From an uncultured Acidobacteriia bacterium (GTDB taxonomy: Bacteria > Acidobacteriota > Terriglobia > Bryobacterales > Bryobacteraceae): a stretch of 64,000 nt of DNA. Position 1 is the first letter of the stretch, and every line of letters starts with the position of its first letter. This document shows positions 1 through 64,000 of this stretch, piece by piece. The position numbers and the translations under genes are program-made. A model generated the notes under the pieces. That model saw only the letters and a list, made by a program, of their open reading frames with translations. It had not been told where the DNA came from and did no database searches. The stretch spans positions 124,001 through 188,000 of the forward strand of contig CAINNJ010000049.1 of NCBI GenBank assembly GCA_903851195.1. Direction: 5' to 3'.

Positions 1-246
1 GCGGGCCTGCGTATTCCTGGGGCGCACGAAATGATTCGGACGTCCGGACATCGGCGGAATATTCCGAGTCCATGCTGGAAAGCGGGTGATCGACGCGGCC
101 GGACGTTCAGCAAACGGAAAATACTGACGATTGCGGAGCATCTTCGGAGCCGCCGCGCATTACTCCGATCAGAGTCTCAAGAACGCCAAACAACTCGACT
201 GCGTAATGGACCGCATCACGGTTGGTTCCCGTTGACCGATCCGGCC
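1..246. other. Left-edge stretch without a supported gene
   Basis: Nothing convincing is seen here. A frame open from about 31 to 414 on the plus strand has an Arg/His/Pro-rich composition typical of a non-coding frame and runs through the 3' end of the methyltransferase gene on the other strand. The stretch may be intergenic, or it may hold the end of a gene lying outside the window. Confidence 0.4.
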
Positions 247-1122
247 TCACCTCTTCCGGCTGACAATCTCCACCGGCGCAAGCACCCCGCCCTGCATCAT
301 CCGGACCAGATTCCCCACCTTCACCGGCGCCGAAGGGCCCATCAGAATCTGCGGTCCGGGCGGCGGAGGAGCGCCGGCCGCCCCGGCTGCCTCAACCGCC
401 GCGCGCAGCTTTGAAAAAGCCGTGAGCGCGAACTCGCGACGGCTGCGCTCTTGTTCGATTTCAAACCCCGCCGCCCGCAGATATTCTCCGTAATCTTTCG
501 CGCATTCCACAAAACTCATTTCCGACGACGACGCCCAGGGCAGCGGAAATATCAGTTCGCCTCCGTCTTCCCGCATCACGTCGAAGATCCCGAAGACGGC
601 GCCCAGCCGGAGCACCCTCGCCACCTCGCGAAACACCTCCGCCTTGGCCGGAATATTCATCCCGACATGCAGTAAATAAGCGGCATCGAACATCGCGTCG
701 TCAAACGGCAAAGCCTGCGCGCTTGCCTGCCGGAATTCGGTGCGATCGCCAAGACCGGTGCGCGAGGAGATCGCCTTCGCCGCATCGCAGAATTCGCCGG
801 AAAGGTCGATGCCCGTCACCAGACATCCGCGATGTGCGGCGAAATAGCGCGCGGGCCCGCCGATTCCGGAACCGACATCCAGCAGGCGCATTCCGGGCGC
901 CACATCCATTTCGGCGGCAAGATCCGCGGTGGCCGCGCGGCCGCCCGAATGGAATTCATCGAAGGCGGAGAAATCGTCCGCCGAAGCCCGCTCCGGGTCG
1001 ATGCCGGCGGCCTTCATGGCATCGAAAATCGTCTTCACCAGAGAGCCATGCGAGTAGTGGCGAGCAATCTCTTGTTCGCGATTGTCAGGCGCGGGAGAAC
1101 CCATCCGCCCAGTGTAGGCCAT
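247..1122 (-). CDS. Class I SAM-dependent methyltransferase
   Basis: This predicted soluble enzyme of about 291 residues transfers a methyl group from S-adenosylmethionine to an unknown small molecule. The SAM-binding motif I is clear (LLDVGSGIGGPARYF, about residues 80-94). It is followed by the acidic end of strand 2 (VTGIDLS) and by ALPFDDAMFDAAYLLHV, the pattern of UbiE/sarcosine-type methyltransferases. The segment FDEFHSGGRAAT just before motif I is typical of that subgroup. The reading frame stays open far upstream, but the upstream translation is Arg/Gly/His-rich and lies opposite the PEP-CTERM gene, so I start at ATG 1122. ATG 1104 is nearly as good, and neither has a strong ribosome-binding site. 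It is divergent from the PEP-CTERM gene with about 50 bp between them. The substrate cannot be named. Confidence 0.85.
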   Translation of the reverse strand: MAYTGRMGSPAPDNREQEIARHYSHGSLVKTIFDAMKAAGIDPERASADDFSAFDEFHSGGRAATADLAAEMDVAPGMRLLDVGSGIGGPARYFAAHRGCLVTGIDLSGEFCDAAKAISSRTGLGDRTEFRQASAQALPFDDAMFDAAYLLHVGMNIPAKAEVFREVARVLRLGAVFGIFDVMREDGGELIFPLPWASSSEMSFVECAKDYGEYLRAAGFEIEQERSRREFALTAFSKLRAAVEAAGAAGAPPPPGPQILMGPSAPVKVGNLVRMMQGGVLAPVEIVSRKR

Positions 1123-1173
1123 TTCGAAAAGGATGATCGATTTCCCGCCCGGAAATCGTTTGTCAGTACAGGA

Positions 1174-1881
1174 ATGAAAACGCAATATTTCGCCGTCCGC
1201 TCGGCCATCACTCTCGCCCTCCTGGCAGTTCCGTCGGTTTTCGGGGGAACCGTCATCGTCGATTTCACCGCCTTTCCCGGGGCCGACAACATCCTCGGCA
1301 CCGGCGATGACGTCGCCCTCAACCTGACATCCAGTGCGTCGGGAGGCGTTCAGACCCGCTTCACCAATGAGTTTGCCTTTCTGTCGGGCGGCGTCGGCTT
1401 CGTGGTGGATTCTCTCTGCTGCACGGCTCCGCAAGGCATCGGCGTGGCCACCATCGCGAACGGCGGCGCCGGCAATCTGCTGGCGCAGGCGCGCCCCGAT
1501 ATCGATTCCACCGCGTACAGTTTCGGCTCCCTGAACATCCGCTTCGTGTCCTCCGCGGATGGAACCACGCCGGTTAACGTCTATTCGGTGGACGTCCGGT
1601 TCGGCGCCGGGGCGTCCGGCACCGTCGACTTCTTCCACGGGACCACGGAGGACCGCTACAGCGTGTCCCTGCCGACCTCGGGATCGCTCAATCTCTCCTA
1701 CTCCGACGTGGACCTGCTGGGCGAGATCCGGTTTACGGGGACGGGCGGTATCAATTTGCTGGAATTCGATTCGACCACCGCGGTATCCCCGCCGGCAGCG
1801 ACCCCCGAGCCCGGCGCGTTCCTTCTGGCGGCCGGCGGCTTTTTTCTGCTGAGCGGTCTGCTTCGGAAACGAGCCGTCTAA
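1174..1881 (+). CDS. PEP-CTERM sorting-signal secreted protein
   Basis: This 235-residue protein has an N-terminal signal peptide (hydrophobic ITLALLAVPSVFG) and a textbook PEP-CTERM tail: a Pro-Glu-Pro near residue 210, a hydrophobic helix, and the basic end LLRKRAV. Such tails are processed by exosortase/archaeosortase-type enzymes and mark proteins for the envelope or extracellular matrix. The body is Gly/Ser/Thr-rich and looks like a beta-sandwich (repeated beta strands such as VNVYSVDVRF and GTVDFFHG), with no catalytic motif visible. The ATG at 1174 has only a weak AGGA a few bases upstream. No exosortase gene is in the window, so sorting must depend on an enzyme encoded elsewhere. The molecular role is unknown. 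Confidence 0.85.
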   Translation: MKTQYFAVRSAITLALLAVPSVFGGTVIVDFTAFPGADNILGTGDDVALNLTSSASGGVQTRFTNEFAFLSGGVGFVVDSLCCTAPQGIGVATIANGGAGNLLAQARPDIDSTAYSFGSLNIRFVSSADGTTPVNVYSVDVRFGAGASGTVDFFHGTTEDRYSVSLPTSGSLNLSYSDVDLLGEIRFTGTGGINLLEFDSTTAVSPPAATPEPGAFLLAAGGFFLLSGLLRKRAV

Positions 1882-1930
1882 CCCGCGCGGGGGAGGCGCG
1901 CGTTTCCAGCCTGTGCTAACTTCCCTGCGT

Positions 1931-1958
1931 ATGAGTTACACGGCATGAGTTACACGGC
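1931..1958 (+). repeat. Tandem 14-bp duplication over a start codon
   Basis: The 14-mer ATGAGTTACACGGC occurs twice back to back (1931-1944 and 1945-1958). Each copy contains an ATG. From the first ATG the frame reads five codons (MSYTA) and stops at a TGA overlapping the second ATG as ATGA. The second ATG opens the 182-codon gene. The duplication therefore creates a tiny upstream frame positioned for translational coupling. Confidence 0.9.
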
Positions 1959-2493
1959 CACGAAGCAAAAAGTCGCCAACCGCGGCGTTCCTCCCGACAG
2001 CTTTCTGGATGAACTGGTGGCGTGGGGTCGCCAGGCCCCGGACGAAATCTTCGCGCCCAACCCCAATGACGACGTGTATTCCAGCGTGGTGGGCACGCTC
2101 GGCCCCTGGCAGGGCCTGCCGCACCGCCGGGCCGCGATGCTGGAAGTGATGCGCGTGCTCGCCGGCTTTGAATCCTCCTGGAAGTGGACGGAAGGGCGCG
2201 ACACCACCAACCCCACTTCGGTGACGCCGGACACCATCGAGGCGGGCGCCTGGCAGGTCAGCGCGAATTCCATGAACTTCGGTCAGGAACTGAAGGATCT
2301 GGTGATGGCGCAGGTGGGCACGCTGGACGGGACCGAGTTCCAGAAAGCGATGAAAGAAAATCATCCGCTGGCGATGGAGTACATCGCGCGCCTGCTGCGG
2401 CGCACCACGCGCCACAACGGCCCCGTGCTGCGGCATGAGATCGACCCGTGGCTGCACCGGAGCGCCGTCGCCGAGTTTCAGGCGCTGCTCTAA
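1945..2493 (+). CDS. Lysozyme-like domain protein (putative)
   Basis: This is a 182-residue protein without signal peptide or membrane segment. Residues 75-79 (FESSW, Glu76) followed about 25 residues later by GAWQVSANSM resemble the arrangement in the lysozyme/transglycosylase superfamily, where a catalytic Glu in a helix precedes a beta-hairpin of the form G-x-W/M-Q-x-S. On that basis a glycan-cleaving or glycan-binding role is possible. The similarity is motif-level only, and the lack of an export signal leaves the site of action open. The start is the second ATG of a duplicated 14-mer. The gene ends in a 4-bp overlap with the stop of the convergent DoxX-like gene. I do not recognise a named family. 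Confidence 0.65.
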   Translation: MSYTATKQKVANRGVPPDSFLDELVAWGRQAPDEIFAPNPNDDVYSSVVGTLGPWQGLPHRRAAMLEVMRVLAGFESSWKWTEGRDTTNPTSVTPDTIEAGAWQVSANSMNFGQELKDLVMAQVGTLDGTEFQKAMKENHPLAMEYIARLLRRTTRHNGPVLRHEIDPWLHRSAVAEFQALL

Positions 2494-2888
2494 CGTTTCG
2501 TGAAAGGCAGGAGGGCCTGGATGCGGGGGTCGCGCATGTAGAGACCGCCCCAGACCAGCGCGCCCAAAAGCGGCTGCAGGAAGTACGGCTGGCCGACGCG
2601 CAGACTCGTGGCCGTGGCGCCGCCCAGATAGCCGGTCAGCAGAATGGCGCCGAGCACGGATGTCGCCGGAATCAGATAAATCACGACGCAGGCGGCTTCC
2701 AGAATCCCCAGGCCATTGAGCATCCCGGCCGGCCAGCCGAATTGCGCGAAGCCTTCCTCGACACCTTTGGCGTGGGAGAGTTTCGCGGCGGCGCTGGCGA
2801 GCAGGATCAGCACGGGAAGGGCGCTCATCACGCGCCCCGTCCAGAGTGCGGACTTTGAAACAACAGGTGAAACAGCGGGAGTCGGCAT
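2490..2888 (-). CDS. DoxX-like small integral membrane protein
   Basis: This 132-residue protein has four predicted membrane helices (around ALPVLILLASAAAKL, ILEAACVVIYLIPA, VLGAILLTGYLGGA and LLGALVWGGLYM). Its layout matches the DoxX/DoxD-like family: the first helix ends in SAAAKL and a GYLGGATATSLRVG stretch precedes the last helix. Family members are linked to thiosulfate:quinone oxidation or redox homeostasis in some bacteria, but most have no assigned function. The gene converges on the lysozyme-like gene with overlapping stop codons. Nothing in the neighbourhood suggests a specific redox partner. Confidence 0.75.
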   Translation of the reverse strand: MPTPAVSPVVSKSALWTGRVMSALPVLILLASAAAKLSHAKGVEEGFAQFGWPAGMLNGLGILEAACVVIYLIPATSVLGAILLTGYLGGATATSLRVGQPYFLQPLLGALVWGGLYMRDPRIQALLPFTKR

Positions 2889-2912
2889 TCGACTATTATG
2901 CCGCCCGGGTAC

Positions 2913-4373
2913 TCAGCCTTTTTCTTTCCGCAGTTTCTGCGCGACCTTTTCCACTTCGCCCCAGACGCGCAGCAGATTCCCGCTCCACATCTTGCCGATC
3001 TGTTCTTCGGTATAGCCGCGCCGCACCAGTTCCAGCGTGACGTTGAACGCCTCGGCCGCGCTGTTCCAGCCGTCGATGCCGCCGCCGCCGTCGAAATCCG
3101 AAGAGATTCCCACGTGATCGATGCCGATCAGTTTCACGGCGTAGTCGATGTGATTGACGAAATCCTTCACGTTGGCGCGTCCCGCCGGCGGCAGTTTCGC
3201 GTCGAGTTCGGCCAGGCGCTTGTCGTAGTCCGCGCGCCGCTCGGGCGAAAGCGTTTCGAGACCGGCATTGCCGCGCCCGCCGCGTCCGCCACGGCCACCA
3301 CGACCACCGCCGCGAGCCGCCGGGGCAGAGCCATCCGCGCTTTCCACCGGACAGGGTTGCGGTCCGGCCGCCGCTTCACCGTCGCCTGGTCCACGACCAC
3401 TGCGTCCGCCGCGGCCCGCGCCGCCGAAACCCGCGAACGCAGCCGCGCCGGTGGGCAGCCCGAACTCTTCGCGCAGCCTCGTGAGCGCCGCGACGCGCTC
3501 CTTCGAATCCGTCTTCACGTAGGACGCAAAGCCCACCACCTGGATCACGCCGCCGTTCTTCTTCAACGCCAGCAACTGCTCGTCGTCCATGTTTCGGCTC
3601 ACGTCGGCCAGCGCGCGCACGCCGGAATGCGAGGCGATCACGGGCGCTTTCGAAAGCCGCATGGCCTCCATGTTGGCGCCTTTCGAGGGATGCGAGAGAT
3701 CGACCATCATGCCCAGGCGATTCATCTCGGCAATCACCTCGCGGCCGAGCGGCGAGAGCCCGTTGTTATACGAATAGCCCTGCGTTTCGCCGGTATTGGA
3801 ATCGGCCAGCTGGCTGTTGCCATTGTGGGCGAGCGACATGTAGCGGCCGCCGCGGTCATAGAATTCCTTCACGCGTTTGATGTCGGTGCCGACGGGATAA
3901 CCGTTCTCCACGCCGATGACGGCAATGCGCAGGTTCTTCTTGTGCAGCGCCAGCACGTCCGCCGGAGAGAGCGCGAGGCCCATGTTATCCGGCGCGATTT
4001 TCTCCGTGAAGCGATGCACGGCGTCGAACTTCGCGACCACCTGCTTATAAGCCGAGTCGTAACCCTCCGGCGTCAGCGGACCCTGGCCCACGTAAGCGAT
4101 CATGAACGAGATATCCATGCCGCCTTCCACCATCTTCGGCAGATTCACCTGGGTGGTGAGGCGCATTTTGTAGTTGCAGTCCGGCGTGAAATTGGAAGGC
4201 TCGATGTCGTTGTGCGTATCGAGCTTCAGCACGTGACCGTGGATGGTTTTCGCTTTGGCAACCAGCGCGGCTTCGTTCGGCTGCGCGTGACTGGTCCGGG
4301 CCGTAATCTGCAACAGGGCGACGCCTGAAGCCGCCATGCCGGCGATGATGAGTGTTCGCTTTAGTCTTTGCAA
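2913..4373 (-). CDS. Membrane dipeptidase-like peptidase M19 (secreted), with Gly/Arg-rich insertion
   Basis: This 486-residue zinc hydrolase of the renal dipeptidase family cleaves dipeptides. A signal peptide (residues 1-30, ending near TSHA) sends it to the periplasm. The metal ligands are in place: DTHND (52-56), bridging Glu in GVENG (154-158), DLSH (225-228), ASHS (247-250) and the late GIDHVGISSDFDGG region. Residues about 311-370 form an unusual Gly/Arg-rich, low-complexity insertion with repeated RGG units. The start is TTG at 4373, chosen because a perfect AGGAGG lies five bases upstream. The ATG overlapping that spacer is out of frame and stops after a few codons. The flanking genes face other directions, so it is probably transcribed alone. 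Confidence 0.9.
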   Translation of the reverse strand: MQRLKRTLIIAGMAASGVALLQITARTSHAQPNEAALVAKAKTIHGHVLKLDTHNDIEPSNFTPDCNYKMRLTTQVNLPKMVEGGMDISFMIAYVGQGPLTPEGYDSAYKQVVAKFDAVHRFTEKIAPDNMGLALSPADVLALHKKNLRIAVIGVENGYPVGTDIKRVKEFYDRGGRYMSLAHNGNSQLADSNTGETQGYSYNNGLSPLGREVIAEMNRLGMMVDLSHPSKGANMEAMRLSKAPVIASHSGVRALADVSRNMDDEQLLALKKNGGVIQVVGFASYVKTDSKERVAALTRLREEFGLPTGAAAFAGFGGAGRGGRSGRGPGDGEAAAGPQPCPVESADGSAPAARGGGRGGRGGRGGRGNAGLETLSPERRADYDKRLAELDAKLPPAGRANVKDFVNHIDYAVKLIGIDHVGISSDFDGGGGIDGWNSAAEAFNVTLELVRRGYTEEQIGKMWSGNLLRVWGEVEKVAQKLRKEKG

Positions 4374-4378
4374 TGCAT

Positions 4379-4384
4379 CCTCCT
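4379..4384 (-). promoter_or_regulatory. AGGAGG ribosome-binding site fixing a TTG start
   Basis: A perfect AGGAGG on the minus strand sits five bases before TTG 4373, the start of the M19 peptidase. This decides the rare start codon, because no ATG or GTG in that frame lies at a comparable distance. Confidence 0.75.
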
Positions 4385-4465
4385 GTGGCGGAGGCCGACG
4401 GGGGCCGCTGCGGGAACTTGTCCTGCTTATCGTAGCAGCGCCTCGTAGCAGCGCCGGCCCGCAAA

Positions 4466-5809
4466 CTAACGCATGAACTCTTCGGTATGCGTCACGAATT
4501 CCGGATACGCCCCGGCGCCCAGTTCGTGCAGATCCATTCCCTGGTGCTCGCCTTCCTGGGAAACACGCAGCGGAGTGGCCCGGTTCAGCAGGTAATTCAG
4601 TCCGTAAGTCAGCGGCAGAATGAAGCCGCCGAGCGTCGCCAACCCCACGCCTTGCGCGAGCAACTGCCCGGGGGTTCCCGCCTCCAGGCGTCCGAAGAGC
4701 CCCACCGCGAGGACACCCCAGAGCCCGCCCACCGCGTGAGCCGAGATGGCGCCGCCCGGATCGTCCACGCTCAGGCGCAGTTCCAGCAGTTCCACGGCAA
4801 GCGTGACCAGCACGCCCGCGAGCAGGCCGACCAGGAACGCGGCGGCGGGAGGCAGAAAGGCGCAGCCCGCGCTGCCCGCCACCAGGCCGCTCATCCAGCC
4901 GTTGGCCGTGAGGGAAGCGTCCGGCTTGCCGAAACGCACGCGCGTGATCAGGGCCACCACCAGCGCCGCGGCCGCCGCGCCCAGCAGCGTGTTCAGACCG
5001 ATGAGAGCGACGCGGCCAGGCTCCACGCCGACGAACAGCAGCGCGCCCGCAGCGTTCAGGCCCACCCAGCCGACAAACGCCAGCAGACAGCCGAACAGCA
5101 CCACCACCGCATCGTGGCCGGGAATCGCCATCGGCATGCCGTCATGCGAATACTTGCCGCGCCGGGGACCGACGATCCACGTGATCGCGAGCGCCGTCAG
5201 CCCGCCGACAGCGTGGATGGGACCCGCGCCGCCCGCATCCAGATAACCCCGGCCCATGCCGTAGTTCACACCGAGTTGCGCCAGCCAGCCGCCGCCCCAG
5301 CACCAGTGGGCGAAGAGGGGAAACGTGATGCCGGCCAGCAGCGCCGTGGAGGAGCAGATCGCGGCAAGCCGCCAGCGGTCCGCGCCGCTGCCGAGCGGAA
5401 TCAGCCCGGCCAGGCCGGAACAGACGATGGCGAAACACGCGGCGAGCACGGGCGGCGCGTCGCGGAGCGGAATGCCGGTGCCCGAACCCGCGAAAGACAC
5501 CAGCCCCCGGAAGAACCAGGCATCGTTGCCGAGCCAGTTCCACGGCTTGCCCGCGATGGCGATCACATGGGCCGGTCCGCCAGGATAGCCCTGAAAAGCG
5601 CGGCCGCACAGAAAGCACACGCAGGTGGCAATCGCGATGACGCACAGCGCCGCCACCATGGCATGAGCGGCATTGCGGGAACGTCCCAGACCCGCGTTGA
5701 TGAGGGCGACGCCCGCGCCCGCCAGCGGCGCGAGCAGCACAAAAACGAGGCACAGGGCGAGCTGAATTTCAGAGAGCTGGAAAGGGGTCTGCATCAAAGA
5801 AGGCGGCAT
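4466..5809 (-). CDS. amt: Ammonium transporter, Amt family
   Basis: This 447-residue polytopic membrane protein of the Amt/Mep/Rh family conducts ammonia/ammonium across the inner membrane. About eleven hydrophobic segments are visible. The conserved pore region is seen as GPIHAVGGLTAL and, further on, DDPGGAISAHAVGGLWG, which carry the paired pore histidines. The C-terminal tail (THTEEFMR) also resembles the family. The gene follows a 59-residue two-helix protein on the same strand after about 18 bp, so the two are probably co-transcribed. No glnK/glnB gene, the usual Amt partner, is present in the window. The start is ATG 5809, with ATG 5794 as an alternative; neither has a strong Shine-Dalgarno. 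Confidence 0.92.
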   Translation of the reverse strand: MPPSLMQTPFQLSEIQLALCLVFVLLAPLAGAGVALINAGLGRSRNAAHAMVAALCVIAIATCVCFLCGRAFQGYPGGPAHVIAIAGKPWNWLGNDAWFFRGLVSFAGSGTGIPLRDAPPVLAACFAIVCSGLAGLIPLGSGADRWRLAAICSSTALLAGITFPLFAHWCWGGGWLAQLGVNYGMGRGYLDAGGAGPIHAVGGLTALAITWIVGPRRGKYSHDGMPMAIPGHDAVVVLFGCLLAFVGWVGLNAAGALLFVGVEPGRVALIGLNTLLGAAAAALVVALITRVRFGKPDASLTANGWMSGLVAGSAGCAFLPPAAAFLVGLLAGVLVTLAVELLELRLSVDDPGGAISAHAVGGLWGVLAVGLFGRLEAGTPGQLLAQGVGLATLGGFILPLTYGLNYLLNRATPLRVSQEGEHQGMDLHELGAGAYPEFVTHTEEFMR

Positions 5810-5827
5810 CGGTTTGCGTTGAGATTT

Positions 5828-6007
5828 TCAGGAGCGATTCGGGCTGGCCGGCCGGTGCGAGAGCGCCACCAGCACCAGTCCCAATACTTCCACGGCGATG
5901 GCCGCGAGCAGGAAAAGGCCTCGCGGGCCGGCGGGACGCAGCAGCGCCAGATCGGCCAGAACAAGCGCCCAGCCGGCGACGAGGAGTAAGAATCCGGTGA
6001 TTTTCAT
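5828..6007 (-). CDS. Small two-helix membrane protein upstream of amt
   Basis: This 59-residue protein is almost entirely two hydrophobic helices (ITGFLLLVAGWALVLADLALL and LFLLAAIAVEVLGLVLVAL) joined by a short basic loop, ending in a polar tail. I start it at the ATG at 6007. A longer frame from GTG 6058 adds a non-hydrophobic N-terminus. It precedes amt by about 18 bp on the same strand. The position suggests co-expression with the transporter, but no family function is known to me. Confidence 0.6.
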   Translation of the reverse strand: MKITGFLLLVAGWALVLADLALLRPAGPRGLFLLAAIAVEVLGLVLVALSHRPASPNRS

Positions 6008-6211
6008 AGTTGCGAAGAACGGTTGTCGGAAACGGGGCGGGTCAGCCAAAAATATCACATACCGGCTATCTATCGGTCAGGCACTTCTATCCAAAAGGTC
6101 TATCACGCCGATAAGAAAATCGAGCTTCCCTTTCCGCTCCGACGTTGAAAGTATATAGAGAACCGAAGCTCAATATACCGCCTCCGACGAAAGGATTTTA
6201 TAAGGAATACC

Positions 6212-8020
6212 ATGGCAGACAATGCTCCTGAAATGAAACCAACTCTGGGTGTAACCGCCCTGACGATGAATGCGATGGCGCTGATCGCGCCCGGCGCGTT
6301 CCTGTGGCTGACCTTCCAGATTCAGTCGGCGACCGGCACGACGGGTCCATCGATGTGGATGGGGATTGTGGTGGCATTGCTGCTGTGTCTGGCCACAGCC
6401 GTGTGTTACGCCGAACTGGCGAAGCTTTACCCCGGCACGGGCAGTTCCTATTACTTCGCGGAACAGTCGTTTCTCAACCACGAAAAAGCATGGAAGTACG
6501 CGCGGCTTTCGAAGTTTATTGTCGGCTGGGGTTCCCACCTTTACTACTGGATTTACCCGGGCGTGATGGTGGGTGTCACGGGCGTCATCATCGGCTATCT
6601 GACGGGCACGCTGTGGCCGGGCTTCATGAGCGCCGGCAATCCTGGCCCGGTGTTCATGATGTGCGTGGCGGTGGTCTTCTCCTTCGCGGTGGCATGGATT
6701 GCGCACCGCGGCGTCGCCGGATCCACCTTCGTGAACATCGCGATCAACGTCATCCAGATTTCCGCCCTGCTGGTTTTCGCCGTGCTGGCCTACAGCTACC
6801 GCACGACGCACCCGGCCGGCTCCCCCGGCTGGCAGTTCGATTCCGGCTCCGGTGAAGCGTATACCTACGAGTTCCAGACCGAGAAAGTGACGGCCAACGG
6901 CCAGACCACCGACAACATCGTCCGCGATGCGGCGGGCGTGCCGAAAGCCAAACTCGACGCCGCCGGCAAGCCGGTCCCGTTCCTCGTCGCGTATCCGGAA
7001 AAAGACGACAAGGGCGCGTTCCTCTCGCACCCGACCGCCGCTTCCGTGGTGGGCGTGCATAACCTCGCGTGGATCTTCATTCAGGCCACTGTCGCGATTC
7101 TGATTCTGGTCGGCTTCGAATCGGTCACCTCCATGGGCGGCGAAGCGAAGAATCCGAAGCGCGACGTTCCCATCGCCGTCATCACATCGCTGCTGGTGCA
7201 GGGGGCCTTCTGCTACCTCATCGAGTACTTCGCGGCCGGTTACTTCCTGAACAGCGGTTACACCATGCAGAACGCGTCGGGCTCTTCGGCTCCCATCGGC
7301 GACATGATGATCGTGATCGGCAACTCGTTCTTCGGAGCGGGCGGCGGACGGATCTTCATGCTGGTGGAGGCGAGCACCGTGGTTCTGGCGCTCATCGGCA
7401 CCACGCTTTCCTGCATGAACACCGGAGCGCGTGTGACTTACGCAATGGGTAAAGACGAAGAAGTGCCGGATCACTTCGGCGTGCTGCACGAAGCCAACCT
7501 GACCCCCCACCGCGCCATCTGGACCCTCGCGACCATCTCCGCCATCGTCGGCTGCATCTCGGTCATGATGATGTTCGGCGACGCCGGCGCTCCCACTGAC
7601 GCTGCCATCAAAGCTCTGCCGCAGGGCCTGTTCTCCAGCTTCGGCTACAGCACGCACGACACCATGGCGGCGCTGCCCAACAGCCTGCTGACCATGACGC
7701 TCGCGTCGAACTTCGGCACCTTCCTGCTCTACGCCCTCAGCTGCGTCATCTGCATCGTGGGCTTCCACAACCACCCGAAGTTCAGCTTCATCCGGCACCT
7801 GGCGATTCCGGTGTTCGGTCTTGTCGCCAACCTGGCGTGCATGGCCTTCTACCTGATCGGACCGTTCATGGGCTACGGCACGAAGATGGAACCGCTGCTG
7901 GCGCTGGGCATTGCCGCCTGCTGGGCAATCTACGGCGGCATCTACTTCGTGAGTTCGAGCAAGAAGAGCGGCAGAACCACGCTGGTTACCGGACGCGCCT
8001 CGGGCGCGGCCTCGCGGTAA
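6212..8020 (+). CDS. APC-superfamily amino acid permease with extra soluble loop
   Basis: This 602-residue transporter has about twelve membrane helices and the APC hallmarks: LGVTALTMNAMALIAPGAFL at helix 1 and LVGFESVTSMGGEAKNP in the helix 6 to loop region. It probably imports or exchanges amino acids or amines by coupling to an ion or antiport gradient. A polar segment of about 70 residues (roughly 200-275, around GSGEAYTYEFQTEKVTANG and PYL-like VAYPEKDD) interrupts the usual helix order and is longer than in typical relatives. ATG 6212 is preceded by AAGGA with a spacing of six. A perfect hairpin terminator follows the stop. Substrate specificity cannot be read from the sequence. Confidence 0.88.
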   Translation: MADNAPEMKPTLGVTALTMNAMALIAPGAFLWLTFQIQSATGTTGPSMWMGIVVALLLCLATAVCYAELAKLYPGTGSSYYFAEQSFLNHEKAWKYARLSKFIVGWGSHLYYWIYPGVMVGVTGVIIGYLTGTLWPGFMSAGNPGPVFMMCVAVVFSFAVAWIAHRGVAGSTFVNIAINVIQISALLVFAVLAYSYRTTHPAGSPGWQFDSGSGEAYTYEFQTEKVTANGQTTDNIVRDAAGVPKAKLDAAGKPVPFLVAYPEKDDKGAFLSHPTAASVVGVHNLAWIFIQATVAILILVGFESVTSMGGEAKNPKRDVPIAVITSLLVQGAFCYLIEYFAAGYFLNSGYTMQNASGSSAPIGDMMIVIGNSFFGAGGGRIFMLVEASTVVLALIGTTLSCMNTGARVTYAMGKDEEVPDHFGVLHEANLTPHRAIWTLATISAIVGCISVMMMFGDAGAPTDAAIKALPQGLFSSFGYSTHDTMAALPNSLLTMTLASNFGTFLLYALSCVICIVGFHNHPKFSFIRHLAIPVFGLVANLACMAFYLIGPFMGYGTKMEPLLALGIAACWAIYGGIYFVSSSKKSGRTTLVTGRASGAASR

Positions 8021-8044
8021 GCTGATTCCATAGTCGGACTAAGG

Positions 8045-8079
8045 GCGCCGGGTCTGGCATACAGACCCGGCGCATTTTC
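8045..8079 (+). terminator. Rho-independent terminator after the APC permease
   Basis: A perfect 12-bp stem (8045-8056 GCGCCGGGTCTG with 8062-8073) encloses a five-base loop and is followed by ATTTTC. It ends transcription of the permease and separates it from the phosphatase/kinase pair. Confidence 0.85.
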
Positions 8080-8943
8080 ATGTTTCTCTCATCCAAACCA
8101 ATGCCCCCCGCAGCGAACAGTTCGGGTTCCGTTGCCGGGTCCATGCCGGACCTGGAGTTCTTCGAGATGTCCGACGTGGGCCGCGTGCGGGATCACAATG
8201 AGGATTCCATCGGCCACGTGACGCCTGCCAACGCCGCCGAGAGCCGCACGCACGGCTGGCTTTTCGCGCTCGCCGACGGTGTCGGGGGCGAAGATTTCGG
8301 CGAAGTGGCTTCGAAGACCGCGGTGGACACCCTGACGGAAGGCTTTCGCGCCGCTCCGCGCGGGGAGGCGCTGCCCGTGCTGATGAGCCGCACCGTGCAA
8401 ACCGCCAATACCAGAATCTACGAACTCGGCAGGAACGCCAGCCCAGGCGGCTCGCGCATGGCCACCACCATCGTGGCGTGCGCGCTGCGCTTCGACCGCG
8501 TCATCGTCGCGCATGTGGGCGATTCGCGCTGTTATCTGATCCGGCACGGCCTCGCCTCGCAGCTCACGCGGGATCACACGGTGGTCGCTGAACAGGTCCG
8601 GCTGGGAATTCTCTCGCGACGTGAAGCCTCCGAAGCGCAGACGAAACACCTGCTCAGCCGTTCGCTGGGCAACGATCTTTTCGTGAACGTGGAGATCGGC
8701 GACCGCCAGGTGCAGGCCAACGATGTCCTGCTGCTCTGTTCCGACGGCCTGCACGGACCGGTGGAAGGCGCGGAAATGGCGGAGATCGTCCGCTGGAATC
8801 CCGATCTTTCCGTAGCGGCGCGAAAGCTGATCGCGCTTGCCAACGAGCGGGACGGCGGCGATAATGTAAGCGTTCAACTGGTGCGCGTCCGCGCCGTTGA
8901 GCGCATGGGAATGTATCGCGGACGGCCTTATAAACTGCATTGA
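8080..8943 (+). CDS. PP2C-type protein serine/threonine phosphatase
   Basis: This protein of up to 287 residues is a PPM/PP2C metal-dependent phosphatase that removes phosphate from Ser/Thr residues. All metal-binding motifs are visible: SDVGRVRDHNEDS, ADGVGG, GGSRMATT, VGDSRCYL, LLCSDGL and the late RDGGDNVS. There is no membrane segment, so it should be cytoplasmic. The first ATG (8080) directly abuts the preceding terminator; ATG 8101 or ATG 8143 (MPDLEFFEMSD) may be the true start. A Ser/Thr kinase gene follows after about 40 bp on the same strand. The pair looks like a reversible phosphorylation module, as in PrpC/PrkC-like pairs. Confidence 0.92.
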   Translation: MFLSSKPMPPAANSSGSVAGSMPDLEFFEMSDVGRVRDHNEDSIGHVTPANAAESRTHGWLFALADGVGGEDFGEVASKTAVDTLTEGFRAAPRGEALPVLMSRTVQTANTRIYELGRNASPGGSRMATTIVACALRFDRVIVAHVGDSRCYLIRHGLASQLTRDHTVVAEQVRLGILSRREASEAQTKHLLSRSLGNDLFVNVEIGDRQVQANDVLLLCSDGLHGPVEGAEMAEIVRWNPDLSVAARKLIALANERDGGDNVSVQLVRVRAVERMGMYRGRPYKLH

Positions 8944-8983
8944 GCGGACCTTACCGAACCCTCTCGCGGACTCGACATTCTTC

Positions 8984-9952
8984 ATGACAGACCTTCATCC
9001 AGGGGACCAGCTCGACCACTATCAGATTGAAAGCCTGGTCGCCAGAAGCGGCATGGCCTCCATCTTTCGCGCCACCGACACGTTGAACGGCCGCACCGTC
9101 GCCATCAAAGTGCCGCATCCGGAAATGGAAGCCGACCCGCTGCTGTTCGACCGCTTTAAGCGCGAACAGGATATCGGCGAAAAGCTCGACCATCCCGGCG
9201 TGATGAAGGTCTTTCACGACGACCACCGCAGCCGCATCTACATGGTGATGGAGTGGGTGGAGGGCAAGCTGCTTCGCAACGTGCTGAGCGAGAAGCGGAA
9301 GCTGCCGCCGGAGCGCGCCTCCTGCATCGCGGCCAGTATCTGCGAGGCTCTCGCGTACATCCATTCGCACGGCGTGGTGCATCGCGACATGAAGCCCGAG
9401 AACATCATGGTGGACGCCGAAGACCGCATCAAGCTGATCGATTTCGGCATCGCGGGACAGGAAGGCTCGCGGCGGCTGACGTTCGCCAAGCTCTCCAATG
9501 TGATGGGCACGCCCGACTACATTTCGCCCGAACAGGTGAAGGGTAAGCGGGGCGACGGGCGCAGCGACATCTATGCGGTCGGCGTGATTCTTTATGAGAT
9601 GCTCACCGGCAAAGTGCCGTTCACGGGCAACAACGCGTTCGTGATCATGAACGACCGCCTGCTGAACAGTCCGATTCCGCCGCGCGAGATCGACCCGTCG
9701 ATTTCACCGGTGCTGCAGGAAATTATCTATCGCGCGCTGGAGCGCGACCCGCGCAACCGGTATGCCAGCGCGCACGAGTTCGCCAAAGACCTGGAGCATC
9801 CCGAACAGGTTGGCGTGGCGGATCGCCCCGAACTGACGGACTGGAAAAAGCGAAAATCGCACTGGCCGCAGCGCGTGCTGATGTATGGCCTGCTCGCGCT
9901 GATCCCCGTGGCGGTTTTCTCCCTGCTGTTGTGGGTGGCTCGCCACTCCTGA
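8984..9952 (+). CDS. Membrane-anchored Ser/Thr protein kinase (Hanks type)
   Basis: This 322-residue kinase carries the core elements: VAIK (Lys42), HRDMKPENIM, LIDFGIA, MGTPDYISPEQ and SDIYAVGVILYEMLTGKVPF. A single membrane helix near residues 298-318 is followed by only a few residues, so the kinase domain is cytoplasmic and there is no external sensor domain. The Gly-rich loop is atypical (ARSGMASIF where L-G-x-G-G-M-G-x-V is usual), with two of three glycines replaced. Activity is still expected from the intact catalytic and DFG motifs. It lies about 40 bp downstream of the PP2C gene and is probably co-transcribed with it. The ATG at 8984 is the likely start, since the region upstream in frame overlaps the phosphatase gene. 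Confidence 0.92.
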   Translation: MTDLHPGDQLDHYQIESLVARSGMASIFRATDTLNGRTVAIKVPHPEMEADPLLFDRFKREQDIGEKLDHPGVMKVFHDDHRSRIYMVMEWVEGKLLRNVLSEKRKLPPERASCIAASICEALAYIHSHGVVHRDMKPENIMVDAEDRIKLIDFGIAGQEGSRRLTFAKLSNVMGTPDYISPEQVKGKRGDGRSDIYAVGVILYEMLTGKVPFTGNNAFVIMNDRLLNSPIPPREIDPSISPVLQEIIYRALERDPRNRYASAHEFAKDLEHPEQVGVADRPELTDWKKRKSHWPQRVLMYGLLALIPVAVFSLLLWVARHS

Positions 9953-9956
9953 GCCG

Positions 9957-10292
9957 TCAGGCGTTGGCGATGCCGATGACCAGTCCGCCGGCGAGGATGA
10001 GCGCGCCGCCGATCATGGTCGAGAGGTTCGGCGGCTGGTGGAAGATCAGCCACGACATCAGTTGCGCGACCACGAAGAAGAAGACGACGTAAAGGCCCAG
10101 CAGGCGGCCGAAATCCCAGTCGGGCGCGTTCACCGTGTAGCCATAGGCGAAGAGGATCAGAGCGCCGGCGGCGAAGGTCAGCCAGCGCATACCGCCCGGG
10201 CTCTGGCGCAGCGCGTGCCGGACCACGGCATCGCCGCCCGCTTCCAGAACGGCGGCGAAAAAGAGGATGAGAATGGCGAGGGGTTTCGACAC
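9957..10292 (-). CDS. SMR/DMT-like four-helix membrane protein
   Basis: This 111-residue protein has four hydrophobic helices (LAILILFFAAVLEAGGDAVV, WLTFAAGALILFAYGY, LLGLYVVFFFVVAQLMSWLIF and GGALILAGGLVIGIANA). The layout matches small multidrug resistance/DMT-type transporters, including an early Glu within helix 1 (VLEAGGDA) at the place where SMR proteins hold their essential Glu. The substrate is unknown. The start is GTG at 10292. The gene converges with the kinase gene (stops 4 bp apart) and is divergent from the sugar dehydrogenase gene. Confidence 0.75.
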   Translation of the reverse strand: MSKPLAILILFFAAVLEAGGDAVVRHALRQSPGGMRWLTFAAGALILFAYGYTVNAPDWDFGRLLGLYVVFFFVVAQLMSWLIFHQPPNLSTMIGGALILAGGLVIGIANA

Positions 10293-10329
10293 GTAAGTAT
10301 GGATTGTCGCAGAAAAGGAAAGCTCTCGC

Positions 10330-10335
10330 TATATT
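10330..10335 (+). promoter_or_regulatory. Candidate -10 element for the sugar dehydrogenase gene
   Basis: TATATT lies 15 bases before the ATG at 10351. The best -35-like match (TTGTCG, 10304-10309) is 20 bases away, which is too far for a good sigma-70 promoter, so the call is weak. CTCTC (10323-10327) and GAGAG (10339-10343) flank the element as an inverted repeat. Confidence 0.3.
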
Positions 10336-10350
10336 CTTGAGAGACCACTT

Positions 10351-12198
10351 ATGAAGCGCTTCTCCCTCGCGGCGATAGTGCCGCTTGCCTTTTTCGGACT
10401 CGTGTTCGCGCAGGACAGTCCAAACGACGTGATTCGCGGGACGAAACAGTTCCGGAAGAGCGTCCTCGCCAGCGGGCTCGACGGCCCCTGGGAAGTCACG
10501 TGGGGTCCGGACAACATGCTCTGGGTAACGGAGCGGACCGGCAAGCGGGTGAGCCGGATCGATCCCGCGACGGGCCGGAAAAGCGTCGCGCTGACGATTC
10601 CTCAGGTCTCCGCGCCCGGCGGCCAGGACGGACTGCTGGGCATGGCGCTGCATCCGGAACTGCTCAGGGGCACGGGCAACGATTATGTGTACCTGGCCTA
10701 CACCTACGCGGACCCGGCCAGAGGGGCGAATCCCTGGTTCCCCGATGCCAGGAGTCCGTATCACTTCTTCTACGGCAAGATTGTCCGCTACACGTACGAT
10801 CAAGCGGCAGGCACGCTGGGGAGCCCCGTGGAAGTGATCGCCGGGCTGCCGGCGGGCAACGATCATGTGGGCGGACGGCTGAAGATCGGCGCGGACCGGA
10901 AGCTCTACTTCACCATCGGCGATGGCGGCCACAACCAGCTCGGCAACTTCTGCCTGCCGATCGAAACGCAGCGGCTGCCCACGAAGGCGGAGATGGACGC
11001 GAAGAACTACGTGGCTTACGTGGGGAAGACGCTGCGCATCAACCTGGACGGCAGCGTGCCTTCGGACAACGCGGCCCTCAACGGCGTGGTGAGCCACGTG
11101 AACACCTATGGGCACCGGAATCCGCAGGGCCTGGACTTCGGGCCGGACGGGACGCTCTACTCGTCCGAGCAGGGGCCGAAGACCGACGACGAGGTCAACA
11201 TCCTGAAGAAGGGCTCGAACTACGGCTGGCCTCATGTGGCGGGGCTGAAAGACGGGAAGGCGTATGAGTACGCGCGCTGGGCGGAGGCGACGACGCCGTG
11301 TTCGCAACTCAGTTTCAGCGACCTCGCGATTCATCCTTCGGTGCCGCGCGAGCCCGAGGGCGAGTACACGAAGCCTTTCGTGGAGCCGATCGCCACCATG
11401 TTCACGGTGCCCTCCAATTACAACTTCCACGACCCGGCGTGCAAGGGTGTGGACTTCATCTGCTGGCCGACCGTGGGCGCGTCGAGCATCGAGTATTACG
11501 CCGGAAGCATTCCCGGCTGGAACAAAGTGCTGCTGGTGACGACGCTGAAGCGCGGGTCTCTGTATGTGCTGCCGCTGACGGCCGACGGACAGAAGGCGGC
11601 GGGGCACTTTAGCCGGTACTTCCAGTCCGAGAACCGGTACCGCGATACGGCCGTGAGCCCGGACGGGAAGACCATCTACATCGCGACCGATAATGGCGGG
11701 CTGGCCGAAGCGATGAGCGGCGGGACGACACAGAAGATGCACGACCCCGGTGCGATCCTCGCGTTCACTTATGTGGGCGAAGGCGATGGCCGGCCGGTGA
11801 CCGAAGCCGCGAAGCCGGCTGCACCGGCCGTGACCGCCGGGCCAGCGGTGGTCGCGCCCGCGGGTGACGGAGTTCCGCCGGTCTTCTCGGCGGCGCAGGC
11901 GGCGGCGGGCAAGACCGCGTACAACGCGAACTGCGCGGTCTGCCACGGGAGCACGATGACGAACGGAACGTTCGCGCCGCCGCTGGCGGGCGAGTACTTC
12001 CGGACCACGTGGGCGGGCAAGACGGTAGGCGAGTTCTACACGAAGTCGAAGACGATGCCGCCCGCCTCACCAGCCTCGCTGGCCGACGATGTGTACGCGA
12101 GTGTCGTCGCCTATGTGCTGCAGACGAACGGCTACCAGGCGGGCGCGGCTGCTCTGCCGGCCGGCGGCGCGACGCTGGACGGGATGCGGATCCGCTGA
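10351..12198 (+). CDS. Glucose/sorbosone dehydrogenase-type protein fused to cytochrome c
   Basis: This 615-residue exported quinoprotein has a signal peptide (cleavage near GLVFA), then a GSDH-type six-bladed propeller (about residues 30-430, with GLDGPWEVTWGPD, HVGGRLKIG, FTIGDGGHNQLG and YGHRNPQGLDFGPDG). A Pro/Ala linker leads to a C-terminal cytochrome c domain (CAVCH at 528-532, with a likely Met ligand in KTMPPAS). It should oxidise a sugar or other alcohol in the periplasm using PQQ and pass electrons to its own haem. The GNDHVGGRL and GDGG motifs are those of PQQ-dependent aldose dehydrogenases. No PQQ-synthesis genes are in the window. It is transcribed alone and ends 2 bp from the convergent LamG-like gene. 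Confidence 0.88.
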   Translation: MKRFSLAAIVPLAFFGLVFAQDSPNDVIRGTKQFRKSVLASGLDGPWEVTWGPDNMLWVTERTGKRVSRIDPATGRKSVALTIPQVSAPGGQDGLLGMALHPELLRGTGNDYVYLAYTYADPARGANPWFPDARSPYHFFYGKIVRYTYDQAAGTLGSPVEVIAGLPAGNDHVGGRLKIGADRKLYFTIGDGGHNQLGNFCLPIETQRLPTKAEMDAKNYVAYVGKTLRINLDGSVPSDNAALNGVVSHVNTYGHRNPQGLDFGPDGTLYSSEQGPKTDDEVNILKKGSNYGWPHVAGLKDGKAYEYARWAEATTPCSQLSFSDLAIHPSVPREPEGEYTKPFVEPIATMFTVPSNYNFHDPACKGVDFICWPTVGASSIEYYAGSIPGWNKVLLVTTLKRGSLYVLPLTADGQKAAGHFSRYFQSENRYRDTAVSPDGKTIYIATDNGGLAEAMSGGTTQKMHDPGAILAFTYVGEGDGRPVTEAAKPAAPAVTAGPAVVAPAGDGVPPVFSAAQAAAGKTAYNANCAVCHGSTMTNGTFAPPLAGEYFRTTWAGKTVGEFYTKSKTMPPASPASLADDVYASVVAYVLQTNGYQAGAAALPAGGATLDGMRIR

Positions 12199-12199
12199 G

Positions 12200-12979
12200 T
12201 CAGCGCGCGTCGACGACGTAGTCTTTGAAGTAACTGGTGCTGTCCGTCTTCGACCAGAGCCCGACCTTGCCGGCGATGGGGAGACGGAGCACCGGGTTGT
12301 TGGCGGGGTAGAGGTCCGGATCGGGCGGGCCGCGGCGTCCGGCGGCCGGCTCGGAGCCGAGCGTGTATTCGAGGCCGACCTTGCCGTCGAGGAAGACCTT
12401 CAGCGCGGCGCCGTCGAGGGTGAGCTTCAGTTCGTGCCAGGCGGCGCGATCGAGCATGAAGGGCGTGGCGCGGTCGCTGAACTTCACGTTGCGCCGGATG
12501 CCGTTGTGGAACTCCCAGAGCGCGAGGTTATTCTCGGTGTCGTTATAGCGGACGGCGAGCCAGTCGCCGTTCGGTTTGACGTTGAAGAGGATGCCGGAGC
12601 AGCGGTCGGAGTCGCCGGCGATGGTCTTAAACTTCATAGAGATCTGGCCGTTTGAGAACGTGTCGACGCCTTTGAGCACGGCGACCGGGTAATAGGCGAA
12701 CTGGCGGGCGTTATCCATCAGCTCTTCGTTGGTGACGCCGTAGAGGCGGCGCGCGGTCTGGAGCAGCAGGCGGGTCGGATTGTCCTTGCTGGCCACCCAC
12801 GGGCGGCCGTCCACCATGACGACTTTGTCCGGGCCATCCTGCGCCACCAGCCAGGTGCCGACCATCGGCTCGAAGCTCACCGGCGGCTTGCCGACCTGCT
12901 CGCTTTTGAGGTCCACTTTGCGCTCGGCGGCGAACAGGATCGCGCCCGTCAAAAGCACGCACATACTCAACGTCTTCAT
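12200..12979 (-). CDS. Secreted LamG/concanavalin-like domain protein
   Basis: This 259-residue protein has a signal peptide (MKTLSMCVLLTGAILFAAE) and one beta-sandwich domain of the LamG/DUF1080 type: FSNGQISMKFKTI, CSGILFNVKPNGDWLAVRYND, WHELKLTLDGAALKVFLDGK and GKVGLWSKTDSTSYFKDY. Such domains bind or cleave glycans (3-keto-glycoside hydrolases share the fold). The catalytic role here is open. The ATG overlaps the TGA of the upstream permease as ATGA, and AAGGAG sits six bases before it, so expression is tightly linked to the ABC transporter. It is the last gene of a four-gene overlapping set beginning with the TonB receptor. Confidence 0.8.
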   Translation of the reverse strand: MKTLSMCVLLTGAILFAAERKVDLKSEQVGKPPVSFEPMVGTWLVAQDGPDKVVMVDGRPWVASKDNPTRLLLQTARRLYGVTNEELMDNARQFAYYPVAVLKGVDTFSNGQISMKFKTIAGDSDRCSGILFNVKPNGDWLAVRYNDTENNLALWEFHNGIRRNVKFSDRATPFMLDRAAWHELKLTLDGAALKVFLDGKVGLEYTLGSEPAAGRRGPPDPDLYPANNPVLRLPIAGKVGLWSKTDSTSYFKDYVVDAR

Positions 12980-14289
12980 AGAAATCTCCTTCGTACCAAA
13001 AGTGCGCCGGCCAGTATCGAGACCGGCCAGACTGCACAGAACAATTCGGCCGCGCCGGTCGCCTGCACGGCGAGCGGATGGCCACGGAACACGGTGTCGT
13101 CGTCCGTCTTTGGCGGCTCGATGCCGGCCACGGACCAGATCGATTCGAGCACACCCTCGGCGGTGGTGACACGGCTCATGGTGCTGCGGCCGCCGAGGTA
13201 GTAACGGATCTCGCCATAGCCGGGGCGCGTTTGTTCGAAGAGGCCGCTCGATGTTGCGGCCACGTAGTCGACGCGCAGGCCGGGCAGCACGCGGCGGAGC
13301 TTCGAGAGCGCCTGGAGTTCCAGGTCGGCCCGGCGCGGGTCTTCGGGGGCGAGGTGGACCTCGATGCGTAACGGCTGCCGGAGCGTCCTCAACTGCCGTT
13401 CCTCGGCGCGCGGGAACGAGTTGCCGCGGCTCTCCGAGAGGTCCCAGTTCGGTGTCGCGGTCACGCTTGCGAAAACGGCGGCGGTGGCGAGGATGGTGAG
13501 GGCCGCAGCTTCCATGGCGCGGCGGCGGAGGGTGACGCCGAGCCGGATCCAGACGGCGGTGAGAGCGAGGCCGGCGGCGACCAGCGTCAGGGATACGAGC
13601 ACGGTGGAGAGACGCACGAGGCCATGCTGGAACTCGGCGACCATCGCGGCGGGTGTGTAGCTGGCGGCGCGCTCCCAGAAGCCGCCCTGAATGGCGCCGA
13701 AGAAGTTCAGGATCCACGTGCCGATGGTGACGGCGAGGGTGAGGATGGCGGCGGTGGACGGGTGTTCGGTGAGCGACGCGGTCGCGGTGCCGAGGGCGAT
13801 GGTCAGCAGCGCGTTCAGGATGTGACCGGCAAGCAGCGCGGCAAGTTCGGGCGCCCAGAGCGTGCCGCCATAGAGCTTCCAAAGCAGCAACGCGATGAGG
13901 GCGGGCGCCATCGCGAGCAGCCAGCCGGCGAGGAGGATCAGCGACTTCGCCGCTACGCGCCAGAGCGGGCTCATGCCCTGCTGCAGCTCCAGCTTCATCG
14001 CGCCGCTTTGGCGGTCGCCGGCCAACATGCGGATGGCGACGAAAGGCAGCAGGAAGACGGCGGCCAGTTCGCAGGCGCTGAAAGTGGGTCCCCAGATGCC
14101 GATGAGCGGGGAGAGCGTCTCGCCGCCCTGGCCGGCGCTGACCTCCGCGTACGTGTGGACCGCGCCGATGAACGAGACGCCGACGAGCGGGCCCATCGCG
14201 ATGAGGAGGACCCACCAGGACTTCGAGACGAGAAGCTCGCGCCACTCTTTTTCGAGGAGCCAGACGAAGGGCGGTTTACGTGAGGGCAA
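12976..14289 (-). CDS. ABC-2 permease fused to a GldG-like extracytoplasmic domain
   Basis: This 437-residue protein combines about six membrane helices of the ABC-2/GldF type (WLLEKEWRELLVSKSWW, then hydrophobic segments to VWIRLGV) with a second part. That part begins near SVTATPNWDLSESRGNSF and runs through LRTLRQPLRIEVHLAPEDPR, which matches the start of the GldG/DUF4350 type of domain normally encoded by a separate gene. A last helix precedes the RRRFL tail. It should form the membrane part of an exporter with the ATPase next door. The start is set at TTG 14289, overlapping the ATPase stop and with AGAGG about six bases upstream. The longer upstream frame overlaps the ATPase and looks non-coding. 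Confidence 0.82.
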   Translation of the reverse strand: MPSRKPPFVWLLEKEWRELLVSKSWWVLLIAMGPLVGVSFIGAVHTYAEVSAGQGGETLSPLIGIWGPTFSACELAAVFLLPFVAIRMLAGDRQSGAMKLELQQGMSPLWRVAAKSLILLAGWLLAMAPALIALLLWKLYGGTLWAPELAALLAGHILNALLTIALGTATASLTEHPSTAAILTLAVTIGTWILNFFGAIQGGFWERAASYTPAAMVAEFQHGLVRLSTVLVSLTLVAAGLALTAVWIRLGVTLRRRAMEAAALTILATAAVFASVTATPNWDLSESRGNSFPRAEERQLRTLRQPLRIEVHLAPEDPRRADLELQALSKLRRVLPGLRVDYVAATSSGLFEQTRPGYGEIRYYLGGRSTMSRVTTAEGVLESIWSVAGIEPPKTDDDTVFRGHPLAVQATGAAELFCAVWPVSILAGALLVRRRFL

Positions 14290-14956
14290 GGAACACCTCT
14301 TCGAGATCGTCCGGTGGCAGGTGGGCGGCGGCGGCGAGTTCTTCGACGGTGCCCTCTCCACAGACGCGGCCTCCGCTCAGGAGGACGAAGCGGTCACAGA
14401 GGCGGGCGGCGTCGCGGATCTGGTGGATGGAGAGGAACAGCGTGCGGCCGCGGGCGGCGTGGGCCCGGAGCGCGGTGGCGACGTCGCGCGCCTGGCGGAG
14501 GTCGAGGCCATCGAACGGCTCGTCGATCAGGAGCGCGGCGGGCGGGGTTAAGAGGCCAACGGCGAGGAGCGCGCGCTTGCGTTGTCCCTTCGAGAGCGTG
14601 CCGATTGGCTGACGGAGGAACGGGCCGAGGGCGAGTTGTTGGACGACTTCGTCTCGGAGATCGGCGCGGCCTGCGAAGAAGCCGATGGCGTAGCGAAGCA
14701 CCCAGTCGACGGGCTGCGCGGCCCAGGGCGCGATGCCGTCGGGGAGGTAGAAGAGGTCGCGCGTTTTGTTTTTCCAGCGGACCTCGCCCGAGTCATACGG
14801 GAGCAGGCCGGCGACGCAATCGAAGAGGGTCGATTTGCCCGCGCCGTTGGGGCCGATGAGGCCGAGAACCTCGCCGGCGCGAACGTGAAAGCCGACATCG
14901 GAGAGGGCGGTGATGGGGCCGAAACTTTTGGTCAGGCCGGCGACTTCGAACAACAT
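14276..14956 (-). CDS. ABC transporter ATP-binding protein
   Basis: This 226-residue ATPase has Walker A GPNGAGKST, an ABC signature of the form LSKGQRKR, Walker B LLIDEPFDGLD and a switch His in FLSIHQIRD. It energises the GldF/GldG-like permease encoded immediately downstream; the genes overlap by 14 bp. Its ATG shares a base with the stop of the TonB-dependent receptor (TGATG), so translation is probably coupled from the receptor onward. The substrate is unknown. The spacing between Walker A and the signature motif is shorter than in many importers, in line with ABC-2 export ATPases. Confidence 0.92.
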   Translation of the reverse strand: MLFEVAGLTKSFGPITALSDVGFHVRAGEVLGLIGPNGAGKSTLFDCVAGLLPYDSGEVRWKNKTRDLFYLPDGIAPWAAQPVDWVLRYAIGFFAGRADLRDEVVQQLALGPFLRQPIGTLSKGQRKRALLAVGLLTPPAALLIDEPFDGLDLRQARDVATALRAHAARGRTLFLSIHQIRDAARLCDRFVLLSGGRVCGEGTVEELAAAAHLPPDDLEEVFLALT

Positions 14957-17900
14957 CAGAATTCGAACCGGACCTGTAACTGGAACATCCGGGGCGGGTC
15001 GATATTGGCGAAGGCGGGTATCGCGGTGGACGCCGTGCCAACGGAGGCGAACTGGCCGAAGGTGGGATTCGGCGTGCCGGTGTCGCCGTAGGTGGTCTGG
15101 CCGCGGCCGAGGAAGTTGCCGTGATTGAAGAGGTTGAAGCCTTCGAGGCGGAGCACGATGCCGGTGCGTTCCGAGGTTTTGATACGGCCTTCGACGAAGA
15201 TGCCGACATCGGAGGTTGGCGTGCCCCGGAAGGCCGATTTGCTCACGATCTGGCCGTTGATCACCGGCCGATCGTTATTCAGGCCGTCGCCGTTGTTGTC
15301 CACGCCGGTGGTGGCGTTGAAGGGGCGGGAGGAGGCGAGTTGGGTCACGGTGCCGGCGTTGATGCGATACGGGAACCGGTAGAGGAAGGTGATGACGGCG
15401 CGATGGCGCTGGTCGAGGATGCCGGGTCCGCGCTCGGTTTCGCCGAGGGCCGAGAGGTTGCTTTCGTTGGGGCCGATGCCGTTGCCATCCGGCTCGGTGG
15501 TGTTGGTGGCTTTGGAGAGCGTATAGCTCAGGGACGCGTACAGGTGCGGGTTGCCGCGGTAGCTGAGCTGCGTCTGGAGGCCGTCATAATCGGCGACGCC
15601 GAGATTCGTTAGGACGTTGACCTGACGGACGCCGCCGTTGACGGGGAGGATGGGGCGGGTGAGATTCGCGGCGGCGACGGTGCGGACCTGACCGGGCGCG
15701 GTGCGGTCGAAGGGGGTGGGGGCGTTGAGGTCCACGGTGCGGTCGAGCAGGGTCCAGTGCTGGTGGACGTAGTCGGCGCCGGCGAAGAGGCCTTTGAAGA
15801 ACTCGCGCTCGGAGCCGATGGAGACCACCTGGCTGCGGGGATTCACGAGCTTATCGGGGTAATTCGGCAGCTTGTCGAAGTTCAGTCCGTAGCGGGCGAA
15901 CTGGGCTTCATAGAAGGAGCGGCGGCCGGCCTGGATGGTGATGTCGCGCGCGGGAAGTTCGGAGGCGGGCAGCGTCTTCGGGTCAAAGGTGAGCGGGAGG
16001 CAGGCGCCGGTGAGGCAGGTGGGGAAACCGAGCTGTCCGGGCGTGGCGGTGTAGGTGGTGAGGCCGTCGAGGCCGCCGGTGAGATAACTCGCGATCAGGT
16101 TGGACTGGATCTGCGTGTAGTACATGCCGTAGCCGCCGCGAACGGAGAGGCGCGAACTGCCGCGGGGATGCCAGCCGAAGCCGATGCGCGGGGCGAAGTC
16201 CTTCGTGGCGTCGGTGAGGGTCTGACGGTCATAGCGAAGGCCGACGTCGAGAGTGAGGTCGCGGCGCAGGTGGATGCTGTCCTGCACGAAGCCGGCGATC
16301 AGCCACTGGGCGAGGTTGTAGCTGCTGACGCCGAAGTTGATGGGCTGCGTGTAGTTCTGCACGTTGGCCAGAGTCAGCTGATCGAATGGCGCGGTGGTGG
16401 TGCTGAGGAACGTGAAGGTGCCGAGGATGGCGGTGCCGGGCTCACTGCCGAAGCCGCCGGAAGTGTGGTGGACGACGCTGCCGCCGAAGCGGACGTAGTG
16501 GATGCCGTGCGACCAGGAAAGCGTGTCAGAGAACTGCGCCTGGCGGCCATAGAGGTTGGAGAAGCGCGACTGGCCGAGGGTGAATGGGACGGAGCCGGAG
16601 CGGGTGTAGGCGGTGGTGAGCGTGGGAGCGGTCCACTGGGTGACAGGGTCGCCATCGAGGAAGGCGAAGCGGGCCTCGTTCAGCAGGCCCGGGCTGAGGA
16701 CCCAGGTGTGATTGGCCTGTCCGGTGACGGTGCGGCGGGCGTATTCGCGGGCGACGCTGGGGGCGTTGGTGCCGCCGACGGCATCCTGCGGATTGGTGTC
16801 GTGAAAGCGGTCGATATTGACGCGGAACATGAGGGTCTGGCTGGCGGTGAGGTTCTGGTCCAGACGGAGGTTGGCGAGCGCCTGACGGTAATGGCCGGTA
16901 TAAGAGAGGTCGCCGTTGGCGGGCAGCAGGAAGGCTGGCAGGGCTCCGGAGAGGAGGGTGGTGCGGTCCTGTTTGCTGTAGTCGGCGGCGGCGAAGAAGA
17001 AGGTCTTGTCCTTTCTGATTGCGCCGCCGGCGGAACCGGAAAACTGGTTGAGCTTATCCGGGATGTCGACCGGGCTGATGGAGGTGAGGGTGGCGGGCGT
17101 GACGCAGGTGGATACGGACGGCGCGCAGAAGCCTTTGGTGGAGAAGCTGGTGGCTTCCCAACTGCCCGGGCGGTTCATATAAAGGCCTTCGCCGTGGAGG
17201 GTATTTCCGCCGGATTTGGTCACGATATTGAGGGCGGGGCCGGAAGTCCAGCCGAATTCGGAGGAAAAGGCGTTGGAAAGGACGGTCATTTCCTGCACGG
17301 CTCCGAGGGGGAGGGTGGCGATCATGGTCTGGCGTCCCCAGGCTTCGTCATTATTGGCGCCGTCGAGGGTGGTGGTGGTGGTGCGGCGGGAGCCGGCGCC
17401 GGTGGCGACGTAGATCTGGTTGACGAAGAGGTCGCCGGTGCCTTTGGCCTGGCGGAAGGCGGAGTTGAGGAGGGGCACGGCGCTGAGTTTGCGGCCGAGG
17501 ATGGGAGTTTCATCGAGCTGGGAGGCGTCGATGGAGCGGCCGATCTGGGCGTCGGCGCGGACGCCTTCGGCGGTGCCGTAGACGGTGGCTTCCGATTTTT
17601 CGGAGCCGACGAGGAGTTTAATGTTTAATGTCGCGGTTTCGCCGGCGCGGAGGGCGATTTCCGTGCGGGTTTCGTCGCTGAAGCCGGGTTTGGAGACGGC
17701 GAGGGTCCAGGTTCCGGTGAGGGAGAGGGCGGGGATGGTGGCGCTGCCGTCGGGGCCGGAGGCGGTTTCGCGGGCGGCGCGAGTGGCGGAGTTGGTGACG
17801 GCGACTTTGGCGTCTTTGATGGCGGCGCCGGACTGGTCGAGGACGTTGACGATGATGGTGCCGGTGTTGGGGGACTGGGGCGCAGCCGGGATGGCGGCGA

Positions 17901-17958
17901 GGAGGGCCGTCAGGAGGAGGAGGGCTGGCTGGAGGGGGCGGGGTGGGTGGGGTTTCAT
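14956..17958 (-). CDS. Oar-like TonB-dependent receptor with carboxypeptidase-regulatory domain
   Basis: This is a 1000-residue outer-membrane protein. A signal peptide (LLLLTALLAAIPAAPQ) is followed by a carboxypeptidase-regulatory-like beta-sandwich (about 33-115, GTIIVNVLDQSGAAIKDAKV). Next come a plug (TTLDGANNDEAWGRQTM, EFGWTSGPALNIVTKSGGN) and a long beta-barrel ending in the aromatic residue of FQLQVRFEF, the usual barrel-assembly signal. Such Oar-type receptors are numerous in Acidobacteria and are thought to handle large substrates such as glycans or peptides. Its stop overlaps the ATG of an ABC ATPase, which is uncommon for TonB receptors. A palindrome overlapping the promoter region lies about 55 bp upstream. 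No exbBD or tonB genes are in the window. Confidence 0.92.
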   Translation of the reverse strand: MKPHPPRPLQPALLLLTALLAAIPAAPQSPNTGTIIVNVLDQSGAAIKDAKVAVTNSATRAARETASGPDGSATIPALSLTGTWTLAVSKPGFSDETRTEIALRAGETATLNIKLLVGSEKSEATVYGTAEGVRADAQIGRSIDASQLDETPILGRKLSAVPLLNSAFRQAKGTGDLFVNQIYVATGAGSRRTTTTTLDGANNDEAWGRQTMIATLPLGAVQEMTVLSNAFSSEFGWTSGPALNIVTKSGGNTLHGEGLYMNRPGSWEATSFSTKGFCAPSVSTCVTPATLTSISPVDIPDKLNQFSGSAGGAIRKDKTFFFAAADYSKQDRTTLLSGALPAFLLPANGDLSYTGHYRQALANLRLDQNLTASQTLMFRVNIDRFHDTNPQDAVGGTNAPSVAREYARRTVTGQANHTWVLSPGLLNEARFAFLDGDPVTQWTAPTLTTAYTRSGSVPFTLGQSRFSNLYGRQAQFSDTLSWSHGIHYVRFGGSVVHHTSGGFGSEPGTAILGTFTFLSTTTAPFDQLTLANVQNYTQPINFGVSSYNLAQWLIAGFVQDSIHLRRDLTLDVGLRYDRQTLTDATKDFAPRIGFGWHPRGSSRLSVRGGYGMYYTQIQSNLIASYLTGGLDGLTTYTATPGQLGFPTCLTGACLPLTFDPKTLPASELPARDITIQAGRRSFYEAQFARYGLNFDKLPNYPDKLVNPRSQVVSIGSEREFFKGLFAGADYVHQHWTLLDRTVDLNAPTPFDRTAPGQVRTVAAANLTRPILPVNGGVRQVNVLTNLGVADYDGLQTQLSYRGNPHLYASLSYTLSKATNTTEPDGNGIGPNESNLSALGETERGPGILDQRHRAVITFLYRFPYRINAGTVTQLASSRPFNATTGVDNNGDGLNNDRPVINGQIVSKSAFRGTPTSDVGIFVEGRIKTSERTGIVLRLEGFNLFNHGNFLGRGQTTYGDTGTPNPTFGQFASVGTASTAIPAFANIDPPRMFQLQVRFEF

Positions 17959-17992
17959 GGGTTCGGGGGGTTCCTTGTTTCCGGAAGCTTTG

Positions 17993-18030
17993 ATTGTAGG
18001 GTTCGGGGGTGATTACTACTATTGGTAGTA
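17993..18030 (-). promoter_or_regulatory. Promoter/operator candidate of the TonB-receptor operon
   Basis: On the minus strand a good -10 (TACAAT, 17993-17998) lies about 35 bp before the receptor ATG. The expected -35 position overlaps an inverted repeat TACTAC-N5-GTAGTA (18014-18030) and shows no TTGACA-like sequence. The repeat fits a dimeric repressor or activator site. It resembles ACTAC/GTAGT operators of BlaI/MecI/CopY-type repressors, which is inference only. Confidence 0.45.
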
Positions 18031-18643
18031 GGTGATGGGGCGGATAAGGGATTGCGATTCCGGTTTGGTGGGGGGTGGAGGGGCGGCGTTGGGGCGGTTG
18101 GGCCTGGGCGCCTGGGGTGGGGGCGGGCGGGATATTCGGATTTCAAACAGCGGCGGGGTTGGTGAAAACCCTCAAAAACATTGGGAAATCTAGGTTCGTT
18201 TTGCAAAGCGCCGATTTTTTTGGGTCAGGTTTCGGGTGAAATTGGTGGTTTGGGCGGCGGGGGGTGGGGACGGTTGGCCGGGTTTTCGAGGTTCGGATGT
18301 AGCGTTTTCATCGGTGATTTGATTTTGAGGGATCGGGGTTGGGGAAACAGCAGGTGCTGGCAGGATGGAAGGGCGTGCGGCTTTTGTTTTGTTAAGCTTG
18401 CAGCCCTTCAAGATTCTTGAAAAATGTTGTCACTAGGTTGGAAATTGGGCTCACGGTCCTTACGCTTTGAAGTTGCCCCGCGCACCCCGCCCGGAGAACT
18501 GCACGACAAGACGGGAGAAGGCGGGTCGGGAAAAGGCAGCACAATCCTCGAAAGGGACGAAGCTTTCCACCGGGCCGACGGATCTGCACCGATTCTGTTC
18601 TGCCGTTGGTATCGGCGAAAGCTGGATACGCCGCCCCTTGGAT
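18031..18643. other. Gene-poor stretch upstream of the TonB-receptor operon
   Basis: No gene is supported. The plus strand is markedly G-rich from about 17690 to 18300. Short open frames are Pro/Arg-rich on one strand and Gly/Trp-rich on the other, with no recognisable domain. It probably holds control sequences for the receptor operon and decayed sequence next to the broken photoreceptor gene. Confidence 0.5.
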
Positions 18644-19392
18644 CTAACAAAGCTGCCCGAAATGGTGCCGCACCCAGTGAGTCACGCGCAAGAAGTTGAC
18701 CCATGTCGGGGTCTTTGCACGTGGAAGCTCCGCGGGCACAGGTTTGAGGCCCTTCACGGCAGGAACGGGAAAGGGTAAAACGGGTTCGGCGGGTAAGCCC
18801 CCGAGAAGATAACTGGCAGGTTCGTTGTGTGTCCCCCGGATCAGCGCCTCGTAAGAGAAAACGCGGCGGGAAGCGACATCGACGATCGGCTGAAACGCGA
18901 ACGTGAAAGCTCTGTCTTCGCTCTCCCGAATCATGCCGCCGTACCGCGGGGCGCCGGAGTCAGTCTCGCGCGCCACCGGCCGTGCGCGAAGGCCTCCAAC
19001 AGCTTTTTCGCCCGTCCGGCGTCGAGTTCGGCAAGGCACGAACGGCCATGGAAGAAGTCGTTGAGGCCGACTACCTCCGCAAGCTCAGTTTCGGTGACAT
19101 CGGAAAAGCCCATGCTCCAGTCTCCGAAGAACCTCTTCGGGATCGCCTCTCTGACGATTGTCGCCGACATGGTATGTCTTGGGTCCCGGGAGATTTTCGT
19201 GTACAACGCGTCAACCACCTCTGGTTCACCTTCAAGGACCTGGAAGAAATTGCCTTCGGAAAACAGGAGCATGCCCGTGACTCCGAGAAGTTCATTCGCG
19301 GCGCGCGATTTCTTCAGGAGCTCGGTGTGATCTTCTTTGGAAAACTCCCGTGCCGCGATGCTTGTATAGACGAGATGCACCAGCGCCGGCAT
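18644..19392 (-). pseudogene. Broken BLUF-EAL blue-light photoreceptor/phosphodiesterase
   Basis: The first 153 codons (19392 down to 18931) encode a good BLUF domain: VHLVYTSIAAREFSKED, NELLGVTGMLLFSEGNFFQVLEG and KRFFGDWSMGF, which bind FAD in blue-light sensors. The frame stops soon after. In a different frame (18644-19039) the sequence FTFAFQPIVDVASRRVFSYEALIRG appears, the start of an EAL cyclic-di-GMP phosphodiesterase domain as in YcgF/BlrP1. About ten residues later the similarity ends, so most of the EAL domain (normally about 240 residues) is missing. A strong AGGAGG lies six bases before the ATG. The upstream half could still yield a BLUF-only protein. Confidence 0.8.
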
Positions 19393-19829
19393 TCAATCCC
19401 TCCTGCGTGAATACATGGAGCAGGCGGACGGGAAGCGGGCCATGCAATCCGGCCGCGCCGGAAACATCGTTTTCAGAGCGACGTCATGCTCCATGTTGAA
19501 ATCGGCTGCTAATCTTGCGAGCGCCCGCTTCGTGGGGGCTCCGCGTAAAGCTGCGTGGCATACTACCAGTCGTTCGATTCGACAGCGACCCGGATGGTTT
19601 CAATGAGGCCACCGACTGATTGTCAAAATTTTTTGCCGATCGGAGTTCCGACATCCCGATAAACCTCGGAATTGACGCCGATTCCTCCGGATTTTGGCAT
19701 CCATTTCCTCTTCCCACACTTTGCGGGAATGTTCTAAAGCGGTAGAGTATCACGCTGGTGGTGTCGGCAGGCATTTTTTCGGTGCCAGATCGAGCGGACG
19801 CGCGCTTCACCGATCTGCTTCGAGTTCGC
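19393..19829. other. Intergenic stretch between BLUF and RluA-family genes
   Basis: No gene is supported. The only notable elements are the AGGAGG (19399-19404, minus strand) serving the BLUF reading frame and an AT-richer zone around 19615-19760. A short minus-strand frame (19484-19810) is Ser/Arg-rich with no domain, and I do not call it. Confidence 0.5.
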
Positions 19830-20726
19830 CTATCGGTTTGACGGAAATCCTGGCGGCAAAGCGGCCTCCAGATCGATCCGCTCTCCGGTTATAGGGTGGC
19901 GGAATTTCAGATACTGGGCGTGCAGGAAATACCCACCATCGCCGGGGAGGCCGGGGAGGTTTTCGAGAGGCTGGCCGGTGAAGCCGTATAAAGGATCGCC
20001 TGCCAGGGGATGGCCGATGGAGGCCAGATGGATTCGGATCTGATGCGGGCGGCCCGACATCAGACTCACCTCAAATGTCGTGGCGCCGTTGTCGCGTGAG
20101 ATCACTTTCGCCAATGATTTCGACGGTTTGCCGACCGGGCTGGCGGCCCAGACGGAACCGATGAGCGGGTGCGGCACGAGGCCGATAGGTGTGACGATTT
20201 CATAGAAGTCATGCCGCGCAATATTTTGACCCAGCGCCCGGTAGACCTTTTGAATTTTAGGTGTATTCCAGTTCGCGAACAGATTTGAGGCCGCCTGGTG
20301 TGTCTTTGCGAAGAGGACGATGCCGGAGGTGGCCCGGCCCAACCGGTGAACAGGGTTCGCGTTCGGTGTTCGCATTTGCACCAAGCGCAGGAGCGTGTTT
20401 TCCATGAAACCGCCGCCGGGCAGGGTGGGGAGTCCGCCGGGTTTGTCGACGGCCAAGAGGTGGGCGTCCTCAAACAGAACTTCGAAGTGCCGGGGGGCGT
20501 CCGGTTCGGTCCAGGGGGGGCGGTTCCAGACCAGGGTTTGACCTAAAGCGACCGATTCGCCGCCGGTGGCAGCGTCGCCATCGAGCGTGACCTCGCCATT
20601 GTCCAGTTTCCGCTGCCAGGCTTGCGGCGTTGAGTGCGGATAAAGGGTGGCCAGGTGGGAGAGCAGGTTCTGTCCCTGGTATTTGCTGCTGACGATTGTC
20701 GTGTAGGCATAGCCCCGGTTGAGCAC
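19830..20726 (-). CDS. RluA-family pseudouridine synthase-like protein with altered active-site motif
   Basis: This 298-residue protein has an S4-like N-terminal part (WQRKLDNGEVTLDGDAA) and an RluA/RluD catalytic fold: LFEDAHLLAVDKPGGLPTLPGG, PVHRLGRATSGIVLFAKT and SGRPHQIRIHLASIGHPLAGDPLYG. The family isomerises uridine to pseudouridine in rRNA or tRNA. The usual motif is HRLD-x-x-TSG, whose Asp is the catalytic nucleophile. Here it reads HRLGRATSG, so Gly replaces that Asp. HRLG variants exist in some branches of the family, so either another residue compensates or the protein binds RNA without the classical chemistry. The start is GTG at 20726, with no strong Shine-Dalgarno. It is divergent from the FG-GAP gene. 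Confidence 0.85.
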   Translation of the reverse strand: MLNRGYAYTTIVSSKYQGQNLLSHLATLYPHSTPQAWQRKLDNGEVTLDGDAATGGESVALGQTLVWNRPPWTEPDAPRHFEVLFEDAHLLAVDKPGGLPTLPGGGFMENTLLRLVQMRTPNANPVHRLGRATSGIVLFAKTHQAASNLFANWNTPKIQKVYRALGQNIARHDFYEIVTPIGLVPHPLIGSVWAASPVGKPSKSLAKVISRDNGATTFEVSLMSGRPHQIRIHLASIGHPLAGDPLYGFTGQPLENLPGLPGDGGYFLHAQYLKFRHPITGERIDLEAALPPGFPSNR

Positions 20727-20728
20727 GT

Positions 20729-20758
20729 CGTTCTGAGTTTAACCGTTCTGAGTGTAAC
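20729..20758. repeat. Tandem 15-bp imperfect repeat in a divergent promoter region
   Basis: CGTTCTGAGTTTAAC (20729-20743) is followed directly by CGTTCTGAGTGTAAC (20744-20758), with one mismatch. It lies immediately upstream of the RluA-family gene and 22 bp before the -35 of the FG-GAP gene promoter. Confidence 0.85.
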
Positions 20759-20779
20759 CCGCTGAATCCGGGCCACTGG

Positions 20780-20808
20780 TTGCAGCCGGATCGACCAAAT
20801 CGTAGAAT
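20780..20808 (+). promoter_or_regulatory. Sigma-70-type promoter of the FG-GAP gene
   Basis: TTGCAG (20780-20785) and TAGAAT (20803-20808) are separated by 17 bp, the optimal sigma-70 spacing. Transcription would begin near 20815 and gives a leader of about 28 nt to ATG 20843. This supports that ATG over in-frame ATGs further upstream. Confidence 0.6.
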
Positions 20809-20842
20809 GGGCTTTCTTCAGCGCGGTGGCGGCGGCGGGTTT

Positions 20843-22024
20843 ATGGAGCATCGAAAAGTCGCGTCGGGCAGAATCACCCTGATTGCCTTGCTGACCGTGT
20901 CGCTGGTGTCGATCGCGGCGCCCTCTCAGCCCGTCTTTCGCCTGAAAGCGGAGCTTCGGCTTCGCCCCGCCGGGCCGGGCAAGCTCTTTCACCACGAAGA
21001 GAACATACCGGTCACGATCGCGGCCGGCGATTTCAACGGAGACGGGAAGCCGGACCTGGTGGCGGGCAGCGTCGGGAATAACCAGTCTTCGAACGAACTT
21101 TCCTTTTTCGCGGGCAGGGGCGATGGCACTTTTGCGGCGGCGGCTTCGGTGATCCGCCTGAACGCCAGGCCCCAGCAGATTCAGGCCGGCGATTTCGACG
21201 GAAACGGAATTGCCGATATCGCACTGGTTACGAGGGCGCAGAGTCATGGCGAAGGAAACCGGTTGTGGATTTTTCCGGGATCGCGGAGCGGGGCGGGGCA
21301 GACCTCTTACGTCTCGGATCTGGCGGAGGAACCGCGCGCGGTTTTTATCGCCGATTTCGATCACGACGGCAAACCGGATGTGGCGGTCAGCTCGTACCGG
21401 TCGGTTTTCCTGGTGTTCCGGGGCCGGGGAGACGCCACCTTCGACGAACCGGTACTGGCGTGCCGGTGCGACGTTGCGCTGGTGGCCGATTTCAACGGGG
21501 ACCACCGGCCGGATCTGCTGACGCGGGAGGGCAACTCCGCCGCGGTCAGGATGCAGCGCGGAGACGGCACGTTTGCCCCGCCTTCGGCAGTCGCGGGACA
21601 GGCGTTTTCAGGGCTGGTCAGCGCCGGGGATCTGAATGGCGACGGCAACACCGATCTGGCGTTTTTCGACCGGCTGGCACACCGAATCCGGACCTGGGCC
21701 GGAAACGGCGATGGCGGCTTTCGGGCGCTGGCGTCGCTGACAGTGCCCGGAGCGGTAAGCGCCCTCCGGATCGCCGACCTCGACGGCGACGGGAATTCCG
21801 GGATTTTCGCGACGGTCTGGCGACGCACCGGCGGAGAGCTTTGGATTTTTCCATCAAGGGGGCCATCAGGGGGGCCATCAGGCAGGCCGCCGGTGGCGAT
21901 TCCAACGGGGTATACGCCGTCCGATCTGTGTGTCGCGGATTTCAATCTTGATCGCAAACCGGATGTCGGCGTAAGCTCGGAAGGCGCGGGTTCGGTAGCC
22001 GTCTTTTTGCAGCAGCCGCGCTGA
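20843..22024 (+). CDS. Secreted FG-GAP/VCBS-repeat protein
   Basis: This 393-residue exported protein has a signal segment (ITLIALLTVSLVSIAAPSQ) and at least five FG-GAP/VCBS-type repeats. Each carries a calcium-binding DxDxDG-like loop: AGDFNGDGKPDLV, AGDFDGNGIADIA, IADFDHDGKPDVA, VADFNGDHRPDLL, AGDLNGDGNTDLA and IADLDGDGN. The repeats build an integrin-alpha-like beta-propeller used for adhesion or carbohydrate binding outside the cell. A 12-bp tandem repeat at 21858-21881 encodes a Gly-Pro-Ser duplication near the C-terminus. The start at ATG 20843 is preferred because a good promoter overlaps the upstream ATG at 20807. It is followed 34 bp later by the nucleotidyltransferase gene. Confidence 0.85.
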   Translation: MEHRKVASGRITLIALLTVSLVSIAAPSQPVFRLKAELRLRPAGPGKLFHHEENIPVTIAAGDFNGDGKPDLVAGSVGNNQSSNELSFFAGRGDGTFAAAASVIRLNARPQQIQAGDFDGNGIADIALVTRAQSHGEGNRLWIFPGSRSGAGQTSYVSDLAEEPRAVFIADFDHDGKPDVAVSSYRSVFLVFRGRGDATFDEPVLACRCDVALVADFNGDHRPDLLTREGNSAAVRMQRGDGTFAPPSAVAGQAFSGLVSAGDLNGDGNTDLAFFDRLAHRIRTWAGNGDGGFRALASLTVPGAVSALRIADLDGDGNSGIFATVWRRTGGELWIFPSRGPSGGPSGRPPVAIPTGYTPSDLCVADFNLDRKPDVGVSSEGAGSVAVFLQQPR

Positions 22025-22058
22025 GTTGGAAGGAATCCCCCGAAATCAGGAGAATCCC

Positions 22059-22808
22059 ATGTTTACGCCGGAAGAGCGCGCCCGTCTGCGCCTGGCCCTG
22101 CTTGAAAACGCCGCCGGCGATTCGCGCATCAGTGGCGCCGCGATTACCGGGTCCGCCGCGAACGACGGTGAAGACCGGTGGTCGGATATCGATCTGGCTT
22201 TCGGGGTTGCGGATGCCGCCGCACTGCCCGAGGTCCTCGCCGACTGGACCGCGCGCATGTATGAGCAGCACGGCGCGCTGCATCATCTGGACGTGCGGTC
22301 CGGGTCGTGGATCTACCGGGTGTTCCTGCTGACGGGGACGCTGCAGGTGGATCTGGCGTTTGTCCCGGAGCCGGATTTCCGGGCGCTGGCGCCGACGTTC
22401 CGGCTGGTGTCGGGGCGGGCGAATGAGCCGCGGCATGCTCCGGCGGCGCAGGCTGCGGACTTCATCGGGATGGCATGGCTGTATGCGCTGCATGCCCGCA
22501 GCTCGATTGCGCGGGGGAAACCGTGGCAGGCCGAATACATGATCAGCGGTATGCGCGACCTGGTGCTGGCGCTGGCCTGCCTTCGCCACGGCCTTTCTTC
22601 GGTGCACGGGCGCGGCATCGATCAGTTGCCGGGCGAGGTGACGGGGGCTCTGGAAGAGTCGCTGATCCGGCGACTCGACACGGCCGAACTGCGGCGGGCG
22701 TTCCGGTTGGTGACGGAAGGGCTGCTGAGCGAGATCCGGAGCGCCGACCGGGAGCTTGCGGAGCGCTTAAGCGAAGCGCTCACACAGCTCACCGACGGTG
22801 CGTGCTGA
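22059..22808 (+). CDS. Nucleotidyltransferase-fold protein
   Basis: This 249-residue soluble protein has the polymerase-beta-like nucleotidyltransferase signature: Gly-Ser at 31-32, then SDIDLAF with Asp43 and Asp45, and a third Asp at position 98 (LQVDLAFVP). All three metal-binding acids are therefore present. The rest is helical (AADFIGMAWLYALHARSSI, MISGMRDLVLALACLRHG), as in kanamycin/lincosamide-type nucleotidyltransferases. It may adenylylate a small molecule or protein; the target is unknown. AGGAGA lies five bases before the ATG. A TIR-domain membrane protein gene follows after about 60 bp, or overlaps if GTG 22802 is used, so the two may be co-translated. Confidence 0.85.
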   Translation: MFTPEERARLRLALLENAAGDSRISGAAITGSAANDGEDRWSDIDLAFGVADAAALPEVLADWTARMYEQHGALHHLDVRSGSWIYRVFLLTGTLQVDLAFVPEPDFRALAPTFRLVSGRANEPRHAPAAQAADFIGMAWLYALHARSSIARGKPWQAEYMISGMRDLVLALACLRHGLSSVHGRGIDQLPGEVTGALEESLIRRLDTAELRRAFRLVTEGLLSEIRSADRELAERLSEALTQLTDGAC

Positions 22809-22870
22809 ACATTCCGGAATTGAAGGGGCCGGAAGTTGACTGCCCCGCGGATGCGTTATTGTATGGACGA

Positions 22871-23710
22871 ATGTCGGCGGCGGCGCAACCATCGAGGTCG
22901 GTCTTTCTCAGCTACTCGCGGGCTGACGCGGCGGCGATTGTTCAAGTCGAGGAGCGACTGCTCTCGGATGGTTTCGCGCTCTGGCGCGATCAGGCCAGCC
23001 TTTACGGCGGCGACCGCTGGCCGGTGAGACTGGGCGATGCGATTGCCTCATCGTCGGCGCTGCTGTTGATCTGGTCGGCCGGGGCGTCGTCATCGGAATG
23101 GGTGGAGTTCGAATGGTCCACGGCGGTGGCGCTGCGCAAGCGGGTGGTGATTCTGCAACTCGACGAGACGCCGCTGCCGCCTGCGCTGGCGGGCGTCCAT
23201 GTGCTTGGGCCGCAAAGCCTTGACCAGCTGACCACGTCGCTGCGTTTTGCCGCGACGGCCCGCGATGCGCCTCCCCGGGGCGCGGTGCTGAAAGGGCTGG
23301 ACGCGCTGGACTCGGCCACACCGGAGCGTGCTTTGCAGGCAGTGCGTCCATTCCTCGGGCCACGGGTCAGCCGTGCAAAAGTACTGATTCCGGCGGCGAT
23401 GGTTTTGCTCACCGCCGGTGCCGGGTACGCTTCCTTTTGTCACGGGACGCGGGCGCTGAGGCTGGACGGCACGGTGTACGCCGAGACGGGAGCCGCGCTG
23501 CCGGGCGTGGTGGTTGCCTTGCCCGAACTCGGTTTCGAAACCAGGACGAACCGGTTCGGAAGATTTGCGTTCACGGTACCCGGCGCCAGGCGAGGCAACG
23601 TAAAACTCGTCGCCTCGAAACCCTGTTACCAGCCCCGGAACTTCGACCCGATGCTCGGGAACGGCAACTTCGAGTTCAAAATGATCCGGGACAAGCGATG
23701 CCCGTTTTAG
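22871..23710 (+). CDS. TIR-domain membrane protein with external carboxypeptidase-regulatory-like domain
   Basis: This 279-residue protein has three parts. Residues 9-128 form a bacterial TIR domain (SVFLSYSRADA, ALWRDQASLYGG, SSSEWVEFEWSTAVALRKRV) that keeps a Glu in the region where NAD-cleaving TIRs hold theirs. Residues 171-190 form one membrane helix (VLIPAAMVLLTAGAGYASF). Residues 196-272 look like a carboxypeptidase-regulatory/CnaB-type beta-sandwich (LDGTVYAETGAALPGVVVAL, TRTNRFGRFAFTV). With TIR inside, the beta-sandwich would lie outside the membrane, an unusual layout. TIR domains act as NAD hydrolases or signalling adaptors, often in antiphage defence. The start could also be GTG 22802, which overlaps the upstream stop. 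Confidence 0.8.
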   Translation: MSAAAQPSRSVFLSYSRADAAAIVQVEERLLSDGFALWRDQASLYGGDRWPVRLGDAIASSSALLLIWSAGASSSEWVEFEWSTAVALRKRVVILQLDETPLPPALAGVHVLGPQSLDQLTTSLRFAATARDAPPRGAVLKGLDALDSATPERALQAVRPFLGPRVSRAKVLIPAAMVLLTAGAGYASFCHGTRALRLDGTVYAETGAALPGVVVALPELGFETRTNRFGRFAFTVPGARRGNVKLVASKPCYQPRNFDPMLGNGNFEFKMIRDKRCPF

Positions 23711-23713
23711 AGA

Positions 23714-25933
23714 CTACATTCCGTCAATGATGGCGTTCAGCGCCGCGCTGGGGCGCATGGCCGCGGCACACTTCGCTTCGTCGGGGAAATAGTAGCCGCC
23801 GATGTCCACCGGTTTGCCCTGCGCGGCGAGGAGTTCCTGCGTGATCCGGCCCTCGGCTGCCGTCAGCGCGGCGGCCAGGGGAGTGAAGCGCTGCTTCAAT
23901 TCCGCGTCCTGGTCCTGAGCGGCGAGCGCATTTGCCCACGCCAGGGCGAGATAGAACGTGGAACCGCGGTTGTCGATCTCGTTGACCTTCGCGGAAGGGT
24001 AGCGGGAGTCTTCGAGGTACTGGCCAATGGCCTGGTCGAGCGTTTTCGCCAGGAGGTCGGCCCGCGCGTTGCCGCTTTTGGCCGCCATCAGTTCGAGCGA
24101 AGGGACCACCGCGCAGTACTCGCCGAGCGAATCCCAGCGCAGGTGACCTTCCTTCACGAACTGCTGCACGTGTTTGGGGGCGGAGCCGCCGGCGCCGGTT
24201 TCGAGCATGGCGCCGCCCTGCAGCAGGGGCACGATGGAGAGCATGCGTGCGCTGGTGCCGAGTTCGAGGATCGGGAACAGGTCCGTAAGGTAGTCGCGCA
24301 GGACGTTGCCGGTGACGGAGATGGTGTCTTCGCCACGACGAATCCGTTCGAGCGAGAACTTCATGGCGTCGACCGGCTTCATGATGCGGATATCGAGTCC
24401 CGAGAGGTCGTGTTCGGGCAGGCAGGCGTTGACTTTGAGGATGATCTGCGCGTCGTGGCCGCGATCCGGGTCGAGCCAGAAAATGGCGGGCGCGCCGGAT
24501 GCGCGGGCGCGGGTGACGGCCAGTTTCACCCAGTCGCGGATGGCCTCGTCTTTGGTCTGGCAGGCGCGGAAGATGTCACCGGGTTCGACGCTCTGTTCGA
24601 GCAGGGTGGCGCCGGCGGCGTCGACGATGCGGATGACGCCATGGCCGGGAGCGGCGAACGTTTTGTCGTGCGAGCCGTACTCTTCGGCCTTCTGGGCCAT
24701 GAGTCCCACGTTGGAGACGCTGCCCATGGTGGAGGGGTCGAACTGCCCGTGAGCGCGGCAATCTTCGATGACGGCCTGGTAGATGGTGGCGTAGCAGCGG
24801 TCCGGAATCATGGCGACGGTGTCTTCGAGCGCGTCGTTCTTATTCCACATTTTGCCGCCGTCGCGGATGATGACCGGCATCGAGGCGTCGACAATGACGT
24901 CGCTGTTCACGTGCAGGTTGGTTTTGCCGGCGCGCGAATCGACCATGGCGAGGCCGGGGCCTTTTTCGTAGCAGGCGGCGATGTCGGCCTCGATTTCGGC
25001 TTTCTTCGCGGCGGGCAGGCGGTCGAGTTTACCGAGAAGGTCGGCAAGGCCGTTGTTGATGTTGGCGCCGATTTCACGGATGGCGGCGGCATGCTTTTCG
25101 AGGGCGTCGGCGAAATAGACGGAGACGCAGTTGCCGAAGATGACGGGGTCGGAGACCTTCATCATGGTGCACTTGACGTGCAGGGAAAGCAGGGCGTTGT
25201 CGGCTTTGGCGGCGGCCATCTGTTCGGCACAGAATTTCCGCAGCGCCGCGACGTTCATGACGGCGCAGTCGAGCACTTCCCCGGCCAGCAGGGAAATTTT
25301 GGGCTTGAGGACTTTCACGGCGCCGGCGGGGTCCACGTATTCGATGCGGACTTCGGTGGCGGCGGCGGTGGTGAGGGATTTCTCGCTGCCGTAGAAATCC
25401 TTGTCGCTCATGTGGGCGACGCGGGTGACGGAGCCGGACTGCGGCCAGCTCTTCATGCCCTTGTGGGGGTGCTTGCGGGCGAACGCTTTGACGGAGGCGG
25501 CGGCGCGGCGGTCCGAATTGCCTTCGCGGAGCACGGGGTTGACGGCCGAGCCGAGGACGACGGCGTAGCGGGCCTGGATGGCGCGGTCTTCGTCGGTGGA
25601 AGGGGCTTCAGGATAGTCGGGGACGTTGTAACCCTTTGCCTGCAATTCCGCGATGGCTTCGCGGAGCTGGGGAATGGAGGCGCTGATGTTGGGGAGCTTG
25701 ATGATGTTGGCTTCGGGCGTTTTGGCAAGCTGGCCGAGGCGGGTCAGTTCGTCGGGGATCTTCTGGTCGTCGCGGAGACGGTCCGGGAAGTTGGCGACGA
25801 TGCGGCCGGCGAGGGAGATGTCGGCGATCTCGATCTCCACGCCTGTGCCTTTGAAGTACGCCCGCAGGATGGGCAGCAGGGCGTAGGTCGCGAGCGCCGG
25901 CGCCTCGTCTGTCTTGGTCAAGGTGAGCTTCAT
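23714..25933 (-). CDS. icd: Isocitrate dehydrogenase [NADP+], monomeric type
   Basis: This 739-residue cytoplasmic enzyme oxidises isocitrate to 2-oxoglutarate in the TCA cycle. The length and sequence match the monomeric IDH family rather than the dimeric type: [76 protein letters not shown] and the C-terminal [20 protein letters not shown]. The start is ATG 25933; the open frame continues upstream, but that part lacks family similarity. No strong Shine-Dalgarno is visible. It converges on the TIR gene with 3 bp between the stops. It is metabolically unrelated to its neighbours. Confidence 0.95.
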
Positions 25934-26116
25934 AGAGGTGAGTGACGGATGTGAGTGCAGAGAGAATGCGGCCGCGAGGGCGGAATCCGGCTGCAAGCGT
26001 ATAATATCACGGCGAATCGGGTAAAGCGTTGATTCTCCTGGTGGATTGGCTGCCGGGGGCGCCCATCCGGAATCACAGTCGACCGTCGGGAGTCTCAACG
26101 GAAAGTGCGGGATGTC

Positions 26117-26317
26117 TTAAAGGTCCGTGGAGCGGTCTTCCGCAAAATCCTTCAGGGCCTGGTCTGCAATCGCGTCCAGTCGGCCTGCGACAGCGTCGGC
26201 CTGAAACTGCTGGTCCCACACATCGGCGTCGTGTTCGGCGAGCCTGGCTCGCAGTTCCCGAAATTCGCCGGGAGAGAGGGTTTTGATCTCGCTCTCCAGT
26301 GCTTCCACGCGGCTCAT
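26117..26317 (-). CDS. Small antitoxin-like protein without visible toxin partner
   Basis: This 66-residue charged, helical protein (MSRVEALESEIKTLSPGEF through ADQALKDFAEDRSTDL) closely resembles a widespread family of small proteins usually encoded just upstream of a RelE/ParE-type toxin. In such pairs the second gene begins within a few bases of the antitoxin stop. Here the roughly 180 bp between this gene and isocitrate dehydrogenase hold no frame with RelE/ParE features, so it appears to be an orphan or the remnant of a pair. It could still act on a toxin encoded elsewhere. It lies next to a duplicated gene fragment, which suggests past rearrangement. Confidence 0.7.
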   Translation of the reverse strand: MSRVEALESEIKTLSPGEFRELRARLAEHDADVWDQQFQADAVAGRLDAIADQALKDFAEDRSTDL

Positions 26318-26345
26318 AGTTGAATCTTACTCCGATTGGCCGCAA

Positions 26346-26432
26346 TCATTGTACAGTGGCTTCGGCCAGGGCATTCAGAACGTCGCCCGCGAATTTCGCG
26401 TTTCTGCCCACCATTTGCGGCAGAAAGATCGT
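26346..26432 (-). pseudogene. Duplicated 3' end of the neighbouring serine-hydrolase gene
   Basis: These 87 bp match 27108-27194, the last 28 codons and stop of the beta-lactamase-fold gene, with six mismatches and no gaps. The copy starts at the stop codon and ends abruptly, so it is an isolated gene fragment in the same orientation. The two copies enclose about 675 bp containing two small membrane-protein frames. This could be the trace of an insertion that duplicated the gene end, or of a tandem duplication followed by deletion. Confidence 0.85.
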
Positions 26433-26496
26433 CCGTTTTTCGGGTCTATCCTTCCGCTGGCATCGAAAGCCCCTCGGGTTGAAGCTTGCGAACGGG

Positions 26497-26502
26497 TATA
26501 AT
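26497..26502 (+). promoter_or_regulatory. Consensus -10 element before a small membrane ORF
   Basis: A perfect TATAAT lies 16 bases before ATG 26519. No good -35 is found at 16-18 bp (the TTGAAG at 26479-26484 is only 12 bp away), so promoter activity is uncertain. Confidence 0.35.
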
Positions 26503-26518
26503 AAGCACTATTCGCCTT

Positions 26519-26722
26519 ATGCCGCCACGACTTCTCCGTAAGCGAGCAGTTGCAATTTCAGTCCTGATCGCGTGCGCGTCGTCTGCAGTCGCCTGGGCGA
26601 TCAACGGCGCCTGGTTCCTGACACTTCCGGGCGGTCTTTTGACGATGGCGCTGTTTGGTCGGACGGCTTCGATCACTAATCGGCCCTTACGGTTAGTTCT
26701 CAACGTGATCGCGACATCGTGA
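26519..26722 (+). CDS. Small hypothetical membrane protein
   Basis: This 67-residue frame has a basic N-terminus (MPPRLLRKRAVAI), a hydrophobic helix (AISVLIACASSAVAWAI) and a second moderately hydrophobic stretch (FLTLPGGLLTMALFG). A consensus TATAAT lies 16 bases before the ATG. It resembles no family I know. It sits inside the 675-bp segment flanked by two copies of a gene end, so it may belong to a foreign insert. It could be the first part of a membrane protein whose second part lies in the next frame. Confidence 0.4.
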   Translation: MPPRLLRKRAVAISVLIACASSAVAWAINGAWFLTLPGGLLTMALFGRTASITNRPLRLVLNVIATS

Positions 26723-26795
26723 TGTTGCGCCTGGGAAAAACCCTCTGGACCTTGGGGAACAAGTTTCAAGGACAGCAGACCGCCCCGCGGCACGG

Positions 26796-27032
26796 GTGGT
26801 ATTCATTTTCTGGCTTGTCCTCCTGATTCCCTGGATGCTGTTCGGACCCCTTTCCGCAATGGCCTTTGATGGAGGCGCCACCGCTGAAGCGTACGTATTC
26901 TTTTGGTCGACTATCACTTACCCCGCTTCAGTTGCGTTGGTCGCCGTACTCAGAAGATGGTTTCCAGCTGCGGTCCTGCTTCCCGTTATTAATTTCACCG
27001 CGTGTTTCGCATCGCCGTTGTTGCATAAATGA
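26796..27032 (+). CDS. Small hypothetical membrane protein
   Basis: This 78-residue frame from GTG 26796 is strongly hydrophobic (VFIFWLVLLIPWMLFGPLSA, YPASVALVAVLRRWFPAAVLLPVINF) and is predicted to form two or three membrane helices. The membrane-protein composition differs clearly from the Arg/Pro-rich shadow frames of this genome and argues that it is, or recently was, coding. No Shine-Dalgarno is visible. It may be the continuation of the upstream 67-residue frame after a frameshift. The function is unknown. Confidence 0.4.
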   Translation: MVFIFWLVLLIPWMLFGPLSAMAFDGGATAEAYVFFWSTITYPASVALVAVLRRWFPAAVLLPVINFTACFASPLLHK

Positions 27033-27107
27033 ACCGTCCGGAGTCGCCGCCGGCCGCCTGAATTCGCGACACTTTCAGTAAACGTCAACAGCCTTTGCCC
27101 GCCGCCG

Positions 27108-28310
27108 TCATTGCACGGCGGCTTCGGCCAGGGCATTCAGAACGTCGCCCGCGAATTTGGCGTTTCCGCCCACCATTTGCGGCAGGAAGATCGTGATGAG
27201 ACCGTTTTTCGGATCCACGGTGCCGTTGGTGCCGAAGGCGCCGCCGTGGCCGAAAGTCCCCGGGTTGACCAGGGTCAGTAGCGGCATGATGCCCGCCGCC
27301 ACGGTCATGGTCAGGCCGTAGCCATGATGGTCGGGCGTGTAATCGTGGGTCATCGCTTCCACCGCCTGCGCGGAGAGGATGCGCCTGCCGCGGAAGACAC
27401 CGCGCCCGGCGAGCATCGAGTAGAAATTAAACAGATCGCTCGCGGTGGAGAAGAGGCCCAGTTCGGGGCCGGGGTATTTGGCTCCCGCGCGATACTTTGC
27501 CGGATCGCCGCCCTGCGCCTTCTCGCGCGCGAGCACGAGTTTGCCCGCGTCGCCAGGCGTGTAGATCATGGCGATGCGCGATTTTTTCGCGTCGGGCGGG
27601 AAGTAGAACGTGTCGTTCATTTCGAGCGGAGTCAGGATGCGGCGCTGCACGAAATCCTCATATTTCTGGCCGGAAAGCAGCTCGACGATACGGCCCAGGG
27701 TGGCGACGCCCATGTTGCTGTACAGGTATTTCGTGCCCGGTTCGGATACCAGTTTCTCGCCGGCATAGGCGCGGACGGCCTCGGCGAGCGTGTGGTCCAG
27801 CGTAAAGTTGATACGCGCGAAATCGCCGGTTTCAGGCAGAAAACCGAGTCCGGAAATGTGGCACATCAACTCCCAAACGGCTGGCGGATGCTTTGGCGCA
27901 TGCACCTTCACGCTCCCGTCGGCCAGCTTTTCGGCCACCTGAATGCCGCGGAACTCCGGCAGATAATCCTGCACCGGGCGCGTGAGGTCGAGCAGTCCCT
28001 CGTCCACCAGAATCATGGCGGCGACGCCGGTGACGGTCTTGGTTTGCGACATCACCTGCACGATGGAATCGGGCCGCATCGCTTTTTTGTTTTCGATATC
28101 GGCGAATCCGACAGCGTCCAGAGCGGCGATGCTGCCATTGCGGCCCACCAGCGTGACCGCGCCGGAGAGGTCGCCTCGGTCGACGAACTCCTGCATGCGA
28201 AGGGGGATTAATTTCAGGGTCGCGGCATCGAGCGAGGGCTCGGCTGCCGCGGCCGGAAAAACGAACGTGAGGAGGGAAAGAAGGGGAATTGCTCGCCGGG
28301 TATTTTTCAT
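27108..28310 (-). CDS. Beta-lactamase-fold serine hydrolase (class C/esterase type)
   Basis: This 400-residue protein has a signal peptide (IPLLSLLTFVFPAAAAE) and the serine beta-lactamase/penicillin-binding fold. The nucleophile motif S-x-x-K occurs in MSQTKTVTG, the Tyr motif as YLYSNMG, and the third motif as HGGAFGT near the C-terminus. Relatives include EstB-type esterases and D-aminopeptidases, so it is more likely an exported esterase or peptidase than a resistance enzyme. The ATG at 28310 has a weak upstream AGGA. Its last 87 bp are also found about 760 bp further down, where only that fragment survives. It is divergent from the large TIGR03437-type gene. Confidence 0.88.
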   Translation of the reverse strand: MKNTRRAIPLLSLLTFVFPAAAAEPSLDAATLKLIPLRMQEFVDRGDLSGAVTLVGRNGSIAALDAVGFADIENKKAMRPDSIVQVMSQTKTVTGVAAMILVDEGLLDLTRPVQDYLPEFRGIQVAEKLADGSVKVHAPKHPPAVWELMCHISGLGFLPETGDFARINFTLDHTLAEAVRAYAGEKLVSEPGTKYLYSNMGVATLGRIVELLSGQKYEDFVQRRILTPLEMNDTFYFPPDAKKSRIAMIYTPGDAGKLVLAREKAQGGDPAKYRAGAKYPGPELGLFSTASDLFNFYSMLAGRGVFRGRRILSAQAVEAMTHDYTPDHHGYGLTMTVAAGIMPLLTLVNPGTFGHGGAFGTNGTVDPKNGLITIFLPQMVGGNAKFAGDVLNALAEAAVQ

Positions 28311-28313
28311 TGC

Positions 28314-28328
28314 CGCAGGATGCCTGCG
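28314..28328. promoter_or_regulatory. Short inverted repeat between divergent genes
   Basis: CGCAGG (28314-28319) and CCTGCG (28323-28328) form a perfect inverted repeat with a three-base centre just upstream of the serine hydrolase ATG. It could be an operator or a small hairpin in the leader RNA; no known regulator is implied. Confidence 0.3.
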
Positions 28329-28461
28329 ACGATTCTATCCGAACATCGTTTTTATACCGAATTGTAACCGTTTGTTGATCTGCCTTAAGCGCCAGGCGTG
28401 ATAACTTGCGGGTGCGTGTCTCCCTGCGTTTTGCGCTCAGCGAGACCGGAATCGACTTACT

Positions 28462-31347
28462 ATCAAAAGATTTTTACCGATAGCGGCCTGCCTTGCCGCC
28501 CTTCTGCCGGTCGCTCAGGCCGAGGTCATTACCGCGTGGACGTTTGAAAATAATGCCATCGCGCTGAACAACAACCCTGTTCCCTCGGTGGGCGCGGGCG
28601 CCGCGAGTTCGATCGGCATGGCCACTTACGGGACCCCGAATGTCGGAGTCACCACCGACGATGTGCTGGCCGGCGTCGCGGGAGACACCGGTGTCAACGG
28701 GAATACGAATACCGGCCAGGTCTGGCGGGTGCGCGCGCAGGCCGGTCCGGGCGGGGCGGCGGCGAACGGATGGTCGAGCGAGGCGCCGATCGGGACGCAG
28801 GGCGCCGTGTTCGCGGCGAGCACGGTGGGTTACACCAATATCCGGGTCAGTTTCGACTGGTATGCGACGAATCAGGGCGAGGCGAAACTGCAGCTTGCTT
28901 ACACGACGGACGGCGTGAGCTGGAAGAATGTGCCGGTTTACCCGGCCGGTTCCGACGATTATCTGGTGTCGCTGACAAACAGCACGTCACCGAATACGGT
29001 CAAGGGATCGTATGTGATGATCACCGGCGGAGGACAGAACTGGTTCACCGGGCTGACCGCGGTGATCAACGATCCGCTGGCCGCGAACAATCCGAAATTC
29101 GCGATTGAACTGGTGAACGCCGCGACCGGCGCCGATTGCACCAGCGCTTCCGGAACCGCTCTGAATAACAACTCGGGCAACTGGCGGTTCGACAATGTCG
29201 TGATCTCGGGTCAGAATACGTTCAACGGCTTTACGCCCGGCAATCTGATCCTCTCGCGCACCGTCTATACGGGCGATGCGGGTTCGGTCGCGGCTGGCCA
29301 GGCGTTGCCGCCGGTCTGTCCGGCCAGCGCGAACGCAGCCGCTGCCGGAGCCTGCGCGGTCAAAGCTACCGACAACGGCTTGTACCCTTCCACGGGCACC
29401 ACGAACAACATCTTTAACAACAATAAGGTTGACGGCAGCTTCGGAATCACCACGCCGATTTTTCTGGATCAGCTGACTCCGGCCGGCGCCACGCTCAACA
29501 GCTTCGCCGTGCCCGCCAACATGCTGGTGACGAGCTTCAGTTCGAAATCCGAACTGGCGCTGAATCTTTCGACCGATGGCAGCGTGATCACCTTCATGGG
29601 CTATGTGGCCGCGCCCAACACGGTGGATGTGTCGAATGCCAACACGCCTGGCGTGTACGATCCGACCAATCCGGCGGGTAGCAGTTATTTCCGGGCCGTG
29701 GCGCAGGTGAGCGCGTCCGGCGCCCTTCAGGTCACGCCGACCAACGCTTACAGCGGCAACAATGGCCGGGCCGCGGTTCTGGCGAACGGATATTACTATA
29801 TGGTCGGCAACGCCAATAACGGCGCCGCAACGCCCGCCAACGTGATCGCCTCCACGGGCGTGCAGATCGCAACGCCGGGGCAACCGGCCAGCGCGGCGCC
29901 GGTGGAAGTGGGTAACTTCAGCATCACCCAGATCACCAATCCCGCCACGGGCACGCCTTACGCGGCGGACAAGCTGGGCAAAGACAATAACTTCCGCGGC
30001 CTTACCGTGTTCAACAACACGCTGTACACCACCAAGGGGAGCGGCAGCAACGGTCTCGATACGGTTTATCAGGTAGGTAACGCAGGCGCTCTGCCGACGC
30101 CGGCCACCGCCGCCACGGCGCCGATCAGCGTGCTTCCGGGCTTCCCCACCGGCCTGGCTAAGACCGCCGGACCGACCAGCCTCTATCCTTTCGGAATCTG
30201 GTTCGCCAACGCCAACACACTTTATGTGGCCGATGAAGGCGACGGCGTGCTTGCCGACGCTGCCGGCAGCACGACCGCCGGTTTGCAGAAGTGGGTCCTG
30301 TCGGGCGGCACGTGGAAGATGGCCTACGTGCTGCAGAACGGCTTGAATCTGGGCCAGGCGTATTCGATCGCCAATTACCCGGCATCGCTGAACCCCGCTA
30401 CCGGCGGGCTGCGCAACATCGCCGGCAAAGTGAACGGCGATGGCACGGTTACTGTCTACGCCGTCACTTCGACCGTAAGCGCCAACGGCGACCAGGGCGC
30501 GGACCCGAATAAGCTGGTGTCCGTCACCGATACGCTGGCCGCGACCGCGGCTCCCGCGTCGGCGGTCTTCACCACGCTGCGGACGGCCGTTGCGGGCGAG
30601 GTTCTGCGCGGCGTGTCGCTGGCTCCGAACGGGATCTACACGCCCAGCGTGCCGCTGGTGCTTTCAGCCGCAAGTCCGGGCGTGACCGCGCTGGCGCCGG
30701 GCGGACTGGCCTTCGCTCTGGGGCAGAGGCTCGCGCCCGATGCCGCCGAGGTTCTGGGACCGACGCCTTCGTTCCTCGGCGCCAGGGTCGATATCCTGGA
30801 CGCCGCGGGAATCAACACCAGCGCGCCGCTGGTCTTCGTTTCACCGAACCAGATCACCTTCCAGGTTCCGCCGACGGTGGTTCCCGGACTGGCCAGGGTG
30901 ACGGTGACCTCTCCGGGATCGTCGCAATCGGCCACCAACGTGGTGATTGCCCCGGTGGCGCCGGCGGTCTTCACCGTGAACGGGAACGGTCTGGTTGCGG
31001 GCTACGCGACGCGCACCTCCGCGACGGGCACGCAGACGATCCAGCCGGCTTACGTGATGAACCCGCAGGGGTCCTACTCGTCCGCGAAGATCAACCTGGG
31101 AGCGGCAACCGACAAGGTCTACCTGACGATTTACGCCACGGGCCTGCAGGCGGCCGGGCTGGCGAAAGTCTCCGTGACCGTGAACGGAGTCAACACACCG
31201 GTGCTTTTCGCCGGCGCGTCCGGGTTTGACGGCGTGGATCAGGTAAACGTGCAGTTGCCGGCGTCGCTGGCCGGTTCGGGCACGGTGGCGCTGCAACTCA
31301 CGGCGGCGGGCATTGCGGCGAACGCGGTGCAGATCGCCATTCAGTAG
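28462..31347 (+). CDS. Large secreted protein with Solibacter-type C-terminal domain (TIGR03437-like); no canonical start codon
   Basis: The frame begins with a clear signal peptide (KRFLPIAACLAALLPVAQA, then EVITAWTFENNAI) but no ATG, GTG or TTG precedes it. The codon where a start is expected is ATC at 28462-28464, followed by AAA AGA, and an in-frame stop lies 58 bp further up. The first canonical start is GTG 28588, after the signal. The body is rich in Gly, Asn, Thr and Ala, with an early beta-sandwich-like part (FDWYATNQGEAKLQLAYT) and a propeller-like middle. The last 230 residues match the Solibacter C-terminal domain: PLVFVSPNQITFQVPP, YLTIYATGLQAAG and VDQVNVQLPASLAGSG. It is secreted, with role unknown. 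A strong terminator follows. Confidence 0.8.
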   Translation: MKRFLPIAACLAALLPVAQAEVITAWTFENNAIALNNNPVPSVGAGAASSIGMATYGTPNVGVTTDDVLAGVAGDTGVNGNTNTGQVWRVRAQAGPGGAAANGWSSEAPIGTQGAVFAASTVGYTNIRVSFDWYATNQGEAKLQLAYTTDGVSWKNVPVYPAGSDDYLVSLTNSTSPNTVKGSYVMITGGGQNWFTGLTAVINDPLAANNPKFAIELVNAATGADCTSASGTALNNNSGNWRFDNVVISGQNTFNGFTPGNLILSRTVYTGDAGSVAAGQALPPVCPASANAAAAGACAVKATDNGLYPSTGTTNNIFNNNKVDGSFGITTPIFLDQLTPAGATLNSFAVPANMLVTSFSSKSELALNLSTDGSVITFMGYVAAPNTVDVSNANTPGVYDPTNPAGSSYFRAVAQVSASGALQVTPTNAYSGNNGRAAVLANGYYYMVGNANNGAATPANVIASTGVQIATPGQPASAAPVEVGNFSITQITNPATGTPYAADKLGKDNNFRGLTVFNNTLYTTKGSGSNGLDTVYQVGNAGALPTPATAATAPISVLPGFPTGLAKTAGPTSLYPFGIWFANANTLYVADEGDGVLADAAGSTTAGLQKWVLSGGTWKMAYVLQNGLNLGQAYSIANYPASLNPATGGLRNIAGKVNGDGTVTVYAVTSTVSANGDQGADPNKLVSVTDTLAATAAPASAVFTTLRTAVAGEVLRGVSLAPNGIYTPSVPLVLSAASPGVTALAPGGLAFALGQRLAPDAAEVLGPTPSFLGARVDILDAAGINTSAPLVFVSPNQITFQVPPTVVPGLARVTVTSPGSSQSATNVVIAPVAPAVFTVNGNGLVAGYATRTSATGTQTIQPAYVMNPQGSYSSAKINLGAATDKVYLTIYATGLQAAGLAKVSVTVNGVNTPVLFAGASGFDGVDQVNVQLPASLAGSGTVALQLTAAGIAANAVQIAIQ

Positions 31348-31365
31348 AGGCAGACGGCGGTACCG

Positions 31366-31404
31366 CGGGGCGGGATCCGGAGCCGGATCCCGCCCCGTTT
31401 TTTT
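31366..31404 (+). terminator. Strong rho-independent terminator
   Basis: A perfect 15-bp GC-rich stem (31366-31380 with 31383-31397, two-base centre) is followed by seven T residues (31398-31404). It ends the large secreted-protein transcript about 20 bp past the stop. Confidence 0.92.
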
Positions 31405-31431
31405 GTCTTCGTCCATGCGATCCTGACACCT

Positions 31432-32085
31432 GTGGCGTTGCGCGCAATCGAGTTTCTGCTGCTGTTCTTCGCCGGGCCCGCGCTGTTTGCTTATTCGCGC
31501 CACCGTATCCCGGCGATCCCTGCGCTTTGGGTGCTGACGGCCGGTTGCCTGTTGGTTCTGCTGCGCGATCCGGGGTTTGACCGCGGGCGCCTCTGGAACG
31601 CCGCCGTGTTTCCGGGTTATGCGCCGCAGATCCTGGCCCTGTTCGCCGGAGCGGCGGTGGCCGGAGCCGCAGTGGTTTTGCGTTTCGCGCCGGGTGTCTT
31701 CCTGAACTTTCCGCGCTCCAATCCGCGGCTCTGGGCGTTGGTGATGCTGCTGTATCCGGTGCTTTCGGTCTATCCGCAGGGGATTGTCTATCGGGTGTTT
31801 GTGTTCCAGCGCTACCGGGAACTGTTCGGCGCGGGCGGGGGGATGGTGCTGGCCAGCGCGGTCGCGTTCGCGTGGGTCCACATCGTGTTCCGGAACCGGC
31901 TCGCGCTGGTTCTCACCTTCGTCGCGGGCGCACTCTTCGCGATCCGCTATCTGCAGACCGGTTCCCTGTTCGTTTCGGCGGCGGAGCACGCGCTCTACGG
32001 GTGCGGCATCTTCACGATCGGACTCGGGCGTTCCTTTGTACACGGGGCCGGGCGCCGGTTCGCGCAGGCCGGCCGTTTTTCCTGA
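31432..32085 (+). CDS. CPBP-like intramembrane protease homologue with altered motif
   Basis: This 217-residue protein has about six membrane helices and the layout of the CPBP (Abi/CAAX protease) family. The last two family motifs are visible: AFAWVHIVF for F-x-x-x-H and AAEHALYG for the final His. The first motif, normally Glu-Glu-x-x-x-Arg, reads PQGIVYRVFVFQRY, so the Glu pair is replaced by Gln-Gly. The catalytic Glu therefore seems to be missing, and the protein may be inactive as a protease or use another mechanism. The start is GTG 31432 just after a terminator, so it needs its own promoter, and none is obvious. It converges on the next gene. Confidence 0.65.
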   Translation: MALRAIEFLLLFFAGPALFAYSRHRIPAIPALWVLTAGCLLVLLRDPGFDRGRLWNAAVFPGYAPQILALFAGAAVAGAAVVLRFAPGVFLNFPRSNPRLWALVMLLYPVLSVYPQGIVYRVFVFQRYRELFGAGGGMVLASAVAFAWVHIVFRNRLALVLTFVAGALFAIRYLQTGSLFVSAAEHALYGCGIFTIGLGRSFVHGAGRRFAQAGRFS

Positions 32086-32088
32086 GCT

Positions 32089-32820
32089 TTACGAATGGCC
32101 CTGGGTGTTTTTGCGCCACGGTCCCAGATGAAGGGCGTGTTTCAAATCCGGCCAGAACTCCTTGAGGCAGTTGGAAATGGAATCGGAGAGCAGCTGCGTT
32201 CCCAGCCGGTTCAGATTATCGCCCCACGCGCGATTGCGCGGATAATAGGCGTTGGCAATGCCGGCGCTGAGACTGTTTCCGAGAAACTCCGAGTAATTGA
32301 ACTCGTAAGTGTTCCGGTCCGTGCGGGTGACGAGGATCCTCGACACCGCCCACGCCGCGCGGACCGGGATGGAACCATGCGCCCGCCTGTAGTAGCGGGG
32401 ATCCTCGTGCAGCAGGCTCGGCATCGCGCCTTCGGTCATAAAGTTCCCCAGCATCTGGTCGGCGTAAGTGGTGGCATAGCGGTGCAGATAACTCTTGAAA
32501 CCCTGGCCGAATTCCGGATTGGTGTTTTGGAGATGGTAGATCCCGGTGTACCAGGCGGCGATGAAGTAGCCCGGGGGATCGAAGGAATCATGCAGCGCGA
32601 TGGTGAATTTTTCGCGCGGCTTCAGCGCCCGAAAGGGTTGCGTGGGATCCGCTGTACGGTAATTCGCCAGTACACCGAACATGTGTTTATCGGGCGCGCG
32701 AGCTGCCGGCGGCGCAGGCAGATCCGGCTGATCCGATTGCTGCGCGGGCAACGCCATGCAGCAGAAGACCAGCATAATTGCCGCGTAAAGACTTCGAATA
32801 CTTCCCTGTCGCGTGTCCAT
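32089..32820 (-). CDS. Conserved acidobacterial exported protein
   Basis: This 243-residue protein has a signal peptide (LYAAIMLVFCCMALPAQQ) and a conserved body with PREKFTIALHDSFDPPGYF, NPEFGQGFKSYLHRYATTYADQ, NFMTEGAMPSLLHEDPRYYR and SRILVTRTDRNTYEFNYSEF. I recognise this pattern from many uncharacterised acidobacterial proteins predicted to sit in the envelope. No catalytic motif is evident. The length fits the family. It lies alone between the CPBP-like gene, with which it converges, and the molybdenum hydroxylase genes, from which it diverges. The function is unknown. Confidence 0.7.
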   Translation of the reverse strand: MDTRQGSIRSLYAAIMLVFCCMALPAQQSDQPDLPAPPAARAPDKHMFGVLANYRTADPTQPFRALKPREKFTIALHDSFDPPGYFIAAWYTGIYHLQNTNPEFGQGFKSYLHRYATTYADQMLGNFMTEGAMPSLLHEDPRYYRRAHGSIPVRAAWAVSRILVTRTDRNTYEFNYSEFLGNSLSAGIANAYYPRNRAWGDNLNRLGTQLLSDSISNCLKEFWPDLKHALHLGPWRKNTQGHS

Positions 32821-32944
32821 TTACGTAAAGGATAGGGTGACAGGGCTAAGGCTCCGTTACGATCAGGATAAGTTTTGATGGGCGGCACCATCGTCCGCGG
32901 GTGGGATACAATTTGATTCCGATTCTTTATAAGGAGCCAATCCG

Positions 32945-33502
32945 ATGAGCAGGATCACTCTGAAAGTGAACGGCGGCGCCCACACGGTGGATGTCGATCC
33001 GGCAACACCGCTGCTTTACATTCTGCGCAACGACCTGAATTTGCAGGGTCCGCATTTCGGCTGCGGACTCGGCCAGTGCGGCGCGTGCACGGTGATTATC
33101 AACGGCGCGGCCGTGCGTTCGTGCATCCTGCCCGCATCGGCGGTCAAAGGCGAGATCACCACGCTGGAAGGACTGGCGACCAACGGCAAGCTGCACCCGC
33201 TGCAGCAGGCGTGGATCGACGAACAGGCGCCGCAATGCGGGTTCTGTCAGAACGGGCAGATCATGACGGCGAAGGCAATGCTGGATAAGAATCCACATCC
33301 CACGGACGCGCAGATTCGCGAAAGCATGAATAACACGCTCTGCCGCTGCATGTCGTACAACCGGATCCAGGCAGCCATCAAACGGGCTCTTGAGAAACCG
33401 CTCGGGTTTCAGCCGCCGGACACGGCTGAACGGGTGGTTCCACTGACTCACGGCGCCGCGTCCGGCGGCTCCCGAGCTTCGAAAAAAGCGGTGGTGGCAT
33501 GA
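32945..33502 (+). CDS. Molybdenum hydroxylase small subunit (2Fe-2S), IorA-like
   Basis: This 185-residue subunit has two [2Fe-2S] clusters. The plant-ferredoxin-type cluster uses Cys40, Cys45, Cys48 and Cys60 (CGLGQCGACT plus a later Cys). The second uses Cys98, Cys101, Cys133 and Cys135 (QCGFCQNG and LCRCM). It passes electrons from the molybdenum cofactor of the large subunit encoded next to it. The sequence resembles the small subunit of isoquinoline 1-oxidoreductase and related aldehyde oxidoreductases. AAGGAG lies eight bases before the ATG. The stop overlaps the next ATG (ATGA). It has no export signal and probably travels with the Tat-targeted partner. Ser/Ala/Lys-rich residues extend the C-terminus. 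Confidence 0.93.
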   Translation: MSRITLKVNGGAHTVDVDPATPLLYILRNDLNLQGPHFGCGLGQCGACTVIINGAAVRSCILPASAVKGEITTLEGLATNGKLHPLQQAWIDEQAPQCGFCQNGQIMTAKAMLDKNPHPTDAQIRESMNNTLCRCMSYNRIQAAIKRALEKPLGFQPPDTAERVVPLTHGAASGGSRASKKAVVA

Positions 33503-35841
33503 GCGGCAACATTCCTTCGCAGGTGGAAGAAATCCTCTCCACGAACCGGCGTGGCTTTCTGAAGACCGCTGGCCTGCTGTTCGTTGGCATGGCCGCTCCG
33601 GATGCTCCCGCCGCCGATGCGCCGGGTCCCTATCCGGTGGTGGATCCGCGGAAACTCGACTCGTGGATCGTGATTCATCAGAACAACACGGCGACTTTCT
33701 ATGTCGGCAAGACGGATCCGGGACAGGGCACGGGCACCGGCTTCCGGCAGCTGATGGCGGACGAACTCGATATCGCTTTCGATAATACAACGTGCATCAT
33801 GGGCAGCACGGATATTACGGTGGATCAGGTGGGCTCGGGCGGTTCGACCGCGATGGAACGGGACTCGCTGCCGATGCGCCGGGTGGCCGCGGAGGCGCGC
33901 CGGGTGTTGCTGGAGATGGCCTCCGCGCGCTTCGGCATACCAGTGGATGGGCTGGCCGTGAGCGAAGGCGTGATCACCGTGAAGGCCGATGCGTCAAAGC
34001 ATGTGACGTACGGCGAACTGATCGGCGGGCAGAAGTTCAATGTCACGCTGAGCGGCGCCAACGCGGCTTCCGTCAGCGGCAAGGCAAAGACGAAGACGAT
34101 TCCCGAACTGAAGATCGCGGGCAAGCCGATGCATCGCGACGATATTCCCGGAAAGGTGGACGCCACCACGAAGTGGGCGGTGGACGTGAAGTTGCCCGGC
34201 ATGGTGCATGCGCGCAACGTGAAGCCACCCTACGCGTGCGCGAAGCTGACGGGCATCGATGAAGCCTCCGTGAAGGGCCTGCCGGGTTTCATCAAAGTGA
34301 TGAACAAGGGCAACTATGTCGCGGTGGTGTGCGAACGCGAGGAGCAGGCCGTGAAGGCGGCGCGGCAGCTGAAAACCACCTGGGAGAAGCCCGCCACCGC
34401 GCCGTTCCCGTCTTCCGAAGACCTGTTCCGTTATCTGCGCAACGCGAAGCCCGCGGCGGGAACGACACCGCTGCAGGAGGGACTGGTGGGGAATTCGGAG
34501 GCGGCCTTCGCGAACGCGGCGAAAACCATTGAAGCCGAGTATGAGATCCCGTTCCAGGGGCATACGGCCTTCGGGCCCGCGCACGCGACGGCGGACCCGT
34601 CGAACGGACAGATGACCATCTATTCGAACGATATGAAGACGTACGGGATGCGCCGGGGCGTGGCGACGTTTCTCGGCATGCCGCAGGAAGCGGTGCGCGT
34701 GGTTTACATGCAGGGCTCGCAGGGCTTCGGGCGCACGGCGGCGGAAGACGCCGCTTGCGAGGCCGCCTGGATCGCGCGCGAACTCGGCCGGCCTGTTCGC
34801 ATGCAGTGGATGCGGGATGAGGAGACGGCGTGGGACACGAAATCGCCCGCGTTTCTGGTGAAGATGCGCGGGGCGCTGGATGCGAAGGGCAATCTGGCCG
34901 GGTATACGTATGACGCGCTTTCCTGCGATTACAATCACCTGGGCTACAACGAGCCGGATACGACCCTTATCGCGCAACTGATGGGACAGAGGCGGGCGAA
35001 ACCCGCGGCCGGCAGCGCCGCGACGCCTTCGGACATGTATGCGATACCGAACCGGCGGATGAACGGTGACGTGGTCGCGTTGCCGGCTATTTGGGAGACG
35101 CCGCTGCGCACGGGGAATCTGCGGGATCCGAATGGACCGCAGGCGGCGTTTGCTTCCGAATCGTTCATCGATGAAATAGCCGCGGCGCTGAAGGCGGATC
35201 CGGTGGAGTTTCGGCTCCGGTTGCTGGAAGCGGGCACCGGCGACGACAGCGGCTTCCGGCGGGCGCGCTCGATTGCGGTGCTGAAGGCCGCGGCGCAAAA
35301 GTATGGCTGGGATGCGCGGCCGTCCGGCAAGCCGCGCGGCGCCGGAAAGATTCTGACGGGGCGCGGCATTGCTTATACTTTCCGCGGGCAATCCATGGTG
35401 GCGCAGATCGCGGAGGTGGAGGTGAACCGCGAGACGGGCCATGTGTGGACGAAGCGCATGGTCTGCGCGCACGACTGCGGTTTCGTGGTGAATCCGGAGA
35501 GCCTGCGGACCAGCGTGGAGTGCGGCATGCTGCACGGCCTGAGCCGCGCGCTGCATGAGGAGGTCCGCTTCAACACCGAGAAGGTGACGAGCGTGGACTG
35601 GGTTTCGCATCCCACGCTGCGGCATGCGGACGTGCCCGAGAGCATGGAGATCGTGATCGTGAATGGCGATCCGCATCCGGACCGGCCCGACCTGCCGCTG
35701 TATGGCGCGGGCGAGGCCTGTCTGAAACCGACGATGGCGGCGGTTGCGAACGCGATTTACGATGCGACCGGCGTTCGTATCCGCAGAGTTCCTTTCCGGC
35801 CGGAACGCGTGCTGGCCGCGCTGAAGGCCGCGGGCGTCTAG
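33499..35841 (+). CDS. Molybdenum hydroxylase large subunit, IorB-like, Tat-exported
   Basis: This 780-residue molybdopterin-cytosine-dinucleotide-type subunit oxidises an aldehyde or N-heterocycle by water-derived hydroxylation. A twin-arginine signal (NRRGFLKTAGLLFVGMAA, residues about 16-33) exports the folded complex. Family motifs include TDPGQGTGTGFRQLMADELD, ASVSGKAKTKT, GSQGFGRTAAEDAACEAAW and the C-terminal YGAGEACLKPTMAAVANAIYDATG region holding the catalytic Glu (GAGE). Its ATG overlaps the stop of the 2Fe-2S subunit. Isoquinoline-oxidoreductase-type enzymes consist of just these two subunits, and often a c-type cytochrome acts as acceptor. No such gene is adjacent here, so the acceptor is unknown. 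No MoCo-maturation gene (XdhC-like) is in the window. Confidence 0.93.
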   Translation: MSGNIPSQVEEILSTNRRGFLKTAGLLFVGMAAPDAPAADAPGPYPVVDPRKLDSWIVIHQNNTATFYVGKTDPGQGTGTGFRQLMADELDIAFDNTTCIMGSTDITVDQVGSGGSTAMERDSLPMRRVAAEARRVLLEMASARFGIPVDGLAVSEGVITVKADASKHVTYGELIGGQKFNVTLSGANAASVSGKAKTKTIPELKIAGKPMHRDDIPGKVDATTKWAVDVKLPGMVHARNVKPPYACAKLTGIDEASVKGLPGFIKVMNKGNYVAVVCEREEQAVKAARQLKTTWEKPATAPFPSSEDLFRYLRNAKPAAGTTPLQEGLVGNSEAAFANAAKTIEAEYEIPFQGHTAFGPAHATADPSNGQMTIYSNDMKTYGMRRGVATFLGMPQEAVRVVYMQGSQGFGRTAAEDAACEAAWIARELGRPVRMQWMRDEETAWDTKSPAFLVKMRGALDAKGNLAGYTYDALSCDYNHLGYNEPDTTLIAQLMGQRRAKPAAGSAATPSDMYAIPNRRMNGDVVALPAIWETPLRTGNLRDPNGPQAAFASESFIDEIAAALKADPVEFRLRLLEAGTGDDSGFRRARSIAVLKAAAQKYGWDARPSGKPRGAGKILTGRGIAYTFRGQSMVAQIAEVEVNRETGHVWTKRMVCAHDCGFVVNPESLRTSVECGMLHGLSRALHEEVRFNTEKVTSVDWVSHPTLRHADVPESMEIVIVNGDPHPDRPDLPLYGAGEACLKPTMAAVANAIYDATGVRIRRVPFRPERVLAALKAAGV

Positions 35842-35859
35842 TACCAGGTCTGGCGGGCG

Positions 35860-37179
35860 ATGGGACCGGTTACACGGGAGGAACGCATCGGTTCCCTGGA
35901 TGCGCTGCGCGGCTTTGCGCTGCTGGGGATTCTGCCCGCGAATGTCCTCGTCTTTGGGATGAACCTGTCTGCCGGCAGCGATCCGACGGTAGCCGGCGGG
36001 GCGACCGGCATCAACCTGGCGATGTGGGCGCTGGTTCGGATCCTGATTGTGGGGAAGATGCGGTGCCTCTTCTCGATGGTCTTCGGAGCCAGTGCCATCC
36101 TGCTGACGTCGCGGGCCGAGCGGCGGGCCGGAGCCAACGAGGCTGCCGACCTCTACTACAGGCGGAACCTCTGGCTCCTCCTGTTCGGCATCGCGCACGC
36201 CTACCTTCTCTTTTGGGGCGACATTCTTTATTCGTACGCTCTGTGCGCGCTCATTCTGTTTCCGTTCCGGAAGCTCGCCGCGAAGAGGCTGATTCTCATC
36301 GGCTGCGCGTTCATTCTGTTGAACGCAGGGTGGTCCACCGTGGTCGCTTTCGGCCAACTGCAGCGAAGGGATCTGGCCAGAGCGGCCGATGCGGCCGAGA
36401 GAGCGGGAAGGCAATCAACCGAAGCGCAGGCCGAAGCGGAGGCCGAAGCGCGGAGGGCTCTGGAGGCGCAGCGGAAGCAGCGGCATCCGTCCGCTGAAGA
36501 GCTGGAGAAGGAAGCGCGGACGTGGCGGGGCAGTCCGCTGCAGGTGATCGGCGGACGGGCCAGGGCTCTGGCGGCGTGGCACGCCGTGCCGTTTTACGAC
36601 CCGGAGTTTCTCGATATCTGGAGCATGATGTTCATCGGGATGGGCCTCTTCAGGGCGGGAGTTTTCAGCGCGAGGCGATCCTACCGCTTTTACACGTGGA
36701 TGGCCGTCATCGGCTTCGCGGCGGGAATTCCGCTGAACTCGTATCTCGCGTGGCTCGCGCTGAACAGGCATTTCGATCGCGTCACGGTTCTGTTTTCGCA
36801 CGTGGCTTTCGATGCAGAGCGCCTGCCGGTTGCGCTGGCGTCAACGGCCCTGCTGATGACGCTCTGCAAGGCGGGCGCGGCGCGGTGGCTCACCAGCCGC
36901 CTGGCCGCTATCGGACAGATGGCGCTGAGTAACTACATTCTGCAGTCGGTTGTCTGCTCATTCGTCTTTACCGGGTACGGATTCGGGCTGTACGGAAAGC
37001 TGGAGCGTTATCAGATGTACTACGTGGTTGCCGGATGCTGGGCCATCGCTCTGGTGGCGAGCCCGATCTGGTTGCGGCGCTATCGCTTTGGGCCGGTGGA
37101 ATGGTGCTGGCGGTCGCTGACGTACTGGAAGAGGCAGCCGATGCGGATCCCGCGCGCGGCGGAACTGCAGTTCCGTTAA
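35860..37179 (+). CDS. DUF418-type integral membrane protein
   Basis: This 439-residue protein has about ten membrane helices. The N-terminal motif RIGSLDALRGFALLGILPANV and the C-terminal DUF418 region (LAAIGQMALSNYILQSVVCSFVF, GPVEWCWRSLTYWKRQP) define the family, whose members are thought to transport or acylate small molecules. A cytoplasmic loop around residues 190-215 is an Ala/Glu/Arg-rich helix (STEAQAEAEAEARRALEAQR), longer than I expect for the family. The gene starts 18 bp after the molybdenum hydroxylase and could be co-transcribed with it, although no functional link is known. Its TAA overlaps the stop of the convergent esterase gene. Confidence 0.85.
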   Translation: MGPVTREERIGSLDALRGFALLGILPANVLVFGMNLSAGSDPTVAGGATGINLAMWALVRILIVGKMRCLFSMVFGASAILLTSRAERRAGANEAADLYYRRNLWLLLFGIAHAYLLFWGDILYSYALCALILFPFRKLAAKRLILIGCAFILLNAGWSTVVAFGQLQRRDLARAADAAERAGRQSTEAQAEAEAEARRALEAQRKQRHPSAEELEKEARTWRGSPLQVIGGRARALAAWHAVPFYDPEFLDIWSMMFIGMGLFRAGVFSARRSYRFYTWMAVIGFAAGIPLNSYLAWLALNRHFDRVTVLFSHVAFDAERLPVALASTALLMTLCKAGAARWLTSRLAAIGQMALSNYILQSVVCSFVFTGYGFGLYGKLERYQMYYVVAGCWAIALVASPIWLRRYRFGPVEWCWRSLTYWKRQPMRIPRAAELQFR

Positions 37180-38075
37180 GGGCGAGTCAGGTGCTGGGCT
37201 TCGAGCCAGAAGTAAAACTCATCGATCCAGTGATCGCTGGATTTTCCCTGTTTGCGCATGCCGAAACCGTGCCCGCCGGAGCTGAAGACGTGGAGTTCCG
37301 GTTTGTAGCCCGCGGCCTTCAGCGCGTCGTAGAAGCGCGTGACGAGCGGGCCCGCGCCGGCGTCGTCCTGCGCGACGGCGAGAAAGATGGGGGGCAGGCC
37401 CTGCGGAATCGGAGGCACTTCGTTGAACGGGCCGCCGTAAATGGGAGCCGCATAGTTCGGGTGCGCGTCCGACTGCAGGACCACGGCTGAGGTGACGATC
37501 GCACCCGCTGAAAATCCGGCGAGGACGATGCGGTCGGGAGAGATCTTCCATTCCGCGGCATGCTCGCGTGTCACCTTGACCGCCTGGATTCCATCGGCGA
37601 TGCCGTATTTGCTGTAGGAATCCATCAGGCTCCGGTTGCCGGTCACGGCGCCGAGAGCCGCGGTGGCGGCCTGCAACACCTGCGCGGCGTCATTGCCTTC
37701 CACCTGAAAGAGCCGGTACTTCAGGACGATTCCCGCGATGCCGCGCGCGGCCAGCCATTTGGCGACATCGTGGCCTTCCGAGTCGATGGACAGCCAGACG
37801 AAGCCGCCACCGGGAGCGACGATCACGGCGGTGCCGGTCGCGGTGGCGGGGTCCGGAAGATAGGCCGTGAGGGTCGGCGTGCTCACGTTCATGATGCGGC
37901 GGTTGCCGGCCGGGCCCGTGGTGGTTTCCGGCTGCCTCCACTGTTCGGAACCGGGCGCGGCCCCGGGCCAGAGATTAATGGTTACCGGGGACTGGGCAAA
38001 GGCGTGCACCGTCGCCCAGCCAACAAGGACAACCGCGCTCACCCGCCCGAGACCAATCCGGTACTTCCTGTTCAT
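37176..38075 (-). CDS. Exported alpha/beta-hydrolase (acetyl-esterase type)
   Basis: This 299-residue protein has a signal peptide (VSAVVLVGWATVHAFAQ) and an alpha/beta-hydrolase fold of the carbohydrate-esterase/Aes type. The oxyanion loop is VIVAPGGGFVWL and the nucleophile elbow is LAGFSAGA. A late acid (QDDAG) and a His in SSGGHGFGM complete the triad. It probably removes acetyl or other acyl groups from sugars or small esters in the periplasm. AAGGAGG lies seven bases before the ATG. The two convergent stops share a TTAA palindrome, giving a 4-bp overlap with the DUF418 gene. Confidence 0.88.
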   Translation of the reverse strand: MNRKYRIGLGRVSAVVLVGWATVHAFAQSPVTINLWPGAAPGSEQWRQPETTTGPAGNRRIMNVSTPTLTAYLPDPATATGTAVIVAPGGGFVWLSIDSEGHDVAKWLAARGIAGIVLKYRLFQVEGNDAAQVLQAATAALGAVTGNRSLMDSYSKYGIADGIQAVKVTREHAAEWKISPDRIVLAGFSAGAIVTSAVVLQSDAHPNYAAPIYGGPFNEVPPIPQGLPPIFLAVAQDDAGAGPLVTRFYDALKAAGYKPELHVFSSGGHGFGMRKQGKSSDHWIDEFYFWLEAQHLTRP

Positions 38076-38190
38076 GGAATGTGCCTCCTTCGCGAAACCT
38101 TCACCCTGTGGACCGCGCGGATGGCCGATACTTCAAGACCGCTGTTGCCGAGTTCTCGCCGCTCCCTTGGTTCGGATCCTGACGGCTTCG

Positions 38191-38643
38191 CTACTCGTTC
38201 GCCGCTGCTTCCAGCGTGGCGATGTCGAACTTCACCATCTGCATCATCGCGGACATCGCTTTGGGATTTTTCAGGAGTTCTCCGATATTCTCCGGGACGA
38301 TCTGCCAGCACAGGCCGAACTTATCCGTGAGCCAGCCGCAGGCCATGGGCTTGCCACCTTCCAGCAGTTTGTCCCAATAGCCGTCGAGCTCAGCCTGATC
38401 CTTGCACGTGACGGAATAAGAGAATGCCGGCGTGAGCGTCTGCGCGGGACCGCCGTTCAGGAACGTCATTCGCTGGCCCATCAGTTCGATGGTGATGACC
38501 GCGATCTTTCCGGCGGGCCAGGGCCCCATGCCACCGGAACGTAGTTCGCTCACCTTCTTTGCTTCCGGAAATACCGAGAGATAAAACTCCGCCGCTTCTT
38601 CGGCGTTATCGTTGAACCACAGGAACGGGGTGATCTTATTCAT
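38191..38643 (-). CDS. VOC-superfamily (PhnB-like) protein
   Basis: This 150-residue cytoplasmic protein has two glyoxalase/VOC beta-alpha-beta-beta-beta units: ITPFLWFNDNAEEAAEFYLSVF and, after the first sheet, FSYSVTCKDQAELDGYWDKL with GWLTDKFGLCWQIVPE. It matches the group annotated as PhnB-like or 3-demethylubiquinone-9 3-methyltransferase domain proteins. Most members have no confirmed enzymatic role and some confer metabolite protection. The ATG at 38643 is divergent from the DUF1801 gene by about 85 bp. Confidence 0.88.
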   Translation of the reverse strand: MNKITPFLWFNDNAEEAAEFYLSVFPEAKKVSELRSGGMGPWPAGKIAVITIELMGQRMTFLNGGPAQTLTPAFSYSVTCKDQAELDGYWDKLLEGGKPMACGWLTDKFGLCWQIVPENIGELLKNPKAMSAMMQMVKFDIATLEAAANE

Positions 38644-38716
38644 GCTCTGACCTTGTATTTCATGGTATCCGCTTTGGTGGCTTTACCGTGCGCCGCCGGT
38701 CCCGAAGAACAGTTGC

Positions 38717-38722
38717 TATGAT
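38717..38722 (+). promoter_or_regulatory. Candidate -10 placing a leaderless start for the DUF1801 gene
   Basis: TATGAT lies only six bases before ATG 38729, the distance expected when transcription starts at or next to the first codon. No Shine-Dalgarno and no clear -35 are visible, so this is a weak but testable hint of a leaderless mRNA. Confidence 0.3.
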
Positions 38723-38728
38723 TTCCCG

Positions 38729-39121
38729 ATGAAGTCGAAGGCCGCCACAAAAGAGCGCGCGCAGGAACTGAAGGCGCCCTATAAGAAATCAGACGGCGAA
38801 GGCGACGTGCTGGCGGCCATCGCCGCGATGCCGGAACCGGACCGCTCCATGGCCACGCGGCTGCATGCCCTCGTGAAGACCAGCGCGCCCGCGCTGTCGC
38901 CGAAAACCTGGTACGGAATGCCCGCGTACGCCAAAGACGGCAACGTCATCTGCTTCTTCCAGAGCGCGCAAAAGTTCAAAACCCGGTACGCGACGTTTGG
39001 CTTCAACCACGCCGCCAACCTGGACGACGGCGTGATGTGGCCGGTCGCCTTCGCGCTGAAAGAGTTGACCGCGGACGCGGAGGCGCGGCTCGCCGCTCTG
39101 GTGAGGCGGGCGGCGAGCTGA
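38729..39121 (+). CDS. DUF1801-domain protein
   Basis: This 130-residue cytoplasmic protein has a charged N-terminal helix ([20 protein letters not shown]) and a YdhG/DUF1801-type domain: [42 protein letters not shown] and a C-terminal [17 protein letters not shown]. The family has been linked to iron chaperone-like roles (frataxin-like fold), but most members are uncharacterised. No ribosome-binding site is visible and a -10-like TATGAT lies just upstream, so it may be translated from a leaderless message. Confidence 0.85.
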
Positions 39122-39152
39122 GGAACGCCGCCGCGCCTCCGTCTGCTGTTGC

Positions 39153-40856
39153 CTACGCGCCGGCTCTGCCGCGACCGCCGGTATTGCCCATCAGCGTAAT
39201 CAGCTGATCGTCGCGCAGCGGCCTGCACTCACTGACCGCGTCGAACACCATAGTGTTCGGCTCGGCTACAGTCCACGGCTTGAAGCCTTCACCCGGATTG
39301 CCCGTCTTCGCGAAGCTGAGCCACGCGCCGGCAACCTTATCCTGCAGCGCCAGCGCCGCCGGACCGCCGCCCGTGGCCAGTTTGATATGCGGCTCGTTCA
39401 CGTTGTGGAACACGAACGCGATCTCGGAACAATGGAAGGACGTGATGCCGCCATTTACCGGATACTCCCAGGCGAACAGATAATTCCAGACCGGCGTCTT
39501 GCTCTTTTCGAGCTTCCACGCCAGCGTCTGTTTCACCGTGGGCCGCGAGCCGTTCGCGAAGTACAGAACGTCCTGGACCTTCTTCCGCGGGAACGCCTTC
39601 TGGAATTCGGCCACCACCTGCGCCTTCTTCTCGCCGTACGCTTTCGTCAGATTCGCGTCGATCTCGGCCTGGCTCCACTCATTCTTGCGGCCGTCGCCGC
39701 GGGAGAGCGTCCCCTGCATTTCGCTGTACACGGTTCCCGCCATCAGCGGAATCGTGTCGGCCCAGTCGCACAGTTCGCGCATCACGTATTTGTCGTCGGC
39801 GATCACATCCCAGCCGCCTCCGCCGCCACCCGGTCCGCCGGCCGCCTGCGCCACTTCGCGCGCCGCCGCCGTGCCCGCGATAATCAGATCTTTGTAAGGG
39901 ACCTTCTTCAGCTTGTCGATTTGTGAACCGTCGAGATTCAACTGCTTCAGCGTGGCCGCGGCAACTGCCTGCTGGCGCCGGATAGCAGCCGCGGGCTCGA
40001 CAGTGCGATAGTTCAGACCGCCGCCGCTCTGCGCGACAGCCTTGTGGAACAGACCCTTCGCCACGGGCATGTGCATCAGCCGCGTGACCTTGCTGCCGCC
40101 GCCGGATTGCCCGAAGATGGTGACATTGCCCGGGTCGCCGCCGAACTGTGCGATGTTCTGCTGCACCCACTGGAGAGCGGCGACGATATCCGCCATGCCC
40201 GTGTGGCGCGAGTTCGCGTACTGCTCGCCATAGGCGGAAAGGTCCAGGGTTCCGACGATATTCAGGCGGTGATTCAGACTCACCACCACGACATCGCCGA
40301 ACTCGCTCAGGTTCCTGCCGTCATACGCGTAGGACTCCATCGAAGAGCCGTTGGTGAAGCCGCCCCCGTGCATCCAGAACAGGACGGGCTTTTTCACGCC
40401 GGCGCTCGCATTCTGCGTCCAGACGTTCAGCACCTGACAGGCTTCGTTTTCCAGCCAGAAGCGGTGGGGGAACACGAACTCATCGCCGCCGGGCCTGTCC
40501 TGCGCGGGAACCGGACAGACCGGGCCATACGCCTGCGCGCTGCGGATGCCTTCCCAGGGCTTCACGGGCACGGGCGTTTCGAAACGCTGCGCTTCGGCGT
40601 AAGGGATACCAAGGAAGGTGCTCGTCTTGCCTTCGCGGAAGCCGCGCAGTTTGCCGCTGGCGACCTGGACAACGGGCGGATTCATGTTCGGCGAATCTCC
40701 GGGCTTCGCGGCGTCGGGGGTTTTGGCGCCCAAAGCGGAGGCGGGAACGGTCGCCATGCCGGCGAGCGCGCCACCGAGAGTGGCGGCGCCGCCCAACAGG
40801 GCGCGGCGGTTCATCGAATTCGATTCAGACAACGGGTGTGTTTTGCGGTGACTCAT
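39153..40856 (-). CDS. Tat-exported type-B carboxylesterase
   Basis: This 567-residue protein has a twin-arginine signal (MNRRALLGGAATLGGALAGMA, starting at about residue 15). The carboxylesterase/lipase type-B fold follows: FLGIPYAEAQRF, VLFWMHGGGFTNGSS (oxyanion hole), TIFGQSGGGSKV (nucleophile Ser) and GITSFHCSEIAFVF (catalytic His region). The substrate is unknown; members hydrolyse aromatic or sugar esters. A Gly-rich insertion (AGGPGGGGGGWD) lies in the middle. The start ATG 40856 has AAGGA six bases upstream. The longer upstream frame is not supported. It is divergent from the broken DUF1905 gene. Confidence 0.9.
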   Translation of the reverse strand: MSHRKTHPLSESNSMNRRALLGGAATLGGALAGMATVPASALGAKTPDAAKPGDSPNMNPPVVQVASGKLRGFREGKTSTFLGIPYAEAQRFETPVPVKPWEGIRSAQAYGPVCPVPAQDRPGGDEFVFPHRFWLENEACQVLNVWTQNASAGVKKPVLFWMHGGGFTNGSSMESYAYDGRNLSEFGDVVVVSLNHRLNIVGTLDLSAYGEQYANSRHTGMADIVAALQWVQQNIAQFGGDPGNVTIFGQSGGGSKVTRLMHMPVAKGLFHKAVAQSGGGLNYRTVEPAAAIRRQQAVAAATLKQLNLDGSQIDKLKKVPYKDLIIAGTAAAREVAQAAGGPGGGGGGWDVIADDKYVMRELCDWADTIPLMAGTVYSEMQGTLSRGDGRKNEWSQAEIDANLTKAYGEKKAQVVAEFQKAFPRKKVQDVLYFANGSRPTVKQTLAWKLEKSKTPVWNYLFAWEYPVNGGITSFHCSEIAFVFHNVNEPHIKLATGGGPAALALQDKVAGAWLSFAKTGNPGEGFKPWTVAEPNTMVFDAVSECRPLRDDQLITLMGNTGGRGRAGA

Positions 40857-41039
40857 ACGATTTCCTTCGGAGCGGCAGCCATTGGCGCCCGGCGATAATT
40901 CTATCCGACCTGCGGGTTTCGTGCGGCGGGGCGGGGATTTGGCCCGCCTTGGAGCGGTTAACAAAATACTTCCCGTCCGCCGTCGATTCCGAACGGTGCG
41001 GATCGATTCACAGATGAAGGCAAAGGATTCTCTCACGCC

Positions 41040-41350
41040 ATGTCCTCACAAGAAGAAATGTTCGGCACTTTACCCGTACGCTTCAGCGCTCAGCGGCGAA
41101 AGAGCCCGGCCAAGGGCGGCTGGACCTTCCTGATCTGGCCGGAATCCGTGAAATTCTTCGGGACTCGCGGTCGGGTGAAAGTCCGCGGAAAAATCGACGG
41201 CTGCTCCTTTCAGAGCTCCTTCATGGCTCTGGGCGACGGACACACAAACTGCCTCTGAAAGAAACGCTGCGACACACCATCGGCAAGTCTGCCGGCGATA
41301 CGGTGGAAGTGCTGATCGAGGAGCGCCTGAAACAGACGAAGCGGCTATAG
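41040..41350 (+). pseudogene. Frameshifted DUF1905 gene
   Basis: The first frame (41040-41258) encodes a DUF1905 domain start: [20 protein letters not shown] and [22 protein letters not shown]. The rest of the domain continues in the next frame: [20 protein letters not shown], then VEVLIEERLKQTKRL before a TAG ending at 41350. Restoring one base near 41240 (giving GDG-T-H-K-L-P) rejoins them into a protein of about 103 residues, the normal size for a stand-alone DUF1905 protein. This is a single-base deletion, a programmed frameshift or a sequencing error. The domain's role is unknown; it is often linked to YdeI/OmpD-associated proteins. Confidence 0.8.
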
Positions 41351-41352
41351 TG

Positions 41353-42276
41353 TCACTCGCCCGCCAGAGTGGCGACGTACTCGATCGGACTGCCACAACC
41401 CTCCACCTTCGCGCCCAGGCGTTGCAGCGCGTCGATAGCCAGCATCCGCCGGTGGGCATTGAACGTAATCACATCGGCGAACATTCCTCCGAAGGTAAAT
41501 GTCTCGGGCGGTTCGCACAGCGCATCGACGAAGGTATCCTGCCAGGCATTCCGGTTGCGCACGTCCGCGAGCACGCCATGGAACGCCGCGTCCGCCCGAT
41601 CCATACGCGCCAGCATGGCCGAAGGCGTTCGATCCTCCGCGGGCGCGTTGTCCAGTAACGGCATCTTGCCGCCTGTCAGCGCCGCCGCCCAGACTTCCTT
41701 GGTCTGCACCATCCGGTCGAGAAGCTGGCGCAGACTGCGGTCCGGGCCATCCCAGGGAAAGATCCGCACTTCCTGTTGCAAAGGGCGGTCGAGCTGTTCC
41801 TCACTTAACGCATCCGCAAGAATAAGAAGACGCCGCGTGTGCCAGGTTTCCTGGCCTGAAAAAATATCAAAAAGATCCATGGATTGATCGGTTCCTTTCC
41901 TCTTGTCCGTGCCGGAGCAGTGGTGAATTCCGTTCGCGGCATAAAGCTGTGTGTAAGTCACTCCCAGACGGCGATAGTGACTCGGCGAAACTTTGTAGGC
42001 TTTCCGGAACGCTCGGGTGAATGCTTCGAGCGATCCGTAATCGGCGTTGAGGGCGATATCGGTTACTGACAGTTGAGTACGGCACAACTGCCAGGCCGCT
42101 CTTTCCAGCAGCAGTCTCCGCCGCATGGCGACCGGCGTCTCTTCGATCATGGCCCGGAACACACGATAGAACTGCGTCCGGCTTCGATGAGCGTGGCGGG
42201 CCAGCCCGGTTGCATCCTGCTCCCGGTCGAGCGAAGCCAGAACCACTCCACGCAGCCGTTGCGCTTCGTTCTCCAC
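41353..42276 (-). CDS. AraC-type regulator fused to a DinB-like domain
   Basis: This protein of about 307 residues starts with an AraC/XylS helix-turn-helix domain (residues about 8-105: LARHAHRSRTQFYRVFRAMI, then LSVTDIALNADYGSLEAFTR, AFRKAYKVSPSHYRR). After a short linker a DinB-like four-helix domain follows (MDLFDIFSGQETWHTRRLLI, LDRMVQTKEVWAAALTGGK, FADVITFNAHRRMLAIDALQ). DinB-like domains often bind metal through three His residues and act as thiol-dependent transferases. The fusion suggests a regulator that senses a small molecule or its own reaction. The start is uncertain: GTG 42276 or TTG 42327. An internal ATG (41880) could give a DinB-only product. Confidence 0.8.
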   Translation of the reverse strand: MENEAQRLRGVVLASLDREQDATGLARHAHRSRTQFYRVFRAMIEETPVAMRRRLLLERAAWQLCRTQLSVTDIALNADYGSLEAFTRAFRKAYKVSPSHYRRLGVTYTQLYAANGIHHCSGTDKRKGTDQSMDLFDIFSGQETWHTRRLLILADALSEEQLDRPLQQEVRIFPWDGPDRSLRQLLDRMVQTKEVWAAALTGGKMPLLDNAPAEDRTPSAMLARMDRADAAFHGVLADVRNRNAWQDTFVDALCEPPETFTFGGMFADVITFNAHRRMLAIDALQRLGAKVEGCGSPIEYVATLAGE

Positions 42277-42502
42277 ACAAGGAAAATAGCATCTGAAACC
42301 GAACGTGCGCCTGATCGCGCGTCCCAAATAGCCGGTGTGGGATGCGGCAATCGACGGGCGGCGCGCGGGCGACCGTGGTACAAAAAGGTGGAGAGGTCAG
42401 GCGCGAACCTCCGCGGAGCAGACCTTCCGATTGCCACCCGGCCGATTCCGCGCGCTTCCGGCGCAGATCGCTCCACAACAAACCAAATCAGGGATTACGC
42501 GC

Positions 42503-43846
42503 ATGTTTGGACGTGGCAACTGGGCCGTCTACGGGCTCGGGAAAGATTCGCTCGAGACCTTCGTAACCAGCCTGGAAGACCGGGCGGTCATGGTTGCGGC
42601 GTCGCAACTGGCGGCGTCCGCCATCACGCGGTATTCCAGCGTCGACACGGTCGGGATTAATCCGTTCAGCGGTCCCCGCCTCGATGAAGAACATCCCCTC
42701 GCTCCCGAACAGGAACCGGAACTCGCGGGCTATTCGACCTCGGAGCCGGACGAACGCGCCGCGCACACGCTTTCGGCCGAGATTCTGGACTGCGAAGGCT
42801 ATGGCGTGACCGAGGCGCAGTTCCGCCTTCACGCCACCATGCCGTGGTACGGACTCTGGGCGGTTTCCAATGAATGGAAAGACGTCAGCGATCTTAGCTC
42901 CATCAAAGAGCAGCGTTCTTACCGGCTGATGGAAAGACCTTATAAATTTCTTCAGGCCGGCGATAAGAAGAACATCGATCAGGACACGCTGGGAATCAAT
43001 GCTCCGGTGCGGAAACAGGTTCCGGTGCTGCTCGATTTCAACGACGGCCGCGTCTATATCGAGAGCACCGGCAAGCAGCTGCTGCAGATGATCACCGTTC
43101 GCCTGAGACTGCTGGGACTCGATATCTTCCCCGTGGCCTGGACTTATCGCGGCCGCGCCAACTGGCCCTCGGAAATTCTCAATCGTCTTTATGAGAAGAC
43201 GCAGTATCAGAGCGATTTCCAGAAGCGCGCCGACGAGGCCTCACGGTTCAAACCGAGCGAGATCGAAAAGCTGGAAGATAAAGAGGTGGAGTCCATCGTC
43301 AGGAGCTTTTTCTCGATGACCCAACTGGCGAGCGATCTCTGGATCGGCATCTCCGGCCCCGCGCAGATTCTGCTGCACGACGCGAGTCCGCCGATCGGCG
43401 TAAAAGCACCGACCAGCGCGACCACGCTGCTCAACGTCACCAGCGAGGCCAGAGTTCTTTCGGGTTCCATCACCTTCCAGGAACATATCTCGGGAACCAC
43501 GAAAAAGGGTGAGGAGTACACGTTCCGTAAGGACCTTCTCACCATCGCTCTGAACGACCGGATTAACTTTACCGACGTGGGCGCCGCCATGCTGCGCGGT
43601 TTCGGCATCCCCTCCTTTAAGAAAGACATCCTGCGCGAGATTAAATATACGAAACAGGTGCCTTCCATCGATCGGTTCTGGGGCACGTGGCTGCACGAAA
43701 TGAGCAACGGCGTGCGGATGATCGAGGCGGCGTTCCGCGAGCTTCTGGATCTCGACGGAAACCAGGAAGCCGGAATCCTTCCCATGCCGGTTGCGACGCC
43801 GACGGCGCCGACCAAGGAGCCGGCTGTGGAAGTTCTGGTCGTTTGA
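42503..43846 (+). CDS. Hypothetical protein, 447 residues, unrecognised family
   Basis: I do not recognise this protein. It lacks a signal peptide and membrane segments and is acidic-to-neutral. The N-terminal part (MFGRGNWAVYGLGKDSLETF, then VTSLEDRAVMVAASQLAASA) is followed by a segment ending in PVLLDFNDGRVYIESTGKQL. A helical charged region (ADEASRFKPSEIEKLEDKEV) and a beta-rich end (VLSGSITFQEHISG, YTFRKDLLTIALND) complete it. The mix suggests a multi-domain cytoplasmic protein, perhaps nucleic-acid related; a faint RdgC-like flavour in the VLLDFNDGRVYIES region is too weak to use. AGGGA lies eight bases before ATG 42503. It is divergent from the AraC-DinB gene and converges on the sulfatase gene. 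Confidence 0.7.
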   Translation: MFGRGNWAVYGLGKDSLETFVTSLEDRAVMVAASQLAASAITRYSSVDTVGINPFSGPRLDEEHPLAPEQEPELAGYSTSEPDERAAHTLSAEILDCEGYGVTEAQFRLHATMPWYGLWAVSNEWKDVSDLSSIKEQRSYRLMERPYKFLQAGDKKNIDQDTLGINAPVRKQVPVLLDFNDGRVYIESTGKQLLQMITVRLRLLGLDIFPVAWTYRGRANWPSEILNRLYEKTQYQSDFQKRADEASRFKPSEIEKLEDKEVESIVRSFFSMTQLASDLWIGISGPAQILLHDASPPIGVKAPTSATTLLNVTSEARVLSGSITFQEHISGTTKKGEEYTFRKDLLTIALNDRINFTDVGAAMLRGFGIPSFKKDILREIKYTKQVPSIDRFWGTWLHEMSNGVRMIEAAFRELLDLDGNQEAGILPMPVATPTAPTKEPAVEVLVV

Positions 43847-43851
43847 CGCGC

Positions 43852-45771
43852 TTACAGCGTCACCGCCATCCGGTCCAGCAGTTTCTGGGTATATTCGGTT
43901 TTTACCCTCTCCGGCGATTTCGGGTCCACCGCGGCCGCCGCGAGGATTTCTTTTTTCCAGGGCGCTGCCTTTTTGCCCAGCGCATCGATCGCATTCAGCG
44001 CCTGGATTGCGATGAAGGAATTATTCTTCGGCGCGTCGGCCAGCGCGACCAATAGCGGGACCACCTTTTCCACGTCCTGCGCCGTCCCATACCGGCCCAG
44101 CGCTTCCGCCGCCGCGATCCGCACATACGGGGAGGAGTCCGCGAGCGTCTTTTCCAGCGCGGCCCGGGCGGCCTGCACTTCATCGGCGCCCCGCATCAGC
44201 ACGCCCATCACACCCCAGTAGCGAACCGCATTATCGGGATCCTGCATCGCGCGCCGCAGCCTTGCGGTCACACCGGGCTGCAGCGAACTCGCCAGGTCGG
44301 CCGCGGCTAAGATACGTTCCACGGGGAAGCGCTTCGGATCCTGCCCCATCTCATACGGCGCTGAGTCTCTGGCCCGCGCGTGGATCTCGCCTTCCGGCAG
44401 CAGACCCAGATCCCGCACCTCCAGCTCATGCGCATGGTGCGCCTTGCGGAACCGCGCCAGCGTGGCGGTATGCTGCGCGGAGCCAGCCAGGTTATTCACC
44501 TCGTCGGGATCTGCGTGCAGATCGTAAAGTTCTTCGGGAGGTTTCGTCTCCCAGAAGTAAGTCTGCGGCGGCTTCAGCTTACCATCCTTATACATCTGTT
44601 CCCAGACCGGCGTGGACGGCAGGCTCCACATATAAGTCACATGCTGGCCATAGATCTTATGCGGATTGTAGTTGCGGATATACATGAAGCGCTTATCGCG
44701 GGTGGACCGCATCATGTCATAGCGCTCATCCATCCTGCCGCGAAAGCCGAACAGATACTCGCGCGGAGGCTTCTGATAAATACCGGCGAACGCCTGTCCC
44801 TGCTGGAAGGCCGGCGGTTTGATCCCGGCCAGACTCAGCATGGTGGGACCCAGATCGATGGTCCCGATCAGCCGGTCGCTTTTGCCGCCGGCCACATAAT
44901 CCTTCGGCGCCAGATGCTTATACTTATCCGGAAAAATGACGATCATCGGCACGTGCAGGCCGGAATCATAAGGGAAGCGCTTGTAGCGTGGCATGCCGCA
45001 ACCGTGATCGCTGGTCACCACGATGATGGTGTCTTCCAGCAGGCCATCGGCCTCCAGTTCATCCAGGCGCGCCTCATGCTGCGCGTCCTCGGCCGCCAGC
45101 AGGTCATGATACTGCGCCCAGTCGCGCCGCACTTCCGGCACGTCGGGCTGGAAGGCGGGCACGCGCGCTTTGGCCGGGTCATGCACGATGTTCTTATTCT
45201 GAGCGCTTTTAAATATCTGGCTCTCATGGGTGGTCATGTTATTGAACACCGCGAAGAAAGGCTGGCCCGGCTTGCGGTTTCGCCAGTGGCCGCTGGCCGG
45301 ATTGAAGACCGCGGGGCCGCCATTGCCGCCCTGCGTCACGTCCCAGGTGCCCTCCGGCTTTTCCAGATTGTAGTCTTCCTTGCCGTTATTGGTGCAGTAA
45401 TAACCGGCATCGCGCAGATAGCCGGGAAACATCTTCCAGTCGGCGGGCATGCGCGTCATGGAGCGCATGTGCTCGGCGCCGGTGGAGGTGGGGGAAACAC
45501 CGGTGACGATCGCGGTGCGCGCGGGTGCGCAGACCGGCGCACTGGCCCACGCATTTGTATAGACACAACCACGTTTCGCGAGGCGATCGAAGTTCGGCGT
45601 TGTGGAATACTCGTCGCCCGTGCAGTGCAGATGCGGGCCGATGTCCTCCCACGTGAGCCAGAGAAAATTGGGTCCGGGCGCGCCGGACGCAGGCTCGGCG
45701 GATGCCATCATGGGTGTCGCCGCGGCCGCGGCGCTCTGCAGGAAAATTCTCCGATTCGTTCGATTCGACAT
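43852..45771 (-). CDS. Tat-exported sulfatase with C-terminal HEAT-like repeats
   Basis: This 639-residue protein has a twin-arginine signal (NRRIFLQSAAAAATP) and an S1-family sulfatase domain. The formylglycine motif is C-A-P-A-R (81-85). VTSDHGCGMPRYKRFPYDSG gives the metal/substrate region, and NFLWLTWEDIGPHLHCTGD holds the N-terminal metal ligands. It would remove sulfate from a sulfated glycan or related compound in the periplasm. The last 150 residues form helical repeats (AMQDPDNAVRYWGVMGVLMR, SSPYVRIAAAEALGRYG) typical of HEAT/PBS lyase-like repeats, probably for substrate or partner binding. No formylglycine-generating enzyme is encoded nearby. ATG 45771 is preferred; ATG 45801 is possible. 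Confidence 0.9.
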   Translation of the reverse strand: MSNRTNRRIFLQSAAAAATPMMASAEPASGAPGPNFLWLTWEDIGPHLHCTGDEYSTTPNFDRLAKRGCVYTNAWASAPVCAPARTAIVTGVSPTSTGAEHMRSMTRMPADWKMFPGYLRDAGYYCTNNGKEDYNLEKPEGTWDVTQGGNGGPAVFNPASGHWRNRKPGQPFFAVFNNMTTHESQIFKSAQNKNIVHDPAKARVPAFQPDVPEVRRDWAQYHDLLAAEDAQHEARLDELEADGLLEDTIIVVTSDHGCGMPRYKRFPYDSGLHVPMIVIFPDKYKHLAPKDYVAGGKSDRLIGTIDLGPTMLSLAGIKPPAFQQGQAFAGIYQKPPREYLFGFRGRMDERYDMMRSTRDKRFMYIRNYNPHKIYGQHVTYMWSLPSTPVWEQMYKDGKLKPPQTYFWETKPPEELYDLHADPDEVNNLAGSAQHTATLARFRKAHHAHELEVRDLGLLPEGEIHARARDSAPYEMGQDPKRFPVERILAAADLASSLQPGVTARLRRAMQDPDNAVRYWGVMGVLMRGADEVQAARAALEKTLADSSPYVRIAAAEALGRYGTAQDVEKVVPLLVALADAPKNNSFIAIQALNAIDALGKKAAPWKKEILAAAAVDPKSPERVKTEYTQKLLDRMAVTL

Positions 45772-45819
45772 TTGTGTTGAAGGTACTGCAGCGTTCAGCA
45801 TAACCCGTTTGGGGATACT

Positions 45820-45841
45820 TACGCCGCGCACTACGGGCGTA
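45820..45841. promoter_or_regulatory. Inverted repeat between divergent sulfatase and haem-protein genes
   Basis: TACGCC (45820-45825) and GGCGTA (45836-45841) form a perfect 6-bp inverted repeat with a 10-bp centre in the 201-bp divergent gap. It might be an operator; nothing else supports this. Confidence 0.3.
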
Positions 45842-45972
45842 GGAGGAAATTCACTAAGTGCAATGTAATTGTGAATCCAGGTTATTCAAATATTTATCGT
45901 AAGGAAACTGCGTCTCGTGCCACAATCTATTTCGCGCAGCACCCCGAAGTCCTGCCGGAAGGAGAACGCGTT

Positions 45973-47685
45973 ATGTTACCGGATCGGTTTCACCTCGCCG
46001 GATTCCCGGCATTACGAAAAATAGCGCTGGGCGCGGCCGCCGTGCTGCTCCCCATCGGGGTCGTCGCCTTCGGGCAGGTAACGGCGGGCGCCGGCCCGGC
46101 CCAGTGGTTTGCCCGGCCCTCCGAGTTACCCAAAGATGTTTTCGATCTTCCGGAGTTCGATTCGAAACGTACCGGCGGCGTGCTGGATTTGGCGAAGGCC
46201 CAAGCCGAGCTCGAAGCGATGAGCGACACCGATCTTCCCGCTGCCCAGCGGCTTTTCGACATCTTTTCCTGGAGGGCTTTCGTCGCGCTGAACTGGCCCG
46301 CCACCGCCGCCGGCGCGCCCGACCCTTCAAAGAATTTCAGCAATATCGACGCGGCCACGCCGCTGGCCTGGGAGTTCTGGCAGCCGACATCGGGCGTCTT
46401 TCTTGCGAACGGCCAGAAGCCCGCATGGTCGCCTTCCATGAGCCATGCGCTCGATCACTTCAAAGCGGGATGGCGGCAGACCACCACGGTGAATGAAGGG
46501 AAACAGGCGTTCTCCGGGCCGCTGATCGATCAGAACGGCAAGTGGGTGCACTATGTCTCGCTGATGAATCGCGAAGAGTTCGATTACATCGTGGAGAACG
46601 AACTGTACAACCTGGAGGGTCAGGCGGCCTTCGTCCGCAACAGCAGGATCGAATTTCCGGTCAATACCGACGCGAAGCGCGGGGCCATCGAAATCAAGCT
46701 GGCGTGGAAGGTGCTGACGCCCGCCGAAGTCCGGAGCAACCGTTTCCTGGTGAAGCGCCTTCCGGTTGTGCAGTACATTCCGGCGGGCGCCGCGACCACC
46801 ACCGCGACGACCACCACGGCGGCCGCAATGCCGCCGGCGCATCTCTCCGGTCGCAGCGCCGATAACGGCACAAGCGCCTCGCCGACCGAGACTCTCGGCC
46901 TCATCGGCATGCACATCGCGATGCGGACTCGTTCTTCGCCGCAGTGGATCTGGGCGACCTTCGAGCAGATCGACAATACACGGCTCGATTTCGCCTCCGG
47001 AGACGCGAAGCATCCTCTGCCGAAACAGCCCAGCCTCTCCAATCCGGATAATCCCCTGGCTCTTCCCTACGCCAATCTGCTGCCCGCTTTTAATGCGCCG
47101 GCCACGGGCGGCGCGCCGCCCGCGGACTGGGACGAAGCGCTGCCGATTCCTCCCGTGGAAGTGCTGCGCCTGGTGCCTCCGCCCCAGGGAACGCAGAAGA
47201 TCAATGTGCAGGCGCAGGCGTTTCTGGGCTCGAAGGACTCCGTTCTCCGTTTTTATGAACTCAACGGCACCCAGTGGCCGAAGCACCCGAAAGCGCCATC
47301 CGTGCCCGGCGGCCAGGGCAGCGCGCCGGATAGTATTTCGCGCAAGATGCCCGGTGAAGTAGTTCCCGTCTATCTGACGAACTCGACCATGGAAACTTAC
47401 TTCCAGAAAGGCTATCAGCAGGCCGCCCCGCTGGAACAGGACAACCGTACCTCCGCCGTATTCGACACCACGCCCGTATTCGGGACCGAAAGCTGCGTCG
47501 GTTGCCACTATTCGGCCGGCGCCTGCATTGGCTTTAAGAAGGATTCCGCGGGCAAGCTAATTCTCGATGCCAACGGCAATAAGATTCCGATCTTCGGAGA
47601 AAATGCCAACGGCGGCTTAACCGGCAACGGCAACTTCAGCTGGCTTCTGCAGCTGGAAGCGAAGGCGAAGAGCCCGAAGAAGTAG
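45973..47685 (+). CDS. Exported haem-binding (CxxCH) protein of unknown role
   Basis: This 570-residue protein has an N-terminal signal or anchor (IALGAAAVLLPIGVVAFGQ) and one haem c site late in the chain (CVGCH, 508-512). The body contains QRLFDIFSWRAFVALNWPA and TPLAWEFWQPTSGVFL, a pattern I know from uncharacterised secreted proteins in several proteobacteria that also end in a c-type haem motif. A Thr/Ala-rich linker (AGAATTTATTTTAAAMPPAH) sits in the middle. AAGGAG lies about eight bases before ATG 45973; a longer frame from GTG 45871 has no such site. It opens a plus-strand run that later includes a second CxxCH protein, which suggests related redox roles. Confidence 0.75.
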   Translation: MLPDRFHLAGFPALRKIALGAAAVLLPIGVVAFGQVTAGAGPAQWFARPSELPKDVFDLPEFDSKRTGGVLDLAKAQAELEAMSDTDLPAAQRLFDIFSWRAFVALNWPATAAGAPDPSKNFSNIDAATPLAWEFWQPTSGVFLANGQKPAWSPSMSHALDHFKAGWRQTTTVNEGKQAFSGPLIDQNGKWVHYVSLMNREEFDYIVENELYNLEGQAAFVRNSRIEFPVNTDAKRGAIEIKLAWKVLTPAEVRSNRFLVKRLPVVQYIPAGAATTTATTTTAAAMPPAHLSGRSADNGTSASPTETLGLIGMHIAMRTRSSPQWIWATFEQIDNTRLDFASGDAKHPLPKQPSLSNPDNPLALPYANLLPAFNAPATGGAPPADWDEALPIPPVEVLRLVPPPQGTQKINVQAQAFLGSKDSVLRFYELNGTQWPKHPKAPSVPGGQGSAPDSISRKMPGEVVPVYLTNSTMETYFQKGYQQAAPLEQDNRTSAVFDTTPVFGTESCVGCHYSAGACIGFKKDSAGKLILDANGNKIPIFGENANGGLTGNGNFSWLLQLEAKAKSPKK

Positions 47686-47694
47686 CGGGAGCAC

Positions 47695-47731
47695 TCCGCG
47701 AGACTATTCCACATTCCGCGAGACTATTCCA
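47695..47731 (+). repeat. Near-tandem 17-bp repeat in the leader of the GH31 gene
   Basis: TCCGCGAGACTATTCCA occurs at 47695-47711 and again at 47715-47731, separated by three bases, just upstream of the AAAGGA and ATG 47744 of the GH31 gene. It may be an operator pair spaced by about two helical turns or a simple slippage duplication. Confidence 0.9.
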
Positions 47732-47743
47732 AAGGATAAAAGC

Positions 47744-50632
47744 ATGGATTTCCCCTTAGTTCCCGTAGACGGTTTCTCGCCCAACACCCCGGCCTGGAGC
47801 ACTGTCGGCAATATCGACAGCGTTGCGCCGGACCCCGCGGGACGCAACTTCACACTGCACTTCGGCACGCGGTCCCTGCTGCTCTCCGTGCTGGGCCCCA
47901 GCGCTTTCCGGTTGCGTTTCAACCCCGCGCCCGGGGCCGCTTACACCTCCGAATATTCGGTCGCCGTTACCACCCGCGATCTGGGGCTGAGCGGCGTGCA
48001 CATCACAACGACGCACCCGAGCGCGTCCCAATTGTTTATCGACACGGGAACCATCCGGATCGAAGTAGGCCTGGCGCCGTTCGCGATTTCCGTGGTCCGC
48101 AGCGCCACCGGGCAGTTACTGCATCGCGACGCACCCGGCCAGGGCGTCCTCTACATCCCGAATCAGGAAGTGATCGCGGTAATGAAGGATGTGCCCGCCG
48201 GCGCGCTTTACTTCGGATGCGGAGAAAAGGCGGGTTCGCAAACCGTGAAAAACGGTTTCAGCTTCACTTACTTCAATTTCGACAATTTCACTTACGGCGG
48301 GCCTTCCTTCGGCGCCGCGGGCCCGCTGAATCCGACTGAGCCGCTCTATTGCTCCATCCCGCTGCTGGTGGAGACCAACCCCGCCCCGTCCGGCGCGTTC
48401 GCCGGCCCGGCGTTCGCCTGCGGCGTCTTTCTCGACAATACGGCGCAGACCTTCATCAATGTGATGGCCAATATCGGCCGCACGGACATGGGCCGGAAGT
48501 ATTACATGGGCGCGCTCTATAACGAGCTCGACTATTACTTCTTCGCGGGCAACGGCGCGGGCGATATTCTCAGCCAGTACACCACGCTGACAGGACGCGC
48601 GCCGATGCCCCCAAAATATGTTTTCGGCCTGCATCAGGGCGCTTACGGCTATTACGATCAGTACAAGCTCGCCCAGGCCGCCTCCAGCTATCGCGCGGCG
48701 CGGATTCCCTGCGACGGTCTTCATATCGATGTCGATTTCCAGGACAACTACCGGACCTTCACCCACAGCGAGATCAAGTTCCCTCAGGCCGCCCATCTGT
48801 TCGAAAGATTGCACTCGGTCGGTTTCCGGATGAGCACCAACATCACGCCTCTCATCACGAATAACGTGCTCGACGAGAACGGGAGAACCTCGCCGCCTTA
48901 CCAGGCGCGCGTGGATCTGAGTAACGCGAAAGCCCTCATCCTGGACAAGCGCGCGGGGCAGACCGCTCCCCCGAATCCGCCCGTCTTCGCGGCCGGCGTC
49001 AATTACGGGAATAACCGGGGCAACAATCCTTACGCCAACGCCTATCCCCCGCTGACGATCAATAATCAGGGACAAATACCGCTGAAATCGCCCGGCAGCT
49101 ATCCGGATTTCGGCCTGGCAGCCGCGCGGACCGCATGGGGCCGGCAATACGCCCACCTGATTAACGACCTCGGTCTCGACATGATCTGGCAGGACATGAC
49201 GTGTCCGGCGCTCGACTCCACGCTGCCCGGCAACGTGCAGTACCAGAAGACGTTTCCGCAGGACTTACTGATGGCGCGGGAAGCCACCGACGCGGGCGGC
49301 AACGTGCAGGTGGAATATCTGCCCAACGCCAAACTCCACAACTCCTACGTGCTGAACCTGCTGCGCGCCACCTGGGAGGGAATCAATAAGCTCCGGCCCG
49401 CGAAGCGCAATTTCATCATCGCCCGCGGCGGGTACGCGGGGATGCAGCGCTACGCGGCGCTCTGGACGGGCGATTCCGCCTCCACATGGGATTTCCTGCG
49501 AATTAATATTCCGGAAGTTCTCAATCTGGGCCTTTCCGGCGTGCCCATCAGCGGCTGCGATATCGGTGGTTTCGCCAAGATCAACGTGGATGGCATCGAC
49601 ACCGCGTTTCCGGACTCCACCGTGGCGGGCACGCCGTTCCAGTCCGCCAGTATCATCGGCGGCATTACGAACTACGAACTGCTGACGCGCTGGATGCAGC
49701 TGGGCTCCTTCCTGCCGTGGTACCGCAACCACTACGACGGTTACAACAAGCAGTTCCAGGAACCCTATGCTTACGGTGAGCCGGTTCCCACCAATTGCCG
49801 CGCGTATGTGGAACTGCGCTATCGCATGATGCAGGTCTACTATGACGCCATGTACCACTGGACGCAGACCGGCCTGCCCATCGCGCGCGCGCTGTTTCTG
49901 AACGATCCGGGCGATCCGCGTGTCTACGCCAACCTGAACGACCAGTTCTTTGTGGGCGGCGATTTTCTGGTGGCGCCGGTAGTGAATCCGTTCGTCAGCC
50001 TCACGCCGCCGCAATCGCCCGGCCGCTCCGTCTATCTGCCGGCGGGCAGCAACTGGTACCAGTTCATGGACAACACGCAGCCCATTACCGGCGCCATCAC
50101 CGGCGGTCAGACCATCGGCATTCCCGCGCCGCTGAGCATGGTCCCGATTTACGTGCGCGCCGGCGCCATTCTGCCGTTCTGCGAACTCGAACAGTGGGTC
50201 GGGCAGTTGCCGGCGAATCCTTTGACATTCAACTGCTATCCGGGCCCGGACCGCGCGACCGACAGCCAGGCGTATCAGCTCTATCAGGACGACGGCACCA
50301 CCACGCAGGCGGCCTCCGCCGGGGCGTACCGGCTGTCGCGCATTTATCAGCAGACGCTGCAGAGCGGCGGTTCGGTGGCGCGTCAGGTGCGCGTGGCCCG
50401 TGTCCATGACAACTACACGCCCGCGGCTGCGTTCTACTATGTAGCGATTCTGGGAAGCATCACCTCGCCCGTCCATGTGCAGCGCGACGGCGCGACGCTG
50501 ACGAACGTGGGCGATTCCGTAAGCCTGGGCAAGTCCCCCGTCGATGCCTGGTACTGGAATCCTTCCATCCAGATCGCTTTTGCGAAGATCTTCGACAATC
50601 GCCCGGACACCACCGTGAAATTTTCGTACTGA
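47744..50632 (+). CDS. Glycoside hydrolase family 31 enzyme, alpha-1,4-glucan-lyase-like
   Basis: This 962-residue GH31 protein has an N-terminal beta-sandwich (about 1-270), a catalytic barrel and C-terminal beta domains. Barrel signatures include GLHQGAYGYYDQYKLAQA, DGLHIDVDFQDNYRTF and GLSGVPISGCDIGGF. The likely acid/base Asp is in WTGDSASTWDF (Asp577). The nucleophile motif, normally W-x-D-M-N-E, reads MIWQDMTCPA (Asp484). That WQDMT-x-PA form is what I know from alpha-1,4-glucan lyases, which release 1,5-anhydrofructose instead of glucose. The enzyme thus acts on alpha-glucans, with lyase versus hydrolase chemistry unsettled. No signal peptide is seen. AAAGGA lies seven bases before the ATG. 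A debranching enzyme lies downstream on the same strand. Confidence 0.85.
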   Translation: MDFPLVPVDGFSPNTPAWSTVGNIDSVAPDPAGRNFTLHFGTRSLLLSVLGPSAFRLRFNPAPGAAYTSEYSVAVTTRDLGLSGVHITTTHPSASQLFIDTGTIRIEVGLAPFAISVVRSATGQLLHRDAPGQGVLYIPNQEVIAVMKDVPAGALYFGCGEKAGSQTVKNGFSFTYFNFDNFTYGGPSFGAAGPLNPTEPLYCSIPLLVETNPAPSGAFAGPAFACGVFLDNTAQTFINVMANIGRTDMGRKYYMGALYNELDYYFFAGNGAGDILSQYTTLTGRAPMPPKYVFGLHQGAYGYYDQYKLAQAASSYRAARIPCDGLHIDVDFQDNYRTFTHSEIKFPQAAHLFERLHSVGFRMSTNITPLITNNVLDENGRTSPPYQARVDLSNAKALILDKRAGQTAPPNPPVFAAGVNYGNNRGNNPYANAYPPLTINNQGQIPLKSPGSYPDFGLAAARTAWGRQYAHLINDLGLDMIWQDMTCPALDSTLPGNVQYQKTFPQDLLMAREATDAGGNVQVEYLPNAKLHNSYVLNLLRATWEGINKLRPAKRNFIIARGGYAGMQRYAALWTGDSASTWDFLRINIPEVLNLGLSGVPISGCDIGGFAKINVDGIDTAFPDSTVAGTPFQSASIIGGITNYELLTRWMQLGSFLPWYRNHYDGYNKQFQEPYAYGEPVPTNCRAYVELRYRMMQVYYDAMYHWTQTGLPIARALFLNDPGDPRVYANLNDQFFVGGDFLVAPVVNPFVSLTPPQSPGRSVYLPAGSNWYQFMDNTQPITGAITGGQTIGIPAPLSMVPIYVRAGAILPFCELEQWVGQLPANPLTFNCYPGPDRATDSQAYQLYQDDGTTTQAASAGAYRLSRIYQQTLQSGGSVARQVRVARVHDNYTPAAAFYYVAILGSITSPVHVQRDGATLTNVGDSVSLGKSPVDAWYWNPSIQIAFAKIFDNRPDTTVKFSY

Positions 50633-50663
50633 CCAACGAACGGCTAACAGCGGAGAAAACAAT

Positions 50664-51398
50664 ATGCACATACTCAGCGGCAAAGGCCATTGGCCCAAGA
50701 TCGTTTTCACGTCCGATTTCCATCAGCTCGTTCGGGGCGACCTGATGCCGGGAACCTGCGCCATCCAGTACGACCCTCTCCGGATCGTCCCCGAAAGCGA
50801 GGTCCGGAAACTGCCTGCCACGCAGAGACCGGTGACGGCGTTCGTCCGTTGCCTCCCCGGCGGGGAGCTGTGGCAAGGCGAAATGCGGTTTGCCCCGGCC
50901 GCCACGCTGCTGCTGGACGAAGATTCCACGGGAGGCGGCACCATGCTCACGACAGGTTGCCCAGTCCCGAACGCATGCGACGAACTGGAGTGCTGGTTCT
51001 CGTATGTGGACGACAGCGGCAACACCCTCTGGGACAGCGCGATGGGCGCGAATTACCGGCTGCGCTTCCCGTCTCACGATATTCGGATCGAGCAGGCGGA
51101 AATCGAGGCCCGCGCGAATGAAGCGCAGGATCTTTTCCGGCTGCGGGTGGAAAGCGTCGGCACGGTGGATTCCGTGCTGCTGCGCTGGCGGTACGCCAAC
51201 GCCATCAATTCGGTGCGGCACGAGTGTCCGCTCACGCCCGCCGCGGACGGGGACAAGAAGGTCTGGACGCCTCCGGGGGGTGAACTGGGCGTTTCCTGGG
51301 ACACGCCGCTGGCATTCGATCTGGTTTACTACGTGGCCGGCCACAAACACACCGACGACAACCAGGGCAACTGGTACGTGGTGAGCAGACCGAACTGA
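50664..51398 (+). CDS. DUF6209-like beta-sandwich protein
   Basis: This 244-residue protein appears to hold two beta-rich domains. The first (about 10-135) resembles DUF6209: IVFTSDFHQLVRGDLMPG, IQYDPLRIVPES, AFVRCLPGGELWQGEMRF and ELECWFSYVDDSGNTLWDS, then MGANYRLRF. The second (about 140-244) ends in FDLVYYVAGHKHTDDNQGNW. No catalytic motif or signal peptide is visible. Family members are uncharacterised. The gene lies 31 bp after the GH31 gene, preceded by GGAGAA, and is followed by the ECF sigma factor gene, so it probably belongs to the same transcript as the GH31 enzyme. Confidence 0.7.
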   Translation: MHILSGKGHWPKIVFTSDFHQLVRGDLMPGTCAIQYDPLRIVPESEVRKLPATQRPVTAFVRCLPGGELWQGEMRFAPAATLLLDEDSTGGGTMLTTGCPVPNACDELECWFSYVDDSGNTLWDSAMGANYRLRFPSHDIRIEQAEIEARANEAQDLFRLRVESVGTVDSVLLRWRYANAINSVRHECPLTPAADGDKKVWTPPGGELGVSWDTPLAFDLVYYVAGHKHTDDNQGNWYVVSRPN

Positions 51399-51578
51399 AA
51401 AAGTTCGGTTTCCATCCACTGCATATTTATTTTTTTCGCGCTTGTCCTGTCCGGCCGGTTTTTCGCGCTTCAATCTGTGATGGTTGAACAGGCGCAGGAC
51501 GCGGCAGCCCGGGCTCACCCCGGCCCGGCTGACCGGGATGGACTTTTTAGCACCGGTGTATGCTACGTTTACTCTCCT

Positions 51579-52166
51579 ATGGAAACAGGGCGGGCGGAAA
51601 CGGCGCGGGGCGAAGTCACTTTTTTATTGAATCGCGTTTCGAACGGCGAAAGGGACGCGGAGGAAGCCCTGCTGCCACGGGTCTACTTCGAACTTCACCG
51701 CCTCGCTCTTTCACGCCTGAAAACCGAGCGGCGGGGACACACCCTGCAGGCCACGGCGCTGGTGAACGAAGCTTACCTTCGTCTTTGCGGCGCGGGCGGG
51801 CGGCAGTTTGAGAACCGCGCGCACTTTTTCCGTCTGTCCGCCCGGATGATGCGGCGAATCCTGGTGGATTATGCGCGTAAACGGGGCGCCTCAAGACGCA
51901 ACGGCGGTGGCACGCTCTGCTCTCTGGATGAAGCGATTGTGATCGCTCCGGAACAATCCGACAATGCCGTCCGCGTGGATGAACTCCTCGAGGAACTGGC
52001 CAGACTCAACGCCCGGCAGGCCCAGGTTGTCGAGATGAAGTTCTACGGGGGTCTGAACGAGGCGGAAATCGCGGCCGCGCTGGGCATACATATCCGCACG
52101 GTTCGCCGCGACTGGCTGCTGGCGCGCGCGTGGCTCCACGAACAGCTCAGTTCGTCTGTTTCCTGA
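51579..52166 (+). CDS. ECF-type RNA polymerase sigma factor (TIGR02999-like)
   Basis: This 195-residue regulator has ECF sigma regions 2 and 4. VYFELHRLALSRLKTERRGH and TLQATALVNEAYLRL give the region 2 start; the MMRRILVDYARKRGASRRNG segment follows. The C-terminal helix-turn-helix (LNARQAQVVEMKFYGGLNEA, EIAAALGIHIRTVRRDW) binds the -35. The LQATALVNEAYLRL motif is typical of the subgroup expanded in Acidobacteria and Planctomycetes, usually next to Ser/Thr kinases. Such a kinase gene follows directly here. There is no anti-sigma factor gene. The ATG at 51579 lacks a Shine-Dalgarno; the frame is open further upstream without family similarity. Confidence 0.92.
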   Translation: METGRAETARGEVTFLLNRVSNGERDAEEALLPRVYFELHRLALSRLKTERRGHTLQATALVNEAYLRLCGAGGRQFENRAHFFRLSARMMRRILVDYARKRGASRRNGGGTLCSLDEAIVIAPEQSDNAVRVDELLEELARLNARQAQVVEMKFYGGLNEAEIAAALGIHIRTVRRDWLLARAWLHEQLSSSVS

Positions 52167-52183
52167 AACCCGTGGATCCGGCG

Positions 52184-55000
52184 ATGGAAAGATCGGACTG
52201 GGACCGGGTAACCAGGCTCTTCGAACGTTTACTCGAAGGCGCGGAGCCCGAGGCTCTTCTCGCGGCGGAACCCGACCAGGCCGTCCGCGAGAAGGTTGCG
52301 GCGCTCTGGCGTCACCACTGTTCCGCTGAAACGGAAGAGTACCTTGCCGAGGCTGTAGGTTTCGAGGTTGGCATGGTATTTTCCATCGGGCAGATTTTGA
52401 TGGACCGCTTTCATATCGAAGCGCGGCTGGGCACGGGCGGTATGGGCGAGGTTTATCTCGCCTGGGATGCCCGAATGGAAGATCGCGTCGCGCTGAAGAC
52501 GATCGCCCGCCTGCTTGCCCCCTCGGCGCCGATACGGAGACGCTTTACCGCGGAAGTTCTGAATGCCCGCCGAATCACGCACCCGAATGTCTGCCGCATC
52601 TACGAACTGTTCGAAGAAGGAGAAGTCGCCTTCTTCAGCATGGAATACGTGCCGGGAACGCCGCTTTCCTCCATCGCTTCACTCACCCCGGCGAACGCGG
52701 TCACCCTGGTGCGACAAATGGCCGAAGCGCTCCATGCCGCGCATCAGACCGGCGTGGTGCACGGCGATTTCAAGCCATCCAACGTGATGGTGGTCGGCCC
52801 CGAGGCGGCAAACCCTCGCGCCGTGATCATGGACTTCGGGCTGGCGCGGGCACTGGACAGAACGTTGCATTCCTCGCTCGGCGCGGGCAACGAAGGTTTG
52901 TCTCTGCAGGCGGGAACTCTCGACTACATGGCCCCCGAACTCCGCGCCGGAGAGCAACCGACCGTTCGAAGCGATATCTACGCATTCGGCAAGGTCGCCG
53001 AGCACCTTCTGCCTTCGGACCGCAAATGGAAGGAGTGTACCCAGGAAATCGCGGACCGGCGGCCCGCCAGTCTGGAAAATGTAATCCGCCATCTGCAGCC
53101 GCGCCCGACCCGGCGTTACTGGCTGGCCGGACTTTCCCTGACGGCGGCCGCGGTGGCTTCCCGCTTCACCTTCGGCCATTCCGGCGGCTTCGGCTTCAGC
53201 CTTCCCGTCAACGCCCGGGTGCTAGTCAACGGCTTCCGCTTTCCGGCCAATGAGTCCGCGTCCGCAAAACTGATTCGCGGCGCCATGCTCACCGCGCTGC
53301 AGCAGACGCACAGAGGCCATTTCATTTCGGATGACGATCTGCTTCCCGTACTGGCACGGCTGCGAATCGGCGCCGGAGCGCCGCTCACGGGAGAGGCTCT
53401 GGAAAAGGTTCTGAAAGAGACCAGGGCCGAATTCCGGCTGGAGGGCGATGTGCGGCGGTCCGCGCAACGGTTTTCACTCGGCGTGCGGCTGCTTTCCTCC
53501 GGATCGCAAACCCTTCTGGAGGCCTCTTTCAGCGACGAGCCAGGCCCTGTCTCGCTGGCTCAGACGGCGGCCCTTTGGATTCGAAGCGCGAGCGGTGAGT
53601 CAGCGCGATCCATCGAGGCCAGCCCGTCGGACATCCGGACGTTGACGTCGTCCGCGCCCGAGGCGCTGCAAAAGTACTACGAAGGAATGGAGTATTACGC
53701 GGTGGCCAACATGGACCTCGCTATACTCCTTTTCCGCGAGGCCATACGGATCGACCCCTCCTTCGCGCAGGCCCACAGCATGTTGGGCATGACGCTGAAC
53801 GGGTCCCGCTATGACGAGGCCTTTCGCGAACTGGAAACCGCCCGGGCGCTCGCCGCGAAGCTTCCCCGCAAAGAGCGGGTCGCCATCGAAGTCAATTACT
53901 ATCGCCTCACGGAAGACCCGCGAAAGATGGTCGAGACCGCGACCGAGACCCTGGCCGACCGGCCCGACGAACCGCGCCGTCACGGTCTTCTGGCGCAGGC
54001 CTACAGCGTCTCCGGACGCTATTCCGAAGCCGTGGAATCCTGCCGGAAAGCGCTGGAACTCGCTCCCGACGACTGGATGCAGGTGCTTCGCCTCGAAGAC
54101 ACTTTGGTGGAAGCCGGCCGCTTCTCCGAAGCTCTGGAGGTCTTCCGTGCCGCCCTTGCGCGGCGCGTGGAAAACACATGGATCTACAGCGGCGCGGCTT
54201 CCGCCCTGATTGCGCTGGAACAGTATCCGGCCGCGCTCCGGCACATGGCCGCTCAGCCGGCGTGGGATGGCGGCGCGCTCGACGAACAATTCGTCAAAAT
54301 TCTGACGGGAAACCTGGCGCTTGCCGCCGCGGCCCTGGAGGAGCACCGCGCCTCCGGAATCGACCCGTTGAGCGCGTCCGGCAGCAACGAGTTTCTCTGC
54401 GGCGTGTATTACGCGCTGGATCAGTTCGCGATGGCGCGGAAGTGCCTTTCCGCGATGGCCGACATTCCCGTGTATCCCACCATGGCCGGCGAGTTTGCCC
54501 GCGCGGCTTCCTGGTGCCGCCGCCTGGACGACAGGCCCGCGCTGACGCGCATCCGCGCCGCCGTGAGCGCCCTCGCGAAGCAGTGGCCGAACGCCCGCAC
54601 GGAAGCGCTTGAAACGCATGTGCAGGCGCTGGATTTATGGGCGGCCAACTCCCCGGAAGAAGCGGTCCGCCTTCTTACCGCCGCCGTGGGGAAGGCCTGG
54701 TCCCTCCCCGCTCTCTTCGACCTGGCGGAACTCTGCACCTCCACCGCGCAATGGGAGCTTGCCGCGGAATACTGGGCCAAGTTCGATACTCACAGGGGCA
54801 CCGTGATTGTGAAGGGCTGGTGCCCCGTAATGCTGGTGCTGGGCTGGCTTTACCGCGCCCGCGCCGCCCAGGCCCGCAACGATTTCGCGCTCGCCGGTTC
54901 GTGCGCAAAAAAGGTCCTCGACCACTGGCAACGATTGAATCCACAGCTCGCAATCGTCAGTCAGGCCGGGCGGATTTACCAAACAAGCAAACCGAGCTGA
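52184..55000 (+). CDS. Ser/Thr protein kinase with C-terminal TPR region
   Basis: This 938-residue protein starts with a helical segment, then a kinase domain (about 76-300): LGTGGMGEVY, VALKTI, HGDFKPSNVMV, IMDFGLAR and GTLDYMAPELRAGEQ. The catalytic loop is HGD instead of HRD (residues 193-195), so it is a non-RD kinase; the DFG Asp is residue 217. The C-lobe is short, ending near RPASLENVIRHL. A membrane helix (YWLAGLSLTAAAVAS, about 312) is followed by a domain of about 170 residues and then TPR repeats from about 490 (MDLAILLFREAIRIDP, YSEAVESCRKALELAPDD). It is predicted to pair with the ECF sigma factor upstream. ATG 52184 is preferred over GTG 52172. Confidence 0.9.
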   Translation: MERSDWDRVTRLFERLLEGAEPEALLAAEPDQAVREKVAALWRHHCSAETEEYLAEAVGFEVGMVFSIGQILMDRFHIEARLGTGGMGEVYLAWDARMEDRVALKTIARLLAPSAPIRRRFTAEVLNARRITHPNVCRIYELFEEGEVAFFSMEYVPGTPLSSIASLTPANAVTLVRQMAEALHAAHQTGVVHGDFKPSNVMVVGPEAANPRAVIMDFGLARALDRTLHSSLGAGNEGLSLQAGTLDYMAPELRAGEQPTVRSDIYAFGKVAEHLLPSDRKWKECTQEIADRRPASLENVIRHLQPRPTRRYWLAGLSLTAAAVASRFTFGHSGGFGFSLPVNARVLVNGFRFPANESASAKLIRGAMLTALQQTHRGHFISDDDLLPVLARLRIGAGAPLTGEALEKVLKETRAEFRLEGDVRRSAQRFSLGVRLLSSGSQTLLEASFSDEPGPVSLAQTAALWIRSASGESARSIEASPSDIRTLTSSAPEALQKYYEGMEYYAVANMDLAILLFREAIRIDPSFAQAHSMLGMTLNGSRYDEAFRELETARALAAKLPRKERVAIEVNYYRLTEDPRKMVETATETLADRPDEPRRHGLLAQAYSVSGRYSEAVESCRKALELAPDDWMQVLRLEDTLVEAGRFSEALEVFRAALARRVENTWIYSGAASALIALEQYPAALRHMAAQPAWDGGALDEQFVKILTGNLALAAAALEEHRASGIDPLSASGSNEFLCGVYYALDQFAMARKCLSAMADIPVYPTMAGEFARAASWCRRLDDRPALTRIRAAVSALAKQWPNARTEALETHVQALDLWAANSPEEAVRLLTAAVGKAWSLPALFDLAELCTSTAQWELAAEYWAKFDTHRGTVIVKGWCPVMLVLGWLYRARAAQARNDFALAGSCAKKVLDHWQRLNPQLAIVSQAGRIYQTSKPS

Positions 55001-55021
55001 GTCATCAAGGAGAAAAAGGAA

Positions 55022-55687
55022 ATGTACGATTTTTGGTACGCCACGGGTGTGGCCATTATGCGGCCGAACCTTTTGGATGTGATCGAAGGGGCGCAACCAA
55101 CCTATAAGTTTGTGAAGCGCCGGCTGATCGAGACGGATAAGGACGGCAACGAAACAGAACTGCCGGACGTTCCGGGAAGCGGGCTCATGGAAAAGGAGTC
55201 GGCGACTCGCGTGAGGCTTGCGGTTGCCGGTTTCATCCGGGCTTTTTCGCCCGCGGCCCCTCCGGTGGGAATTTACACTGCCGGGCGCTTCTGCCAGCTC
55301 TTTGCACTGGGACAGTTCAGCAGCAATCACGCCGACAGCACTTTTCGAGACATTATCAACTTCGCCGGTAACGCTTATAAGACAGCTCTCCATGCAGGCC
55401 CGGAAAGCTCGCTGCCCGCGTTTCCCGCCTTTCTCGGTGCAATTCTGATGGACGGAGCCATCGGCGGCAATTTGGCTACTCCATCCGTCGATCAGGAAGA
55501 GGTTGCGGCGGAATTCGACGTTTTGCGGGAAACCCGAGACCGGGAGATCGCGGTGAACTTCGCGGAGCATCCGGACCTGATCAAAGCTTCCCGTTTTTTA
55601 ATGGTGGAGGACCGGAATCCGTGGCAGCGAGGGACCGGCGAACAGATGTTCTTCTGGAAGGACAGGAGCGAACGTGCGATTCCATAG
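55022..55687 (+). CDS. Hypothetical protein, 221 residues
   Basis: I do not recognise this protein. It lacks a signal peptide or clear membrane segment. Sequence features include MYDFWYATGVAIMRPNLLDV, a charged loop ETDKDGNETELPDVPGSG, a moderately hydrophobic part (TAGRFCQLFALGQF, AFLGAILMDGAIGGN) and a C-terminal KASRFLMVEDRNPWQRG. The ATG is preceded by AAGGA/AAAGGAA. Its 3' end overlaps the start of the haem-protein gene by 14 bp, which implies coupled expression. It starts 21 bp after the kinase gene and so probably belongs to the same transcript. Function is unknown, perhaps a partner of the following secreted protein. Confidence 0.7.
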   Translation: MYDFWYATGVAIMRPNLLDVIEGAQPTYKFVKRRLIETDKDGNETELPDVPGSGLMEKESATRVRLAVAGFIRAFSPAAPPVGIYTAGRFCQLFALGQFSSNHADSTFRDIINFAGNAYKTALHAGPESSLPAFPAFLGAILMDGAIGGNLATPSVDQEEVAAEFDVLRETRDREIAVNFAEHPDLIKASRFLMVEDRNPWQRGTGEQMFFWKDRSERAIP

Positions 55688-57176
55688 ACGCTACTGGATT
55701 GCAGGGTTTCTGATGGGCGCGGCCGCAATTTCCAGGCTGCGTCCGTCCCACGCTTCCGCGGCGAATCCCGAAGAGATCCTGGACCTTTACTTTAACCGAG
55801 CGCTGAAGGTTCATGATCTGCCGGAGAACCGGAAACCCGACCAGACGATCATTGAAAAACTCAATAAATCGGATATCGGGGTCGCTTACAAACCCATTCT
55901 TCCGGGGCGCAGCATCCTCATTCACGACTGCAAGCTTACGGAACCGTCCTGGTGCGACAATCCGGCATTTAGTTTCGAGTCGATGTTTCGCGAGGCCGCG
56001 AAAATTGCAAAACCGCGAGTCCTGAATGCCGAGAAACTGGTCACGGCGTGGTACAAAAACCTGACCAACCCGATTCAGGACGCGGTCCTGCCGTTCGACA
56101 CGCTGAGGAAGGCGCCCTTTCAGCTTCTGGCGATTGCCAACCGCATGGACCTGGCGCAACTGGGGGACCCGAGATCAGGCGCCGAAATCCATTTTGCGTA
56201 CGGCCTCAGGCCCGCGCCAGGTGCGACCACAGCTCCGGAAGTACTGGTGATTCTGGAGTTCCGCCTTCCCGAATTCGCGCCAGACAAGTTCAAGGATCTG
56301 GCGACAACCTGGGAGAAACTTTCGCATTCTCCACTCTCTACCTACCAAACCGACCTGCTGGACGCCCTGCAAAAGGCCGGGTTCTCCGCTGATCCGAACA
56401 AGCCCGAAGTGCCGACACGGTTGCGAAGCGTCAGTTCTCGCTTCAATCTTTCGGTGACAGGCTCCGAGTGGGGTCTCTCGCAGCTCACGCTGGACCCGGA
56501 ATCCACCGACGACACGGCGCACAGCCAGTTCGCCAAAGCCAGGCTTGAAGACCAGTTGCTCCCGAACGCGGACCAACTGCAACCCTACCCTGCGCTGTTC
56601 ACTGCGGGCCCGGGCATCCTGCCGGGAGGCACGCTTCATGTCCCCATAGGTGCTGATATCCAGGCGAAATCCGCAATCACCTACAATGCCTACGATATTG
56701 TCAGGCCGCCGGGCGGAGTCTGTGACGCGGAAGGAAACCGCGCGATCCTTGCCATTCAGCAGTGCACGTTCTGTCATGGTTCGGAGACGGGGACCAACTT
56801 CGCCCACATTGCCAATCGCGTGCCGGACGGACCAGGTGTGAAAGCTACGCCGTCCAGGCTGTCCACCTTTCTCGCTGGTAAAGGACGGGACGAATCCACC
56901 GCTCACCCAAACCTTGCGGACCTTTACTACGGCACCGGCCCGGTCAGCGCGGTGGAACTCAGTTACGACGTGTTCCCCCGGGCGGTCGATGGGACCTGTA
57001 CGAAATCGGAACCAAAAACGGTTTACCGCTACTTTCACGACATCGCCCGCAGAACTCTCTTCATGGCAGCGATCCTCACCGACCCGCTGCCGAACAGTTC
57101 GCAGGCTCATCTGAAAAAGGCGAAGCCTTCCGCCCCCGGGGCTGCTTCCAGATTCGGCACAACCATGAAGGACTGA
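55674..57176 (+). CDS. Exported haem-binding (CxxCH) protein, conserved unknown family
   Basis: This 500-residue protein has an N-terminal signal with basic start (MRFHRRYWIAGFLMGAAAIS) and one haem c motif (CTFCH, 364-368). The segment PFQLLAIANRMDLAQLGDPR followed by AEIHFAYGL is a recurring feature of large uncharacterised secreted proteins in myxobacteria and others, usually with a later CxxCHG site. The start is GTG 55674, within the end of the upstream gene, with AGGAG five bases before it. It is the second single-haem protein in this run, after the 45973 gene. The partners are unknown; a role in extracytoplasmic electron transfer or substrate oxidation is inference. Confidence 0.8.
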   Translation: MRFHRRYWIAGFLMGAAAISRLRPSHASAANPEEILDLYFNRALKVHDLPENRKPDQTIIEKLNKSDIGVAYKPILPGRSILIHDCKLTEPSWCDNPAFSFESMFREAAKIAKPRVLNAEKLVTAWYKNLTNPIQDAVLPFDTLRKAPFQLLAIANRMDLAQLGDPRSGAEIHFAYGLRPAPGATTAPEVLVILEFRLPEFAPDKFKDLATTWEKLSHSPLSTYQTDLLDALQKAGFSADPNKPEVPTRLRSVSSRFNLSVTGSEWGLSQLTLDPESTDDTAHSQFAKARLEDQLLPNADQLQPYPALFTAGPGILPGGTLHVPIGADIQAKSAITYNAYDIVRPPGGVCDAEGNRAILAIQQCTFCHGSETGTNFAHIANRVPDGPGVKATPSRLSTFLAGKGRDESTAHPNLADLYYGTGPVSAVELSYDVFPRAVDGTCTKSEPKTVYRYFHDIARRTLFMAAILTDPLPNSSQAHLKKAKPSAPGAASRFGTTMKD

Positions 57177-57238
57177 AAACTACCTTCGCACTCGCCAGGA
57201 ACCCCTGTCTCATGTCATAATCCGCAGATCAAACTGAC

Positions 57239-59461
57239 ATGCCGATTTTAGGTTCGCGCTTCTCCCCCGATGGCACCTCGGTGACGTTCACTCTCGCGTC
57301 GCCGAAGTCCACTCGGGTGGAACTCTGGATCTATGCGGCGCCCGTGGAAGCGGCGCCGATTCTGAAGCGTCCCCTCGCGCGCCAGCCGGACGGAACCCTG
57401 ACCGCCACCCTCACCGTCTCGGAACTGCCCGCCATCCCGCCAGGAGCCGCGATCTTCTACGGCTACCGCGCCTGGGGACCGAACTGGCCCTTCGACGCCG
57501 CCTGGACACCAGGCACTGCCCACGGCTTCGTCGCGGATGTGGATTCCGAGGGCAATCGCTTCAATCCGAATAAGCTGCTGCTCGACCCCTACGCGCTGGA
57601 GGTGAGCCACAACCCCGTGACGCCGCAGCATCCCGATCCCACGGCGTACCTGTCCGGTCCGTCGTTTCGCAATACCGACACCGGGCCTTTCGCGCCGAAG
57701 GGCATCGTGCTCCACATGCCCGCCGGCGATTTCGGCGTCAAACCCACCCACCCGTTCCGCGACGAGATCATTTACGAAGTCCATCTGCGCGGCCTGACGA
57801 AGAACGATCCCGCCGTGCCCGCCCATCTGCGGGGAACCTACGCCGGCTCCGCGCTGCGCGCGGGTTACCTGAAAGACCTGGGCATCACGGCAGTGGAATT
57901 CCTCCCGATTCACGACACACAGAACGCTCTCAACGACGCGCCGCACATGGCCTCGCTGCACAACTACTGGGGCTACGATTCCATCGGTTATTTCGCCCCG
58001 GATCGCCGGTATGCGGCCGACCAGTCGCCCGGCGGCCCTACGCGCGAATGGCTCGCCATGGTGAAGGCGTTCCACACGGCCGGGCTGAAGGTCTACGTCG
58101 ACGTCGTCTACAACCATCACGACGAGGACGATGTCGACCAGGGCTCAGGCACCACCGGGAAGGTATTTACCCTGCGCGGGCTCGACAACCCGAACTATTA
58201 CGAACTCCGCAGCCCTTCGCAGCCGAACTTTTACGAGGACGACAACGGCGTGGGCCCGAATCTGAACTGCGCCACCACGCCGGTGCGCAATCTGGTGATT
58301 GATTCGCTGCGCTACTGGACCCATGCGATGGGCGCCGACGGCTTCCGTTTCGATCTGGCGGCGGTCCTGGGCAACGCCAACGCGAAGGGCGGTTACTCCT
58401 TCAGCGCGGACGACCCGCACAACATTCTGAATCGAGCCGTGGCGGAACTGCCGGCGCGCCCCGCCGCGGGCGGTCCCGGTGTGGATCTGATCGCCGAGCC
58501 CTATACGGCCAACGGCAACGGGCAGGAACAGGGGAAGTTTCCCGTGGGATGGTCCGAGTGGAACGACCGTTTTCGCGACGTCTTCCGCGCGTCCCAGAAC
58601 AAGCTGGGATTCAAGCCGGTAACCCCCGGAGCCATGGCGCTTCGGTTCGCCGGCTCCGACGACCTGTTCGGACCGCGCGGCCGCAAACCGTGGAACTCCG
58701 TGAACTACATCGTGAGCCACGACGGTTTCACCCTGCGCGATCTGTACTCGTTCAATCAGCCGATGAACAACCAGCCATTTCCCTTCGGACCTTCCGACGG
58801 CGGGCGCAGCGCGGCGGACGAGATGTGCTGGGATCACAGCGGAGACCCTGTCCAGCGACTCCAGGCAGTGCGCACCGCGCTTGCGATCCTGCTGCTTTCC
58901 GCCGGCACGCCGATGCTCACAGGCGGCTCTGAATTCTTCCGCACCCAGTTCGGCAATAACAACGCCTTTAATCTGGACACCTCGGCGAACTGGCTGGACT
59001 GGCCGGCGGCGGCAAAGCAGACCGCTCTGACGAACTTTACCCGCAATCTCTGTATGTTCCGCCGCGCGCATGCCTGTCTGCGTCCGAACAATTTCTTCAC
59101 CGGGACCGACCACAACGGCAACGGCCTGAAGGATCTGACCTGGTATACCGATTCCGGCGCCGAAGTCGACCAGGCGTATTTCGCGAATCCCAATAATCAC
59201 TTCCTCGCTTTCCGGCTCGACGGCACGGAGGCGGGCGATACGGCGGTTTCGGTCTACGTGGCTTACAACGGCTGGGTCGATCCGATTACAACGACCATCC
59301 CCGCGCCTCTGGCGGGCAACAGCTGGTTCGTGGTGGGGGACACCTCATCGGCGGCGGAAACGTGGGGGAACATGCGGGCCGCGGGTCAGGAAGTGAAGCT
59401 GACCGGAAATCGGTACGTGGTGAACGGCCGGTCCGTGGTGCTTTTGATCGAGCGCGTTTAG
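57239..59461 (+). CDS. GH13 glycogen/starch debranching enzyme (GlgX/isoamylase type)
   Basis: This 740-residue enzyme hydrolyses alpha-1,6 branches of glycogen or starch. An N-terminal CBM48-like beta domain (FTLASPKSTRVELWIYAAP) is followed by the GH13 barrel: region I DVVYNHHDE, region II GFRFDLAAVLG (nucleophile Asp372), region III LIAEPY (acid/base Glu420) and region IV SHDGF (His494-Asp495). The order and the long insertions fit the GlgX/isoamylase subfamily (GH13_11). No signal peptide is seen, so it acts in the cytoplasm. It follows the haem-protein gene after 62 bp on the same strand as the GH31 enzyme. Together the two could dismantle branched alpha-glucans. There is no strong Shine-Dalgarno before ATG 57239. 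Confidence 0.93.
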   Translation: MPILGSRFSPDGTSVTFTLASPKSTRVELWIYAAPVEAAPILKRPLARQPDGTLTATLTVSELPAIPPGAAIFYGYRAWGPNWPFDAAWTPGTAHGFVADVDSEGNRFNPNKLLLDPYALEVSHNPVTPQHPDPTAYLSGPSFRNTDTGPFAPKGIVLHMPAGDFGVKPTHPFRDEIIYEVHLRGLTKNDPAVPAHLRGTYAGSALRAGYLKDLGITAVEFLPIHDTQNALNDAPHMASLHNYWGYDSIGYFAPDRRYAADQSPGGPTREWLAMVKAFHTAGLKVYVDVVYNHHDEDDVDQGSGTTGKVFTLRGLDNPNYYELRSPSQPNFYEDDNGVGPNLNCATTPVRNLVIDSLRYWTHAMGADGFRFDLAAVLGNANAKGGYSFSADDPHNILNRAVAELPARPAAGGPGVDLIAEPYTANGNGQEQGKFPVGWSEWNDRFRDVFRASQNKLGFKPVTPGAMALRFAGSDDLFGPRGRKPWNSVNYIVSHDGFTLRDLYSFNQPMNNQPFPFGPSDGGRSAADEMCWDHSGDPVQRLQAVRTALAILLLSAGTPMLTGGSEFFRTQFGNNNAFNLDTSANWLDWPAAAKQTALTNFTRNLCMFRRAHACLRPNNFFTGTDHNGNGLKDLTWYTDSGAEVDQAYFANPNNHFLAFRLDGTEAGDTAVSVYVAYNGWVDPITTTIPAPLAGNSWFVVGDTSSAAETWGNMRAAGQEVKLTGNRYVVNGRSVVLLIERV

Positions 59462-59471
59462 TCGAACGCGA

Positions 59472-59500
59472 AAGGCGGCAGAGCGAATCTCCGCCGCCTT
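59472..59500. terminator. Possible bidirectional terminator hairpin
   Basis: AAGGCGGC (59472-59479) pairs with GCCGCCTT (59493-59500) across a 13-base loop, between the convergent debranching and dienelactone hydrolase genes. Neither side has a T-rich tail of more than three bases, so termination is plausible rather than certain. Confidence 0.4.
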
Positions 59501-59515
59501 CTGTCCGGCTTTGGA

Positions 59516-60379
59516 CTAGGCCAGAGCTTTACCGTAAAGCGCCAGCAGACGGCTCCAGGCTTTCTCGGCATTCGGCTCGTTGTAGACCTGCGAATCGGGC
59601 GGACACCAGCCATGCGCGCAGCCTGTATAGACTTCGATCTCCGCGGGCAGGTTGGCCTTGGCGAAGGTCTCCTTCAGAACGTCTTTATCTTTGGGCGAGC
59701 GCTTGTCGTCATTGTCCGCGATCGCGACCAGGAACTGCGCCTTGCTCTTCGCGGCCTGCAGGTGCGGGCTGTTCTCGGCCTCCGTTACCAGACCGCCGCC
59801 GTGGAACGAGGCAACGGCGCCCACGCGGCCGGGCATGGCCGCCGCGGTGCGAAACGCCATCGGTCCGCCCATGCAATAACCCTGCGTGCCCATCTTCCTG
59901 TTCTTCGCGACCGACCCCTGGGTGTCCAGCCAGCCGATGAACGCTTTGGCATCGGTCATGTGCGTGGTTTCGTTCAGGCCCCGCGCAAGCGGCATCACGG
60001 ACTGGATCGGCGTCGCGCCGCCATTTTCCGCCGTCGGCGCTTTCTTCGCGCGGTAGAACGGATTCACCACCAGCACGGAATAACCGGATTCGGCGAGCCG
60101 CTTGCCCATCTGCCGCAAAGCCGGACGCAGGCCGAAGATATCCGGCCAGATCAGTACGCCGGGGGCGGTTCCGCTCGCCGGGTGCACGAAGTAACAGTCG
60201 GCGGCGCCATCCGGTGTCGTGATCGTCACGTCGCCATCGGTCACCGGGGCCGCGTTGGCAACCTGCGGCAGCATCATGGAAATCCCGGCACCCAGCATGG
60301 CGCCGAACTGTTTGCGTGTCACCAGACCGCGGGCTTCGTACTCCAGCCGGTCGTCTTCAAAATGATCCTGATCGCACAT
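59516..60379 (-). CDS. Dienelactone hydrolase-family protein
   Basis: This 287-residue alpha/beta-hydrolase uses a Cys nucleophile: GTQGYCMGGPMAF holds the Cys, FLVAIADNDD the Asp and VYTGCAHGW the His. Family members hydrolyse dienelactone in aromatic degradation, but many act on other esters. Residues about 20-45 (VTRKQFGAMLGAGISMMLPQ, ending in VANAAPV) look like an export signal with Arg-Lys in place of the usual twin Arg, so it may be Tat-exported. GGAG lies seven bases before the ATG. It is divergent from the M20 peptidase gene. Confidence 0.9.
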   Translation of the reverse strand: MCDQDHFEDDRLEYEARGLVTRKQFGAMLGAGISMMLPQVANAAPVTDGDVTITTPDGAADCYFVHPASGTAPGVLIWPDIFGLRPALRQMGKRLAESGYSVLVVNPFYRAKKAPTAENGGATPIQSVMPLARGLNETTHMTDAKAFIGWLDTQGSVAKNRKMGTQGYCMGGPMAFRTAAAMPGRVGAVASFHGGGLVTEAENSPHLQAAKSKAQFLVAIADNDDKRSPKDKDVLKETFAKANLPAEIEVYTGCAHGWCPPDSQVYNEPNAEKAWSRLLALYGKALA

Positions 60380-60453
60380 GTGTTCGCTCCTTTTTTCAGC
60401 CTGATCGCTACCGGATCATTTTATCTCCAGCGGGGTTCCGCTGGCCCGTTCAC

Positions 60454-60476
60454 TGTCAACGCCCGTTCGCTTGACA
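60454..60476. promoter_or_regulatory. Inverted repeat TGTCAA-N11-TTGACA in a divergent promoter gap
   Basis: TGTCAA (60454-60459) and TTGACA (60471-60476) are perfect inverted copies 11 bp apart. Each reads TTGACA on one strand, so they may be outward-facing -35 elements for the two divergent genes or a dimeric operator. Good -10 sequences at 16-18 bp are not evident in either direction. Confidence 0.35.
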
Positions 60477-60577
60477 TTCCGCGCCCGGTTGACCGACACT
60501 CACAGACAGTCCGCCGCGCGCCCCGGTCCCGCGCCGGCTTCTCCCCGCCGAGTCGTCCGATCCAAAGGAGCGACTTT

Positions 60578-61990
60578 ATGACCAAATTCCCTTTCTTTCT
60601 TGTTGTGCCTGTATTGCTTTCCGCGCAGACCGCGGCGCCCGACTGGAAGAAGCTCCAGGCGGAAACGCGCGAGCACTTCTCCGCAATGGTCCGGATCAAC
60701 AGCAGCAATCCGCCCGGAAACGAGACCGTGGTCGCCAAATATATTCAGGGCGTGCTGGAACGCGAAGGCATCCCGTCGAAGCTGGTGGGTTCGGATCCCA
60801 ACCGGCTCAGCCTGATCGCGCGCCTGAAGGGCTCCGGCGCGAAGAAGCCGATCCTCATCATGGGCCACACCGACGTGGTGGGCGTGCAGGCGGAACGATG
60901 GAGCGAGGATCCTTTCGGCGCCAAACTCGTGGACGGTTACATCTGGGGACGCGGCACCATCGACGACAAAGACGTGGTTGCGGGCGGCCTGATGACGATG
61001 CTGATTCTGAAGCGCACCGGCGCCCGGCTCGATCGCGACGTGATCTTCGTGGCGGAGTCCGGTGAAGAGGGCGGCGGTGGTGGCGGACGCGGCGCGCAGC
61101 CGACTTACGGTATTCAGTACATCATCCAGAATAACTGGCCCGATATCGACGCCGAGTACTGTCTTACCGAGGGGGGCAGCTTCGTTTCCACCGGCGGCAA
61201 GCTGTTGTACCAGCGCGTGGAACTGTCGGAGAAGGTGGGCCGCGGGATGAGACTGGTGGCGCATGGCACCGCCGGCCACGGGTCCATGCCGAGAATGGAC
61301 AATGCCATCATGCATCTGGGCGGCGCGGTGTGGAAGATCGGACAGTGGCAGCCGCCCATGAATCTGACCGACGTGACCCGCACTTACTTCGAGAAACTGG
61401 CGCAGGTGGTGCCGCCGGAAGAAGCGGAGCGTTACAAAGCGCTGTTCGATTCCGGCAAAACGCAGGCGGCCCAGGACTATTTCCGGAAGAACAATATCGA
61501 AGTGAATTCGATGTTACGGACCAGCATCAGTCCGAATATCATCGGGGGCGGCTTTAAGTCGAACGTGATTCCTTCGGAAGCGGAGGTGACCCTGGATATC
61601 CGCGCCATTCCCGGTGAGGACATGGAGAAATTCAAGGCCATGATGGAGAAAGTGATCGACGACCCGCAGATCACCATTGAGGCCGGGAACTTCCAGGCCC
61701 CGTCGCCCCAGCCCTCCACCACGGGCACCGAAATGTATCGGATGCTCGAAAAGGTGCAGCAGCGCCTCTTCCCCGGCACCGCGACACTGCCCTACATGGT
61801 GACCGGCGGCACGGATATGCGTGGGCTTCGGCTGAAGGGGATGCAGTGCTACGGAATCGGAGCCGAACTGCCCACCGAGGATATGGTCACGCATGCCATG
61901 CACAGCGATAACGAACGGATTAAAGAGAGCGGGCTTTACGATTTCGTGCGGTATGAGTATGAGGTAGTGGCGGGTATGGCGGCGAAGTAA
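60578..61990 (+). CDS. Secreted M20-family metallopeptidase
   Basis: This 470-residue protein has a signal peptide (FPFFLVVPVLLSAQT) and the M20 dinuclear zinc peptidase pattern. Metal and catalytic residues are seen in LIMGHTDVVGV, GRGTIDDKDVV, VAESGEEGG and the late ENERIKESGL/AMHSDNE region. The lid/dimerisation domain contains HGTAGHGSMPRMDNA. It should hydrolyse dipeptides or N-acyl amino acids in the periplasm. AAAGGAG lies seven bases before ATG 60578; a long upstream open frame lies opposite the dienelactone hydrolase and is not real. It converges on the ABC transporter gene. Confidence 0.92.
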   Translation: MTKFPFFLVVPVLLSAQTAAPDWKKLQAETREHFSAMVRINSSNPPGNETVVAKYIQGVLEREGIPSKLVGSDPNRLSLIARLKGSGAKKPILIMGHTDVVGVQAERWSEDPFGAKLVDGYIWGRGTIDDKDVVAGGLMTMLILKRTGARLDRDVIFVAESGEEGGGGGGRGAQPTYGIQYIIQNNWPDIDAEYCLTEGGSFVSTGGKLLYQRVELSEKVGRGMRLVAHGTAGHGSMPRMDNAIMHLGGAVWKIGQWQPPMNLTDVTRTYFEKLAQVVPPEEAERYKALFDSGKTQAAQDYFRKNNIEVNSMLRTSISPNIIGGGFKSNVIPSEAEVTLDIRAIPGEDMEKFKAMMEKVIDDPQITIEAGNFQAPSPQPSTTGTEMYRMLEKVQQRLFPGTATLPYMVTGGTDMRGLRLKGMQCYGIGAELPTEDMVTHAMHSDNERIKESGLYDFVRYEYEVVAGMAAK

Positions 61991-61995
61991 GCCAC

Positions 61996-63708
61996 CTACT
62001 GAACCAGTTCCGCCGTAAGCCGAAACTGAGAAGCCGGATAAAAGGACCACTCCCCGCCCGGCTTCAGTTCCAGAATATGGGAATGGTATTTCACCAGCGA
62101 CGGATGATGCGTCACGCTCACAATCGTGGCCGACGTGGACGCCAGTTCGTCATACAGCATCTCTTCATTCTCATGATCCAGCGCGCTGGTCGCCTCATCC
62201 AGCAGCACATACCGGGGATTCCGCAGCAACATCGCCGCAAAAGCCAGACGCTGCCGCTCTCCCACGGATAGAATCTTCTCGAAATCGAGTTCGCGATCGA
62301 AACCGCCGCAGCGCTCTTCCAGATCGGGCAGATTGACGCGGATCAAAACACTCCGTAACTCATCGTCGGAACAGTTCTGGTCCATATTCGGATAGTTCAG
62401 CTGCTCGCGCAGCGTGCCGACGATCATATACGGATGCTGCGGCAGAAATAAGAGATCCTCCGCACCCGGCCGCTCGAATGACCCCGCGCCGCAATTCCAT
62501 AGTCCCGCCATCATCCGCAGCAAAGAGCTCTTACCCAGGCCGCTGCCTCCCACGATCATCAGGCTCCCGCCACACGGAACGGACGCGGTAAGATCCCGGA
62601 TCAGCACGCGCTCGCTGTTCGGAGTCCGCAGGGTCACGTTCTCGAAATGCAGGCGCTTACTGTCGATGGTCGCGATCTCCCCGTTGCCCGGCCTGGCGGG
62701 CGCGCCGGCGCGCTTCAGACTGATGTTCAGCGTCCGCACGCGACTGATGCCCGCCGCGAACCGGCTGAGGTCTTCCATGTTATCGATCAGAATGGTCAGT
62801 GACGACATGATCGCGGAAAATGCGCCCGTGGCCTCCACGATTTTGCCCACTTCAAACCGCCCCGAGAGCACCTGCGGGGCGATAATCAGGCTCGGCAGCA
62901 CCAGCATCAGCAGACTGTGCGTGTACTGGAAAAAATTCAGTCCGAACTGCCAGTTGATCAGCCTGCGGTAATTGCCGTATAAGGCGCTGAACAGGCCGCG
63001 CACTTTCGACAACTCCTGCCGCTCTCCCCGATACAGCGCGATAAACTCCGCGTTCTCCCGCACGCGCACCAGGCCGAACCGGAAATCGGCTTCTTTGCGC
63101 CGCTGCTGGTAATGCAGCGAGACCATTTTCCGTCCGAAAACTCCGTAAGTCAGCAGCGTCGTGACAATCGCATAGGCCAGCAGGAAAAGTATCAGGTAAC
63201 CGGATATTCGCCAGAGCACATGCCCGAAAGCCACCATTTGAAACACCGCCCCCGCGAGAATAAGCAGGAAATTGACGGACTGGCCCGTGATGGAATCGAT
63301 GTCGTCCGCCATGCGCTGGTCCGGATTGTCGATCTGCGGATCGGTCCGCAACCGGTAAAACGCATGGTTCCGAAAATATTTGTCCAGAAACCGGTGTGTC
63401 AGCGCGCGCCGCCAGCGAAGCCCCATCCGGTCACGCGCGTAATAATAGGCGGAATACTCGGGAACGGCGATCAGCAGCAGCAACAAATAGATCCGGATGG
63501 TATGCCAGAAGCGCGCGCCGTCGCGTGCCGCCAGCGCCGATGTCGCTTCCCCGGACTGCGAGTTAAACCAGACATTCAGCTGCGTATCCGCGAGCAGCAG
63601 AACGATCAGCAGTGCCACAAGCCACCAGGACTTCCGTCCCTCTCTGGAAGACCAGTACGGCTTCGCCAGCGCCGCCGCCTGTTTGAGGAGCCTGAGATTT
63701 AATCTCAT
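61996..63708 (-). CDS. ABC transporter, SbmA/YddA (ABCD-like) type, fused permease-ATPase
   Basis: This 570-residue half-transporter has about six membrane helices followed by an ATPase. The coupling motif NPDQRMADDID after helix 2-3 is a mark of the SbmA/YddA/ABCD group. The ATPase has IVGGSGLGKSSLLR (Walker A), SVGERQRL (signature), YVLLDEATSALD (Walker B) and VSVTHHPS (switch His). Relatives transport vitamin B12, peptides or fatty acyl compounds. Its ATG overlaps the stop of the upstream ABC exporter gene (ATGA), so the two are translated together and may form a pair. The substrate is unknown. Confidence 0.9.
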   Translation of the reverse strand: MRLNLRLLKQAAALAKPYWSSREGRKSWWLVALLIVLLLADTQLNVWFNSQSGEATSALAARDGARFWHTIRIYLLLLLIAVPEYSAYYYARDRMGLRWRRALTHRFLDKYFRNHAFYRLRTDPQIDNPDQRMADDIDSITGQSVNFLLILAGAVFQMVAFGHVLWRISGYLILFLLAYAIVTTLLTYGVFGRKMVSLHYQQRRKEADFRFGLVRVRENAEFIALYRGERQELSKVRGLFSALYGNYRRLINWQFGLNFFQYTHSLLMLVLPSLIIAPQVLSGRFEVGKIVEATGAFSAIMSSLTILIDNMEDLSRFAAGISRVRTLNISLKRAGAPARPGNGEIATIDSKRLHFENVTLRTPNSERVLIRDLTASVPCGGSLMIVGGSGLGKSSLLRMMAGLWNCGAGSFERPGAEDLLFLPQHPYMIVGTLREQLNYPNMDQNCSDDELRSVLIRVNLPDLEERCGGFDRELDFEKILSVGERQRLAFAAMLLRNPRYVLLDEATSALDHENEEMLYDELASTSATIVSVTHHPSLVKYHSHILELKPGGEWSFYPASQFRLTAELVQ

Positions 63709-64000
63709 ACCAGGGTCGGGACCTCGCCCGACTCGCGCGCCAGTTCCGCGAACCAGCCCCCGGTCTTCGTCAACTCGCTCGGCGGCCCCTCTTCGGCCAC
63801 CTCGCCGTCCCGCAGCACGTACACGTAATCGGCGTTTTTCATCATGGTGAACCGATGCGCGATCACCAGCATGGTGGGGCGCGGGGAGATGGCCTCCAGC
63901 GCCGCGCGGATGTCGAGTTCGGTCGCGTAATCCAGGTTCGCCGTCGCCTCGTCGAGCACCAGCAGTCGCGGCTTATCCACCAGCATCCGCGCGATCTGCA
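63705..64000 (-). CDS. ABC exporter ATPase C-terminal part (gene cut by window edge)
   Basis: The last 98 codons of an ABC ATPase are present, running off the right edge. QIARMLVDKPRLLVLDEATANLD is Walker B plus D-loop, followed by TMLVIAHRFTMMKNADYVYV and GEVAEEGPPSELTKTGGWF, the end of an MsbA/LolD-like exporter ATPase. Its TGA overlaps the ATG of the SbmA/YddA-type gene. The N-terminal membrane domain, if any, lies outside the window. Confidence 0.9.
   Translation of the reverse strand, partial: QIARMLVDKPRLLVLDEATANLDYATELDIRAALEAISPRPTMLVIAHRFTMMKNADYVYVLRDGEVAEEGPPSELTKTGGWFAELARESGEVPTLV

Follow-up and report, generated by a model that had tools for sequence, protein, structure and literature searches.

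A probable pair of adjacent modules in an uncultured Bryobacteraceae genome: a predicted alpha-1,4-glucan lyase gene next to a haem protein gene, and an ECF sigma factor-kinase system

The window, a stretch of 64,000 nucleotides from an uncultured bacterium of the Bryobacteraceae, contains a plus-strand run of eight consecutive genes, haemA, GH31, a DUF6209-like gene, ECF, a kinase-TPR gene, unk, haemB and GlgX (Table 1). Their open reading frames (ORFs) were confirmed where the initial annotation had placed them, and its assignments of the GH31 enzyme, the GH13 debranching enzyme and the ECF sigma factor agree with matches to PF01055, TIGR02100 and TIGR02999, respectively. Position 45973, given as the start of haemA, is an internal ATG in the same frame as the ORF 45871-47685. 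For the kinase we would guess that the later ATG at 52184 is the start, in which case the overlap of the ECF and kinase frames would vanish. The overlap of unk with a haem gene, which had also been noted before, amounts to 14 bp with haemB, and 62 bp separate haemB from GlgX. The debranching enzyme scores 470.9 bits against TIGR02100, below the cut-off of 640.9 bits, and judging from its sequence would be GlgX-like in function, yet outside the canonical cut-off of the family.

Table 1. Genes and promoter-like motif of the locus (positions within the window)
Feature	Position	Strand	Characteristics
haemA	45973..47685	+	N-terminal hydrophobic segment; single C-terminal CXXCH; ORF open from 45871
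GH31, alpha-1,4-glucan-lyase type	47744..50632	+	PF01055 E 1e-78; STNIT, WQDMTCPA, WTGD; no signal peptide seen
Weakly DUF6209-like protein	50664..51398	+	E 2e-4, 21.5 bits
Promoter-like motif TGTCC-N18-CGCTT	51443..51470	+	conserved ahead of the ECF gene in three genomes
ECF sigma factor, ECF43-like	51579..52166 (start inferred; ORF open from 51477)	+	TIGR02999 E 1e-55; QATA in region 2.2
Hanks-type Ser/Thr kinase (STPK), C-terminal TPRs	52184..55000 (start inferred; ORF open from 52130)	+	PF00069 E 6e-33; HGD
unk	55022..55687	+	no family match
haemB	55674..57176	+	single CXXCH; 14-bp overlap with unk
GlgX/isoamylase-type GH13 debranching enzyme	57239..59461	+	TIGR02100 E 5e-141; GFRFD, EP, HDG motifs

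HaemA, haemB and unk matched no Pfam family at E ≤ 0.1 and no NCBIfam, PADLOC or PHROGs profile at E ≤ 0.01, and neither the family profiles of haemA and haemB nor the DUF6209-like protein found anything among PDB sequences at E ≤ 1. A defence-system or phage origin, considered for the five unnamed proteins, was rejected, with no match in PADLOC or PHROGs. The likeness to DUF6209 stands as a weak match to PF19714 whose score lies below the cut-off of 27.5 bits. The description of haemA and haemB as two single-haem exported proteins holds in part: each contains one CXXCH motif and haemA has a hydrophobic segment that fits export (mean 2.03 over residues 51-69, counted in the long ORF), but at the start of haemB, where the export call was made by eye, hydropathy reaches just 0.74. 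As neither protein matches PF00034, the Pfam cytochrome c family, at E ≤ 0.1, and neither gene is among the 60 places of their own genome that match it, it is the CXXCH motif that argues for haem binding. HaemA and haemB have no BLAST relation to each other, and their AlphaFold models, computed from one and two sequences, were unusable (pLDDT 30.5 and 32.2, respectively). Relatives of haemA were found in 13 plasmid records and in none of the viral contigs searched; haemB and the DUF6209-like gene had no plasmid relatives, and searching the genome contig collection with haemB gave one locus.

Conservation of gene order was found for parts of the locus. HaemA, GH31 and GlgX are contiguous in two genomes from another family of the same class, G339 and G708, the GH31 gene of the latter carrying an in-frame stop, and in a third, G727, haemA and GH31 are adjacent and followed by the contig end. 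Among 300 genomes sampled in the family of G339, lyase-type GH31 and close haemA relatives occur in the same three genomes and adjoin each other in each; since these three are 96-99% alike there, the haemA-GH31 synteny comprises two independent cases. Window haemA and the haemA adjoining the lyase-type GH31 of G339 are 44% identical. The GlgX proteins of G339 and the window (32%) fall on separate branches, so a debranching enzyme may have joined this GH31 twice, and the GlgX-GH31 link is weaker in the window because GlgX sits there beyond the ECF-STPK-unk-haemB genes. The DUF6209-like gene is absent from the G339 cluster and, of 100 genomes of the order searched, occurs in its own genome only. 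The recurrence of haemA-GH31-GlgX in a different family bears out the earlier proposal that the glucan enzymes and a haem protein belong together.

The remaining four genes, ECF-STPK-unk-haemB, recur in the same order in G090, a Bryobacterales metagenome-assembled genome, including the 14-bp overlap (L033 7868-7881), and as ECF-STPK-haemB, with unk missing, in the congener G024. G090 supplied the only relative of unk, which among 396 genomes of the phylum was found in its own genome alone. Within the 9.4 and 13 kb read around these genes in G090 and G024 no GH31 or GlgX relative was present; the G090 contig ends 124 bases past haemB. The haemA-GH31-GlgX and ECF-STPK-unk-haemB groupings go beyond chance. 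The conservation of order that the initial annotation had proposed as a check was seen for these two sub-clusters but not for the eight-gene whole, which was not found elsewhere when six of its genes (haemA, GH31, the DUF6209-like gene, unk, haemB and GlgX) were searched in 100 genomes of the order.

We consider it likely that the locus consists of two adjacent modules, an anhydrofructose route (module A: haemA and GH31, plus the DUF6209-like gene, with GlgX in last position) and a self-contained, phospho-activated sigma factor system (module B: ECF, STPK, unk and haemB). It is conceivable, if somewhat doubtful, that an acquired haemA-GH31-DUF6209 segment landed by chance beside an ECF-STPK operon and a copy of GlgX, the two being functionally unlinked. 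The distribution of GH31 is patchy, with its own genome being the only one of 100 in the order at E ≤ 1e-60 and one of two among 396 in the phylum at 1e-50, whole-cluster conservation was not seen, and GC3 is 0.75-0.81 in haemA, GH31, the DUF6209-like gene and GlgX versus 0.67-0.76 in the other four genes, a small difference with overlapping ranges. Such an event would account for the module boundaries, but not for the repeated haemA-GH31-GlgX association, and the only point that sets it apart from two adjacent modules is whether there is cross-talk between them.

In module A the GH31 sequence aligns with that of the red algal lyase 2x2h in one stretch (168-913; 33% identity over aligned columns), and its nucleophile Asp (in WQDMTCPA) and acid/base Asp (in WTGD) coincide with those of 2x2h, where we take Asp665 to be the acid/base. 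The four lyase-type sequences, i.e. 2x2h, the window, G339 and G727, all combine Asn at position 459 (STNIT) with WQDMT.PA, while all 17 same-phylum hydrolase-type sequences read have Ile together with DMNEP. GH31 matched 88 plasmid records, each below 60% identity, and among eight plasmid sequences five showed Ile with DMNEP and three DMGEP with Val (two) or Ser (one), none having Asn or DMT. According to the review PMC12441222, alpha-1,4-glucan lyases use Asp553, and Asn459, which is Ile in glycosidases, assists elimination. In a gappier alignment the Asn459 column held Ile for the window and Val for G339; in a larger alignment that has no gap there, and in the phmmer pairing, the position is Asn. 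A tree of 29 GH31 sequences separated the four lyase-type sequences from the 25 others (SH 1.000, UFBoot 100), with 2x2h (residues 216-973) as the one known lyase and a long lyase branch. The clade has 18 uniquely shared residues, compared with a maximum of two in 300 control pairs.

On the basis of these residues and the clade, the window enzyme is predicted to be an alpha-1,4-glucan lyase and, being of the lyase type, would likely release 1,5-anhydro-D-fructose, not glucose. That it is instead a hydrolase or transglucosidase of unusual specificity within the lyase clade, leaving ordinary glycogen or maltodextrin catabolism and an unexplained haem protein, appears unlikely: maltase-glucoamylase and 6jr6 exceeded the lyase in summed PDB scores and the best NCBIfam matches, all far below cut-off, were alpha-glucosidase and alpha-xylosidase models, but the clade is strongly supported and the Asn occupies a position reported to discriminate lyases from glycosidases (PMC12441222).

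A redox role of haemA is plausible, as its relatives adjoin GMC/sorbitol-dehydrogenase-type genes in Azospirillum, Bradyrhizobium and G074 and a molybdopterin gene in Methylobacterium. At 20 fetched loci of distant haemA relatives in the family of G339, a GMC gene was present at four and absent from 16. Neither the window cluster nor that of G339 contains a recognised anhydrofructose reductase, dehydratase or dehydrogenase, and a search of the own genome with PF12318 gave no match, nor did the 14 controls in the same search. The oxidation at the cell surface proposed initially lacks an enzyme at the locus, since there is no recognised dehydrogenase among the eight genes and a simple hydropathy scan found no N-terminal hydrophobic segment in GH31 or GlgX. 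As haemA looks membrane-anchored and the two glucan enzymes cytosolic, they may not meet.

In module B the sigma factor matched TIGR02999 and PF07638, and we call it ECF43-like because of its motif and the adjoining Hanks-type kinase. The parts of PMC13147305 and PMC8999054 concerned with this group state that ECF43 proteins have no acidic DxxD in region 2.2, where the Thr of a QTTA consensus is found. The corresponding motif is QATA in the window and G090 and QPTE in G024, the latter having one acidic residue like the QATE of EcfK. The kinase was correctly called non-RD, as HGD replaces HRD. Between its kinase and TPR parts, where a PknS-like receptor kinase would have a transmembrane helix, no 19-residue segment reached a mean hydropathy of 1.5 in three homologues, the best of the window being 331-349 (mean 1.11).

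Ahead of the ECF gene, the window, G090 and G024 all carry TGTCC-N18-CGCTT, and none of 2000 mononucleotide shuffles of the three upstream regions yielded a shared 5+5 motif. When the eight genes and an M20 peptidase gene were scanned, as the initial annotation had proposed for each gene of the cluster, the full motif was found ahead of ECF only; the other seven genes reached best scores of 6-7 of 10, 7 being the commonest background score, and the window has three occurrences of the looser TGTCC-N17-19-CG[CT]T, roughly as many as expected. The idea of a single regulated route, in which both glucan breakdown and the oxidation of its products at the cell surface by the two haem proteins are under the control of the sigma factor and kinase, is quite improbable, for although the eight genes are co-oriented with mostly short gaps, GlgX follows haemB closely and some haemA relatives have oxidoreductase neighbours, module B lacks GH31 and GlgX relatives in the stretches fetched from G090 and G024, the GlgX of G090 (74%) stands alone on another contig, the full motif is confined to the ECF gene, and the two haem proteins are unrelated by BLAST.

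With two adjacent modules, GlgX would debranch glycogen or limit dextrin at alpha-1,6 linkages, as expected from its family, and GH31, given its lyase-specific residues and clade, would cut alpha-1,4 bonds by elimination rather than hydrolysis, yielding 1,5-anhydro-D-fructose. HaemA, as a putative membrane-anchored c-type haem protein tied to module A, might then relay electrons from an oxidoreductase encoded elsewhere. In module B the kinase would sense a cue and transfer phosphate to the Thr of the QATA motif; the phosphorylated sigma factor would transcribe its own operon from TGTCC-N18-CGCTT and thereby unk and haemB, and this transcription may perhaps read through into GlgX. We tentatively suggest, as a possibility we would not rate highly, a redox-coupled anhydrofructose pathway in some Acidobacteriota, in which cytosolic glycogen is debranched and eliminated and the product or a derivative is oxidised via a dedicated single-haem membrane protein.

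If GH31 is a lyase, bacteria would be able to break glycogen by elimination, and a redox-coupled pathway, if true, would constitute a third kind of bacterial glycogen breakdown beside phosphorolysis and hydrolysis. The conserved haem partner provides a testable prediction on the fate of the GH31 product, and the eight-gene story, which was too broad, breaks down into two units, each open to tests of its own. The lyase-type character of GH31 had been missed in the initial annotation. In the text consulted, PMC12441222 names the elimination chemistry for 'fungi and red algae', and alpha-1,4-glucan lyase is mentioned in genome papers, e.g. PMC6780248 and PMC12903740. Among the papers listed in literature searches, none names a characterised bacterial alpha-1,4-glucan lyase in its title or the first part of its abstract; papers on GH31 subfamilies or lyase structures and lyase reviews may note bacterial members. 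A review from 2024 that covers alpha-glucan enzymes of prokaryotes (PMC11046441) does not use the word 'lyase' in the first 300,000 of its 445,374 characters, although a full-text index counts it once.

Among known systems, the alpha-1,4-glucan lyase of the red alga Gracilariopsis (EC 4.2.2.13, GH31, PDB 2x2h) shares with the window enzyme the clade, the catalytic Asp pair, Asn459 and WQDMT.PA, whereas the window enzyme is bacterial, has no visible targeting peptide and is encoded in a cluster that also holds genes for a debranching enzyme and a CXXCH protein. Glycogen operons with GlgX have in common with the locus a GlgX-type GH13 enzyme with its catalytic motifs, but the other seven genes of the locus match none of the classical glycogen-operon families and its GlgX does not reach the cut-off of that family. 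Membrane FAD sugar dehydrogenases consist of a small subunit, a GMC flavoprotein and a cytochrome c, and haemA relatives occupy the place of the cytochrome gene beside such pairs. The known cytochrome subunits are multi-haem; haemA has a single haem motif, and the window locus contains no flavoprotein. The ECF43 sigma factors encoded with Hanks-type kinases, EcfP/PknT of Vibrio and EcfK/PknS of Xanthomonas citri, resemble module B in that an ECF gene lies beside a kinase gene and, in the window, the sigma factor has an uncharged QATA with Thr. PknS has C-terminal TPRs like the window kinase, in which a transmembrane segment is not clear. While those pairs serve a type VI secretion system or the polymyxin response, the window pair is linked instead to unk and a CXXCH protein.

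The eight genes named in the initial annotation are all present (Table), and Pfam and NCBIfam matches identify a GH31 enzyme, an ECF sigma factor, a protein kinase with TPRs (STPK; HGD in place of HRD) and a GlgX/isoamylase-type GH13 enzyme. The DUF6209 match is sub-threshold, and the two single-CXXCH proteins (haemA, haemB) and the unknown protein (unk) have no match in either database. The 14-bp overlap of unk and haemB is real. GC3 is 0.75-0.81 in haemA, GH31, the DUF6209-like gene and GlgX and 0.67-0.76 in ECF, STPK, unk and haemB, which mildly fits a split into module A (the first four named, GlgX placed last) and module B (ECF-STPK-unk-haemB). The best reading is an anhydrofructose route (A) plus an ECF43-type kinase/sigma unit (B), every functional step of which we infer; the single regulated route proposed initially finds no support in neighbourhood or motif.

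Features of the window and of stretches from other genomes
Stretch	Position	Strand	Content
Window	10351-12198	+	One protein with Glucose/sorbosone dehydrogenase and cbb3-type cytochrome c domains
Window	32945-35841	+	Small [2Fe-2S] protein, then molybdopterin-binding protein (RRGFLK at start, twin-arginine-like by eye); ORFs overlap four bases
Window	42335-43846	+	Long ORF; part from 42491 without match in Pfam, PADLOC, PHROGs
Window	45871/45973-59461	+	Eight-gene cluster
Window	~59500	+	TGTCC-N18-AGCTT before M20 peptidase ORF
L120 (G708:C2)	7308-10211	-	GH31 split by in-frame stop in near-identical relative of G339
L035	240-869	+	Another ECF gene (41% to that of the window), ~700 bases ahead of G024's ECF-STPK-haemB unit
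L034 (G074)	5260-12744		haemA, FAD-SLDH-like small subunit, GMC oxidoreductase, weakly ADC-like protein, second haemA, further CXXCH protein; recurs in part in L127 and L124
L137	5238-12498		haemA paralogues adjoining related 665-694-aa protein; kinase-like ORF next to the pair
L141 (another genome)	818-8581		As L137; kinase-like ORF a few kb off, other strand

The window GH31 was aligned by phmmer in one stretch with the alpha-1,4-glucan lyase of the red alga Gracilariopsis (PDB entry 2x2h), whose chain numbering agrees with the published one at offset 11. In the excerpts of PMC12441222, these lyases use Asp553, and elimination is assisted by Asn459, with Ile there in glycosidases. A first MAFFT alignment, having a gap beside the Asn459 position, gave Ile in the window and Val in G339, a genome from another family of the same class. 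A larger alignment, ungapped there, gave Asn in the window, G339, its relative G727 and 2x2h, Ile in 17/17 same-phylum hydrolase-type proteins, and Ile (5), Val (2) or Ser (1) in eight plasmid GH31s. The nucleophile segment reads WQDMT.PA in the same four proteins, DMNEP in all 17 hydrolase-type proteins, and DMNEP (5) or DMGEP (3) in the plasmid proteins. In a tree of 29 sequences the lyase groups with the window and G339-type proteins in a single clade (SH 1.000, UFBoot 100). Eighteen residues are unique to lyase, window and G339, against no more than 2 when the lyase is combined with each of 300 pairs of other sequences, in a comparison containing one lyase sequence. Counter to the lyase reading, maltase-glucoamylase and PDB entry 6jr6 reach higher summed PDB scores than the lyase does.

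In G339, haemA (44%), GH31 (43%) and a GlgX-type gene (31%) are contiguous, separated by 68 and 5 bases. Its GlgX, 32% to the window's, lies on a different tree branch, its own placement having a support of 0.884; separate recruitment and gene replacement both fit this pattern. Among 300 sampled genomes of G339's family, GH31 was matched at E<=1e-60 in 22; the protein is lyase-type in three (G339, G708, G727), the 17 others read are hydrolase-type, and the remaining two genomes had no locus. Close haemA (96-100% to G339's) adjoins GH31 in each of the three, and the other 17 genomes with haemA matches hold relatives at <=43%. Since the cluster sequence is nearly the same in all three, they add a single independent case to that of the window.

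Within the order (n=100 genomes, own included), GlgX was matched in 53 and GH31 in the own genome alone (both E<=1e-60), the DUF6209-like gene likewise only in its own, haemA in eight (identity <=37% except at its own place), haemB in four and unk in two. Across 396 phylum genomes, unk matched its own genome alone and GH31 two at E<=1e-50, its own and G339.

Relatives of haemA adjoin a GMC oxidoreductase and a sorbitol-dehydrogenase-type small subunit in Azospirillum ramasamyi, Bradyrhizobium quebecense and G074 (PF12318 match sub-threshold in the last), and a molybdopterin gene in Methylobacterium indicum. No GMC, small-subunit or molybdopterin gene is annotated there in Gloeothece; the Pseudoalteromonas record carries no annotation. 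For distant relatives in G339's family, 20 of 22 loci were fetched: a GMC gene is among the neighbouring ORFs shown in four, and no reference gene is among those shown in 16, some at contig ends. On this division, electron transfer is likely for one branch of the haemA family; for the branch represented in the window it is no more than a guess. The window's Mo-enzyme pair lies ~10 kb upstream of the cluster, with no evidence of a connection. The 665-694-aa protein is 26% identical to the haemA paralogues beside it (E 3e-55). Module A would make 1,5-anhydrofructose from glycogen, and the haem protein would be linked to this pathway.

Module B recurs with the same order and overlap in G090, a Bryobacterales MAG (contig PMUP01000073.1), where two oppositely oriented predicted genes precede ECF and the contig stops 124 bases past haemB, placing further downstream neighbours out of view. 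G090's closest GlgX (74%) is on a different contig, and the 20 kb around it contain no further relative of the cluster genes. In G024, which belongs to the same genus as the window, ECF-STPK is accompanied by a distant haemB (27%), and unk is absent.

TGTCC-N18-CGCTT is common to the regions upstream of ECF in the three genomes (window, G090, G024). Mononucleotide shuffles shared any 5+5 pair (fixed spacer 14-19) in 0/2000 cases and a 5+4 pair in 4/2000; inheritance of the upstream DNA from a shared ancestor is another possible explanation of the motif. The search before each gene proposed in the initial annotation, run on nine genes (the eight and the M20 peptidase gene), found the full motif ahead of ECF only. 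The site near the M20 peptidase ORF matches at 9/10 positions, a score reached by 71/3000 random 200-mers, and the looser TGTCC-N17-19-CG[CT]T has three sites in the window, roughly as many as expected. The kinase/sigma unit would act on its own unk and haemB genes, GlgX possibly being a further target by read-through.

In the excerpts of PMC13147305 and PMC8999054, DxxD is replaced in ECF43 by an uncharged motif with Thr, and the TPRs of PknS are periplasmic. The region 2.2 motifs of the three sigma factors (QATA, QATA and QPTE) resemble that of ECF43.
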